From positions 5,407,501-5,471,500 of the forward strand of contig JAMKCF010000014.1 in assembly GCA_023634235.1 (NCBI GenBank): DNA of 64,000 nucleotides. Reading direction: 5' to 3'. Under the pieces are notes generated by a model. The model was not told the DNA's origin and searched no databases. It saw only the letters and a list, made by a program, of their open reading frames with translations. Within the stretch, counting starts at the first letter, position 1. The number at the start of each line of letters is the position of its first letter. This DNA is from Pisaster brevispinus. Its lineage: Eukaryota; Echinodermata; Asteroidea; Forcipulatida; Asteriidae. Below are positions 1 through 64,000 of this stretch, in pieces. Made by a program: the position numbers and the translations under genes.

Positions 1-76
1 ATATTTTGGAGAAAAGGTTGAAAAATTGTTCAAATATGTATTTGTTGGGATTTAGTGCACATTTGAATTAAGCTTA

Positions 77-693
77 TAGACTGTGTAAGTCTCGCATATA
101 TTCAAACTTCCAGGAGCAATTTGGTCCCTACATGTACCATATTGAGTGTTCCAGGTGCGCGATTCTGTTTCTTCAAATACTTCGTTTAACATAGTACTGG
201 CTGTAAAAATTCTGTTATATGGTTGGGAAAATAAAATATAGCGATGAAATGTTTTATTTGAGAGAAAAATTAATGCAACAAATCAACGAAGAAAACCTGA
301 GAATAAGACTTGACCTCAGTTTCTGGTTATTTGTAAAAAATTAAGAATGTTTTCCAACTGGCCATGTTATCATTAACCTGTGTAATGGTTGCATAAATTC
401 TAGCGTGATTTGCAAATGGGATTAAAAAAAAAAAATGTTTTATTTCAAACATCCTTACAACGCATGGTTTATAGCCTTAATTCGTCTGCCAACAAGTAAT
501 CTCCCAAGTTAAAATTTTGTTTCGATGTTAATTTAAAAAAATTATTTGTATTTTATAAAAGCTGAAATTTTATTTATGCAAATTCGCTATGAGTATTTTT
601 ATTTGCGAGATTGTTGTAAGAACAGAATTGAAAAAGAAGTCTTTGTTTGACTTTTTTTTCCCTTGTTGATATGCGCGAGACTTTCACAGTCTT
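77..693. mobile_element. MITE with TAGACTGTG inverted ends, copy 1
   Basis: The left end TAGACTGTGTAAGTCTCGC (77-95) is matched in reverse by GCGAGACTTTCACAGTCT at 675-692 with one mismatch. The interior is AT-rich and non-coding. Two more copies occur at 5052-5491 and 53322-53428. It lies in the intron before the first visible KDM6A exon. Confidence 0.45.
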
Positions 694-1084
694 TTCTGAT
701 GAGAAATCAAGGTTTGAAACGGAGCAATCATAGCTTGCAGTAGTTCAGACAGAAATATTTAAGAGCCAGACTAACACGGCCTTGTGGTGGGTTGTACTGT
801 TGTATTGCATTGTGAAACCATTAGTTTGTGGCGTGTCGTAGCTGAGCGGTCAAGCGCACCAGACATAGGGAGCATCTCAAAAGTCCAAAGAGTAGGAGGT
901 TGGATCGGATAAATGTCCCAGCGCAAGTACATGGGGCGGAGTGTTGAATGTTTCATTGCATTCAGAAAGCAAACTCCTGTATTCACTCATGGAGAATTGT
1001 TTCCGAAGTTCAGCACATTGTTACGGTCTGGCAGAATGTTGTGGTGATCCAACGAGTTGTGGGCATATGCCTATGGAAATGTTC

Positions 1085-1412
1085 TTTCTGTTGATCCTCA
1101 GAGTGTGGGTTCAAGTCCTGGTCTTGACACTTGTGTCCTTAAGTAAGGCACTCGACCATTATTGCTGTATCCTTCGGATGAGATGTAAAGTCCAAGGATT
1201 CATGTGTACACTTATCATTAAGAAAAAGGGTTTGCTCCGTTGTTTTTGGCATTATTGGCAGCACACTGCGCCGTAGCACCGTGTAAAACCCAATACAGGG
1301 TGCTATGTAAATGGGTCGCAGAATTCAAAAACTGAGCAAACCTGTCTTGAAAACATATTAATAAGCGCTTTGAGACCTTCGTAGATAAAGCGCTATATAA
1401 AAACTGATTAGT
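1085..1412 (+). repeat. tRNA-derived SINE family B, copy 1
   Basis: A B-box-like GGGTTCAAGTCCTGG is followed by a body shared with 2832-3180 and, on the other strand, 41740-42060. The 3' part carries AAGCGCTATATAAA, a tail typical of invertebrate tRNA SINEs. A matching head (GAGCGGTCAAGCGCACC) lies further upstream at about 844-862, so the element may be interrupted. Confidence 0.55.
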
Positions 1413-1549
1413 CCACAGCTGTGCCCTCTCTTACCTTCTAATTCTTACAGTTGTGATATTCCTGAGGCTGAAAGTCTCAGTCGCTAGATTCTGAGTTTGA
1501 TTAAATTTTGACTGACCCTGTCCCTCCATGAATCTGTTCCCTCTTCCAG

Positions 1550-4500
1550 GATGGCTCAATCATAGCTGCGAACAACTCGGTGATAACTCTACCAGGGAAA
1601 CCAAAGCAATCCAGTTCCTGATCAAGTCCCTGGAGGTAGACCCTAACAGCGGCCAGTCCTGGTACTTCCTAGGCCGGTGTTATTCCAGTGGTGGTAAAGT
1701 CCATGATGCCTTTACGTCTTATCGGCATTCTATCGACAAATCTGAAGCAAATGCCGACACCTGGTGCTCAATAGGGTAAGAAGCCTCTCATTGTTTTCCT
1801 TTTGAATGATTAGTTGTGGAAGAGTAGGGGATCACCTCGATGTTTCGAGTTCATTGCAAGTACCCTTGTCTACAATTTAACCACTGTGACTCAGAAGCTT
1901 TAGGAAACCGGATTTGCTCTGGCTTTTGATTCATAGTGATTAAGTTCTCCTTTCAGGCATTGTTAATTTCATCACCAGAAATTAAAAATGATAACAATAG
2001 TAATATTTGATAAGTGGCTATAAGACTTTGGGATGCATCAAAGTGTGAGCTTTATTACTGCGTGGCGTTGAAGCCAGAGGAATCTCCCTGCATTCATAAG
2101 CAGCAGAAGTTAACACTCCCGGCAGTGATTTCACATTCACTAAGGTTCATCTTAAGATGAGTTGTCAGTATTACCTTAATCATTTGTATTGTGACATCAC
2201 ACTTTGCTTAGTAGTTAAGAATGATCGGCACTTAAGATCAATCTTAGCTCTTTGTGAAATCGGCCCCTGCTCTTCTAGGACTGGGGCTCTGTGTTTTTTT
2301 CTTATCCCCCACCAATCCTCAGTACAGGAGACTTGTAGCGTAACATCCTACCAGTTTACAATCAGGACAAAGCAATCGTGGCACTGTGCCTTGACCGGCC
2401 AGCCCTTCATTTAAGCCCACACATGACAAAACTTAAATAACGTTAACTTAAACGTTAACTTAAACGTTAAGTTCTTTATGGAATTAGTTCTCTCTTTCAA
2501 ACTGTTATCAATTTTTCAAAGACATTTCTCATTCGTTCTTTTCAGGGTCCTCTACCAGCAACAGAACCAACCTATGGATGCCCTACAGGCTTACATATGC
2601 GCAGTACAACTAGATAAGTCGCACGTTGCAGCCTGGACAGACCTTGGTATACTATATGAAGCTTGCAGTCAACCGACGTAAGTTTTTAGGCTAAGTTCCT
2701 TGACCCCAAAGAACTTCCCTGTTAAACTGTTTATTTAAACTGTTTAGTTACTCAGTTATGCATCTTTTCAGCTGATCAGCTGAGTTCCCTTTTTTTCTTT
2801 TAATAAAAGTGCGCAGGTCTGTTTATGGTGTGTCTTGTCTGAGCGGTCAAGTGCATCGGACTCGAGCTCTGTTGAATCTGATCAGCAGAGTGTAGGTTCC
2901 AGTCCTGGTCATGACACTTGTGTCCTTAAGCAAGGCACTTGAGCCATTATTGCTTCATCCTTCGGATGGACGTAAAGCTGTAGGTCTCGTCTCATGCATT
3001 GTATAATGCACGTAAAAGAATCCAGTACACTTTTTAGTAAGAGGGGGGTTTGCCCCGGTGTTTCTGGCAGTAGCTGCTGAATGCGCCGCAGCACCTTGTA
3101 AACCCTTATAAGGCACCAGTTATAAATGGGTCTCATAACTCATAAATTTCAAAACCTGTCTTCTCTTTGTTCAAGTGCTTTGAGCAGCTTAGTATGAAGG
3201 GCATTAGCAGTAACTCTGGATATGATGATTTGTGTTTAATGAGTAGTGGTATTCTTGAGTCGAGGTGTAACACTTCAGCGTTGAAGCAAAACTCACTGGT
3301 AACCCACTTCTGATCCAGAACATCGTGACATCGTGATGAAGAAGGGCAAAGTTGCATGCCTGGTTAAATTGTTTGTTTGAACTGTTTAGTTAAATTGTTT
3401 AGTAATATTGTTTAGTTCTCCTTCCTGCAGCGATGCACTGACGTGCTACATGAACGCCTCAAAGTGTGCCAAGAATAACAACGCCACGGCGTTGGCCCCG
3501 AGGATCAAGCTACTGCAGGCGCAGGTCAACGCACTGCCTAATCTACATATGCAAACCAAGTAAGTGAAGAAGAAAATCCCACTTAGAAGCGTGGTAATTA
3601 GTCATTTGTGGTTGAACAAAGAAAACATGACTAGGTCGCGATTTGAACCTGCGACCTCCGGATTAACGTGCTGGAACTCGACCAACTGAGCTATCTTACC
3701 CTTATGTTGGCGGTCTCCCTTTTTTAAAATGGAGTGTAAGCCACAGGTGTGTGGGTGGCCCTAATTGTTGTCTATTAAGCCATTTGGACACCCCTGTATT
3801 TTGTTTTTCAGTTGAAAGCAAATTTGAACTCTACCTTAACAATTTTTCGAGGGAACATGATGTTACCTCAAACCTTACTGGATTGTATCTCCACCATGGA
3901 GAGATTCAAATCCTACCAACCACGATTCAATATGGGTTTGCAACATTCCCTGGAGAGCCCATTGTGGTCCAAGGGAAAATGGTCCACAAGTTATGGTTTA
4001 TACACAGCACCCACCGCACCGATTGTTTAAGTTTGTCTTGGTTTTGCAACGGTCATATTTGTCTGTGTTTTCTGCATAAGATGGTCTTTTATATGTGACC
4101 ATATTCAAAGGTCCCAAACCGCACAGGCGCCGCTGACTTGCTGAGTTATCTTATTTAGTTGACCCTTTTAGGGGGAAAATGGCCTCTTTTTTGCTAACCA
4201 TAGAGGGCGCACTTTATTAAGAATCGGCCATATTGGAATTATCGCTTCGGATGGTTGGCTGTAAGTGGCCAAGTTGAGGTCAAGGTAGGACTAGGAGCAG
4301 AAATTGTCCCCCACCCCCAACAGTGAGTAAACAATTGTGATAATTGTTTTATCCACAGAAGCAAAGCACTGCCAAGCATTGAAGAAGCATGGAGTCTTCC
4401 TATACCGGCTGAGCTGACATCACGGCAAAGTAACATGAACACCATCCAACAAGTAGGTCTTGTTATGTGTTTGTTCAAAAATCATTTTGCCTCAGTAGAA

Positions 4501-7500
4501 TTTAACACCCCATCAACAAATACCACCCTAAACAATTCGTTCTGATAGTGAACACTCAGTGTTCCAAAGAGCATGGCTGAAAGTCAAATGCATATATCTG
4601 CAGTATCAACTTTGAGTGGTCTGATGCACTGGTCTCAAGCTCTGATGTTGTCGGTTCGAGACTCAATCATGGCACTTTAGTCCTTGAGCAAGACACCTGA
4701 CTGTAATTGCTTTCGCCCTTCGCTTAGGACTTAAATGACCACAATAAAAAGTCAATAAAACTCCAGAGGAGTGAATGTTTATATTTTAGATATCATGTCT
4801 TGAACCATACAAATAACCTACAGGTGTAGATTTGCATTGGTTTACAATAATGTTAACCAATATTCACCTGACTAGTCACAATACATAAACCTACATGAAT
4901 GTAGCACTTAGAACTAAAGTTCAAACCATGGATGGCACTGGGTAGGAAACAATTTTTCAACCTATTCTCTCTAGAGCTTAGTTGACAAATCCTTCCAGAT
5001 CTGTTAGGTACAATCAGCAGACGCAGCTGGATGTGTGCAGTTTGTCCAATATAGACTGTGCAAGCCTCAAAATTGAGAAAACAAGTGGAACGAAGACTAT
5101 ATTTTTTGTGAAATCAAATCTTCTTTTAAAATCTATGTTTACACAAATCTTGAAATCAAAGTTACCCTTAGAAATTTGTTATAAATACAATTTCAGTTTT
5201 TTTACTTACTAATTGAAAGTATTGAAAAAAACTTACATTGAAACAAAATTAAAACTTGGGATAAGGATGGTTATTTTTTAGAAACCCCATTTTGGGATCT
5301 CACCCTCAGGTGTGCAATGATAACATGAACGTCAGTCAGCTGGGCAAAACAAGTAACAAGAAATGGAGATCATTAATTTTGTAGCCATAACCAAAGTGTT
5401 TGAAGAAACGAATCCCGCCCACGTAAAACTTACTATGGCTGGGAACAACTTGGTCCCGGAAGTCCGAAACACACAAGACTTGCACAGTCTATGCAATTAA
5501 TTTACTTGTATGATTGCATGTGATAAACTAACTGTTTGCCATTACAGGTGCTAAATATGAGCAACGGCTGAGATACTAGCTGGATCGCCGATATTTTCTG
5601 GCCACTCACTAAATTAATCTGGGGATGTAGTGTGTTTTCCCCCGGCATGCATGATGAATATACACTGGCCAGCAAGTGAACAATTGAAATGTAAAGAAAA
5701 AGATGACAAGGGGCTCGATTTCACAAAGCACTAAGATTCGTCTCAAAGATGAGGTGTCGGTGTTACTGTAGCGATTTGTGTTTATGACATCACATTCTGC
5801 TTAGCAATTAAGGGGGACATGTCTTGAGAGCAGCCTTAGCTCGATGTGAAACCGAGCACTTCTCCTGTAAGCAAAGTTTAGGCCCAGTGAAACGATGTGA
5901 GTCCTTGAGTCTGGTGGAATTAAAGTCATTTCAGATTTACAGACTAAACATCGGGAGAACTTCTGGGATTTACAGCGAGGCCCTCTGTTCCAAATTTGAC
6001 CAGCTTCAATTCTTTGAAAGTGGAACTGTCTTTACACCTCTAGTTTGTTAAAACTAATTGACATGATCTGAGGAGACTCTGTTGAGCTGATGTCGTTTCA
6101 TATTATTAACATCTCCACTGTGTTTTACATAGATAGCTTTGTATTTGAAAAGAAGGGGCTGATCTCAAATCTTATGATGAGAAATTCTAAACCCTAAATT
6201 TGAATTCAACTCAAAAGTCCTTTTTTTCCCTCGTGTAACTTTTTCTGCAGGCTCGCATGATTCCACCCTCTGTGGCTGTCACCAAAGCCATGCCTCCCCC
6301 TCCCTACCCAAACCAACTAACCAATCAACTCACTGTGCCCAATACCGCTGCTGCTGCCGCTGTTGCACCCAATTGCCTCCAGACGCCCGTCTCTATGGGT
6401 GGGCAGGGTACCACCTCATCCACCCCTCAGCCCGGCAATGCACCCAAGCGCCGAAAAAGCTCTGCTTCACAAAAGAAGAAGGTTAGTTCCCCATTAGTCA
6501 GTTAGTTTTCATGATCCTTGCTTTGCTAATAAATCATTTAAAAAGAAGGTAACTTTGAAGACCGAGGGGCCTTTTCCAAATATGGGCTTGGGGTCTGGTT
6601 TGGTTCCGGCATCAACTTTAGAGCAGTGTGCCTTTTGCATGGTGCTTCAATGGAAAATGGAGCCAGAAGCCAGAGCTGAAGCCAGGGTTTGGAAGAAAAT
6701 CCCAAGGTTCATGCTCTTTTGAGTGTGTGGATTTTTGATTTTGGAAAACAACTGGAATCACTTACTTCATTAATTTATTTGTTTACTTTTTTGGTAAATG
6801 CAATGTGAGTCAATAGAACATTATAATGACTCAAGTAAGATTGTTTTTTTGAAAGCCAGCATTGGTTTTTGCTGTCATCATCTGTAATAGTGATTTTTAC
6901 ACACAGGAACCTACATTTGGTCCTTTTGCCCTAAGAGTGCGTTGCGCTTGTTACATCGACCGAATATATCAACAAATTTGGTCATCATTTCCTTATGTTG
7001 GACAGTATGATAGTTAAATGGTGGTGTGTTGTCATGATCATATCAAGCCTGTGGCTGCACATGGAATTATGAACTCTAACCCAGGTACTGCATGCACACG
7101 TGCAACTGCTGTTACATTACAACATCATGATGACAATGGCGATTGTGATGTGACGGTCAGCGTGCGCGTTCAGCTACTGGATTAAGAGTCTATATTTCTA
7201 TGTACAGCCACAGGACTGCTATGATCTTGACGACAGTCCCCTTTAAACAAATTGAAAGTATCAAGTCAGGGAAATCCTTCATTACACTGTGCTGCTCACC
7301 ACGGAACTCTGCACTTATATTTGTTCTTATGACCCCATGGAATCATGCACTTTATGGAGCCGAATTCTGTGGTAAAGCATTGTCGTGAAATGGGGCTTGG
7401 ATTTCTCTGACCTGTTGTCAATGTGATGTAACTATTGTATTGCCCCTAAACAAGTTTTTAGCATGGTCTGTTTCGATTTAACATTTAATTAACAAATGGA

Positions 7501-8080
7501 ACCAATTACATGGTCATAGCTGGTTTTGTTTATCTTGTGATGTTTCGTCAAATGTTAAGTTTTGCATAATGCATTGATGTTCTCGACAAATTACAAATCA
7601 AGTTTCTTACTGTGTGTGTGTCTCTTTCCATGTACCTCGACAGTCTTCCACCTCAGTAGCTGAGCTCCTGAGTATACAGCAGCAACAACAGCAACTGCTG
7701 CAGCAACAGCAGCAGCAGCAGATTCTCCAGCAGCAGAGTAGTGCACCCAACCAGCCCCCACAGCAACAGCAACAACAGCCTGCGCCAACCCCGGCACCAC
7801 CTGCACCTTCTCAGCAGCAGCAGGCGCCGTCACCGCCATTGTTCTACCTGACGCCGCAGCAGGTGGCGTTACTGCAGCAGTTGCAGCAGAACCAGGCTAA
7901 CCTGAACCCAGAGCAGACAGTTGTAATGCAGCATCTGCAGCACAGCCTTTGGCTAATGCAGCAACACCATCAGCAGGTATAAATACATACATTTTTTTGA
8001 TTTGATGTTTCGTACGAATCATATAACTATCATGTTTTCTAATATTGGACATTACCATTTCCTTAATATCCCTTTTGTTT

Positions 8081-8122
<42 letters not shown>

Positions 8123-11100
8123 GTTTGTTTGTTTGTTTTTTTTGGGGGGATGGGTTTATTAGATAGGGTTTTCTACATGTAACCATCATGGAAAGTTTTC
8201 TAACAGGAGATGAAGCAGTATCCCTATCCCAAGTGGCAGAAATTTATTACTGTGCAGACATCTCGGATCAAAACCAGGGGCTTTTTCTCACACCTTGGCT
8301 TAGACTAGAGGCTTTGTTGGATGTTAGAGCTTTGTGCAAAATGCATACTGCTTCAAAGACAGAGCCCAAGTCTAGGTTTGGAAAAGACCCCAAGTTGCTA
8401 AACTTGGGATTGAAGGGAATGCAGACTGGCCACCTTTTCTTGCTATGAGAATCAATGTACAATATTGCTGTTTAATACAAGTTACGTGACCGAGATTAGT
8501 GGCAGCTTGATAACAGGCACAAACTCAGTGCAGCCCTTTTTCAGTATCTAGTTCACCTTTGCAAGTCATATTCTTACTTTGTTTCCCCCAGATGTTGAAA
8601 ATGCATCAACAGATGCAGCAGCAGCAACAACAGCAGCAGGGTGGGCACCAGCAACTCCCAACAAATGGTGCAAACGGTGGACAGCAACCTGCTCAACACC
8701 ACCTTGGAAGCCTTCCCAGTTTAAACCAACTTGGGGATCCAAGTCCCTCGAACACTCAGTCGCGGGCTGCCTCAGCAGGAACGCCCACGGACGCGCTACC
8801 TACTTCAAATGGAAACATGAACTTTGATTTACTAAGTCGGACATCTACAGGAAGGAATGTGGTAGCACCGGGCGCGGGTATCGCCACAACAGCCAACGGA
8901 GGAGGGCAGATGGTGTGCACGGGTGGAGCATTTGTACCCTCAGGAAATACCGTCTCCAGTGTTGCGGGATTTGGAAACCTAGGCATTGTTGTGTCCAGTG
9001 CAGCATCGCAAGGAGTGAACTTTGCACGGCACCCTTCCCCTGCCAGCACACCGAAAATCCAGGAGTTATTCAATAATCAGGCTGTACCTCCGGTCTCACT
9101 GCAGAGCCGCTCTGGTTCAGCCTCCCCTCTTCATGTGCCAAAGAGGATTGTAACTCCACCGGGGTCTGCTGGCAGCCCTGGGCACTCCCAGACTCCCCTC
9201 CAGAAGACCATGGACTTCCCGGCACCCAATGTGGTTGCCCCACAAAACATGGACATGAATCAGAAACTAGCCGAGTTCAAATCCAGGACTGGTGGCGTGG
9301 AGCCCCCAAGCCTCATGTCCCCTCAGGAAATAGCTGATTCCATGCTGGCGCAGCTCTCCCACACGGACACTGCCACAAGCAAAAGCAGTGGGACCTCCTT
9401 TATAGGTGGGGCTAGCTCCCCCAGCGTCAACAATGCCTTGTCTGGTGAGAACCCTGCAGGCTTGAGACAACACAGTAGCGCAGGCAATGCATTCTTCAGT
9501 ACTATGCCACATGGCATGGGGACAGGGACAGTGCATGAATCAATTAGCTCCATCAAGCAAGACGGTGGCAGCAGTGGGATCTTCAAGACCCCGCCACCAG
9601 TCACCTCCAGCATCAACTCATATGAGAGCATCCTCTCGCAAACATTCCACTCTGGCAACGTCGACAGCAAGCCGAAGACTCCAGAGCACCGAACTGCTGG
9701 GCTTGGCTCATCGGGGATGCACCCCCCAAGCTCTGTCCACCACCACTCCTCATTGGATGGACTGAACAATGTCATTTCGGGTTTGAGTAGCCCTGTCTCG
9801 AACTCCATGTCCTCCTCTCCCATTCATGGGTCTCAAAGCACTACCTCATCAGGTAGTGTAGCAAGTCGCTTGTCGCAGATAGAGAATGCACCCAAAGAGT
9901 TTGGTTTGAATGCTATGTCTGGCATTGGATCGCCGTCTGGTATCCCGGCTCTCAGAAGGAGTAGTGGCTTAGAGACATGTGTACAGAATCATGTCAACGG
10001 AATGGGAACTGGTCAATATGATCAGGTATGTAAATAAATTTGTGGCCCGCCCTAAAATATTTGTTTGAAAATGTAAGCGAGTAGTGTTTTTTCCCGATTT
10101 CAGCACCTCAACATTAATGTAGAAGAAAAGGTCAAGTTATTGATTCAGGGGGCTAATGAAAGGATGCAACTACTTCCTAGTACACTTGTGTTTTCATTTT
10201 ACTCGTTCTTGTTACAGCACCTCTCTATAAACACATCCAACGCGGCGGGCCCAGGTAGCCATTCAACTTCCCCCTGCCTGTCTCCATCCGGACTCTCCAT
10301 CTACTCCAGCTCCGCTAAGGTCCTAGAGGCGTGCCGGAAGCTGGGCAAGAACGGCCTGCGGAACAACAGCATCCTACTGGAGAAGATGCCCCCGCCAGCT
10401 CCCCCAGAGCCACCGTATCCACCCCTTCCGAAAGACCAACTCAACCCAGCCACACCTAGTGTTTACGTGAGTATAGAAGGAAATGCAGCAAAGCCATCAA
10501 AAGTTTATTTAAAATTGGCATGAGAGTAATAAAACAAGAGTAACAATTAAGAACTCACTCCCCTGCAGTGAATTTAATAATGAGAAGTCCCCTCAATCCA
10601 CTAAGCGAAGGTAGTAGTCCCGATTGATTTCCTACCTCTCAGCTAGTAGGCCTACTTTATAAGCAGAAAAGTTCTTTTCAGAATTAAGTAATCTCCTGAA
10701 TTCGGAAATCTACTCCAGGGCACTAGAACAAATCTACTCAGCAAAGTAGATATATACACATGGTGTTACCGCAATCTGAGTATACGTTGATACCTCACCA
10801 TGCAATGCCTCAAAACCCATATAAGAGTAACATGTTTAAAATATTGGGGAAAAATATGTGCGCCATTAAAGATACTGCCGTCCATCCAAAAGGGTCAAGA
10901 GGTCAGGTTACATTTGAGTAAAGATAACACTGATACACTTCGCTGTTAAAGATTTGAGTCACCAGGAGACCTACATTTATTAAGGTCAGGGTTTTGGAAT
11001 TATGGAACTGAATTAAGTCGTCTTATTTAAGTGTTGTTGTCTAGTTGCAGGAAGTAGAAGAGCCAGGCAGGATATTTTTCCCTATTTTAATCTGATTTTG

Positions 11101-14100
11101 ATCATATTTTTTGCTATGTGAAAATAAGAGTATTGTTAAAAGGTGTAAAAAAAGCCTGTACCATATGTAGGTCGGCCCTTGAACTTGATAGCATTTGTCA
11201 GTGTTTCATCGTAGGTAGTATGCCGTGCTTGAGAGCTCTGGGAATGGAAAGTGGGTCATGCGTGTGTTAATTACATTATGCCCTGACGTTCCATTGGATT
11301 AGTGGAGTGTAGGGCATTAGCAGCAGCTCTGGATGTGATGATTTGTGTTTAATGAGTAGTGGTATTCTTGAGCGGAAGTGTAACACTTCAGCGTTGAAGC
11401 AAAACTCACTGGTAACCCACATCTGATCCAGAAGCCTGCTTGGGACTGCTGACTGCAACAACTCCTATCACCTATTAAAACAACTGCTTTCCAAAGTGTA
11501 CAATATCCGTTGTATTTTGTTGATATTGTTGGGAGAACTTTGTGATAGGGCTTTGGAATGTTGTCCCAAAGTAAAAAACAATCAGGGCGAGATTTCATGG
11601 CATTGTTGACCCTGGAATTCTACGCTTACAGACTTCACAGGGTGCCATAAGAGCAGAATACCTCACTGAGCAGAGCATCATGAAATTGCATGTCAATCAC
11701 TTTGCATTTTCAATGGCCATGTCACACAAGGCAATTTACAAGTTACCAGTTCCAGGCAATCTCCAATAAGAAAATTGATTTGTATTTCAGATTTCTCATT
11801 ATTTTCTTGAATAGAATGTCTCGCGTGCTGCTGAAGTGTTCCTTGTGCTATGGCCTTTTAATATCACTTTTCTAGGGCTTATGTCATAAAGCTTGTACAT
11901 GCCAAAATTTGCTAAGTATTCAATGTAATGAAGAATTACCCAGCTTGGCAAAAACCGGGTACCAACGAAATATGCATTATTGTGGCTGGTGCCCGCTACA
12001 GTCTCCTGACAATGACTAGAGCACACTGGTGGAAATGTTGAGAACAAACCAACCAGGGCCCAATTTCAAGGCTCTGCTTACCGCCGAATTCTGCGCTTGC
12101 GATCACCATTCTCCACTTACTGTGCAAGCGTCGAATTTCTGCGCTAGCTGTGTAAGCAAAGAATACCTAGTAACGTGGAGTACGCACGCGCACAAGCAAA
12201 AATTCTCTGCTAACCTGTGAAATACGCCGATTCTTTGCTTACGGTAAGCAGAGCCATGAAATTGGGCCCTGGTCTTTTCAGAGCCGACACAGGAGATTTG
12301 TACTTTGTTTATCGAAGAGAAGTTTTACTTTATATTTTGTTTGGCAATATTTTGTGTGGTTTTATTAAGTTCTGTTTGGTGTTAATATCCGCAGGTGGAG
12401 ACGAAAGATGATGCATACTCACCAGCCCTAGCAGAGTACTGCAAATCTCCCAATCAGCCAATCACGGTGATCCGTGGCCTGGCCGCTGCCCTCAAGTTGG
12501 ATCTGGGCCTGTTCTCAACGAAGACACTTGTAGAGACGCACGGTGATCATCCTGTGGAAGTGAGAACACAGGTATAAAGGAAAACAAACTTGTAGATTTT
12601 ATTTTGAGTTGTGTAATAGTATGTTGTACTCTGACCCTAATTCCCTTGAGTGATTAAGACCGCCACTAGGCTTTGCCTTTATAACTTTTTCTAAAAATAT
12701 TGGCAATTAGAATCAAGGGAAGAAACTTTTTACAAAGTTTCTACTTTTCTTGTTATTATGCTGTGACATTGTATTGGATTAGTGGAGTGAATAACATATA
12801 AGCAGTAATTCTGGATGTGATGATTTGTGTTTAATGAGTAGTGGTATTCTTGAGCCGAGGTATGACACTTCAGCATTGAAGCAAAACTCACTGGTAACCC
12901 ACTTCTGATCCAGAACATTGTGATGTAGATAGCCTGCTTGGAACTGCTGACTGCACTGGTCTCCATTTACGGAGGGTGTTTTTGTTGTAAACTAATGATG
13001 GGTCCGGATTGGTGGCAGTGGGTGTTGGTTTAGGCTTGAGCGTATTTTGATCAAGCTGCAGCCACTAATTCATACATGGCCTCATTACCTTTACAGAGAC
13101 AACAGCCACCAGATGAGAACTGGGATCAGGCGGGTCTGAAGAAGGTCTGGAAATGTGAGAGTAGTCGATCCTTCTCTACCATCACAAGATATGCTCAGTA
13201 TCAAGCCTCATCCTTCCAGGAAAGCCTTAGGGTAAGATATCATTTATTTGGCTAGAAACCCCTCTGGGTCATTACGTGTCAATTGTACTGCATATCAAAA
13301 AGGAACACTTCGGTTTCATGGAGGACATTTTTCTATCAGTTTTCTCATTACTCCTAACAAATTGAAATATGAAGTGCATATGTGTTTTCTTTATGGAGAT
13401 TGCACTAAGCTTGGTGGCTGTAAATTGCCCTGTGTGGCATGGTCCTTGAGGGTGTAGGTATTAGGTAGTTTGTGATTGGAGTTTCAAGAAGTTGTACAAA
13501 CATACAAGATTGCTTGGATGAGGACATCATCAGGTAATTAAGTCGTGGTTATGAACAGAAATTGCGTGGAAGCAACTTGATGATTGGGTTATTCAGAAAA
13601 AGAAAAATGTAAAAAACTCCAGTTAAAAAATCAAAATAAAATCACTGTCTCATGTCCTATTAGTTCCGTCAGAGAAAATTTATGACGTTAATGATCACCT
13701 TTATTTTGGGGGGTCGGGGGGTGGGGTGGTTGAGACTCCAGCTGGCAGCTGACATACCACATCATTTCCCAAAGTTAACATAGTTATGAGTATGCGCACC
13801 TGTCTGAGAACAATGGATTTACGTGGTAGGTTTGCTGCCACCTAGTGTCCCTAGAGTTCTGATATCATACTTGGCATAAGGTAAGCGAATCGCAGCTTAT
13901 GTTTTCTGGATGTTTTCTGGATGTGATGATTTGTGTTTAATGAGTAGTGGTATTCTTGAGCGGAGGTTTTAACGTTCGCGTTGAAGCAAAACTCACTGGT
14001 AACCCACTTCTGATCCAGAAATAATTTAATATTTAAAGTTCCGTTTAAGAACAGTAGAAAGGTAACTCAAGAAAAGAAAATAGTGCAGTTCTTTCATCGG

Positions 14101-17100
14101 TTTTAACATTCTTTATACCTGTACTTTTTATACAATTGCTACAAAAAATGCTTTCCTGCAACTAGATAAAGATTTAAGATGGTTGAATTTTTCTGTGTTA
14201 CAGGAGGAAGCTGAGAAGAACTCCAGACTTAATTCAGACGACCCATTCTCAGCAAAGAGGTAAGAATTGTATAACACAATACATTCCTCAGGGTTGGGGA
14301 TCAGTAGAGAAAGGAAGTTAGGGAGGTGTGCAGAATTAAACAAGCGGTAACTTAGTGTTGCCTCGTTTCACCTTGGGGCAAGAATTTTACATGATAAGTG
14401 AAGAAAGAACGAAGTTGGAAATGCAAAATTAAACAATTGTTAACATGGGGTTTAAGCTATATTTACCGTGGTAAACCTTGGGGATAAGAACCATGCAAAG
14501 ACATTACACAGGAAGAAAGTGGGGAGGAGTGGAAAATTAGACAGTTGGTAACACAGGCTCGAGCCTTGTGTAACCTTGTTTTACCTTTGAAAATCTTGGG
14601 GTAAGAATTATACCATGCAAAGACATTACACAGGGTGAATTAGTGAAAGAAGAAAGTTTGATTGGGAGAAATGCAAAATTAAACAATTGGTAACTCTGGG
14701 TTGAACTTTGTTTTACCTTGGGAAAATTGTTTGTTACCTGAGGTTCAACCCTGGCTTACCACATGTCTAATTTTGCGTAAGCCAATTTCGGTAAACAAAT
14801 TTCTGTGGTTACTGTGGCAGAAAGATGAGCGTCAGGCGAAATGGTATTTCGTAAACGATTAAGAAGTTTTGATAGGGCGTGTGGGCGTTCACAGCAGATT
14901 TGGAATGCTGTGTCACTCATCTGCTTACACGAACCACCTACCAACTTGAGTTGTTTTTTTACAGGAAAAAGAAGACAAATGGAGGGCCGACGACCACAAC
15001 TTTACGGGAAGGAGGAGGTCGAGAATTCAAAATGCTAAAGTTTGGAACCAATGTTGATCTGTCCGATGAGCGGAAGTGAGTACTTTTTCCTGAACCACTT
15101 ATTTTTGTTGTCAAATTTAATTTTGATTGATCGGTATATCAATGAAAAATTAAGATACAATACAATACAATACAATATTTACTTGAAGACACTGTTATTA
15201 GCAAAAAGGAGAGTTCACAATTCACAAATGCTTTGAGAGATGTTGGACCCTTTTCATACTATCTGAAGGAGTGGTTGTTCTGAGAACCACGGTTGAGCTC
15301 TTCAACTAACTCTGGTTCTTCAGCTATCTCAACCAACTCAGCTCAACCAACCTGAGTAATAATAATGTGTATGTATTTGTGCACTGATCATGCCATTAGA
15401 CCTCTCAAAGCATACTAAAATATTATTACCACCATCTCAACTCCTCAAGAGTATGCAGCACCAGCAGGCAAAATGGGCACACAGGTTACTTCTTATTAAC
15501 ATGGACAATCTCTACCATTGCACTTGAGTGGCTTGCTCACAGACACGTTATAAACGGGATTTGAACCCAACTTTTTTCAGGTCCGTCTCAGGATTTTTCC
15601 TGAATTCAGTATTTTTTACGGACTTTCCTGCGCCTTCAGATTTTATTGAAAGTGGCAAAAAGGCCTGCGTTATGACCCAACATTTTAGTATCTAAGTGAA
15701 ATAACACAGAGAGTCTGTAAACCTTTACCATGGTTATTATTAGTGGGCTTCAGTCAATGCTTGAAATCTAATTGAATGAACGGTTTGCTTGTAGATGGAA
15801 GAAACAGTTGCATGAGTTGACGAAACTGCCGTCGTTCACACGGATTGTGTCTCCGGGTAATATACTCAGTCATGTAGGTCACTCCATACTGGGAATGAAC
15901 ACAGTCCAGCTCTACATGAAGGTGCCAGGAAGCAGAACACCAGGTAAGCAAGTGTAAACATTACTTGGTGGTTTCTAGTTGGTGGTTCCTTTAACTTAAG
16001 TACTAAGTCTGGGAGACATCCTTAGACCACCCCCTTGCTTACTGAATGTCTGGATGTGATGATTTGTGTTTAATGAGTAGTGGTATTCTTGAGTCGAGGT
16101 GTAACACTTCAGCGTTGAAGCAAAACTCACTGGTAACCCACTTCTGATCCAGAATAACAAACCTGCTTATCACTGACACTTGCACGGAGTCCGTTGCAGT
16201 CCAAGTTATCTGAGTACCACTGCTGTTTTCTCTCCTAATCTTAAGGCATTTCTGGATAATTGTTGTTTTTTGATTGTAGGGCACCAAGAGAACAACAACA
16301 TGTGTTCAGTGAATGTTAACATCGGACCGGGAGACTGTGAGTGGTTTGCGGTGCCAAATGCGTACTGGGGCGCCATCTGCAGTTTAACTGAGAGGTGGGT
16401 ACATGTTCAGGTATTAGGCCTTGCACTATTCCCCCCTCCCCCCTCCAGTTCCCACACCCCCAAACTGAGACGTAGTGAGGGAATGTAGATGGCTTCTCAG
16501 GCAGTACTGAGCCCAATTTCATAAAGCTGTTCAGCAGAACAATTTTAAACAGGCCTTCATTTTAATAAATCTGAGGAGAGCTGTGCATCGCTCTCCTTAA
16601 ATCAAAAGGTGAATTAAGGAGAGCGATTTTAAAATCGCTCTCCTTAAATCAAAACAATGAATTAAGGAGAGTGATTTGCCCAACTCTTTGGCATTTTTAT
16701 CTATTACAAAAATACTTCACCAATCCCGAGCGCGTATTTCAATTACAGGGAACGATTTGGTCCCAAATTTTTGCATAGCAAAACTGCTATGCAATTTTTT
16801 TTTTGCATAGCAATCTCAAAATATTGCATAGCAGTCCATAAGTTTTGTATAGCAAATTTAAAAACCCTGTGAAAATTTAACCCTGTGACACGGGTTTATT
16901 TGTGTGTTTTTTAAGGCTTAATTTCAGGCCAAGGCTACTTTCAGAATGTCCATAATTAAAGAATAAGACGCTCCAAAACTTAATATGAAAAAGGCCTATT
17001 CCCTTAACTTTTTTTTCACTAGAGACAACTTAAATTTTGGGTTGCCCGCAAGTTTTTCCACTAGCCTACGTGTATTATTAAATGCACACAATTTTCGTAG

Positions 17101-20100
17101 CGTCAAAAAAAAAAAAAAAAAAAAATTACGATTTTTTTTTTTTTTTTTTTTAACGATCTTATCCCCTATTTTCTGCCCTAAATAGTACTTGTTTTCATCA
17201 ACAACCATTTACATGGATTTGTAATTTGAGAATCGGTTTTATAGAACTTCTTTTGCAATGAAATCTTCGTGTTAACGATCGATCGACGACGCACATTGAG
17301 AAAAAATTCAATGAACTTTGCCCTGCAACGCCCTCTATCGGCAAAAGTTGTCGATGCTTGAATAGCCTGAACCCAACGCTGTGTATAGTACAGAATCCAC
17401 GGGCGTGCGCCGCGTTGTGCAGCAATTCTTTACTTGACTCGTGAACGTGTATGGAGTTGGAGGCTAGCCAAGCTTCCTTATGAATATGAATTTATTGACG
17501 GGCCAATCACAGCGTGCGGAATGTTGGTTAGGATGGACTTTGGACCTGCTGTTGTACTGTACTACGTCTACCATGTGTTGTGTGCGTGCGGGCGAACGTT
17601 GGCCGGCTACTCACTACCATGTGGTTAAGGGAAGTGCGTGCGTGTTTACTATGAATTGAACGATCGCGATCGCGGTCACATTAAATCTAGCAAATATCAA
17701 GACTTGCTAAACCATTTTATGAACTTAAAAATAATCTCTCTTTGGGATTTTACAACTGTACCCCTCATTTATTGTGAAAAGGAACAATTTTTTGACTAGC
17801 CTGGCGGGCTACTAAGGGAAGGGTTTTGACTCGCACGCCGCTGTTTTCACTCGCATTTGGCGACCGCTTATTTCGAACCCTACCGATGCTGCTTCCATCG
17901 ACCCATCATGTGTGGGGGAATGTGGATCACAGCGCGGCGTCGTGCGCGATATGATTGTTCGTTTGTGTGACCGGCTGCGGTAAACATCAGGCATGCGGGC
18001 ACGCACACACAGTCAAAACATACATGTACTTGAATAGGGCTCGTTTACCACTTTCAATTAACAACGTCGAAGCAGCAGCTAGCTTATTTTTAACAATCGA
18101 GGGGAAACAAAAAAGAAAAGCGTGAGTTCTTTAGATGTTGCCACCTCCAACTCTGAGACTCAAGCCGCTTACTTTTTTCAACAATTAGCGTTTTTAAAAA
18201 AATGCTCTTGTTGAAATTGTAAGGAGCGCTTTTTTTTGCTCTCCTTAAAAAATTTAAGGAGCGCGGAGGAGCGCGAGCGCGATCGCGCTCCTTTAAAATG
18301 AAGGCCTGAATTTACTTAGCAAATTTCCTTGCTAAGTAAGAGTAGGGTACCAGTTCGCAGCAATGGTAACTGAAGGTATTTTACTGGTAACCTAATTTTG
18401 CTGAGCAAGCTTTTCTGTGCTTTAGTAAGTTGTTTTGCTTACAGGCTTTATGTCTGGATGTGATGATTTGTGTTTAATGAGTAGTGGTATTCTTGAGTTG
18501 AGGTGTAACACTTCAGCATTGAAGCAAAACTCACTGGTAACCCACTTCTGATCCAGAACGCAAGAATCTCTGGGATTGAATTAAACATCAGTTTATTATA
18601 ATTATTTATTTATTGGTTTTTTTTATATTTGTAATTTTTTTATGTATTTAATTTTTATTTTATTATGTATTTTTCCTTAATTTATTATGATTATTGTTAT
18701 TTTAGGTTATTTATTTATTTATTTATTTTTATCTATTTTTTTTTTTTTTTTTTTTTGGGGGGGGAAACACACTTACAAATTGACTTTGTTTCTACATCTC
18801 CAGGCATGCCAGGTGTGTGATTTCTCTGGATTTTTCTTGATTTCAGGATTTTCTTAAAACCTTCTTGAGCCTTCAAATTTTTATGAAAGACGTAAAGGGG
18901 GGGGGGTTTCACGCTGGGTATATACCTGTAGTTTTGCATTTCTGGTCATGCACAGAGTCTTGTCAACATTCTGAATCTCTGAGGTTCCGGTTGGAGAATA
19001 AGGAATAAGGGGGAACCCAAACCCTGCAATCTATTTTCAGGAATCTTCAAATTCTTCAACTCTTCATCCCTGCAACTCAAATCCCGATCAGGACAAGAGC
19101 AAGCTGGTTAACATGTTGAACATTGGCATATGTGACATGCAACTTTTCAGCTTATTTCCTCTTTTGAAAAATTGGGTAAAAAAACTGTTGAAAACTGAAA
19201 ACACTGGATACAATTTTGGTTACTTGGCCGTTTCCTTTTCTTCTTCTTTTTGTTGCAAATTCAAAGTTGAGTGTCTGTACAGTACAAGTATGGATTTCTC
19301 AAAAAGAAAAGAAAAGAGTTTTTTGTGAGGAAAAGTGTAAAAAATGACCCAGGTTTTGAATGTTTCTTTAACAGATATAACATCAACTTCTTGAAAGGGT
19401 CATGGTGGCCAGTGTTGGAGGACTTATATGAGGAGAATGTACCTGTGTATAGATTCATCCAGAGGCCGGGAGACTTGGTCTGGGTTAATGCTGGGGCTGT
19501 GCATTGGGTACAGGCTGTGGTAAGTACATCAAGACTGTGGCTGAATAGTAACGCTGAGGGGCCAATTTCATAAGAGGACATTTCTGCTCACAGTGCAGTC
19601 CTTCCATGGGCAAGAAATATCTGAGCTCATCTGAAATCAATTTGGTGAAAATGAATTTCCTGGACAGTATGTCTGGATGTGATGATTTGTGTTTAATGAG
19701 TAGTGGTATTCTTGAGTCGAGGTGTAACACTTCAGCGTTGAAGCAAAACTCACTGGTAACCCACTTCTGATCCAGAACTTGAGATAACTAGCTTCATGAA
19801 ATTGGCCAGATTTTATTTTTTTTTAAAGCAAATTGAAAGTAGTGGGGGTGATTGGCAATTTTATGCCTCTGGAAACTCCTTACTTTGAAAGCTTATGGAG
19901 TGTCTCAAACATTGGGTCTGTTTTAAGTGTGAAGGAACGTTCTAGGTAGGCATTCGCCCACAGTTTAGTGTACCACCAGAACATTCTTCTTGACTGTGAC
20001 ACTGTGCGTAACTACTGGAACATTCTTTCAGAGAAGAATTATGCAATCAAACGTTCGGTCGGTGTAACGGACCTGCAGTTCAAGCATGTAAGCTGGAATC

Positions 20101-22857
20101 CTTAAACCAAACCAATAAGAAGATTGCTACCATTCTGACTTTTGAGACACTCTCTAATTGAATTCAATTCATATTTTCAATTTATTTAGGCTTAATATTA
20201 GACTAAAAAATTACAAAAGACTAAAATTGATGTGTTTGCCTTTTCTTTTTCACGACAAAAGTAGGTTTAAAATAAGCGATAAAACCTGCAAATACTAAGC
20301 AAACAAATAAAGGGTCAAAAACAGGGGAACTAAATCATAGAAGAGCATCGTTCCAAAAAGTTGCTAATGACTAAACAGTGCAAAATTTAGGAAAGCAAGG
20401 AACGGAATTGAAAGTACCTCACAGCTGCAGCAATGCTAACAACAGCAAAAAGGTGAACAGAGGGAATCTAAATGTATGTGTAATTGTTGTTGTTTTCAGG
20501 GATGGTGCAATAACATAGCGTGGAATGTAGGCCCACTGATTAGCAATCAGTACAAGTTGTCAGTGGAGCGCTACGAGTGGAACAAGCTGCAGGGATATAA
20601 GTCTATCGTCCCCATGATCCATCTCTCCTGGAACATGGCCAGACATATCAAGATCACCGAGCCGCGACTCTTTGAGATGATCAAGTAAGTTTGTTTTCTT
20701 ATTTAGTTATTTATTTACTTACTTACTTACACATCCTACAGCACAATAACAGGATGAAGAGAAGAAATGCTCAGTTTTAGATGTGGGTAGAAAACCTCCA
20801 GACAGGAGCTTTGTTTCTTTCAGGCAATCCTTCGGGCTCCAGCTGGTTCTCTTTCCTTCCTCTGTATTTTAATCGCTCTTGTATCTTTAATGTTTTTTAC
20901 CAATGTGCATTATTGTACTTTTTATCTGCCTGAGAAATGAAATAGAACAAAATAAAATATAATTTGGGTTTTGAACAAAGAAAAATTTACCGGCTCTCTA
21001 CCAACTGAGCTATTCAGCCCTACACATGTATGTTGGCAGTCTCCCTATTAGTCAATATCTTTGTTCGGGGGTGCCAGTCAAAAGCCTTGCAACCGTTAGC
21101 TGCCGTGTAGCCGGGGATCACACCCAAGTTTACGATACAACCTGGGAAATAAAATATAATACACTTACAAACATTTTGTAGGATACGGTGCTACTGCCGG
21201 CCCAAATAACAAATGCGACATTAGGACAGGCATACATATCTCATCCAGTCCAAACCCGAGGGTTACCATAGAGGGGAGGATTTTGAAGGATTAAGATGGA
21301 ACTGTAACCAAAGACACGTGTGGGGGGTGTTAGGGTTTAGCAACAATTAAAACAATCTGTCTGATGTGTTACACTTGACGTTATTTTGTCTAGATACTGC
21401 TTACTGAGAACGCTGAAGCAGACTCAGATGACGTTAGACTTCCTTCATGAGATCGGCGTGGAGGTGCACTGGCATGGCAGAGCCAAGAATGAGACGGCGC
21501 ATTACTGCGTCAACTGTGAGGTGAGTTTCAAATCAGTAAGGAATTCATCGTGTACAGTCACGACCTTTAGAATCATGTAGAGTCGTGATCTTTAGATCCG
21601 CGTGGAAGTGTGCTGGTACACGTGAGCCAAACATGAGATGGCGCATTACTGCGTCAACTGTGAGGTGAGTTAAAAGGTATGGTCATAGATTGGTTTTTGT
21701 CTACTGATGCTGATTTATAGGAAAGGATATAAAGAAAAATACAGTAAAAGTCATATGTGAAAGTTTCAGCTGAATACAGTGTCTGCTTGCTGAGAAAACA
21801 GCACAAAAACTGTCATGGTATTTTCACAAGAATGTCCAATCTATCCATGTTTATGAGGCGACTGCGGGTACCAACTGCATCTCTGGCCGTAGCATTCGCA
21901 AACTGACACCTACCTTCAGAAATCTGTCTAGGGATAAATTATCCAAACCATATTACTTCAAAGGGAATCCTTTCTCCAAATAAATATACTATTAACAGCT
22001 GCAGTGCTTCTCATCAATTAAATTTGTACGGTCAGTAATTTTTGGAGAGTTTATCCATCTAGGACCCTACCTTTAAAATCCTGAAACATAGGGAAATTGT
22101 CTTGTATAATTTTTGAAATGTAGATAGGATACTGGAGTGTTTCTTGTAAACTCCCCAGCAAGATAGAAGTTCTTCCAGATGACTATTTTGTAACAATTTT
22201 TGGATTGCTCGTCTGGATTTCAGGTGGAGGTGTTTAATATTCTATTCACGACCGAGAAGGATCGGAAGTATGAGGTACACTGCCAAGACTGCACCAGGAA
22301 GGCTAGCCATAACCTTGAAGGCTTTGTGGTCTTACAGCAGTACAAACTGGAAGACCTGATGGAAGCATACGACAACTTCACCATTCATGTACCTGAGGTA
22401 TGTTAACACCCTCCTGACTCTCAAAGGCACCATATGCTTTGCTTAAGGTGTGGGTGTATTGCATTTATTTTTCATGCTATCCATGTTTTGACAATCCTAG
22501 CTCCAGAGGTATTCCTGTATGTCCCAAATCCATCAGAGTTCACTGCTCTGTGGTTCAGGGGTGTGATTTCTCAGGATTTTTCCTTCAGTCCTCAATTTTA
22601 TTGAAAGAAGTAAAGCAGTATCCGAGGAGGAACAGACAAAGCTGTCTAGCCCTTACAAGAATGAAGTATCAGGCCTGTACCATTGCTTTGATTGCATGAC
22701 ACAAGTTTGGCTCAAATCCCTGGGGGATCACAGCATCCATGCATCCAGCAAACTCTATTTTTCCATAAAATCCTGTTGAGAACTATTGTTAATAGAAATC
22801 CACCAACTTTTTCCTCCCTCTCCATTTCAGAAAGACGAGAACAGAAGTTCAACATGA
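1550..22857 (+). CDS. KDM6A: Lysine-specific demethylase 6A (UTX), 3' nineteen exons
   Basis: This gene encodes the JmjC dioxygenase that removes H3K27me2/3 in the nucleus as part of the MLL3/4 (COMPASS-like) complex. I read exons at 1550-1775, 2546-2677, 3431-3559, 4359-4452, 6251-6481, 7644-7976, 8592-10025, 10218-10466, 12395-12571, 13097-13231, 14204-14259, 14965-15075, 15795-15943, 16280-16394, 19375-19519, 20500-20684, 21394-21520, 22224-22397 and 22831-22857. All have GT-AG borders and compatible phases, giving 1,408 codons plus TGA. TPR motifs fill the first four exons. A basic KRRK..QKKK patch ends the fifth, exons six and seven are Gln-rich, and the 1,434-bp seventh exon is Ser/Pro/Gly-rich linker. 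The Fe(II) ligands are present as HQE at 16282-16290 and the third His at 19502-19504. The zinc site has CxxC pairs at 21506-21517 and 22281-22292. The first exons lie before the window, so the CDS is 5' partial. I infer it is functional because every key residue is intact. Confidence 0.95.
2141..2267. mobile_element. Partial MITE related to 5712-5857
   Basis: The stretch shares its interior (TGACATCACACTTTGCTTAG) and its 3' end (CTTAGCTCTTTGTGAAATCGG) with the better-preserved MITE at 5712-5857. The left end is degraded. It is intronic in KDM6A. Confidence 0.4.
2832..3182 (+). repeat. tRNA-derived SINE family B, copy 2
   Basis: The element begins with an A-box-like TGAGCGGTCAAGTGCATC, followed by a B-box-like stretch (GTAGGTTCCAGTCC) and the family body with CCTTAAGCAAGGCACTTGAG. 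It ends in an AAGTGCTTTGAG tail just upstream of snoRNA copy 1. It is sense to KDM6A and intronic. Confidence 0.6.
3215..3319 (+). ncRNA. Intronic box C/D snoRNA, copy 1
   Basis: The 105-nt unit starts TCTGGA and ends TCCAGA, forming a 6-bp terminal stem. It has box C ATGATGA at 3222-3228 and box D CTGA at 3310-3313. It lies in the KDM6A intron 2678-3430, in the host sense, 111 nt before the next exon. It is the only copy with A as the first base of box C. The segment GAGTAGTGGTATT precedes a CTTGA that could serve as D'. The class is recognised from its layout; I cannot assign a named family. Confidence 0.75.
3611..3732 (-). repeat. tRNA-derived SINE family A, copy 1
   Basis: On the minus strand the unit carries an A box (TAGCTCAGTTGGTCGAG) and a B box (GGTTCAAATC), followed by the TTTCTTTGTTCAAC tail shared with copies at 20970, 37873 and 38086. 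It lies in the KDM6A intron 3560-4358. Confidence 0.6.
4612..4740 (+). repeat. Truncated tRNA-derived SINE family B, copy 3
   Basis: The segment keeps the head (GAGTGGTCTGATGCACTGG), the B-box region and the CCTTGAGCAAGACACCTGAC body of family B. It lacks the 3' half. It is intronic in KDM6A. Confidence 0.5.
5052..5491. mobile_element. MITE with TAGACTGTG inverted ends, copy 2
   Basis: The ends TAGACTGTGCAAGCCTC (5052-5068) and AAGACTTGCACAGTCTA (5475-5491) are near-perfect inverted repeats. The subterminal TTGGTCCCGGAAGTCCG resembles the corresponding part of copy 1. It is intronic in KDM6A. Confidence 0.55.
5712..5857. mobile_element. MITE with GCTCGATTTCACA inverted ends
   Basis: The left end GGCTCGATTTCACAAAGC pairs with the right end GATGTGAAACCGAGC, giving a 146-bp non-coding hairpin element. 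A degraded relative lies at 2141-2267. It is intronic in KDM6A. Confidence 0.55.
8080..8140. repeat. GTT/GTTT microsatellite
   Basis: About 60 bp of GTT repeats grade into GTTT and a T run. It lies in the intron between the two Gln-rich exons of KDM6A and has no coding value. Confidence 0.9.
11328..11432 (+). ncRNA. Intronic box C/D snoRNA, copy 2
   Basis: This 105-nt unit has the same terminal stem, box C GTGATGA and box D CTGA (11423-11426). It sits in the KDM6A intron 10467-12394, sense to the host and about 960 nt from the acceptor. It differs from the other copies by CACAT instead of CACTT just before box D, so its D guide is altered at the second base from the box. Its flanks resemble those of copy 3, which points to duplication with surrounding intron sequence. 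Confidence 0.73.
12052..12273. mobile_element. MITE with ACCAGGGCCCAATTTCA inverted ends
   Basis: The 222-bp element has long near-perfect terminal inverted repeats of about 30 bp. The left end is ACCAGGGCCCAATTTCAAGG and the right end is its reverse complement ending TTGGGCCCTGGT. GCTCTGCTTACCG is mirrored by CGGTAAGCAGAGC just inside. It lies in the KDM6A intron 10467-12394, about 120 bp before the exon. Related ends occur at 28051-28217 and 31920-31965. Confidence 0.75.
12810..12914 (+). ncRNA. Intronic box C/D snoRNA, copy 3
   Basis: This 105-nt unit has an intact terminal stem, box C GTGATGA and box D CTGA (12905-12908). It lies in the KDM6A intron 12572-13096, 182 nt before the next exon. 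Substitutions against copy 5 fall in the spacer after the D' region and in the loop of the internal CTTCA/TGAAG hairpin (GCAT instead of GCGT). The stem itself is kept. Confidence 0.75.
13916..14019 (+). ncRNA. Intronic box C/D snoRNA, copy 4 (variant hairpin)
   Basis: This copy is 104 nt long and sits in the KDM6A intron 13232-14203, 184 nt before the next exon. Boxes C and D and the terminal stem are intact. The internal hairpin differs: CTTCA-loop-TGAAG is replaced by AACG-TTCG-CGTT, a short stem closed by a stable UUCG tetraloop. A fragment TTTTCTGGATG is duplicated just upstream. Confidence 0.73.
14261..14730. repeat. Degenerate tandem repeat of about 110-120 bp
   Basis: Phrases such as ATGCAAAATTAAACAATTG, GGTAACA..GG and TTTTACCTTGG return about four times in the same order. 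The copies are diverged. The array begins right at the splice donor of the 56-bp exon 14204-14259 and fills most of the following intron. Confidence 0.55.
15155..15180. repeat. ACAAT pentanucleotide microsatellite
   Basis: Four to five tandem copies of TACAA/ACAAT lie in a KDM6A intron. Confidence 0.7.
16049..16153 (+). ncRNA. Intronic box C/D snoRNA, copy 5
   Basis: This 105-nt copy lies in the short KDM6A intron 15944-16279, 126 nt before the next exon. It has box C GTGATGA, box D CTGA at 16144-16147 and a perfect 6-bp terminal stem. As read by eye it is identical to copy 7 along its whole length, so I use it as the reference sequence of the family. Confidence 0.77.
16551..18307. mobile_element. 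1.76-kb insertion with AGGCCTTCATTTTAA inverted ends
   Basis: The left end AGGCCTTCATTTTAA is mirrored by TTTAAAATGAAGGCCT at 18292-18307. Subterminal inverted motifs recur: the perfect palindrome centred near 16631 (AAGGAGAGCGATTTT and its mirror) and CCTTAAAAAATTTAAGG near the right end. The centre is unusually CpG-rich for this window (17390-18010) and contains an A-run/T-run palindrome at 17104-17152. No convincing transposase frame is visible, so it looks non-autonomous. It lies in the KDM6A intron 16395-19374. No clear target-site duplication was found. Confidence 0.5.
18453..18557 (+). ncRNA. Intronic box C/D snoRNA, copy 6
   Basis: This 105-nt copy lies in the long KDM6A intron 16395-19374, downstream of the 16551-18307 insertion and 817 nt before the next exon. 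Stem, box C and box D are intact. It differs from copy 5 by TTGAG for TCGAG after the D' region and by GCAT for GCGT in the internal hairpin loop. Confidence 0.74.
19672..19776 (+). ncRNA. Intronic box C/D snoRNA, copy 7
   Basis: This 105-nt copy lies in the KDM6A intron 19520-20499, sense to the host and 723 nt before the next exon. It is identical to copy 5, with box C GTGATGA, box D CTGA at 19767-19770 and the TCTGGA/TCCAGA stem. Identity to a copy 3.6 kb away implies recent spread or gene conversion. Confidence 0.76.
20970..21128 (-). repeat. tRNA-derived SINE family A, copy 2
   Basis: On the minus strand the element has a 5' leader (CCCCGGCTACACGGCAGCTA ... TGGCACCCC ... GGGAGACTGCCAACATA), then the A box TAGCTCAGTTGGTAGAG, and ends with TTTCTTTGTTCAA. 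The B-box region is deleted here. The leader matches copy 4 at 38086-38270. It lies in the KDM6A intron 20685-21393. Confidence 0.6.
21596..21672 (+). pseudogene. Decayed partial duplicate of the KDM6A exon ending at 21520
   Basis: The segment repeats the 3' half of exon 21394-21520. About 28 identical bases include the exon end and its GTGAGTT donor. Upstream the match weakens and an in-frame TGA interrupts it (TGGTACACGTGAGCC). It is a local tandem duplication inside the following intron. Inclusion would truncate the zinc-binding domain. Confidence 0.75.
21710..21925. repeat. Dispersed repeat shared with 35810-35985
   Basis: Phrases including GGTATTTTCACAAGAA, ATCCATGTTTA and CAGAAATCT recur in the same order and strand at 35810-35985 in FBXO36. 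The two copies are diverged and no termini are clear. Confidence 0.45.
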
Positions 22858-23420
22858 CGGAGGCCCAGCAGCCACTAAGCTGCTGCGGAGTACCAACCTT
22901 AACAATAATGACGACGACACAGCAGTGAAAAACTAAACAAACAAAAAACGGACAGAGAAGGATGAAATGCGCGCAGGAACGAACATTTCAAAGTGTGCTT
23001 CTTGAGAATATACAAGGAGCATCCATGACTAGTCACTATGTCATTTTCATTCATGTTGAATGATTCAGTCTTTGTTTTAGAAGCCGGCATGCAGAGCTTC
23101 TCAGTGCAAAGAGATTTTACCCTCTCCAGATGTGATAGAAATGAACTACAAAATCAGTATGAAAGTCACAACGTCACAAGAAATCAAGCTATTAAAAACC
23201 AAGTGGTCCCCTTTGTATTACTACTCGGTCTCCATGATGACAGTAGTTTTATCCTCAAAGAAATTGGCTGTAACGTTATCTCTCTCTGCCATCCCCCGAG
23301 TGGAAACCATTTGGTGTTCAGCCGAAATACCAAACTGGAGTTGCTCCGATCGCTGCAAGTCACCAAGCTGTGAATTTTCTGAGAAGAAAAAACCAACATG
23401 TCCACAGGATGGAGTCGAGC

Positions 23421-23610
23421 TATAAGTCCATTTGGCTATAACTTATCAAGATAGATTATTAACTTCTTGGGGTATGTGGCATGCGTGATTCCTTGGATCA
23501 TCAAATTCATCATAAGTCCATTTGGCCATAACTTATCAAGATAGATTATTAACTTCTTGGGGTATGTGGCATGCGTGATTCCTTGTGGCATGCGTGATTC
23601 CTTGGATCAT
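23421..23610. repeat. Tandem duplication in the KDM6A 3' UTR
   Basis: A unit of about 90 bp starting ATAAGTCCATTTGGC is present twice, followed by a third partial copy of GTGGCATGCGTGATTCCTTG. The first two units are almost identical, so the event is recent. Confidence 0.85.
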
Positions 23611-24571
23611 CAACTTCACAGTAAATAATCATCACATGGGATTTTCAGAGAAACTCAACTCGTCGAACAGCTTTTTAAATTTGGCAAAAGTTGTTCAGTT
23701 AATGCACTCACACACACACCAGCGTAGCAAAAGTTACCCTGCGTTCGATTCTCAAGTTCTTTACCATAACACGACCGCTACATTGGTCAGATCTCCCGTA
23801 TCCCACATTACTAATACTGCATGGCATCTTTGGAACCTGGCTATTCTATGTCGGCTTCGACGTCATCACATGGTATGGTAGGACACAAGATCACCAATTT
23901 AATGTGAGGTATACTGGTGACAGTTTCCAGGATATGCGATGTAGTCAGTTGGAACTTCTACTGCTCATGGCTCGGATAAAGAAGAAAAAGCAAAGCTCAA
24001 TAGCAACATCACTACACTTCTCTCAGGCAAGGAAGGCCCCACCCCCACCCCCCTCCTCCCACATACTGATATAGTGCAACCGAACATGATTTTAGGCGGA
24101 CAGTGTTAAATGCAGGCGTGATTCAGATCTTCTAGTTTCCATAATATGCACTCGTTTTAAGAAACTGCTACAGAGAAGGTTTTACGTTGATTTATCTTCA
24201 AAACAGAGCTTACGCTTTTTGAGGACGGAACATGTTAAGACGTTGAGAGTTATCAACCTTTGGACTTCAACAGTGTTGAGGGGACGGCCAGGTTTTTCTC
24301 AATTGATGCCTATCCCACATTTTAAACAAGAATATCTTTTATTATTAGTAAACAAATTTAAAAACAAGAAACAAAACAATGCTGCATTTTGACAGACGGC
24401 CGTCGAAGGAGAAACTGTTTGTTTTTTTCCTTTTTCCACAAAACTTTTGTGGAGTTATCTTTGTTTTCCATCTCCCTTAGGACTGTCGTCCTAAAGTTTG
24501 GACGTGTTAAACACCTGATTCAATGTTATTTGTGCATTTTGGGTTAGGTCAATGATTTGTATATGTAGCTT

Positions 24572-24577
24572 AATAAA
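24572..24577 (+). terminator. Candidate polyadenylation signal of KDM6A
   Basis: This is a canonical AATAAA hexamer on the host-gene strand, about 1.7 kb after the stop codon. Other AATAAA-like hexamers are expected by chance in this AT-rich sequence. Confidence 0.35.
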
Positions 24578-24600
24578 AACTAAACCACAGATACTGGCTG

Positions 24601-27600
24601 TGTGTTATTTCAATATGGAAGGACTATTTAAAGTTTTGATGTGCCGATTTTTAACTGTTGTTTTGTCCTTTTGGTTTTTTGCACACATTAATTTGAGGCT
24701 AAAATTCGATTAGTATTTGGTAGGTTTTTAAATGGACACAATCAGTTAATATCACATTGAAATGAGAAACAAACTTAGTTTGTATCAAGTAAAGCCAACT
24801 AAACACACTACAACTTGTTATCAATATTTGTCACTATTCAAATGAACCCCCCCCCACCAACTATCTTGTTGTTTGGTTGACAACCTTGGTTTGATAAATG
24901 TACTTACGGTTTGTGTGCCACTGACAGCCACCTACATATTGCTCTTAGTAAAGATACACTAAGGCCTCTCTCTTGCAGGACACAGAATGTGAAGCCCAAT
25001 GCCAAGCCCATAATCAGGCACTTCTTTCAAAGTGAAGACACTGGAAACATCAGCCTTGATTTATGTGATGTCATGTCTTCAACATTGTATTGGCTGCTGT
25101 CTGCCATGCTCACCAGTTTGGGAGGCAAATTGCATATACAAATTATTTCAAGCTCGTTGAATGCCATGCCGGCTAAACTGCGCACTGCACCCGTATAAAA
25201 CACAAGGACGTTGACTCCCAAAACAGCGCACCCAAGATCATTGTGATGATAACGTCAGGTGGCGTTGGTCAGTGTACTTGGAAATAATTGGATCCAAAAT
25301 AAGAGATATTCAAAAGTTCTTATTCTCATCTATTTGATGAGAAAATGAGCCCAGCCTTGAGTTTTGGCAGGAAGTGTCCGATTTTATGACATGGAGCATC
25401 ACATGTCAAGAATGCAACACTCAAAGAGATGGTCATACATTCTTGAAGTTTTCCACGATCCAAAGACGTCACAAAGTTGCATTGTGTAAATGTACACAGT
25501 ATCTATTCGTTACCACCTGTTTCAGTCATTCTAGTATTAGTATGGTGTTTCCAATCCCCCTCGTTAACTTTCAACTATGCAAATTTAGTGTTAATTGTCA
25601 CAGTGTATGTCTTATGTTGAATATTCATATTGGATAATGATGGGGCAGGTATAGACGCCTCTGTAATTGTGTGGTTGCAAGGACCACTTGTGAATTTAAA
25701 ACAACCAACGCAAACTCCACCCCCATCCCCAGAAAACAGTTTAGAAAGATTCCTGCAAAGCAGATGACTAAAACAGGATCCATTCTCAGGCGTCAGGATA
25801 GTTTCTTCACACACACCCCCTGAGGAATTTCTTCTTGTGCGTTTGGGACCTAAGTTACTGAGCTTTCCTTGCTTACACATATAGAATAGAAACTTGGTGC
25901 AGACCCTGTAAGTGAAGAATGGTGGTCATAAGACAGGTGCAGAACTCCTCAGTTAGCAGGGCAAAAAAATGGGCCCAGGTCTTGAATTTAATTCATGTAT
26001 ATATTTTGGGGAAAGGTCAAGGTCTCTCTAAGGACATTTCCAGAAAACATTTCAACAAACTACACACCAATAATATTTTCTTGCATTAAGAAAACAAAAA
26101 CGTGTTTGTGATGAAGGCTTCAATTGTTATTCATTTCATTTGACATGTTCTTGATCTCTCCAATTGTCAGTTACAAAAACTGAAGTTAATTCTTCCCAAT
26201 CTAAAGTCATTCTACCCCCACCCCACCCCCACCCCCCCTCCCCGTTGTCATATTCCCAAACAATTTCAGTAAATGAGAAAACGTTCTAGTTATCAACATA
26301 TGGAAATGAAGTGGTGAGTTTTTGTTTTTTTCTCGGTTGAAAAATAATTAAATAAATGTGTGGCTGACATGAAATCCCAGCCAACGTTTTCACGAAGAAA
26401 CGATTTTCAAAGGCCTTGCGTCGTAAAACATGTAATTGATATGAACTTAGCTTTGAACTTGAGTAGAGTTGTTCCACTTAACAGCAATAACAGAATGCTG
26501 TATAATATTGATCGTGCAGTAGATAGTATCAACTAGTTGTTGTTATTTTTTTTTCTTGTATACTTGACACCAATTATCTCAGGGATTGCCATATGTTATG
26601 TGATTTTACTTGAGCCCAGTGTAGTCAAGAGGACGTAGCGTAGATAGAAATATCGCAATTTGATTTCGGATTTTGAAATTTTTTTAAAAAGTGGAAGAGA
26701 TGAATTTGTTTGCACATATGTTTACCAAAGGAGGCATAAAAGAAAGAAAGAAAAAGATTGTGTTTTTTAAGTTCTATGCATAGATTAAAGTGTAACAGAA
26801 TCCTGTATGTTTTACTAAAGCTAACTGGGTTTGTTTCATAATTGTGCGTTGGGAGGGGGGGGGGCTGTGTCAATGTTTGTTTTGTGTCCCACGATTACAT
26901 TCAAAGTGTGGTTTGAGTTTGAACAAATCTCATCTTATATGAGCTGGAGATTGCGTTTCATTTGTAACCTGCTGTCTGAAAAGGTTGGCTTGTTTTGAAA
27001 CTCCATTTTAGAATTCAGTGGGGAAGTATATCTGTCCGATATTTGGCCAACACTAGAGAAGGTTGCACATTCCAGTGTGTTCTTGTGATTCTACTTTTAA
27101 CCATGCCAGTAGGCGTCATATTGACATTGCAATTACTTTCCTCTTGAGAGCATGTTATATGTGTAAAAGTTGAGTGTTGATTGGGAATGGATCTTTGTCA
27201 TTAAAACCTTGCTGTGCTTCAGAACGAAACTTGGATTCTATGATGGCATTACCCAGTCTGGTGCCCCAAGTACCCTGTGACAATGATTGTGCTTAAGTCT
27301 AATTTCATTTTTTTTTATAGGGACCTGAACAATTTTTCCCAGCCTTGGTGTTGTCACGTCAGGTTTAATTGGAAGAAAAGGTTTTTTTTTAATTGCTTCT
27401 TCACGGTAAAAATCTATACTATGGGTGGTACTTTTTAGTTTACATTGCTTTCTTGAATGGAATCTGTTTTGGGAAAATGATGCCAAAACAACCGTTGTGC
27501 ATGTGGTGTACATATCAACTTCACATTAGTTTGCATACCTTTTATACCTGGAAAAAAAAACCATGTTAACAATTGCAATTTTTGTAAGACGAGATTTACT

Positions 27601-28050
27601 TTGATATCAGTGTGGTCTTTGTGTTTGTTAAAAGATGAGTGTGGAAAGTTTCTGTCTTCATTTCCACAAGGATTGTTGGTTTTAATGCAGTGTTCTTGTA
27701 CATTTCGTACAAATCACAAACAAAGGATGTCAAGATAAATATGTTGCCTGGTTTAGAAATGAATTAATTCAAACCTCGTAAGTAATTTCTTTGAAGTGTC
27801 TCTCTTGAGCTGGAACAAAAACAACCAGATTCATAAAGATGAGGAGAGTCTGTTAAGATCTTCTTTTAACTTATGAAGACTTAGCAGTTTGGGGTGTTAT
27901 TTTTCTGTGAGTGCCTCATGTTTGTTTTTTTAGGTTGTTTTGGGATTTTTTTAGGTAAAAAAAACCCAACTTACTATTAATTCTGAGCCCCAAAACGTCC
28001 AAACTTAAATCAGAAGAAAAACAAATATATCAATGATCGAAAGGCTGATT
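24601..28050. other. AT-rich intergenic or extended 3' UTR sequence, no gene seen
   Basis: No exon, RNA gene or full transposon was recognised. Short C runs occur near 24846 and 26216. The open frames here are short and have no recognisable domain. Confidence 0.5.
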
Positions 28051-28217
28051 CCAGGGCCCATTTGGATGGAGCCGCTGAAGCATAAAAGTAATTAAGCACA
28101 AAACAGTTTTGCTTACCATGAAGTTACCAGTCAAAATACCATGTCACATGACTGGTTTTCTGCTTACTTTTGCTAAGCAGAAAATATGTAAGCAAAGTTA
28201 ATGAATTTGGGCCCAGG
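28051..28217. mobile_element. MITE with CCAGGGCCCA inverted ends
   Basis: The left end CCAGGGCCCATTT is mirrored by the right end TTTGGGCCCAGG. The interior carries GCTTAC/GTAAGC motifs like those in the 12052-12273 element, so the two belong to one superfamily. It lies in the intergenic region downstream of KDM6A. Confidence 0.6.
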
Positions 28218-31200
28218 TTAGCAGAGATACTGCTGGTCTTCTTTTTTTTTCTTTTTTTCTTTTGCTTTTATTTTAAACTCAAATTTTAATAATATATAGA
28301 ATGAATTGGTTACTAATTTGTAATGTTCTTTTTCACGGGTTTGTTATTTTTATTTGAATGAATTGCAGCCTGAAATATTCAAATCTGTTTGTCTCGGTTG
28401 CTGCTAACCTATAGCATGGAGCGTAATTGTTTCTTTTTGGGTCTGTGTTTGCAAGAAAGTCAAAACAATAAGTTTTTAAGTGGTGTGTGTTAATTATAAT
28501 TACTTCTCAGAAAGCTGGGATCGGGATTGGGTAAAGTGGATTAAGCAGAAAAGTTTGTCAAGTTTGGATTAGTCTTGGTTTAGACCCTGTGCACTGACGT
28601 CACACTCGGCTACTGTCTGCCCTTGGTCTGCTATTTTGAGAGTTGATCACATGATAAGGAGCACGTCTAAATGCTTTGCATGCCTCCATGGTGACACACT
28701 AGGACAATGTGACTCTCAAGATAGCGCAACCGAGAATTTTGGGAGGTGATGATGGAATGTGAATGGGTCAATAGAAGGAAAGATGGAGCTGCACTTGGGT
28801 TTCTGTATGTTAAGAACTTGTCTGTGTGTGACGTCTGCCAGTTTGCATACATTGCAAGTAGGATGAAGATGTGTTACTAGATTGGGTATTTTATGTACAC
28901 TGTAGTGCTCCACTTGTGAAATCATAAAATGTGAATGCTGGGTGTTGCGTGTCATTTGTGACAAAATGGAATGTTGGGCCTTATTTCAGGAAGTGTTGCG
29001 TAGCAACTTTATTGACAAAGCACAATCTTGGGGAACCATTAGTTAAACAGGAGTTTGCATTAGATAACATTGATGTTTAAGTGGAGCAATGAATTAAGAC
29101 TTTGTTATGTTAAAATTGGCTTCTGGTTCTAACAAGTAGGAAGTATTATGGGTCGTAGTCATGTTACCCGTATTCAACAGCAATCATTAGTACTGATTTT
29201 CATCCTTTAAAAAAGGAACCAGTTTACTTGCCCTTCCTGCCTCCATGGTTACATTGCTTTGAATGGAATGAAAGTATGGTGGTGCACCGTGACGAGAAAC
29301 ACTGTCAAATGTGCTCTCTTGTTTTACTCGAAAAACCTTTGAGCTGAATTTTAATGAGCATGCAGCAGTTTTTGACAGTTTTCTCCGGGTCAAGTTTCTG
29401 CCACGGTTTAGGTTATTATTATTATGCTGTGTTTTTCCACTACTAATTGTTTTGTTTTTTTAATAACTGAGTGTCCTTTCCCTAGTCTGTTGTCATGACA
29501 TAGCATAATGCTCCACCATAACTGGTCTCACTTGATCACACTTTAAGTTTATAAGTATGTTTATACAATAATTAATAATTTTGTGACCAACATTTAGCAG
29601 AAAACCTGACAGAAAATGTAAAAAGAAAAAAAAAAGAAAAAGAAAAAAAGAAAAAAGAAGAAAAAAACATTTTACGAAGACTGAATGACAGAACATTTTG
29701 TACTCACAAATTGTATTTACTTGTTTCAGCTTGACTCTATTGAAGTAGCCAGGTTGAACTTTGTATATTGTAAAAAAAGACCTAATTTTGTTTCTGATGT
29801 TTTAGATGAAACATTAAGATGGTAGAATATTGTGTATCTAAAGTCAGATGTTGTATTAAAAAGAAGATGTAATATTTTTGTTTCTGTGAATTGTCACAGA
29901 GGTTATAGCTGCAATTTTGTTTTCTGTTAAAAAAACTGTTAAGCAGATCTGATTTATTTGAATCTAATGCAGTCATATGAAATTCAGAAAATTTCTGTGC
30001 ATACAATTTTTGGTTGCATTTTGTTGTTTTTTTATTGCTCATGTCTCAAATGTGTGACTCTCCGGTCGGGCGTTTGTAGACGACCATGATAAGTCATTCC
30101 TCTGTGTGCATAGTGTTTAGATTGTATCCGGTTAGGACTAGATTACTGTTTAAAGGAGAAAAAAAAGGGTTGTTTTAGACGGTCAACACAAACAGATGGA
30201 GAACGTAGTGGTCTATCTTTTCTTGTTTTTATCATAGTTTTTTGGATTGATTTATACAAGTAATAAGGAGGTTTGCACATTTCATTTTTTCAAGAATTGA
30301 ATAATATTGAAAGTAGTTTCTGACTTTTTTCCTCTCAATTTGGTATAATTGTACATTGTCACTTTATTTATGAAATACATATTTATTGCAAAAGCAAACA
30401 CTTGAAGGTGACCTTGTCTCGACTCTCATTAATGTAGGAGTGATATTGGTCAAAGAAATGACAAGACTTACTTTATACCCCTTTTTACTTTTAAGGTAAA
30501 TTAAGGAAAATTGGTGCTCCGCCCCCCCCCCCATAAAAAAAACCCCAAACAAACTACAAGACTTGCTCGTCATGCTTTAAATGAAAGCTTGCCCTTCAAC
30601 TTTTTTTTGGATAATTGTTTTGATATCAAAAATGCGACTAGGTACATATAGCCCTTGTGGTTTTTTTTCTTCCAGAAAAACAAAGGAAAACATCAAAGCT
30701 TACCTGTCACTTTTAAACAAACTGGGGAAATTTGTCTCTTCTGTACTATAAAAAAGGCTGACTATTTGTAAAATTTAAAGCAAATTTGGAGATGCTTTGA
30801 TCAACACAATGACAAGACTTACCACTAATGATTATTAGGTCAAATGATAAGGCACTACTTGAGCAAATCTGAGAAATTGGGTGAAAAATCTACACGGGAC
30901 AACCTGTGTAATTTGAGATAATTTGGGGACAACTTTTGGTTATGTCCAAGTTTTTGCATTAGTAAATATCTAGGCTTACCCCTTGTCAATAGTAGAAGCA
31001 AATTGGAGAAAACATCAAGGCATTTTAAAAACATGCATGTTGACGCAGAGATAACATCAGCTTTTCCTGAATTGTAAAACTTTATTTCAGAAAATTTGTT
31101 TACATTTGCACATCAATATAATAGAAAAGAAAAAAACAATGCAGAATACAATTTATAACCTGCTTTTACTCATTAACACAAAAGTCTTACAATGAATAAT

Positions 31201-32650
31201 ACTGGCCTATGTGGATGTGATTAGGCATAGCATATTATGGAGTTTTAGAAGTACATATTTGACATTAATGTGAATGATAGCATGTGAAATTTTCCTGTGC
31301 CACACAATGCAACTTCTCACACTTATGTTCGCGTAATAAGTCATTTGCCAATTGTATGTTGATCTGAAATAATGTCTAGCACCTTGCTTAGTCACTTGGT
31401 ACCGCTTAAATGTGAATTCCTCAGACTAGAGACAGTTACTTTGTCACTTGGCTCAGGGCTAGCTTTTGCGTACTTACATACGAGTAGTCAAATCACCAGT
31501 TCTTCCCAGGTCACAACTCATGAAGAGAGTTTATGTACATGGTGTCTCTGCAAACCTCACTTGATTACATGCAAGGCGTTGAATGAATATGTATGGCACG
31601 TTGATAGGTACCATGGTTTGCCAATCTGGAAGTTGTTATGCAAAAGCTTACCCTGAAGGATGTGTCGAAGCAACACCATTTCAAGAAAGACTAGCGCGCC
31701 CAGCACGGCACCCCACTGTATTCAACAAGTCAAAGCAACAGATCTTATTTCATGAATGAGTGCGCTGAAAGAACGTGTGCCGTACCACCTTGAACATATG
31801 CAATGTAAGTGTGTAACTAACAAATAACGAATCAGCTAAAAATTTACCTGTTACTAACTTTCTATATATATACTTATGGTGCCCTGTAAACCACATACAC
31901 TGTAGTTCGATGGGTCGTAAGCAGAGTTCCATGATAAGCAGAGCCATGAAACTGGGTCCAGACCTTGCATATGATGGGACGTCACTGGTGGAAAAGGGAA
32001 TGTAACCAAAGCGTTTGAATGTCATTGCTACCATACAAGCATGCACTGTTGTGGTAGAACTAAGCATTTCTTATCATTTCTCAATCCACTAGTGACACCA
32101 CATGTAGTACACCATGAGCAAGGCCTGCTTTGTGGGCCTTCACAGAGGGCATTGTTTTAAATAAAATCGATTTACAAATATAGGGGATAGTAACAGGTAT
32201 ATTTTCAGCTGAATCATTATTTATTAATTACACTTTCAGGTGGCATATGGACAAGGTTGTACAGCAAACAAAATAATTTTTATTTGGCAAAATGACAGAC
32301 ATGTAACCTGGATGCGCTTGGTGTTCTTCTTTCTTTCTTTCCTAGTTATACCACTGTGTAACAAACTGCAACAATTTCCATCAATATCAGAGAAACTTGC
32401 ACTTGTTTTGAATAATAAATTTCTGGACAACTACACTTGTGTTGTTCTTTGTTTTGCTCAGAAATTTAAGCAAGATGGTGTAAAACACATGTATTACATA
32501 AAACACATGTATTATATGCACTGCTTTAACAATTAAAAGAAAATAATAAAAATTTATATATACACGCATGCAAATAATAAAAATCTTTACAGATCATGTG
32601 TGAATACAGGAATCTATTAACAACCAGTAGTTTAATAAGTTTAAAATCTA
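28218..32650. other. AT-rich intergenic sequence, no gene seen
   Basis: No exon of either neighbouring gene and no RNA gene was recognised. It contains an AAAAAG-rich run (29617-29668) and a fragment of the GCAGAGCCATGAAACTGGG MITE end at about 31920-31965. Confidence 0.5.
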
Positions 32651-32658
32651 GCACTTAC

Positions 32659-33290
32659 AAAATCTGCTCTAGAGTGTTGGGGTTGTGGGTTCGAATCCCA
32701 CTTTATTATCCTGTGGAGGTCAGGACCTGGTTAAATCTTGCAGTTCAGAATCTGCTCTAGATTGTGAGGCTTGTGGGTTCGAATCCCACTTTAATATCCT
32801 GTGGAAGACAGGACCTGGTTAAATCTTGCAGTTCAGAATCTGCTCTAGATTGTGGTGCTTGTGGGTTCGAATCCCACTTTAATATCCTGTGGAGGTCAGG
32901 ACCTGGTTAAATCTTGCAGTTCAGAATTTGCTCTAGATTGTGAGGCTTGTGGGTTCGAATCCCACTTTAATATCCTGTGGACTGGAAGACAGGACCTGGT
33001 TAAATCTTGCAGTTGGAGACATCTGTTCTAGATTGTGGTGCTTGTGGGTTCGAATCCCACTTGAGGAAGCTGTGGAGGATAGAACTCTGTTGGATCTAAC
33101 AGTTAATAGCATCTGCTCTGGAATGTAGTGTCATGGGTTTGAATCTCACTCAATTATCACATGGAGGACAGAACGCTATTAGATCTGGCACTTAAAAATA
33201 TATTTGCTCTTCAATTTGGGGGTTGTGGGTTCCAATCCCACTTGAGTATCCAGCGCAGGACAGGATTCGGCATCACTGCCCATCACACAT
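32659..33290 (+). repeat. Tandem array of about 88-bp units, each with a tRNA-like T arm
   Basis: Seven units follow head to tail. The first four are nearly identical and the last three diverge. Each holds GTGGGTTCGAATCCCAC or a close variant, a perfect T-arm stem-loop that contains a Pol III B box. The rest of the unit (ATCTGCTCTAGATTGTG ... CCTGTGGAGGACAGGACCTGG) has no canonical A box and does not fold obviously into a full tRNA. The array lies between the convergent 3' ends of KDM6A and FBXO36. Confidence 0.85.
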
Positions 33291-33299
33291 TGGTGTATG

Positions 33300-34245
33300 G
33301 GTAGGAACCCAAATAATACCCTCTATTTTGTCAAAAAAATCCTCACCCTCCAATAATAACAACTAAACAAAGCGAAACAAAAATAACCCCCCAAAACAAC
33401 AAAATTACACAGGATCTGGCAAGTTTTATCTGCTCCCAAACAAAGCAACTTTAGTCCCAAAGTCTTGTTCAAAAGTTAGAACTACATTGTACTAGTTATA
33501 GTTAAATCTTTTTAAACAGTATAATAAGCTCAAGTTCTACCCTGGAATTAAAGAACATTAGCCGATAAAAGACAAAAAGTGCAAAAGGACTGACTTTCTG
33601 ACAACAAACTTTTTTTTACAATCACATACAAAAAAGGGAAGTCATGTTGTATGCTTTCATGTTATAAAACATAAAGTAACGTTTTGTGAGAACAAAATGA
33701 ATTTCAATGCGTCAACACTCATTCAATAAGTATCGCAAACAGCTGAGGCAGTACTATTGGTTGAAAGGTTGTCAAATTACCAAGAAGAATGCTGCCCTCA
33801 CACAAATGCATGATGATATCCATCTACATATTCACATCCAAATAGTGAGTTTGAGATACATAGAGATCAAGGAAATAGCTCACACAGAAAACAAAATGAA
33901 CATATCTTGACTAGCATTTCCCCTTTATGGCAAACCTTCACAGCGAGGTGGTGATTTCACCCACACTCAATTAAACTTCAAACACTGCTCTGATGCGAGT
34001 AAATGATGCACTATATACAACAGCTTTGCAGGTTACACCATCATTTGCAAGGTTCATTATTAAGTTTCTTATTAAGACGGAATTTCAAACATTTTCTTTA
34101 GTTTTTCATTATTTATATCAACACAATCAGAACAGTTTCATTTCAAAGAGTATATTACAAGAATGGGACGGAATTGGTGTGGAATGAAAAACCTTTGTAC
34201 CTAGTACTTTAGTTGGTGGACGGAATCTGGAGTGGGCATGGAATG
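33300..34245. other. Intergenic or FBXO36 3' flank, no gene seen
   Basis: The AT-rich sequence just downstream of the FBXO36 stop codon probably includes its 3' UTR. I saw no unambiguous polyadenylation signal on the minus strand. Confidence 0.4.
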
Positions 34246-34250
34246 TCCCT

Positions 34251-37200
34251 CTATGCATCAGTCAGGAATGTTACACCGCCCTCTGGAGTATCTTGCTTGT
34301 TCTGATGGCGTCTCAGTTTCACCTGTGGATCATTTTAAAATTAAATAGTAACTTTGTAATACAGAAAAGAGAAAGATGCACAAATTTTTGGACAGGATTT
34401 CCAAGTTTTCTACGTAACAATGTTCTTTTTGTAAGTCTTTTTTGGTAATTTTCTGGAATTACTTTCTGTATTGTATAGTCTTCAACCTAGCTCTTGTCTT
34501 GTTATGTTTTGAGCTTTATACCTACGTTTATTTTACTTATGCGGCCCCCTTACCCACATAACTTTTTTTATTTTGTGTTATGCACAGGTTTTTTTTTCTT
34601 CTTGTTTTCTTTTTGGCTTGCTTTGAATGTTCACAAGTTTGTTATGTTTTTATACGCCTGCAAGTTAGTGCTTGACATGGATAGAAATTCAAAGCAGAGT
34701 CGAGGCGAGCTGAGGTTAAACTGTCAGCTCTGTTCTCAACTTGTTAAGGTTTTTGGATGTTTTTAATGGAATGGTATTGATGATTGGGAATAAAACAGTG
34801 TTGACACAGTCTTAAACGGCTTCTCAAAACCTTGTAGGGTCGTGGCCATTGGATAAAGGGACCTCGTTGGTTTGGTCCTTTATCGCACAGCCACAATCCC
34901 GCCGGTTTTAAACGGCCATTTAAGACCTCGTCACAAACTCTTTTATTCCCTTATTGGTACATGCTTTAAGCATAAAACCAAAATGGAGTACAAAAGTCTT
35001 CATTTTAAGCCAGCATGGTGTACCTTAGAACTGAGTCAACAAAACAATAGTGATACCATTCCTTGTGTTATACCAGCCTAGCAGTCCACATTGTACACAT
35101 TAACACAGTCCTCCCCAAAACTTTGGACAAATCTATTTGTTTTGCATGAGTCATGTCTCAAACAATCAAAAACAAACACAGCAAAAAGACAGAAATCTGA
35201 AAAGCTCTCCTCTGTCTGGTTTTGTGTACTGTTGCTACGGCAACAAAATGGTCAAATTTGCACAAGGCAGCTGGGTTGGTCCACTCAACCAATTTAAGCA
35301 CACGATGCATTGTTAGGGGGGTTCACCCCCAGCACTGCACTGGTGACTGCCGACGTATGCAGACACATAACAAATGTCAGAAGTAGAAGTACTCTGCCAA
35401 TATTCTTTAATCACGTAGTTTACAAGACAATGCTCTGCTTTGCACAAATCGCTGAGCAAAAAAAGTACATAAGAAAGACTCTGGAACCAGTCCAATGCAA
35501 CTGTTAGTTTGGCTGGAAACCTAGAGCTTAGATTTATATGCGCTTAGCATGTTTGTGCTCCAAGCAGCTCTATAAACTGTAGAAGCCCCACTTCAGAAAG
35601 CTGTAACAGCAGAAAAATTTGTTCAACACAGTCCTTCATTTTCAGGAATATGAGGAAAGCTATAAACTGCTCTCCTTCAATAATTGAGCACTCCTCAGAA
35701 CTAACCATCACACATTTGTCAACACAGTGAAATTGAAACATGAATTTATAAAAATCCGATTGCTCATGTTTTGTTTAAGCACTTTAAAGTAGAGTTATAG
35801 ATAAGTTTTTCTCATTTTTTTATAGGTCAAATTATAAAGAAAGAATCGATAAAAGTCACATGTAAAGCAGCAAAAAATTGTAATGGTATTTTCACAAGAA
35901 CATCAAATCCATCCATGTTTAGCATGGGTTCCAGTCGAATCTCTTGCCAAGAATTCGTGAACGGACACCAACCATCAGAAATCTCAGAAACTGTTGTTGT
36001 ACAAAATGTGGCATACAAGAAGGGACAGGCTGCCACCATTGTTTGTCATTGTATTTGGCTCAATGGGAGGCAAGGCTGATCATTCTGAGATTCCACCACA
36101 CCATGGCAGATTATCGGCTATGGCTCACAGCCGAGGCTCTGTGATTCAAGGTGAGCGCCTACTCATGTTTTCTCCTGGTGCTAGTTGTAAGAACTTTTTT
36201 TGTCTCTCCTTTGTCAAGTCAGAGTTTCGATATTTTCAAAGAAAAGCGCTTACTCAAGAAGCTACGAAAAAATCACTACGACCGGGCACAGAGATTTTTT
36301 CAGAATGCCGACGTGAAGTAGTTAAGGAAGTGCCATGGTCTGTCAAAAGTAAGCACAAATCTGGGCTTGAGAGCTGGCTTAGGCTTCATCTGCCTGTTTG
36401 ACAGAGACTTAACCAGAGCCCCAGCCAATGCCGAGGTTTTAAAAAGGGTCAAAGTTTACCTGAAGCTGCAGCTTATTGGTGAAGAACATTCGTTTCCATC
36501 CCATCTCATGAGCTAAAGATCGCATCTCATCTGTCACTGTGTCACAATGATTCTCATAGATTTGTTCCCAAAGAGCTTCGGTATTGCATATCTGTATGTA
36601 CAAAAATAAACCAGTAACTAAGGTGTTACATGGTTCTGTTAGTCTCACTTAAAGTGACATTGCCTGATACTTCAACTAAAGATTGTCGCATCAGAGCAAA
36701 AAAGTTGTATCACAGCATAATGGCTATGTGGGTACATCCTGTTATTTGAAGCAAGATATGATATTTTGACTAAAGATTTCAAACTCGCATAAAATGCTAT
36801 TTTAGGAGATTACAGTGTTTTTACAGTGACACAACAAAATTTACTTCCCGAATGATCTTTGACAGTTGACTCCATTTCAAAATGGGAAACAAAATGCAGA
36901 AGCCTTAAATACAAGGCACAAAACATTTCTAACGAACAGAATGTTTATGGTTGCTAATAAATTAGACAATATCAGGTCTCCAAAGTAACTCACTTTATGA
37001 CCACACATCGGTGGTAACAGCCAAAATATTATTCTTTATGCAATTATTAAATCTTTTAAAATAACTCACTTATTGTATCTGATAACTCTTACTAATCATT
37101 AATAGGCATGTCAATTGAGTTTATAACTTTTTCGAGGAAAGGAAACAGATATTCAAATCAAATTTTTAACCGTCAACTTGGAAAAATGTTTAGTGATGAA

Positions 37201-40200
37201 ACTTTACTGGATCAGTTTGAGGCACCAGTATTATCTATCTTAGTACCAAATACATGTAGGATATACAAATAAAACTAATTCTGATCGTCATTGCTATTCG
37301 GCGTTTCACAAATTTTTGTCAACAAACTTACGTCATACATCAGCTTGCAAGTTTGGGAGAGAGCAGCGATGTCTTCAAGCTCAAGATAAGACACCATGTA
37401 GATGAGGAGTGGGCGTGGCATCCTGACTAGGTAGTCGATGTTCCCCCTGCATAACTCCAGGGCATAGTTCAGGGTGCGGTCATCAAACACTCTGCCAACA
37501 TCAACTACATCAGGAAAGGGAGATACAGGGAAATGAGTATTTGTCCTGTCGAAAATCCCTCCCAGCCTGTATTTTACAGGATTTGTAATACTTTCTGGAA
37601 AGTACTAAAACTAACTTTAAATTTCTAGAGCCTTCTCAAACACAATTCTATAACAATCATTCACCCATTCATAACGGATTAGTGCACCCAGTGGGGTCAA
37701 GGGACTTGCACACAGAGAATGATGGACAGCGTTGCGTTGTATACAATCTCATGCAGAAGTATTTAGGGTCTCATAACACCCATTACTAAAATCAGCCCAT
37801 TACAAAAATGGATTTGGGGTAGCAGTCCCAAGGGTATTTCTGTCTTAGATGACTTGATATCAAGTAATATACTAGGGAGACTGCCAACATTAGGGATAGG
37901 TAGCTCAGGGGGTAGAGCACCAGCATGTTAATCCAGAGGTTGCAGCTTCAAGTCCTGTTTTAGTCAATTTGACTTTGTTCAAACAAATATCATTTACAAA
38001 TTCCCCAGTCAGTTTCCCTTGTGGCTTATTATTTGATATTTGAAAGGTGATCCCTCTGCTGCTGCTTTTTGTATTGTTTTCTTAGTTGTGAACCCTGGCT
38101 ATACGGCAGTTACAGGATTGACTTCCGACTGGCACCCCTGCACAATGACAGAATAGGAAGGCCGCCAAAAAAGGGCTATAATAATAGCTCAGTTGGTAGA
38201 GCACAGGCATGGTAATCCGGTAGTCGCAGGTTCAAGTCCCACTCTAGTAAATTCTTCTTTGTTCAACCCACAGTTATGACTTGGTATCAATGACACTATG
38301 TAAGTATACCACAGAGCAAGGATTTTATTCCCTATTCTGCTCAAGCTTTGCAGGAGGTCAGGGACCAAAAGCCAAGCACAAAAATTTACTGCTCAGCAGA
38401 GATTGGTTACGAGCCAAAAAAGAATCTAATCTCCACTACTTGGATTGATTCCTTGCTATTTTTTTTTTGCTTAGCAAAATACATTTTTTAAGCAACATTC
38501 ACAGCTGGACCGCTTTTTAAGTACTGTTATCTGTGCTTCACTGTCTACTGAATCTATGGAACGCCAAAGAGGCATTTAATAATCGGTGATGGTCTTTTAC
38601 AACCGGTGATCAAATTTTGAATCGGTGATGGTCTAACGCGATCGGTGATCATCTTTAGCAATCGGTGATGTATCATGATCGGTGATGGTCTAACGCGATC
38701 GGTGATCAACTTTAGCAATCGGTGATGTATCACGATCGGTGATGGTCTAACGCGATCGGTGATCAACTTTAGCAATCGGTGATGTATCATGATCGGTGAT
38801 GGTCTAACGCGATCGGTGATCAACTTTAGCAATCGGTGATGTATCACGATCGGTGATGGTCTAACGCGATCGGTGATCAACTTTAGCAATCGGTGATGTA
38901 TAACGATCGGTGATGGTCTTTCGCGATCGGTGATCAACTTTAGCAATCGGTGATGTATCACGATCGGTGATGGTCTTACGCGATCGGTGATCATCTTTAG
39001 CAATCGGTGATGTATCACGATCGGTGATGGTCTAACGCGATCGGTGATCAACTTTAGCAATCGGTGATGTATCACGATCGGTGATGGTCTTTCGCGATCG
39101 GTGATCAACTTTAGGGATCGATGATGCATATTCGCGATCGGTGATGGTCTTTCGCGATCGGTGATCAACTTTAGGGATCGGTGATGCATATTAACGATCG
39201 GTGATGGTCTTCCATGACCGGTAATCAATGTTTTGATTTGTGTATACTTTCACAGCTGTTGATTAGTTCTGCAATATCGGTATTATTTCGCTATTAATGT
39301 TTTATTTCACTTCATTAATTGAGCGTTCTTTACTTGGTTTCTAAGTGCACCACCCACGTACTTTAAAGTTGAATACCCCCAAATTAACACAAATAATTGT
39401 TAAAGGAAAGTACCTTGGTTTTTCTCATCCCGGTATCTACATTTAGTAATTTGTTTATACATGATTATGGCCAACTCTTGTAAATGTATTTTGGTCATGG
39501 TCTCGCTGTTGAAAATGGCATCGAGTTATCTCAAACGTGAACTTAACATTTCTATATGTTAACCTTGTCAACTTGTCATTTTGATGATGTGGAATCAACT
39601 TCATTTATTTCTTTTTAATGAAGGGTGTCTGACCACATTTTATGTGTATTTTGTGCGCACTTCACCGGTGACCTTTTAAAAAACAATATTATGTATTGTC
39701 TGTGTTAATGTTAGTTTGAAATTATGAAATCATATTAATAAAAAAAAATTTACTTTCAAAGTAGGCCAGTCAATATATGAATTTATGTGTTTTTTTTATT
39801 ATCAAACTTCAGCGAGACGAAAGAAAAACAAGCAGAGCTATACATAAAATGTTCGATCGTTTTTAACAGTCACGTTAAGGAATCAAACAAATTCAAAATA
39901 ATTTAGTTTTACAAACGGTAAGACTGGCGTAGCATATTGGTAATTATTCTACCTTTTGAGACTGAAAGTTAAAACGCCTACGCCCCCGTCATGCAAGCCC
40001 CCCCCCCAAAAAAAAAAAAGGGGGGAAAAGAGAGAAACACACCAAACAAAACATCACAGAAATCACCCACAGACACTTCCCTCACACTTTATAATGGGCT
40101 TTGCCTTTATTTCCTTATACAAAATAATAAAAGTGTTATAACAGGTAATGTTGAAATCTCAACTGTTTACATTCCAAGGGTAATTATCTCCATATTTGTT

Positions 40201-43200
40201 TATAATTACATTACGGGAAAGCTCCATTAAAGAAAGAGGCCGGAGTTATACATCCTTTTCGTCTTTACCACGAAGTCTTGCCTGTTATCTCCAGGAATTC
40301 CTTGTCCAAACAGTGGACTCTAATCTATAATTGGATCGTCACAGTATAATTATTTGAAAACATGTTATGGGTTTAGACTTTATTTTGAAATTTGAGCAGT
40401 GGAAACCAAGTTCCATGTAGTATTTATTATGTGAAAACCACCAGCCAGTTATGTCGCTAGCTCATCCACGAAGATTGTCGATTGGTGTTCGGCAGTATTA
40501 GAAACAAGGACCCTTAGGCCGTTCGCTACACTTTGCATATGGGCGCTGCTTTTATTGTGTAAAACACCACGGTCATACAAAAATAATGAATAATGATTAA
40601 TGAAAAAAAGCCTCATGTGTTTTCATAAAAGTCCGGACACAATTTTTTAACTTTCCTTCTCGTGGCCTAATAAGTGTTAGAATACAAGTGAACTTGGGCA
40701 TGAGTAATCATATAGAAATTATGGAGTAATATAGGGAAACAAAATGACCACATTATTTATCCCCTCAAGTGAACACAAACGGAATTGATACAAAAGTAAT
40801 AGAAAAAACAATAAAGATTAAAAATGGTCAAAACATGGAACTAGAAAGAACAGAACAGTTCTAACAATAACTAGGATGCAAATAAAAAAAACAAAAAACA
40901 TCCAGGCCTGAAATAACACCGTGTATGTTATCATTAATGTAAAAAAATCAGGTTCTTAAGTAAACAATTAAAGAAAGTAAAAGTGAAATACTTAATACAT
41001 ATAGTTTTTAAATGGTACTCTTCTCCAATGTCGGACAAGTCAGTCGATGACCAGAGTGGTAAGTGGTGTGAATTAGATATACCATAACCGATCCCTAAAA
41101 AGTTGACCACCGATCGCAAAGGACCATCACCGATCGTGAATATGCATCACCGATCCCTAAAGTTGATCACCGATCGCAAAAGACCATCACCGATCGTGAA
41201 TATGCATCACCGATTGCTAAAGTTGATCACCGATCGCGAAAGACCATCACCGATCGTGAATATGCATCACCGATCCCTAAAGTTGATCACCGATCGCGAA
41301 AGACCATCACCGATCGTGAATATGCATCACCGATTGCTAAAGTTGACCACCGATCGCGTAAGACCATCACCGATCATGAATATGCATCACCGATTGCTAA
41401 AGTTGATCACCGATCGCGTTAGACCATCACCGATTCAAAATTTGATCACTGGTTGTAAAAGACCATCACCGATTATTAAATGCCTCTTTGGCGTTCCATA
41501 TGAATCAAACCTACACTGCATGCGGTCATCAAATGTGAAGTCTTCGTGAGATTCTTTGACTTCTCCAGGGGCCAGTCTTCTGTAGTCATTCCTCAGCGTG
41601 ATCTTCCATGTTCGCCAAATTACCTGTGTGGCCAATTAAATAAATTCAAGAATCTTTTCTGACCGAATTGCATCCCTAGGGGCGAGCTCAAAGCCCTCAT
41701 CATCTGTTTTTTCAACAGGATAAGCAGAGCCATGCTTCTGACTTATGAAACCCATTTATGTAGCACCTTCTAATGGTTTACAACATGTGTACAAGGTGCT
41801 GCGGCGCATTCAGCAGCCACTGCCAGAAACACCAGGGCAAAACCTGTTCTCTTCGCGATAAGTGTCACTGGGTTCTTATACTTGCATTACAAGTATGACA
41901 CAACACATGGGGCCTACGGCTTTATGCTCCATTCGAAGGACAAAACAATGGTCAAGCATCTTGCTTAAGAACACAAGAGTCAAGACCAGGACTCAAACCC
42001 ACACTCTGCTGATCAGAGACAATCAGAGCTTCAGTCTATTGTGCTTGGGATACAAAGTGTTATTTTGGTTGTGGTCTTACAGCAATGACAGCTGCATAAG
42101 CTCAAAAAAGAGCTGACAGCTTTTGTTTGATAAGAACTGCTAATGTTAAAATATACCTTGGCTCAAACAATACTTTTTCAAGCAAATCAATTATGAAGAG
42201 CATCAGTGGAAGGGTAAAACCAAAAAAATATTCAACCATCTTTATTTCAGATTAGAAACAGACTTGTACATGTACTAAGCCACAGAACATCAGTCACACT
42301 AGATACAGGTGAAGCAACAGACACAAGTTTAATTCAGTTTTATCACTGGCAGATAAAATACATTATTCAATGGACACTCACAGGGAGTCACAGCCTGGTT
42401 GTGGCCCACCTGGGGATAATTGGCTGTTTTTTTATATTGATTGTAAAGGGGGGGGGGGGGGTTTCAAAATCCTGTCCAGTTGGTCTTTGCCAAATTGACC
42501 TTGCTTTTGTGCTTTCCAACGGCGACGCGGACTAGAGGAGATCCTAGCCCCAGCGTCGCCAAAGGACATTCAACAATTTGTAGCTGGGCTATCGTTGCAG
42601 AAATTGGCGTCAAGTACGATTGCCACTCATGTATAGGGTGTAGGTTCTTATCATAGGGCCGAGGTTGGCCTGATCCTACTTGCTGCAGATGGATGGCTTA
42701 TGGATGGCACTCTTTTCAGTCCAAGCTCCGTGAGAAGGCAATATGGCAGCCAACCGCTATGCTGCTTTAGAGATCATGTTTTCGCATGAACAAAACTCCA
42801 TTTTCATAAATGAAAAGGAACCTCAAACCAATGGAAACTCTCCTTCCTAACCCATACTTTACAGTTCTACATATCGTAGGACGCCCTGTGTACGTGGCAG
42901 CCCTGAAATCGATGTTTGGCAAGTAGAAAATGTAACTTTGTATCTTGGGGTTTACATCGCGCGCAGTGACGTAAAAGATGAGCCACGATTTCAGGGCTGC
43001 CGCGGTAACCGGTCACTTCGGCACCTTGCAAACTCGGCACCAACAAACTCTGCACCTTGCAAAGTCGGTACGCACAATCTCGGCACCTAGCAAACTCGGC
43101 ACCCACAAACTCGGCACATGCACAACTACAAATTCAGCACCCCGTCGAAAACGGCAGTTTACCGCTGCGTGGTACATGTAACCATGGAGGTAATTTCATT

Positions 43201-45243
43201 GATGATTGATAAAAATTATATCTGGAGAAACATAATTGCTACATTCAAGATCTTTGGACCATGTGAAAGACCCTGTAGTATTTTTAAAATCTTACACAAA
43301 GTGTAATACGCCCAAAATATAAATCCACATTCCCTCATAGTCAAATACAATAGCATGTCAAAAGGAAGTTATCACCATGATCACTGGGATGATCTTCTTA
43401 CTAAATTAAATCATGGACTGTAATGGAGAAAGCTTCCTCCACATGATTAAATGTAAAACACCAAATACACCTTCTCCGTGTTAGTCGGACTTCACAGGGA
43501 CCACGGGCGAAGGACACCGAAAGGACCATCCCATGGGCGCTTAGCGTTCGCAAATGCCCCTCCATGATGCTACCCTCTTTTCACAGGACATTTGCACGTT
43601 TGCACCAATGTAAATCAAAAATAAGGGAAAGGATCGAAAAATCCCTCAATCATTTTTATTGTCTACATACATACGTTACTAAATTAACAACTTGACCCTT
43701 CCTTCGAAAACAGGTAGTGATTGCTTGGTGCCGAGTTTGAAAGTAGGCCGGTGCCGAGTTCGTATGGTGCCGACATTCTTGGTGCCGAGTGGGTGCCGAG
43801 TTTGCAAGGTGCCGAGTTTGTGGGTGCCGAGTTTGCGAGGTGCCGAAGGAAGTATTCGCTGCCGCGTACACACAGACAGCCCAGGCATGGCCATGAGCCA
43901 CACCAAACAGGGCGTCCTACGATCATGCGATCAACGATACACGTAATAAATTTAGGAAAAGCACAGTACAGTCATTTGACCAGTTCGGGATCACTTTTTG
44001 AATTCACATTGTTTTTGGTTGCAATCTCTTTGACATTTTAAACAAAAAAGTTTATCAGTTTACCTAATCATGTTATAAAACTCACCAAGTATCCACTGAC
44101 AAAAAAAGATTAGTACTTTTGAAGAGGCTTTGAGAAAAGTATTGTCACCTGTTTGACCAGTTCAGGATCAGTTGATTCTATTCTGAATCAGTAGCTTGCC
44201 CTCTATTGCAAACCAATACTCCCATTCATAAAACTGTCTCTCAAGGACACAAACTTCACAAGTGTGTTGGCATGGACATGGACTTCCTTTCTCCAGAGAA
44301 TTTCATGCAAATGATTCAACAGCAGCGCAAAAAACCAGCAACAAAAACACAAAACAACAGCAAAGGCAAATGAAAAGGTGAAGCACGCCTAAAAGCAACA
44401 TTGACCCAAATATCTATTCTTACAGTCGCAATTTCCTCCTCCAAGTTTCATTTTCTCACAAAAAAACAATATTCCTACAAGAATTAATTGAAGAAATGTA
44501 TCTTAAAAGCAACAAATAAACTTTCGACTGCAGCAGTAAGATTTTACCTCACTGAGTGCGGCACCATTTGACGCAATGAGAGATGCTGAGTAGTGAGTGA
44601 TCCCGAACTGGTCAAGGGTACGATGCCCCCCAAAAGACGATTTCGGTAATTTCGTCTCCTAAAAAAATCAAGACGACTGCTCAGTATTTACCTGAAATAT
44701 TTTTAACACATTCTAAGCATTTAACATAAATTTTATTCGCCCTGGCGTTCAAATTTTAAAGGTGAGAAGTTTTAACAGCGTTTTTCAACCAACATTTTTA
44801 TAAAAAATAATGATCAAAATCGCAGACAAACTTCAAGAAAATGGCCATAATTTATTTGTTGATGAAGTTTGGAACCTTATTTTGGGTTTGTTGGTTTATT
44901 GCATGTTATTCTTCACATGTATCAACAGAAATTGGTAATGTGAAAAGTAACTTAATTATGGGGTTGTTGCAAAGTTGAAGTGATCCCGAACTGGTCAATG
45001 ATCCCGAACTGGTCAAATGACTGTACTTCAATAATAGCTTAGTATTTATGGAGGTATTCCTACCTCCATGGTATTACATTCTCAAATATCACAATTACAA
45101 CAATTTGAATGGATGCATAAATTATCTGATAAAATGTTTACCTGATCTCGCTGGATGATGAACTGATTGAAGTCTTTGGAAGGCGGAGGAGCTTGGTTGC
45201 TAGCGTCAAACAAGACGCCGTCGGCTGGCAGTAAAGACGCCAT
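34251..45243 (-). CDS. FBXO36: F-box only protein 36, complete five-exon gene
   Basis: The coding exons on the minus strand are 45243-45142, 41623-41511, 37491-37332, 36591-36460 and 34322-34251. All have GT-AG borders and matching phases, giving 192 aa; human FBXO36 is 188 aa. The N-terminus keeps PPPSKD. The second exon keeps the KIxLRxxYR..PGE.KE.HEDF block typical of the family. The F-box (residues about 95-140) runs through PRPLLIYMVSYLELEDI, and the region LWEQIYENHCDTVT ... FFTNKLQLQ follows. F-box proteins are substrate adaptors of SCF ubiquitin ligases; the substrate of FBXO36 is not known to me. The donor of the second exon was chosen as TGTAG|GTTTGA because only that phase joins the next exon. 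The introns are filled with repeats. Confidence 0.93.
35810..35985. repeat. Dispersed repeat shared with 21710-21925
   Basis: GGTATTTTCACAAGAACATC, ATCCATCCATGTTTA and ATCAGAAATCTC match the KDM6A intronic copy in order. It lies in the last FBXO36 intron. The 135-codon open frame that follows shows no recognisable domain. Confidence 0.45.
37873..37988 (+). repeat. tRNA-derived SINE family A, copy 3
   Basis: A leader GGGAGACTGCCAACAT precedes the A box (TAGCTCAGGGGGTAGAG), a tRNA-like middle and a B-box-like GCTTCAAGTCC. It ends in CTTTGTTCAAAC. It lies antisense in the second FBXO36 intron. Confidence 0.65.
38086..38270 (+). repeat. tRNA-derived SINE family A, copy 4
   Basis: This is the most complete copy. 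It has the leader (GTGAACCCTGGCTATACGGC ... TGGCACCCCTG), A box TAGCTCAGTTGGTAGAGCA, B box GGTTCAAGTCC and tail TTCTTCTTTGTTCAACCC. Boxes and spacing suggest an origin from a Lys- or Asn-type tRNA, but the structure is not that of a functional tRNA. Confidence 0.7.
38555..39233. repeat. ATCGGTGAT minisatellite array, left arm
   Basis: The nonamer ATCGGTGAT recurs about every 19 bp. Three variants alternate (spacers GGTCTAACGCG, CAACTTTAGCA and GTATCACG) to make a higher-order repeat of about 57-60 bp. The frame is open over the array only because the repeat lacks stops. The left edge, including GGAACGCCAAAGAGGC, is an inverted copy of the sequence just inside the intron next to the FBXO36 exon at 41511. 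Confidence 0.9.
39234..41095. other. Spacer between the inverted arrays in the FBXO36 intron
   Basis: The sequence is AT-rich, with a C-run/A-run/G-run at 39999-40026 and no gene. Together with the two flanking arrays it could form the loop of a large stem-loop. Confidence 0.5.
41096..41500. repeat. ATCGGTGAT minisatellite array, right (inverted) arm
   Basis: This is the same higher-order repeat as the left arm, here as ATCACCGAT, in inverted orientation and about 60% of the length. It ends at GCCTCTTTGGCGTTCCATA, 10 bp inside the intron from the FBXO36 exon whose last coding base is 41511. Confidence 0.9.
41740..42060 (-). repeat. tRNA-derived SINE family B, copy 4
   Basis: On the minus strand this matches the copies at 1085-1412 and 2832-3182: AGTGTGGGTTTGAGTCCTGG, CTTAAGCAAGATGCTTGACC, and GTGTTTCTGGCAGTGGCTG near the 3' end. 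It is sense to FBXO36, in its first intron. Confidence 0.65.
42873..43923. mobile_element. Foldback element with TGCCGAGTT subrepeats
   Basis: The ends ATCGTAGGACGCCCTGT and ACAGGGCGTCCTACGAT are perfect inverted repeats. Inside each end lies an array of GTGCCGAGTTTG-type units: 43015-43125 in one orientation and 43730-43855 in the other, about seven to nine each. The left arm also has an inner inverted pair, GGCAGCCCTGAAATCG and CGATTTCAGGGCTGCC. The centre (43140-43720) is non-coding. A possible 3-bp CAT target duplication flanks it. It lies in the first FBXO36 intron. Confidence 0.75.
43969..45023. mobile_element. Mariner/Tc1-type MITE, 1,055 bp
   Basis: The termini CAGTCATTTGACCAGTTCGG and its reverse complement are perfect inverted repeats of at least 25 bp. 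They are flanked by TA on both sides, as expected of Tc1/mariner insertion. The GACCAGTTCGGGATCA motif recurs subterminally near 44157, 44600 and 44980. No transposase frame is visible. It lies in the first FBXO36 intron, 118 bp from the first coding exon and 46 bp from the neighbouring foldback element. Confidence 0.75.
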
Positions 45244-46550
45244 ATTGACAACTGTCTGGTTTGTGGTCAACCTGGTAGTGGTAGTGTATTTTAGTGTAGA
45301 GATCAGTGGTATTTTCATACAGTTGTGGTTGGTTACCAGACTACTCCACAGAAATGCAAGCGCGCCCCCCCCCCCCCCAAAAAAAAACCCCGAATAATTA
45401 AAATCCATGCAGTTCAGGGCGGTGACATCTTCTTTCTATTGTTTTGAATGTTTTCCCCCTTAACTTATCAATACAAATTTATTTCTTTATTCTTAAAAAC
45501 TTATATCACTGAGCATACTTGAAGACAGAATTAGAATATTCGTCTCACCAATTAGTGAGTAATTAGCCGCTACAAGAGTAAGACCTCATCATCCAATGCA
45601 TAGTTCACAATTGAAAAACTGCTCTCGCGCCAAAGCAGTGTACATGTGCATCATGATGAAATTATATTCCTTAAAACTGATACCCTCTGTTACAATAGAG
45701 ATCAATGATAAGGTCTATTCAATGCAGCCGCTAAGTAACATGTGTATAGATGCTAAAGAAAACAAACAATTCAAAATAAATAAATATACAAGAACAACCT
45801 CGACGTCAGTTATCTAACCTAACAACAACTATAGGCTACTTACTAACCCGTTCACAACGTATTACCATTTGTCAATAGCACCACCGCAATTTGTTCACTT
45901 TTTATAAAATTTTCTTAGTTATTATACTTCTTTTACCCAGGATTTGCCCCTAACAAAGAAAACTGGTTTCCATTGGGGCCCTGTATTACTACATATTAAT
46001 TGAGTGTTTACTTTGTGCTTATTATTAAACTTAGACTATAGATAGTACCTTTAAACAATAACAGTTATAACCATGATATTGACCCCACTTTCTGCATTAT
46101 CGCCTCTATTTAAATTTTACAAGTTATATTAGAAAGACAGGCTACCGAGACGCTGCAATTACACCACCAAGATTTAAAGCATATCCAAAAATAAATGTGA
46201 ACTAATCAAGAGAACTTTCCTCCTCAATTAGCCGGGAGTGGTTTTCTACACAGCCATCAAATACCACAATCAACGCAAAACCACGGAGCCATGCAGCTTT
46301 TTAGCGAAGCATTGTCATTCACATTAAAACAATTTTTAAAGCTATTCTTTTTCTGTTTCTTAGTTAAGTTGAAAGGTTGCATGAGCAAGGAACTCAGCAT
46401 GGCACTAATTAAGCACAATTACCCCCTTCCCTTCATCTTCTACACAGCTGCCAAACGAGAAACCTTGACCATCGGTGTGCACCTCACTAATGACGTATTG
46501 TTGCAATGAGGCATATTGTTGTTTCTAAAACTTGCCCCCCAGGCCGCCCA
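45244..46550. other. FBXO36 upstream region, no gene seen
   Basis: This includes the FBXO36 5' UTR and promoter by position. A C-run/A-run is at 45365-45387. No TATA box or other core element stands out, and no coding exon was recognised. Confidence 0.4.
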
Positions 46551-46552
46551 CT

Positions 46553-46697
46553 CACTCTCTCTACCCCCACCCTCTCTCCACCCCTCCCCCTCTCTCTCCA
46601 CCTCTCTCTCCTCCTCTCTCTCCCCCTCTCTCTCTCTCTCCCTCTCCCTCTCTCCCCCCCCTCTCTCTCTACCCCTCTCTCTCTCTCTCTCTCTAGT
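46553..46697. repeat. Polypyrimidine CT-rich tract
   Basis: About 145 bp of nearly pure C/T, built from CTCTCT and CCCC units, produce overlapping artificial open frames on both strands. Such mirror-symmetric tracts can adopt H-DNA. Confidence 0.9.
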
Positions 46698-47014
46698 AGA
46701 CATAGGCATTTGCTTGTGGTCTCCTCCTCAAATTGTACCTCGCTGGAATCACTCCCCGGTACCGCTCCCACCGCAGCTCGTCTTTCCAGTACTGCTGCTT
46801 TGAGTTCGATGGTAACACTTTTTCTGCATCTTTAAATTAAGAGGCAATGGGCCGCTGACTCCACACAGTCACCAAAGTAAGAGCAAATTCAAATGCTGCA
46901 TGAGCGACATATACTTCCGGATATAATATTTTTCAATCTAAAATTATGCTATCAAACATTGGAGTTATTTTCCCCGCCATCTTGCTTCATTTTGCTGTAC
47001 TTCACCTCATTAAT

Positions 47015-47270
47015 GCAAACTGTCCTCCTGGCTGAAAAAAATTGGCGTGACTTGCTTTACATCTTACTTGCCGAGAAGCTTCATTGGAGCGACGCCTCAA
47101 AGGCCTGTGGCGTGCTTCAAAGTAGACTTTTTGTCCCGAATTCTTTAGAAGAAAACCATTTTGTTCACGTGAACATCCAGAAAGTAAATAAAGACAACAA
47201 TAATTGTGGAAATGGCATTCTTTGTTCTCTGTGGCTCGGCTGCAAATACCAAGAAGAAAGACTAATGTGA
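47015..47270 (+). pseudogene. C-type lectin-like domain relic
   Basis: The frame contains EKLHWSDASKACGVLQSRLF followed by PNSLEENHFV and, after a gap, CSLWLGC. This matches the order of the N-terminal half of a C-type lectin domain (W..A...C, L..P.S..E..FV, WLG). The usual leading CPPGW is seen just upstream in another frame, followed by stops, so a frameshift separates it from the rest. The second half with the WND and final Cys motifs was not found. I infer a decayed or exon-only fragment; a divergent functional exon is less likely. Confidence 0.45.
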
Positions 47271-48254
47271 AGATCATTCAAAACAGCCGCATCTCATCGA
47301 ACATGTCATGTGGGCTCCTTCTCGCTTTCAAGCTACAGGTGAGTGTGTTAAGTCTTAAAGCTTGAAAGGCAAATGGCAAATGGCAACACCTGAGTTGCAA
47401 TGAAGGGGGTTTACAGTTCGTAGATGAAGCAACAACCCTACATCTACACTCTAGTTGCTGGTAACGACGGCAGCTTCACACCACAATGTCTGCGTGACCA
47501 TGACATTGGGAGTGTAACGGCTAAAGGGAGTCATCAAGTGCGGTGAAGCCTGCTGGGCCGAACCTCTTTGCCGCTCCTTCAATCTCTGGCAGCGAAGTCA
47601 ACGACGTGAGGTCTGTCAACTGAATAACGCAATGCACCTCGAGTCCGGCAGAGACAACGTGATTTCTGACAGTGATTGCATCTATTTCGAACTGTGACGT
47701 CGTCGTATAAAACAACCTAAATACAGAGTGTTCTAACTTTAAAATAGAAATAAAGAAATAAGCTGTTGCAATTAAAGCCTTTTGGTTTGTGCCATTTGTG
47801 AGAGTATAATTTGTTAAATAATTGTATTATAGGATTAAAGCTACCATGGCGGCAGTGGACTTGAAGAGTGGTGGGTCGAAGAAAACCCAATTGGCGTCAG
47901 TGGAGTTTATTGAACTTTGTACATTTCAGGACAATTTCTGTGTGTGATCATCAGATAATGATTAGCCAGGATAACTTGCCTTTAGTTTGGCCAGTATTCT
48001 CGTCAGTTTCATCTTTTGATTATGTTCACGACATCCGGATATCAGCTCAGGTGACCAAGGGAGTTTTCGAGAAAAGGGACAGGACAAAGCTCGGAGGGGT
48101 ATATGCAAACGTTCGCGAAGCTGAGCCACACGGTTCGAACAATGGCAGCAAATTTCAAAACTGGCTTGAGCAGATTTTAAGACTGGCTATTTTTAAACAT
48201 TGCGCCCAACATTATTGCAGTGATCAATTAATCGGAGTTTTATTCATCTAAACA

Positions 48255-48720
48255 ATTCCAAAAGAAACTATTTTAGAACACGAACGGTTTTTGCGATAAC
48301 TTTGTTGTACCTTTTGCAATATATTTTATTTCAAGCTCTGGCAATATTTTATTCAGAGCGCACAAAATAAATGATTTGGAGCGTTCAAATTATTTTGAGA
48401 GAAATGATTTCGACAGCACGAATCCAATTTGCAATAGTTTATCTCGAGCTTTTGCAATAATTATTTTCGAGCTCTTGCAATAATTGATTCCGAGCACACA
48501 AAATAAATTATGTTGAGCATTCCAAATGATTTTGAGAGAAACTATTTGAGAGCACAAATCAATTTCGCAATAATTTTGTATGAGCTTTTGCTATTGTTTC
48601 GAGCTCTCGAAATGATTTTGAGAGCAGGAAATTATTAAGCAATAATTTATTTCGAGTTTTTGCAACCGTGTTATCATGTCAGCGCCCATGAATGGCTACG
48701 TGACGTTACCCATAACAACA
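48255..48720. repeat. AT-rich stretch with recurring GAGCTTTTGCAATAATTATT motifs
   Basis: Phrases such as TTTCGAGCTCTTGCAATAAT, GAGAGAAATGATTT and GCACAAAATAAAT return several times with variation. It is a diverged simple array without coding signs. Confidence 0.5.
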
Positions 48721-48834
48721 ATAGACTTTTTTAACATTATTTTCTTAGCATGATTTTTTCGAAAAATATATTGGATGGTGTGGTAGTAAATATTGGCCAT
48801 TTCGCTTGTCAGGATAAAGTCGGGGCATTGCTTA

Positions 48835-48975
48835 TTTCGTTCCCTCGAAATATTATTTTGTTCCCTCGAAATATAAATTCGTTTCCTCGAAACATAAATT
48901 CGAGGGAACGAAATAAGTTGTTTCGTGGGAACGAAATGATTTCGAGGGAACGAAATAATATTTCGTGGTAACGAA
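48835..48975. repeat. Array of TTCGTTCCCTCGAAAT palindromic units
   Basis: Three units of TTCGTTCCCTCGAAATAT-type sequence are followed by four in inverted orientation (CGAGGGAACGAAAT). The whole can fold into one long hairpin. Confidence 0.75.
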
Positions 48976-49454
48976 ATAATTTTGATTTTTTTTTTTTACC
49001 TTTTCAATTTTTTTTTACCTGTCCCTTTAGGGGCTCCGTAGTTGTGGTTCTCAAGATATGCATTTAAAAAGATTTGGTAAAACTGCAACTTAAGGTGACG
49101 TCGTGTTACATTGATGGCCATATTTTTTTGTACACATCTCAGCTTGAGTACATCCAATAGTTCAGCTCATTTGAGAGTGTTATTATGAAAGCCTTGAAAA
49201 GTGACGTCATGTAAAACCCAATGATGTCACCGTTACAGGACCTAAAATTTAGGAATGTCTAGAATTGGCGCCCTTGATTTTAATGACGCCCTCGGTCTTA
49301 TCTTTTAAACCAGACCTTTGTCAGACTACAAAAAGTTGCCATGATTACATGTAAAAATTCAAGTTTCAAAAGTTTAAAGTTTCAAGTCAATAAAAACTTT
49401 GCAACTATGCATTTGCTTGTGAACATGGTTTGCTGAAAATAATAAGCAAAAACA

Positions 49455-49489
49455 ACAACAACAAACAACAACAACAACAACGACGACGA

Positions 49490-49577
<88 letters not shown>

Positions 49578-49616
49578 AACAACAACAACAACAACCCAAC
49601 CCAAACCAACAACAAC
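49455..49616. repeat. CAA/CGA/CGG trinucleotide microsatellite
   Basis: About 160 bp of perfect triplets grade from CAA to CGA and CGG mixtures and back to CAA. The long Arg-, Gln- or Val-rich open frames here are artefacts of the repeat. Confidence 0.95.
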
Positions 49617-49635
49617 AACAAGAACAAAAAAGTAG

Positions 49636-49775
49636 GTGTTCGGCTATTGCCCGACCACCCAAAGCCCCACAACAAAAACAATAGTTGTTCGGGCTAGAAA
49701 TATGCCCGAACACCCCCAAAACCCGTACAATAACAACAGTTGTTTGGCTGCTGCCCGAACACCTCATTACGGTTT
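49636..49775. repeat. Three GTTCGGGC...GCCCGAAC hairpin units
   Basis: Units of about 50 bp each contain an inverted pair, TGTTCGG/CCCGAACA or close, separated by 6-9 bases and followed by CACC..AAA..CAACA. Confidence 0.6.
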
Positions 49776-49994
49776 TTATTATTAGGATACAGCTCAGTAA
49801 CACGTATAAACATAGATACCAATAAACAGTAATGGTTGCCATGGTAAAAAGTGAAATCTTTAGGTACTCATGATTACGATCCTAGATAATGTTAGGGAAC
49901 CTTGGTAGCCGTTGAAAATTTATGAGCGTAAATGTAGGGGAGGGGGTCGTTTTCCCAACCCATGGTCCCTATATGGGTAACGGAGAGATGTCTC

Positions 49995-50000
49995 TTTATT
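49995..50000 (-). terminator. Candidate polyadenylation signal of the SLC16-like gene
   Basis: AATAAA on the minus strand begins two bases after the TAA stop. This would imply a very short 3' UTR, so a downstream signal may be used instead. Confidence 0.4.
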
Positions 50001-50001
50001 G

Positions 50002-53000
50002 TTATGACTCAGATGAACTGCGATGGCTTTTCTGCCGCCAATATAACCACAGTACAGCAACAACAGTCAGTGATTGTGCACCAGCCATTATACTGAAAGC
50101 CACTGTGTAGTCTCCAATAGTATCATAAATCAATCCTGGTGGACAAAAGACATACAGAAAACACACAGTAATGAATATATTGGAGCATATAGGTTAAACA
50201 TAGGGAAGATAGGTGAAACATGCGAAGTTGTATGCCGCGTGACTTGGACACTGACCGTACTCTGATTTGAGCTCCTTTTAGATGACTCTGACTCAAGTTG
50301 ATCACGTGATCAATTTCTCTGACTTAGACTCGGATTTTTCAACATTTGGATTTGACCATCTGGAATAAGATTTGACCGACTGAACTTGGACATAACGGAC
50401 TCAAACTCGACCCGAACTTGTACTGAGATTTGACCATCTGTTCTCGGACTTGAACTCGGATGTCGACTCGGATTTGCTGATCCTTTGGGTTGAGACACTT
50501 GGCTTCAGATTCGAACATCAAGCTACGGTCATGGACTCAGATTTGACTATTTGGATGGAGAGGAGACTTTTACTCGGATTCGACCATTTGGATTTAGACT
50601 TGGCCTAAGGTTTGAGCATCCTTTTCAAGTGGAAAAATGTAATGAGCCGAACGTTCAATTCATTGCAAGGACATTGTGTTCAACGCTGGACATGTACCAA
50701 GTATCATCTGGTTAGGTTGAACGACAAAGAACCCAAAGTTGTGCTCCAACAGAAATGTGCTTACTTGGAAAACTAAGTTGCAGTATTGGTGTTATCGCTG
50801 CAGACAAGACTTAGCCTTTAGTCAAGGCGCACTCGCGGCACATCCATATATCACGCACGAAAAAAAGACCAGCGCGATCGGCAAAGCTGCGAAGCGCCTT
50901 TACTAACTTGTTTTGGGGCTTTATGTTTTTCTTTACTTTTTGCTACCGATTTTGGTAGGAAAAATGTTATGCAATGAAATGAAAATGAAAATGTCCGTTG
51001 AATTTAAGCCACAGCGGTGTCCATGGTATTAGAAATGTATTGGAACGTAGATATTTTTAAATCTCACCACAGGCCGTCCTGGGTTTTCAGTCACGGCCGT
51101 TACACGACGATTCCTACGTCACCAATTAATGTATGATCATGTCTGGCCAGGCCTATGTTGCGTTTTGTTATGATTTGTCATTTTCTATTGTCAGAATTTC
51201 TTTCTTTCGGTATTCTCTTGTATAGCCTGACATCGGGCCCAAATAGTCAAATCGTCCGATTTTATGTTATCGAGTGTCAAATTACATACTTGCCAGACAG
51301 GATTACCCATCTAAATATAGAAGAGTCTAATATCTAGCTAACGGTGATTGGTTAAAACTTTTTTTTTAATATAAATATTTAATGATCATGAATTACTGAT
51401 AAGCTAAACGAGTTGGTAAAGGCGCTTCGCAGCTTCGCCGCTTGCGCTGGTCTTTTTTCGTGCGTGGCATCTGGGGTGCCGCCGCCACGTGCGCCTTGAT
51501 TAGAGGCTAACAAGACATGAACTCACCTGGAAAATATAAAAGAAGGAGTAATGTCGAACCACACGCAATTCCCAGCCATCCCATTGCATGACCCATCTCT
51601 TCTTTGCCGAATACCTTCTTAACGACAACATCTATTAGTATAGAACTCATTGAGAAAGCGTTTCCAAACACGAAAGCATTCGCAATAATCGCCCAATAAG
51701 ACATCAACCATGGATCGACAGCATAATAAATGGCAACTAAAAGTTGAGCCAAAGCAAGCCATGTGTATGTGCTGACACCGCGCACAGAATGAACCAATGG
51801 ACCAATCACAACACAAGCTACCATTCTGCCGATTCCATAAGCGACAATAAAATGCGATGCGTCTTCCAGTGTGAATTCTTTATACACAGTAATGTACTGT
51901 ACATAGTATATTATCCAAGCACCATATACCATTGTCCAAACGCCGACTAGAAGTAAAACAAGCCAGAAGGATATAGATGTTAATAAACCAAGCCGGAATG
52001 TATCTCTAGCAAATGAGTAGATTGTGGTAAAACAAGAACAGCCAAGGCGGTTGCTCTGTACCACTTTGTCGTCCCTGACCTCTTGCTCGTCGTCCGTGTG
52101 AGCTTCCTCATAACCATTTTGACTCCCTCTTGCAGCAGGTGGTTTCATTAGAGCTCCACAGACAGCGAGGTGTAAAAATAACCCTCCCAATAGTAGCATT
52201 GTTCCCCTCCAGCCGTAGATATCTAGAAAGAGCTGTATCAAGGGCACGACAGCCACAAAGACAAAGGATTCGCCCAATCCAGCCAAGCCATAGGCCAATG
52301 TGATAGATTTACTGAAATAGCTTCCGACCAGATGCTTCGTAATCACGAATGAGATGCCAATAGATGATCCTGAGTATTAACAAACACAAGTAAATAATGT
52401 GAATAGAGAAAAGAGCGGCTAAGAGCACCGGACTCAAAGTTTGGTGCTTCTGAGCAGCTGAGTTGGGTTTGCATCCCGGTCGTGAAACTTGTGCCCTTAA
52501 CTCTTGGTGTTGTTTGAATTTTAAAATTACACAAACTATTTAGGGAGGAATGACAATAGCCAACTCATTATGTATATTATGTTAATTAGCTGTGGGGGTA
52601 AATTACTTCCAGAATGAATGAAGAACACACCAGTGGCCACACTGACTTTATTGCAAGCAAGGACCTGCAATAAATTCAGTGTGGTCACTTGCCAAGTGGT
52701 TATTCATGAGCTGGGCCTAGCAATGCTGTTGTACTGGACCAAGCCAAAAAACAAAACAAAACCCTGAATTGCCTGGTATCAGCTGTCCCCTGAGGCAAGG
52801 TGAGATTACCCTGGTTAGTCTAACCCCATTAAATGTTGACAGACACATGGCTGGTCGTTTACAAATACCTCCTGGGCCAGGAAAAAATTTCTTTAAAGGG
52901 ATATGTCCTTTTTTTCTATTTGGGAGGTATTCCCATGCCCAACTCATTTAACTAAGGACAGTTGCTTTGACCTTCGAATGAGACATTAAGCCTTAGGTCC

Positions 53001-56000
53001 CGTGTACTAGGATGTGGTAGCGCACTTAAAAGAACCCAGATCGCTTATCGTTGAAGAGAAGGGGTCAACCTCGGTGTTTCTGGTTCACATTGCAAGCACC
53101 CAAGTTAAAAGGTTTCCTCAGGTTTACGAGCTACAATTATTTACTTCACATAATGAGGCATCCTTGCTTGGTTTCGTTACCAGAAAAATATAATAACAAT
53201 AATTCACCAACAATTATGATTCAAACAGGAATATAAAAATAAAAAAATTAAACTAACTTTCAACGAGCTGCTTAATTTGTGGCGTAATGTTAACTAGACG
53301 AGTCAATTCAGGAAGATGGCATATAGACAGTGTAAGTCTTGCGCGTTTCCTTTGCGTGTTAAAGCACGTACGTAGGACCAAAGTGGTCCCCAACATGTTC
53401 GGATACGTGCGAGACTTGCACAGTCAATAACTGTACTAGTATTTCATCACAAGGTCTTGGTTTCTTAAAAATAAGACCAGTGACACTTTTTTTTTTTTTT
53501 GAACTAAACGTAGTATCTCACATACAGTTATTGTGTCCAACAAACTGTGTTGGACACCATGGTCTGTGTTTGATGCGAACAAACGATATACGGTATTTCA
53601 CTATTTTTTCCGGTTGATGCCAGTATATTGGTTTATTTTTGATTGTTTGCATAAAAAAGTCCCCAAACTTCGCTAGTTCAACCTTTTTTCTGTAATGATC
53701 CCGCAATCCTACTTACCTGTAAATACGGTGAGGATAAAGCTAATGGCGTATAAACTGGACAGAAAAGACGCAGTTATCATGGAGACACCAGCAACTAAAC
53801 CACTCACTGTCAACACAGTCCTGGCTGAAAATCTCTCTTTTAGTGGCGTTGCTAAGATGCCTATTAGGAATAAGAAAGTTTGTCATAAGAAAAAAGGATT
53901 TAAAAAAAGAAAGGAAACATTCTCACGAGGAGACGTTAACAAGATAGGCCCCTATGTAACAGCAGAAACAGTGGGTAAATGTGGCAGGTTATTCTGGTCA
54001 ACCGCATATTGTTGCACGTCTGAACCCGTTGAACTAAAAGAGTTTGTCGCCTCACCTGCCGGTTTATCTAGCTCGGAAGACCTTCACGATGATATATATA
54101 CTGCCAAAAAAAAAAACATTCTGTGGTTCATGACTTATAATTTCTCCCATTTATTATAATTTGTTTATTTTGTTGTAATTCGATACTTAATGATCAAGGT
54201 CAATGGTGTTCCATTATGCGTAAGATCTACACAGTTTTTGAGCTTTCGATGGTGCTGAATGATCTTGAATGTACCAGTTATGATGCTCGAGATGTGAATT
54301 TTTGAAGATTTAGTGCCCCAACTATGGCATCGATGACGTCTTCGTAAAGATTGCACTGTAAACTTAATATGTTACTTAAGACTCAAGACATTCAAGCTTG
54401 TTTAGTTAATAGCTCTTAAGAGAAGTTTCAGTGGAAAAGCGCGACATCTCTCAGCTTCCGGTTTCTTACCAGATGTAAAGGTCAAATTGGGTCAGACCTT
54501 TTGAAACATTTATTTAACCCAACCAGACCATAATTGTTAATGCTGCATTCTTTCACCACCAGTTTGTCGGACTTTTTCTTCTTGGCTCACATTGTGGAAA
54601 AAATCTAGTGTGAGCTGTTACCACGGCTACCTTTTGTTTGACTTTGTATAAAACCTGGTAAAAGATTTGATTGATTTACATCTTTGTCTTTTTCAACGAA
54701 TCCTGAACTTTTGTGTTTGAATGATTTGTTTTGTTTTCAAACAATGCGGTGTGTCACAAAATATTATTAAATGCATGGTGCGCCCTAAAAACGGATTGGT
54801 TGAAAAAAATACCAATCTAATTGGTTGACCCCGGATTGGTTGTTTTTCACCAATATATTGGTTAACCAGTGACCAATTTGTTGGTTGTTCACCAACCAAT
54901 CCTTTTGGTTCAGCCATAAACCAATCCTTTAACCATTTTATTGGTCAAAAGTGACCAATATGTTGGTTGCTCAGCAACCAATAACAATGGTTGATCAATA
55001 AACCAATCTTTTAACCAATATGTTAGTCAAAAGTGACCAATATGTTGGTTGCTCGGCAACCAATCACATTGGTTCAGCCATAAACCAATCCGTTAACCAA
55101 TATATTGGTCAAAGGTGAAAACAAATGTTGGTTGCTCAGCAACCAGTCACATTGGTTGAGCAATAAACCAATCCGTTAACCAATATATCGGTCAATAGTG
55201 ACCAATATGTTGGTTGCTCGGTAACCAGTCTCATTGGTTGAGCAATAAACCAATATATTGTTCATTAGTGACAAATATGTTGGTTGCTTGGCAACAAATC
55301 ACATTTGTTCAGCCATAAATCAATCCGTAAACCAATACATTGGTCAAAAGTGACCAATATATTGGTTGTCCATCAACTAATCACATTGGTTCAGTCATCA
55401 ACCAATGATTTGACCTTTAGGCCTACATTGGTCAATAGTGACTAATGTCATGATTGTCAAGCAGTCAATCACATTATTTCATGAACTATTCTTTTTGGTT
55501 GACCTTGCCACAACTCATGACCGATGTAGGTTGGTTGTCAACGAACCGTGCAATGGTTCATGTCAGCAAAGAACCAATTCTTATTGGTTAGTTGTCGAGC
55601 AACCCGTCAAAATGGGTCAGCAGTTAACCAATCTGCAGTGATTAACATTGGAATAGTGACCAAAAGGAAGCCACCAATCACTTGGGTTCAGCAATTGGAT
55701 ATTGGGTCACACCAACACTCATTGGTTTTAACCAATACCATTGGTCAACTAGTAGCCAGTTATTAGGTTGGTTTTTCGGTAAACAGTCACACTGGTTCAA
55801 CCATGGAGGAAGGAAACACATCCTCCATGGTTCAACCACCAACCAATCCTTAATGGTTGCCTATAGAGTAGGACAGAATCGACTATTTTGGAATTTGTGT
55901 GTGTGTGGGTGTTTAAACTTACAGGGTACTTTTAACAATAGAACAATGCTACCCCACAAGGTTTTCTTTGTTCAAGTGGTACCCCACAGAGGATTTCTTC

Positions 56001-59000
56001 AGAAAAGGGAATAATAGAACAACTGAATGGAAGTACCCCGTAACTGCCATATGTAAGGGTGTGTGTGGGGGGGGGGGCAGCCCCTGCCCCCTTTTTGTAA
56101 TGCAGCCAAAGGAAAATAATGAAATTGTAGTGGAAATTAAATGTATTTTGCCTATACTATTCAGTCCATCATATCATTGTAGGGACCTGCTCGGCTAGCT
56201 TAATTAAGTAGTGGTTTGTTCCACCCCCTAAAATTTGAACAGCAGCAACCCCATTTTCAAGAGCCAAACTCAGACCCCCAGCAGTGCAGACAGTCTGGAA
56301 GTAGATACTTTCCACCCAGCCAGCCACATTGTGGATGACTGTTGGTGAGAAAGCATAGAACAAAAGTGATTCACCAGAACTTGTTCATCATCCTTTTTCT
56401 TACAGGTATGTTGATATTCATAATTTTCTATTTATCAAGTATACCATTTGTGTAGGACATAGATCACTTTAGTGCCATTCTTGTATATTCCTCTTTCAGT
56501 ATAAGTACACTTTTTTGATAAACTTTTGTGAGACTTCTAATAAAACTGCTATCATTGAAATGTGTGTTGTAAAGATATACTAAGATAGCTGGAGAAGCTA
56601 TAAGTATAACTTCATCTTCAAACTTCCCTTACTTCCAAAGATACTTTGGCTTACATATTTGAGTACTTAAAAGTCCAAGGTTTATAGCATTTAATTATTG
56701 TAAGATTTTTGTTAAACTAATTTTCCAACTAAATGTATAAGCTTGGGAAATGTCAGGTTAGTTTGTAGTTGTGTATGGATAGGGTAACACACAGAGTCCG
56801 CCCACATTGCGTAGTCCCAGGCTTGACCAGTGATAGTCTGAGCGGCACCACAACAGGTGGTACAGTAATTAACTTCAAGCTCTAGGGATATGGTCAGGGG
56901 TGATCTGGAGAATAAGGATAGCTTTGGATAGCCACTCTGCCTGAACAACTTTTTTGTTTCACTCTTTAAAAGGTAAGTGCCAGGGTTAGTAACCAGTTGC
57001 AGAGTTTTCCCAGTCAGCTTTTGTTTATAACAACCAAATTAACTAAGGACCAGTGGTCTTTCTTTCTGTGACAAATACTATGTTTTTCTTTATCCACCTC
57101 CTTTATGTATTTCTTTATGTCAGTTTCTACCAGCCGTTTTCAAAACTAAGACTGTTTATGTGGCGTCGTTATTGTCAGTAGCTATTTTAAGTAACGCATG
57201 CAGTCAGGTTGTTTTGACCTTCAGGGTTTTTCTCCAAATTGTATTGTTGATACATAATAGATTTGAGTGTACTTTGGCGATAGATTTTGTAATGTTTCTT
57301 TAAAGATCGCTTGAAGGAAGTTTAGAATTGTTTCTGGTATGACCACAAGCTAGTGATGTTGTTAAAGTACTTATTTATGCACCCCTCTTCATTAAAAGGA
57401 CACACCGGCTTACTGTTTACCTAATTTAGTGATGTGGAATGACATTGACAGACAATAATTTTTAGATGGTTGCTGTAAAAAAAAATCATCAAAATATCAC
57501 GTAGTTAACGAAAAATGTGGAAAAAACAAAACGCGGTCAAAGGTGAGCTTATATACGCTTTTCCAGCCGTTGCAACTGTCAAGTTTACGTGACAATGTTG
57601 CGCAATGTTGTAAGTAGACTGGTGCTCTGTTTACGTATTAATTATAAAAATGGCGAGGCATGAGGATCCAGACTTCATATCCATCAAGCACAAATTTACG
57701 TGTAAATAAAAAACAGACATAACGGACGTCAGTAGTCCTAGTCGAAGTCCTATTGCGGTCGTAACCAGTAAACAGTAATTGGTTACGACCGCGAAAACGC
57801 ACTCCAACCTGTATTCTGAGTACGACAACCTGGACGAACTTACTTGCAATGGAGAACGTTTCTTCGACATCCAAGGATCGGTACAAAAAACATCGCAAGG
57901 AAAAACACCCAGAAGGTGGTCCAACGAAAAGTAAAAAGTAAAAAAAACACGATAAATCCAAAGGGAAAGCCAGCAAAAGCAGCACCGCAGCCATCGGTGT
58001 TTTGTTTTTTTGCGGATTGGGGAGTGGACATTGTGCAGCTATCATAGAAGTAGACCAGTTTTATGGGATAAACATTCCCCGTCGTCGTCCCGCGTGTGTA
58101 GCGCAGGCAACACGTTACAATAGTTAGGGGTACAGACTAAAACCCTCCTAAAATAAACGTAATTGTTGGTCTGGCTCCCTACCCCTCCGACAAGCTCCCA
58201 AGCTCACGGCTAGACCGGCAAGCTGGGGAGTTCATGCCCCCGGGGCTTGTCTCTCTGGCCCCACGAGACACGGCACCGGCTGTACGGGATATGCCCCAAG
58301 GTTTACGTTCCGCTAGCTCCCACGCTGGTGCGCCGTAAAACAAGCTTCGGTTGCACGGACTCTCTGAATGCGAATCTTACGTTCGATTTTTCATCATTAT
58401 TTACAAATTGTATCAATAATCTGAATACATAGTCTTTTTTCGTCAAATACTCATGAATAATTGTTTAAAAAATCAGATTTAAATTTGGTTCAGTAATATA
58501 CTTTTTATACGGCTGGAAGTAAAACTAACACCGAAGATCACGTGATTTATCCGCTCGAAAACGGCAGAATTTGATGGTTTATTTTAGGAACCGTTCTTCT
58601 CCATTCCTGGAAGACCTTTAGAGCCATAGTTTAGCCTATTTTGTAGCCCAAATAGCCCAACGAAGCCGGTGTGCCCCTCTTCATTAATTCATGATTGCTT
58701 CTTTGCAGAAGGGGAAAAGTGGAAGCCGAGTATAGCGAAGGGACGGAAAGCCTTCATTGATCCGAAGAAGGTATGGTACCGTTGAAGATAATATTGTTTT
58801 AGGAGGTTTTGTTTATAGAGTGCATGCAATATTTTAAGTGCCACCTCGTAACATGGACAGGGTTACCAATAACACACGTCAATCTGCATGAAATTTTAAA
58901 CTTGCAATACCCTATCTGATACCCCTAGTACAAAGTTAAGGAAAAGGGGACCCGTTTAATTATACACAGTTAATGCTTTGCAAGTTGATATGTGATATGT

Positions 59001-61332
59001 TGCTACTACAGTACATGTAGGGCCTATATGATATCTTACATTATGTGAAGCTGGCTGACTGAAAACTGGAACCTATTTCAACAGTTTAACAATTCAGCGT
59101 TTCAAGTTTGATAATATAATGAACTTTGCATTTCAGTGTGGAACAGACCTTCCTGGCTACATCAAGAAAACGGATGCGGAATGCAGGAAGAGTGGAGTAA
59201 CAAGGCAACCCCAAGTCCTCTTTCTAGGAAACTCAGTTCTAGATGCCGATGAATTTTTTGTTCTATACAATGAGGTAATATATGAGGTGGAATTGCTTGT
59301 GAAGGCAGTTGACATATGTTTTAAAGTATTCTTTGTTTTCGATGCCCAGTATCCCTCAGAGGCGGTTGATATTTTGACCTTTACTCCTATGATGTTGTAC
59401 CCCCACGGGTCAGGGAGCTTTAAGGACAGATCTCAACTGCCGTCACAAGGGGTTCCACCTCTAGAACCTCTTAACTCTTTCAGTGCCCGCCTTTTTGTGT
59501 TTGAACCTAAAATGCCCAGCTTTTTTAGGTTTTTCAAAATTCTGTTAATTTTTTTAAAAAGTCTTTCTCACCAAACAACATATGTCTTGCTGATTTGTGT
59601 TGCCTTGGTACAAAATGTACATCCCAAAGTCAATAGTATTTCTCGTTAGAGTGATAATGCCCTCTCATGATAACATGTACATTATGGGTCGTACATGTAC
59701 GATTGATGACACGTTTTGAGTAAATAAAAAAGATTGTACATGTACGATAATGGCGCTTTCGGAATACATAAAATAGATCGTACATGTACGACCTTTGCAC
59801 TGAAAGAGTTAAGACCTACCTAGTACCTCTTAAGACATATTTTTAATAAATTTCATTAAGGGGAACAAAATTGTCTGACACTTAAAGTAAATGTTAACTT
59901 TTGCGTGGGAGAGAACATGGACAAAGACTATAGTGGCAGAACGGTCTTTTGCGACTGTCGATTGCAACTGTTTAAAATTAAAAATTGTAACCAAGCCTGG
60001 AATGACATGAAGGCCACGGAGGCCATGACCTCTTTTGACCCTGGTTCTAGCCTTTTGGCCCCTTCAACATTTTCCCATTGACATGTAAGATTTTCCAATG
60101 GAAGTGCCTTTTGCAAAATGAAAATGGCCTTGCCCTCAAAAAGATGAAATTCCAGGCTTGTGTAATCCTGTTCTTTGATCTTATTAAATTTTCACTCCAG
60201 TACAGAGAGCAATAATATTTTATCTTTAATTGATTAAACTCTCAACTGTGTAATCTCGGTGTGTGAATTGCCAATGTATGAACTGATATTCTTTTAAATA
60301 AACTAAACAAGTATAGGATCATAGGATGAACCCCATACAGTAAATGTTTTGGTCTATTAAATCATATTTTTGTTCTGTAAACAAATTAAACCAAACCACT
60401 TGGCAGTTTCAACCAATACAGTATTGGTCATTCCAACATTCTTTAACCAATAACATTGGTCATTTCAACCAATATAATTGGTCATCTTTAACCTATAAGA
60501 ATGGTCATTCCAACCATTTTTGGGGGTCAAACTTGACCAAAGAGATTGGTCATTCCAACCATTATAAATGGTTATATTTGACCAATAACATTGGTCATTC
60601 TAACCAATATAATTGGTGACATATTGGTCAAAAAGTTAACCAATCAAGATTGGTTAAAAAACAACCAAGACATGTTGGTTAGTGTTCTAACCAATATAAA
60701 GTGGTTGAAAAACAAACCATTTAAGATTGGTTGAAAAGTTAACCAATATAGATTGTTTACAAAAACAAAAACAACCAAGACATGTTGGTTAGTGTTTTAA
60801 CCATTAAAATTGGTTGCAAAATCAAACCATTTCAGATTGGTTATTTTAACCAATAGATTGTTGGACACATATCGACAGTACCAACCACATTGGTTGAATT
60901 TGACCAATATATTGGTTATTTCAACCAATCTGTTTTTAGGGTGTGGGAATTAAAGTCCGGCGGTCGTTTTTGATTTTGTGTTTTCATCCCGTTTTTAGAG
61001 ATTCAAACTCTACTAAGGTTTTTATTTTATTAAATAGACCACATGGGAAATCTAAGTAACTTTGGATTGGAAGAAACATTGACTAGTTTATCGAACTAAC
61101 CTGAGATTTGTGCACCCGCTTCTACAAAAGCAACCATCCAGCCAATTAACCAAGTCGAAGTGACGAACTGTTCTTGTAGGGTAGGTAACATCATACCAAG
61201 ACCTTTTAAAATAATACTCCACGCTACCTTGGTTGTAAATAAACCTAACACAGCAATCCAACCATGAAGACCACCATCTCGTAAACTATCAATTGAAGTG
61301 TGCAAAACGCGTTCAAAGCAACCAGGATCCAT
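50002..61332 (-). CDS. SLC16/monocarboxylate-transporter-like MFS protein, complete four-exon gene
   Basis: The coding exons on the minus strand are 61332-61101, 53860-53717, 52369-51527 and 50135-50002. The phases agree, giving 450 aa. The protein begins MDPGCF; an in-frame Met 57 bases upstream is an alternative start. The family signature DGG..GW opens transmembrane segment 1. The second exon holds the loop and helices 3-4 (PLKERFSARTVL). The third has QLFLDIYGWRG, CGALMKPP, an acidic cytoplasmic loop (HTDDEQEVRDD) and helices 7-11. The last supplies GLIYDTIGDY and the final helix, ending in a basic then Ser-rich tail. SLC16 members move monocarboxylates, aromatic amino acids or related solutes across the plasma membrane; the substrate cannot be read from sequence. 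The first intron is 7.2 kb, mostly a foldback element. Confidence 0.9.
50288..50615. repeat. Degenerate repeat of ACTCGGATTTGACCATCTGG type
   Basis: The phrases GATTTGACCAT, GACTTGGACT and ACTCGGATT recur about every 20-30 bp over some 330 bp, with heavy divergence. It lies in the last intron of the SLC16-like gene. Confidence 0.6.
50811..51510. mobile_element. 700-bp TIR element with CAAGAC target duplication
   Basis: The ends TTAGCCTTTAGTCAAGGCGC and GCGCCTTGATTAGAGGCTAA are inverted repeats. A longer inner inverted stretch (CGCACGAAAAAAAGACCAGC and its mirror, with GAAGCGCCTTTAC) extends the arms to about 95 bp. CAAGAC stands directly outside both ends (50805-50810 and 51511-51516), a perfect 6-bp target duplication. 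No transposase is seen. The element lies in the last intron of the SLC16-like gene, with 14 bp of intron between its edge and the splice junction at 51527. Confidence 0.8.
52402..52512 (+). repeat. tRNA-derived SINE family B, 5' half
   Basis: The head AGAGCGGCTAAGAGCACCGG, the B-box-like GTTTGCATCCCGG and the start of the body match family B. The continuation is found at 52945-53115, so the element appears split by about 430 bp of other sequence. Confidence 0.5.
52945..53115 (+). repeat. tRNA-derived SINE family B, 3' half
   Basis: The segment TTCGAATGAGACATTAAGCC ... GTGTTTCTGGTTCACATTGC continues the family B body interrupted at 52512. Between them lies an inverted pair, AGTGGCCACACTGA and TCAGTGTGGTCACT (about 52630-52690). 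Confidence 0.5.
53322..53428. mobile_element. Short hairpin MITE with TAGACAGTG inverted ends, copy 3
   Basis: At about 107 bp this is the most compact copy of the family seen at 77-693 and 5052-5491. Its ends are TAGACAGTGTAAGTCTTGCG and GTGCGAGACTTGCACAGTC, with the palindromic centre GGACCAAAGTGGTCC. It lies in the second intron of the SLC16-like gene. Confidence 0.6.
54783..60941. mobile_element. 6.2-kb foldback element with AACCAATATATTGGT arrays
   Basis: The outer ends CCCTAAAAACGGATTGGTTG and CAACCAATCTGTTTTTAGGG are inverted repeats. Each arm is an array of palindromic units such as CCAATATATTGG and GGTTGCTCAGCAACC: about 1.1 kb on the left (54783-55870) and about 0.55 kb on the right (60395-60941). 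The 4.5-kb interior is largely single-copy in appearance and includes a small spliced reading frame (57849-59649). It fills most of the first intron of the SLC16-like gene. No clear target-site duplication was found. Confidence 0.75.
57849..59649 (+). CDS. Unrecognised three-exon reading frame inside the foldback element
   Basis: Three exons join in frame across GT-AG introns: 57849-57930 (ATG in a good context, Lys-rich MENVSSTSKDRYKKHRK), 58709-58770 (KWKPSIAKGRKAFIDPKK) and 59137 onward (CGTDLPGYIKKTDAECRK ... NSVLDADEFFVLYNE). The last can stop at a GTAATA donor at 59275 or read on to 59649. The read-through part contains VDICFKVFFVFDAQYPSE, a phrase I associate with uncharacterised, possibly transposon-linked animal proteins. 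That link is from memory only. No catalytic motif is visible. It runs antisense to the SLC16-like gene and could be cargo or a remnant of the element's own protein. Confidence 0.4.
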
Positions 61333-61531
61333 TTTGGAACGACTCTCACAGTCTATGAATAACTTGAGTTGAATAATCCCGGCAATCATCTGTTAAGAGC
61401 TGCCAAAATACAAAGGTCAAACGGGTCAACATCAATGAACCGTGAATAAAGAAAACCAAACGTTGTAAAATATTTACAGTTTTTTTGGTGTGTTCAGGTT
61501 CGGGAAAAAAACATATATATGTATATTTATG

Positions 61532-61921
61532 GTTGCATTCCGCCGCCCTAAAAACCTGGGAGACATTCTAGTCAGGGCCAAACTCCCCCAGGTACAGGCC
61601 AAACACCACCCCCAACAGAGATACAGGGTTGTCACAAGTGTACCCGCTCTAAATGTAGAACTTGTCTCTACATCAAACCTGCACTTAAAGTGAAGAGTCA
61701 TAGCACTGGCTCTTCTTACAATATCAAGACCGACTCCCAATGTAGCACACCCAATGTGGTCTATGTTATATCTTGTAAAAGATGCGGACTACAGTTTGTG
61801 GGAGAGACTAAGACCAAACTTAGTATTCGCTTTGCAAACCATGTCTCTTCCATAAAGACCAAGAAACTGTACCCCGTCTCCATCCACTTCAACAGCCTTA
61901 TCCACAGCGTCAAACTCAGAT
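61532..61921 (+). pseudogene. Penelope-like element fragment with GIY-YIG endonuclease domain
   Basis: An AFRRPKNLGDILVRAKLPQ block is followed, in another frame, by a Cys-rich linker (GCHKCTRSKCRTC) and the GIY-YIG core NVVYVISCKRCGLQFVGETK ... SIRFANHVSSIK. This order is that of the C-terminal end of Penelope-like retroelements, where the reverse transcriptase (absent here) would precede it. One frameshift near 61615 and a stop at 61921 before the domain's end mark it as dead. Confidence 0.75.
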
Positions 61922-62039
61922 AGTCCAGCGGATAAGTGGAAATTTCGTGCACTTTGTGGTAAAAGCATGAAACTTGGCACACATGTACTTAATACCAAAA
62001 CATGAAATTTTAGATATAGTGCCATCTCTGATTTGGCCT

Positions 62040-62560
62040 GTGGTGGCCTTGGCGGCCATTTTCCAAAATGGCCGCCAATTCTGATATAAAACTACATAAC
62101 TCGGAAAGTAAGAGGCCTAGAATCTTCATTCCAGTGGCTATCTAGATGTTTGCCCAGTCCAAGAGTTCAAAAAAAGCATAATTGAGTGTGTCAGACTATT
62201 AGGTCCGCCATTTTCAAAATGGCGTCCTTATTTTTCATAATGGTGGTCTTCACTGGCCAAAACTTCCGTATTTAAAGAACTCAACGGCATGGAGCCTTTA
62301 TTCTGGTGACAACTTATATGTTTTTAGAGTCAGTCACTTTCATATAGATATTATCAATATCTCCGGACCACAGCATCCGCCATTTGCAAAGATGGCCGCC
62401 ATTTGCAAAGATGACGTCCTATCTCAATGGTGGCCCTATGGTGGCCCTTCAAATGTGTAGAAAATACATAGCTATATAAATACATTTGTAAGTTTTTGTT
62501 AAAGGAAATAATCTCAATTTTTTATCTGTAACATTTGTTCGTGAAACTGTTTGGCGGCCA
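62040..62560. repeat. Region with recurrent GCCGCCATTTT motifs
   Basis: At least seven copies of (G)CCGCCATTTT/AAAATGGCGG or one-base variants lie in both orientations, often as back-to-back pairs (GCCATTTTCCAAAATGGC). The core fits the YY1 binding consensus. Repeated ACCAxx phrases between them suggest a diverged repeat of about 180-200 bp. It directly precedes the 62573-63994 pseudogene. Confidence 0.5.
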
Positions 62561-62572
62561 TTTTAATTTCAA

Positions 62573-63994
62573 ATTGCTCGTACATTGGCTATATCCAGTG
62601 GAAGTGGCCCCTGGCCTACGGAGAGTCAAAGTTTGTAATCATGTTTGGTGGACTCCACATTGAACTAGTTGCTTTGAAGTCACTAGAAAATCTTCTTCAA
62701 AGCAGTGGGTGGACAGCAGCGCTGGTTGCTGCATGGGTTGCAACATCTGGCACGGCAGACTCCTTCCTGAAAGCAGCCCATATCACCCGCACAAGACGTG
62801 CCCATCAGGTGACAGCTTGTGTCCTCTACCAAGCCCTGGAAGAGGCACACCAAGAGTATGTTAAGTCTTCAGAGCAAGACAGTGATACCAAAAGCCTGGA
62901 AGATTGGTGCAAATTTCAGCAGGAAAGTCAGCCAATGTTTAAGTTCTGGTTTACTGTTCTTCAGCTACAGCTTACCCTTCTCGTATTTGTGCGATCAATC
63001 CGGACAAGCGACTTCCAGCATTATGTTTAATCACTGACAAAGCTTGTGGACTGGTTTTTTGCACTTGACCACTTCCACTATGCAAGGTGGATTTCAGTTC
63101 ACATCCGTGATATGGTGACTCTATCTCACTTGCATCCCCTCATCTATGCAGAGTTTCTTAAGGGACATTTCACAGTCAAAAAGACCAACCACTCTTTCTC
63201 AAGACTGGCTATTGACCAAGCCCACGAACAAAATTTAAATAATGCAGTGGTTAAAGATGACGGTGGAGCTGTTGGCCTGACAGAGTCCCCAGCTGCTCTC
63301 CAGAGGTGGATGGTCTGTGGACCAGAGATGGCACGCCTCCTCAATGACTTCAAAACGTCCCTTGATCATGCACAGTCCACACCTGACATACGCCACCACG
63401 AGCAACGGCCGGGTGTACAGACGTCCTTTGTTCATGACGTCAAGTTGTTGAAATCTACATTTATTTTGATGAGTATGGTAATCCCTTCCTCGAAACCAGT
63501 GGCGACCTGCTTGTTCTGGACACAAGAGATATCGCAGATAAAACTGTTGTGGACACTCTGTATTAGATCGAGGAGGTTGGTTGCAAACAGTACAACACTT
63601 TCGTGACAGAACGCCGTATCGACAGGACAAAGCCATTAGATGATACCATACAGAAAAAATAAATAAGCTTTGTCTTTTTGGTTCGCCACAAATGCGTAAA
63701 AAGACAAAAGCTCAGGAGCTCATGACAGCAGTGAAAAGTGATCGGAATCTCTTCTCAAGACTATACGTTGCTTGCCAAGTTCGTGATGGTAATCTTGAGG
63801 AATTTTTCTCTCACGAGAATCAAACATGCCCACCATCACTGTCAGTTGGTACTAAATCTGACATTGTTCGATGCCTCGAAGAAGCAGTGAAAGAGGATAA
63901 GGAAGAGGAACCAAGTCCAGTTGGTGACGTGATCATCTTAGATGGACCTGCTATTGTAAATATGTTGAAGCCTGGATCAGCACTATACTTTTAA
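62573..63994 (+). pseudogene. Decayed copy of a multicopy uncharacterised invertebrate protein
   Basis: One protein can be followed from WPLAYGESKFVIMFGGLHIE through TADSFLKAAHITRTRRAHQV, WFFALDHFHYARW, DDGGAVGLTE and VKSDRNLFSRLYVACQVRDG to the end of the window. It is broken by an in-frame TAA (63028-63030), a frameshift near 63450-63475, a TAG and a TAA in the segment 63560-63662, and another frameshift near 63980. The start of the protein is missing. Similar proteins are, from memory, abundant and annotated only as hypothetical in cnidarian, lancelet and echinoderm genomes, which suggests a mobile or amplifying gene. I do not know its function. Confidence 0.6.
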
Positions 63995-64000
63995 GGAATA

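Follow-up and report, generated by a model that had tools for sequence, protein, structure and literature searches.

The question raised by this locus is what kind of element has come to lie, in seven nearly identical copies, within the introns of one gene of the sea star Pisaster brevispinus. The original prediction was that these are seven box C/D snoRNA genes of 104-105 nt, and within the window, the 64-kb stretch of DNA that was analysed, seven units of that size are confirmed by pattern matches, by a covariance model and by a model-free scan. The pattern TCTGGATRTGATGA has seven exact matches in the window, all on the + strand, with one further match with two mismatches at position 31210, whilst the shuffle control at up to 2 mismatches gave a mean of 0.83 and a largest count of 4. 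The pattern CTGATCCAGA also has seven exact matches, each of which is the end of a unit, and 12 matches at up to one mismatch (shuffle control mean 3.69, largest 9). The units are 105 nt long with the exception of copy 4, and share 91 to 100 percent identity in pairwise comparison.

With a covariance model built from the seven units, an unfiltered search of the entire window gave 27 rows, of which only the seven units score strongly (E 7e-30 to 1.4e-33), the remaining 20 lying at E 0.16 and worse. The model-free scan, which asked for an exact RTGATGA, a CTGA 50-130 nt further on and a fully paired stem of 5 bp or more, returned exactly the seven units on the + strand, none on the - strand and none in either the reversed or the complemented window. 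A chance motif as the source of the units is rejected by the pattern searches against shuffles and by this generic C/D scan.

Table. Position of the seven probable C/D snoRNA units and of their host gene in the window
Feature	Position	Strand	Location	D' guide	Remarks
Host gene KDM6A/UTX	1594..22406	+			first seen TPR exon core to stop codon; gene starts before the window
C/D snoRNA copy 1	3215..3319	+	intron between exons TPRb and c	3241-3253	
C/D snoRNA copy 2	11328..11432	+	intron h/i	11354-11366	
C/D snoRNA copy 3	12810..12914	+	intron i/j	12836-12848	stem 7 bp
C/D snoRNA copy 4	13916..14019	+	intron j/k	13942-13954	104 nt; stem 8 bp
C/D snoRNA copy 5	16049..16153	+	intron m/n	16075-16087	identical to copy 7
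C/D snoRNA copy 6	18453..18557	+	intron n/o	18479-18491	
C/D snoRNA copy 7	19672..19776	+	intron o/p	19698-19710	identical to copy 5

The host is KDM6A/UTX, as the 188 aa encoded by its JmjC exons, taken together, match the PDB entry for KDM6A, 3avr, at E 9.5e-104 and do less well against UTY (4.4e-101) and KDM6B (2.1e-95). Eighteen exons were mapped by peptides read from the window and 17 introns drafted, with the TPR exons placed by eye and human KDM6A as a guide. The borders are a draft, with the intron starts TPRb/c, c/d, k/l and m/n and several of the ends a few nucleotides off GT/AG, and the g/h start and q/r end not fixed to a splice site, but this is immaterial to the placement of the units, all of which are well away from intron borders. 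The claim that they lie in seven different KDM6A introns, in the sense of the host and never two together, was borne out by this exon map: 7 of the 17 mapped introns are occupied, by one unit each. An all-sense orientation would arise by chance in 1 of 128 cases, whilst one unit per intron has P 0.12 under length-weighted random placement, thus this feature alone proves nothing and has been dropped as evidence. As the gene begins before the window, further copies are possible. Vertebrate intronic C/D snoRNAs have a usual spacing to the 3' splice site, from which the KDM6A copies, at 111 to 962 nt, differ, a point against the guide-RNA reading.

Each unit has much of the anatomy of a box C/D snoRNA. 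Box C (RUGAUGA) lies towards the 5' end and box D (CUGA) towards the 3' end, both exact in 7/7, the terminal stem TCTGGA/TCCAGA forms 6 bp in all seven and is lengthened by local bases in copies 3 and 4, and a D'-like UUGA is found in every copy; for the C' box there is only a poor candidate, GTTGAAG, picked by eye. An antisense element of at least 10 nt is found just upstream of D', being 13 nt against vertebrate 28S rRNA in 7/7, and the intronic position, sense to the host, that is usual for animal C/D snoRNAs is seen in every copy as well. The units gave z-scores of 0.38 to -2.85 when folded as single strands, a measure that is uninformative for C/D RNA. Box C/D snoRNA copies in KDM6A introns are the best-supported reading of the boxes, the stem and the 28S antisense element, and it can be said with high confidence from these features that the units are box C/D snoRNA genes, whatever their target may be.

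Compared with rRNA, the unit has its longest complement, 13 nt, in vertebrate 28S, namely AATACCACTACTC. The guide element, GAGUAGUGGUAUU, is a perfect complement of AAUACCACUACUC of vertebrate 28S rRNA and ends one nucleotide before the D'-like TTGA. The 28S stretch can be found in print in PMC4486110 (a trout primer), PMC6052916 (a mouse fragment), and PMC12359038 and PMC6856654 (a human probe and primers). The comparison covers vertebrate and yeast sequences, from which the 28S of Pisaster may differ, although the same stretch is probably present there. In yeast 25S the complement is 11 nt and is the sole match of 9 or more in that molecule, and when the unit was shuffled by dinucleotides only 15 of 3000 versions reached at least 13 nt anywhere in 25S and 18S, even with a position at D' not required. 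A pairing of TTTAATGAG with 18S, at 9 nt, was rejected as chance-sized.

The nucleotide that this element would modify follows from its register. At its fifth base upstream of TTGA the element faces the final A of GAAAUACC, the one followed by CC, which is the A before CC in GAAAUACCACUAC, and by the box+5 rule the snoRNA would place its methyl group on the A that corresponds to human A4050 and yeast A2488. The human number was assigned by distance to Gm4196. These rRNA coordinates are to be taken as provisional; modified positions fit them in 40/40 and 38/38 cases. Counted in this way, position 4054, four nucleotides on, is a C, in agreement with the published Cm4054. Yeast Am2220, the snR47 site, was tried as the target and is wrong, as the site maps to yeast 2488. 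The A4050 equivalent would lie at the base of the L1 stalk, and Drosophila 28S A2958 may be a site in the same region. The number A2958 does not occur in the text of PMC13228274. In table passages of PMC11542601 the predicted A is absent from the human, yeast and plant sites, with Gm4042 and Cm4054 the human sites given there between Um3925 and Gm4196, and none given for yeast.

A second element, at box D, may also contact the target region. Its best 25S duplex lies inside the stretch starting at 2460, adjoining the D' target, and is formed in two pieces around a hairpin of the yeast rRNA. A best site beside the D' target was found for 13 of 1000 shuffles, the duplex energy was reached by 175 of 1000, and location and energy together by 3; copy 2 has a mismatch within this guide. 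It is therefore offered as a lead only that the box D element may pair, weakly, with 28S just upstream of the D' target. This two-piece fit, bridging the hairpin, speaks for a real C/D RNA that is an orphan or has been repurposed, acting mainly elsewhere than on 28S A4050, for example by chaperone-like pairing to the same stretch, or on some unknown RNA. The absence of the predicted A from the sites listed in table passages of PMC11542601 points the same way, as does the part of the unit from box C to the D' guide, which is invariant with no role known for it. As the D' element has the standard layout of a methylation guide, with 13 bp ending 1 nt before D', a repurposed RNA of this kind is unlikely, and a methylation guide to the A4050 equivalent is preferred.

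How the copies vary is consistent with a methylation guide. There are 12 variable columns in the unit and 10 of these fall within the 21-nt apical D'-C' stretch that follows the D' box, a clustering that none of 20000 random placements matched. Of the two columns outside it, one is the degenerate R of box C (A or G) and the other is a T to A change in copy 2, two bases upstream of box D. A hairpin of 6 bp is possible in the apical stretch, and 5/7 copies have it in full; no compensatory changes were found in either helix among the seven copies. Covariation was rejected as evidence, with 418 of 500 shuffles reaching the observed score and a version slid by +3 scoring higher.

It could be argued that the units are instead a MITE, a SINE or a snoRNA-derived retroposon that by chance sits in KDM6A introns, with the box-like ends being terminal repeats. 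Near-identical copies, with a similarity that mostly stops at the unit ends, would be expected of such an element, one copy per intron may be chance, as seen above, and snoRNAs are said in part of PMC3412847 to spread by retroposition. The flanks of the copies bear directly on this. For copies 2 and 3, 44/56 and 33/42 aligned flank bases are identical (77/98 in total), which was reached by 0/500 shuffles on each side, and the units themselves are identical at 99/105 positions, with 5/6 of the differences in the apical stretch, hence the flanks are more diverged than the units. The upstream flanks of copies 1 and 2 are identical at 38/43 bases (0/500 shuffles), and both flanks of copies 1 and 3 are alike more weakly (P 0.012 and 0.004). 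Among the other 36 of the 42 flank comparisons one stands out, that of copies 3 and 5 downstream, with a P of 0.01 that may be chance, because 42 tests were made. These are free-end-gap alignments in which identities are high even for unrelated pairs, and so it is the shuffles that carry the argument. Flanks common to copies 1-3 point to duplication of DNA and not to retroposition.

The words common to both flanks of a copy are at most 6 nt long, a length seen in copies 1 and 5; those of copies 3 and 7 measure 5 nt, and those of copies 2, 4 and 6 less than 5 nt. There is no excess of target-site duplications in the seven copies, since words of 5 nt or longer occur at 866 of 2000 random places. 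No copies were found outside the host within the window, including the ~41.6 kb downstream of the gene, where, as elsewhere beyond the seven units, there are short matches only (E 0.27 or worse); antisense matches between units are weak, E 0.005 at best. The unit patterns had no match in viral collections or prokaryote genome contigs, as expected for an animal sequence, and the 28S target itself had no match in the viral scan. With the guide and boxes intact in 7/7, the MITE or SINE reading is disfavoured by the target-site duplication check, the window search and the flanks common to copies 1-3, and a mobile origin is considered very improbable. Intragenic duplication, under selection or conversion, fits better than a MITE or SINE. 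The C/D snoRNA reading is further backed here, as variation is mostly outside the guide, the common flanks of copies 1-3 have diverged, and target-site duplications show no excess.

Taken together, it seems probable, from what can be read in the DNA, that these units are a family of C/D snoRNAs released from KDM6A introns and guiding Am formation at the A4050 equivalent. Each unit would encode a single intronic box C/D snoRNA of ~100 nt, with the spliced KDM6A intron trimmed back to the TCTGGA/TCCAGA stem to release it. Boxes C and D would then fold into a kink-turn to which the C/D proteins and fibrillarin bind, and the guide, in pairing over 13 bp with 28S, would direct 2'-O-methylation to the A that faces the fifth nucleotide upstream of D'. 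The copies would have arisen by duplication inside the gene and been kept alike by selection, possibly also by gene conversion, and one pre-mRNA may yield up to seven snoRNAs or more. In a bolder version the 2'-O-methylation at the base of the L1 stalk is specific to the lineage and is made by a guide with two elements, which clamp the site from both sides. With seven or more copies carried by every KDM6A pre-mRNA, ribosome modification would then track transcription of an H3K27 demethylase; this version is unlikely.

If expressed, the family points to an rRNA methylation site that was not found listed, together with a new snoRNA host of high copy number. With their freely varying non-guide part, the seven copies also make a natural experiment on the bases that a C/D snoRNA requires. 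The product of KDM6A is an enzyme that alters chromatin marks, and a dosage link between this chromatin regulator and the ribosome, whilst inference only and unsupported so far, is testable. Among the literature titles listed no report of KDM6A/UTX as a snoRNA host was found, titles alone being weak evidence of absence; box C/D snoRNA arrays are known, whereas the host KDM6A and the target site appear to be without report.

As to known families, no Rfam snoRNA family reaches its cut-off in the window, and a looser search with copy 1 only gave three weak rows, none of them SNORD75, which is also an Rfam family. The best loose match of copy 1 is snoZ119 (RF00361), at E 0.18 and 21.3 bits against a cut-off of 70; the surroundings of box C and box D are similar, but the KDM6A unit is not a member.

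The closest functional comparison is SNORD75/U75 (host GAS5; C4032 in the old numbering is C4054 in the new), which is likewise a box C/D RNA, intronic, with a D' guide on the same 28S stretch, and the KDM6A units might be its counterpart, methylating the neighbouring C (human C4054) and not the A. They differ from it in having another host, in being longer and in their seven copies. The core of U75 is GAGTAGTGG, and the KDM6A-unit guide is four bases longer than this, which places D' in register for a different nucleotide. To modify C4054 the D' box would need to be ATTC, unlike CTGA, whilst TTGA is in register for the A, hence the D' register found is not that for C4054 and points to A4050. 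In the parts of PMC6856654 and PMC2653536 that deal with it, U75 guides 28S C4032 (old numbering) from the D' side and the test primers span the stretch, which would suit a counterpart, but U75 is also the shorter RNA, with 89 nt including added flanks in chicken (PMC2653536, in part) against 105 nt without. Identity of function with U75 is thus a distinctly improbable reading, and a guide to the A is retained.

As for the arrangement, the original prediction knew of no report of a multi-copy KDM6A host; none was found among the titles listed, yet the layout is less surprising than it seemed, as copies within the same host are described in sections of PMC2653536. There chicken GGgCD57 has 4 copies in introns 1-4 of one transcript and GGgCD61 has 5, in RPL17 introns 4, 5 and 6 and in introns 4 and 5 of a second transcript, with such paralogs said to come from intragenic duplication with guides and structure kept. 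In sponges snoRNAs have been duplicated into a neighbouring intron, according to a passage of PMC3412847. The KDM6A units are like the chicken arrays in that one C/D snoRNA is copied across several introns of one host, and unlike them in their seven copies, their histone demethylase host and their other target.

Part of a KDM6A exon, its 3' part together with the 5' splice site, is present as two copies that share 82 percent identity, with the second lying 144 bp downstream. Beyond the gene there are two tandem arrays which are partly inverted repeats of each other, with complementarity reaching 97 percent over 119 nt, and each of them contains an open repetitive frame. A further open frame encodes a transporter of the major facilitator superfamily, matching Pfam PF07690 at E 3.2e-18.

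Positions of repeats and other features in the window
Feature	Position	Strand	Remark
KDM6A exon-part copies	21445-21527, 21589-21671		
88-bp array	32662-33285		88-bp spacing
tRNA-like match	37894-37966		
Tandem arrays	38507-39190 and 41039-41494		copy spacing 57 and 20-40 bp
Transporter open frame	51507-52373	minus	
Dispersed SINE-like repeats	1092-1155, 2879-2942, 4637-4700, 41944-42022		SINE label by eye

The 88-bp array contains tRNA-like words, such as GGGTTCGAATCCCACTT. The tRNA-like match scores 31.7 bits for the Rfam tRNA family against a cut-off of 29, ARAGORN makes no tRNA call at this position, and the match is perhaps the head of a SINE.
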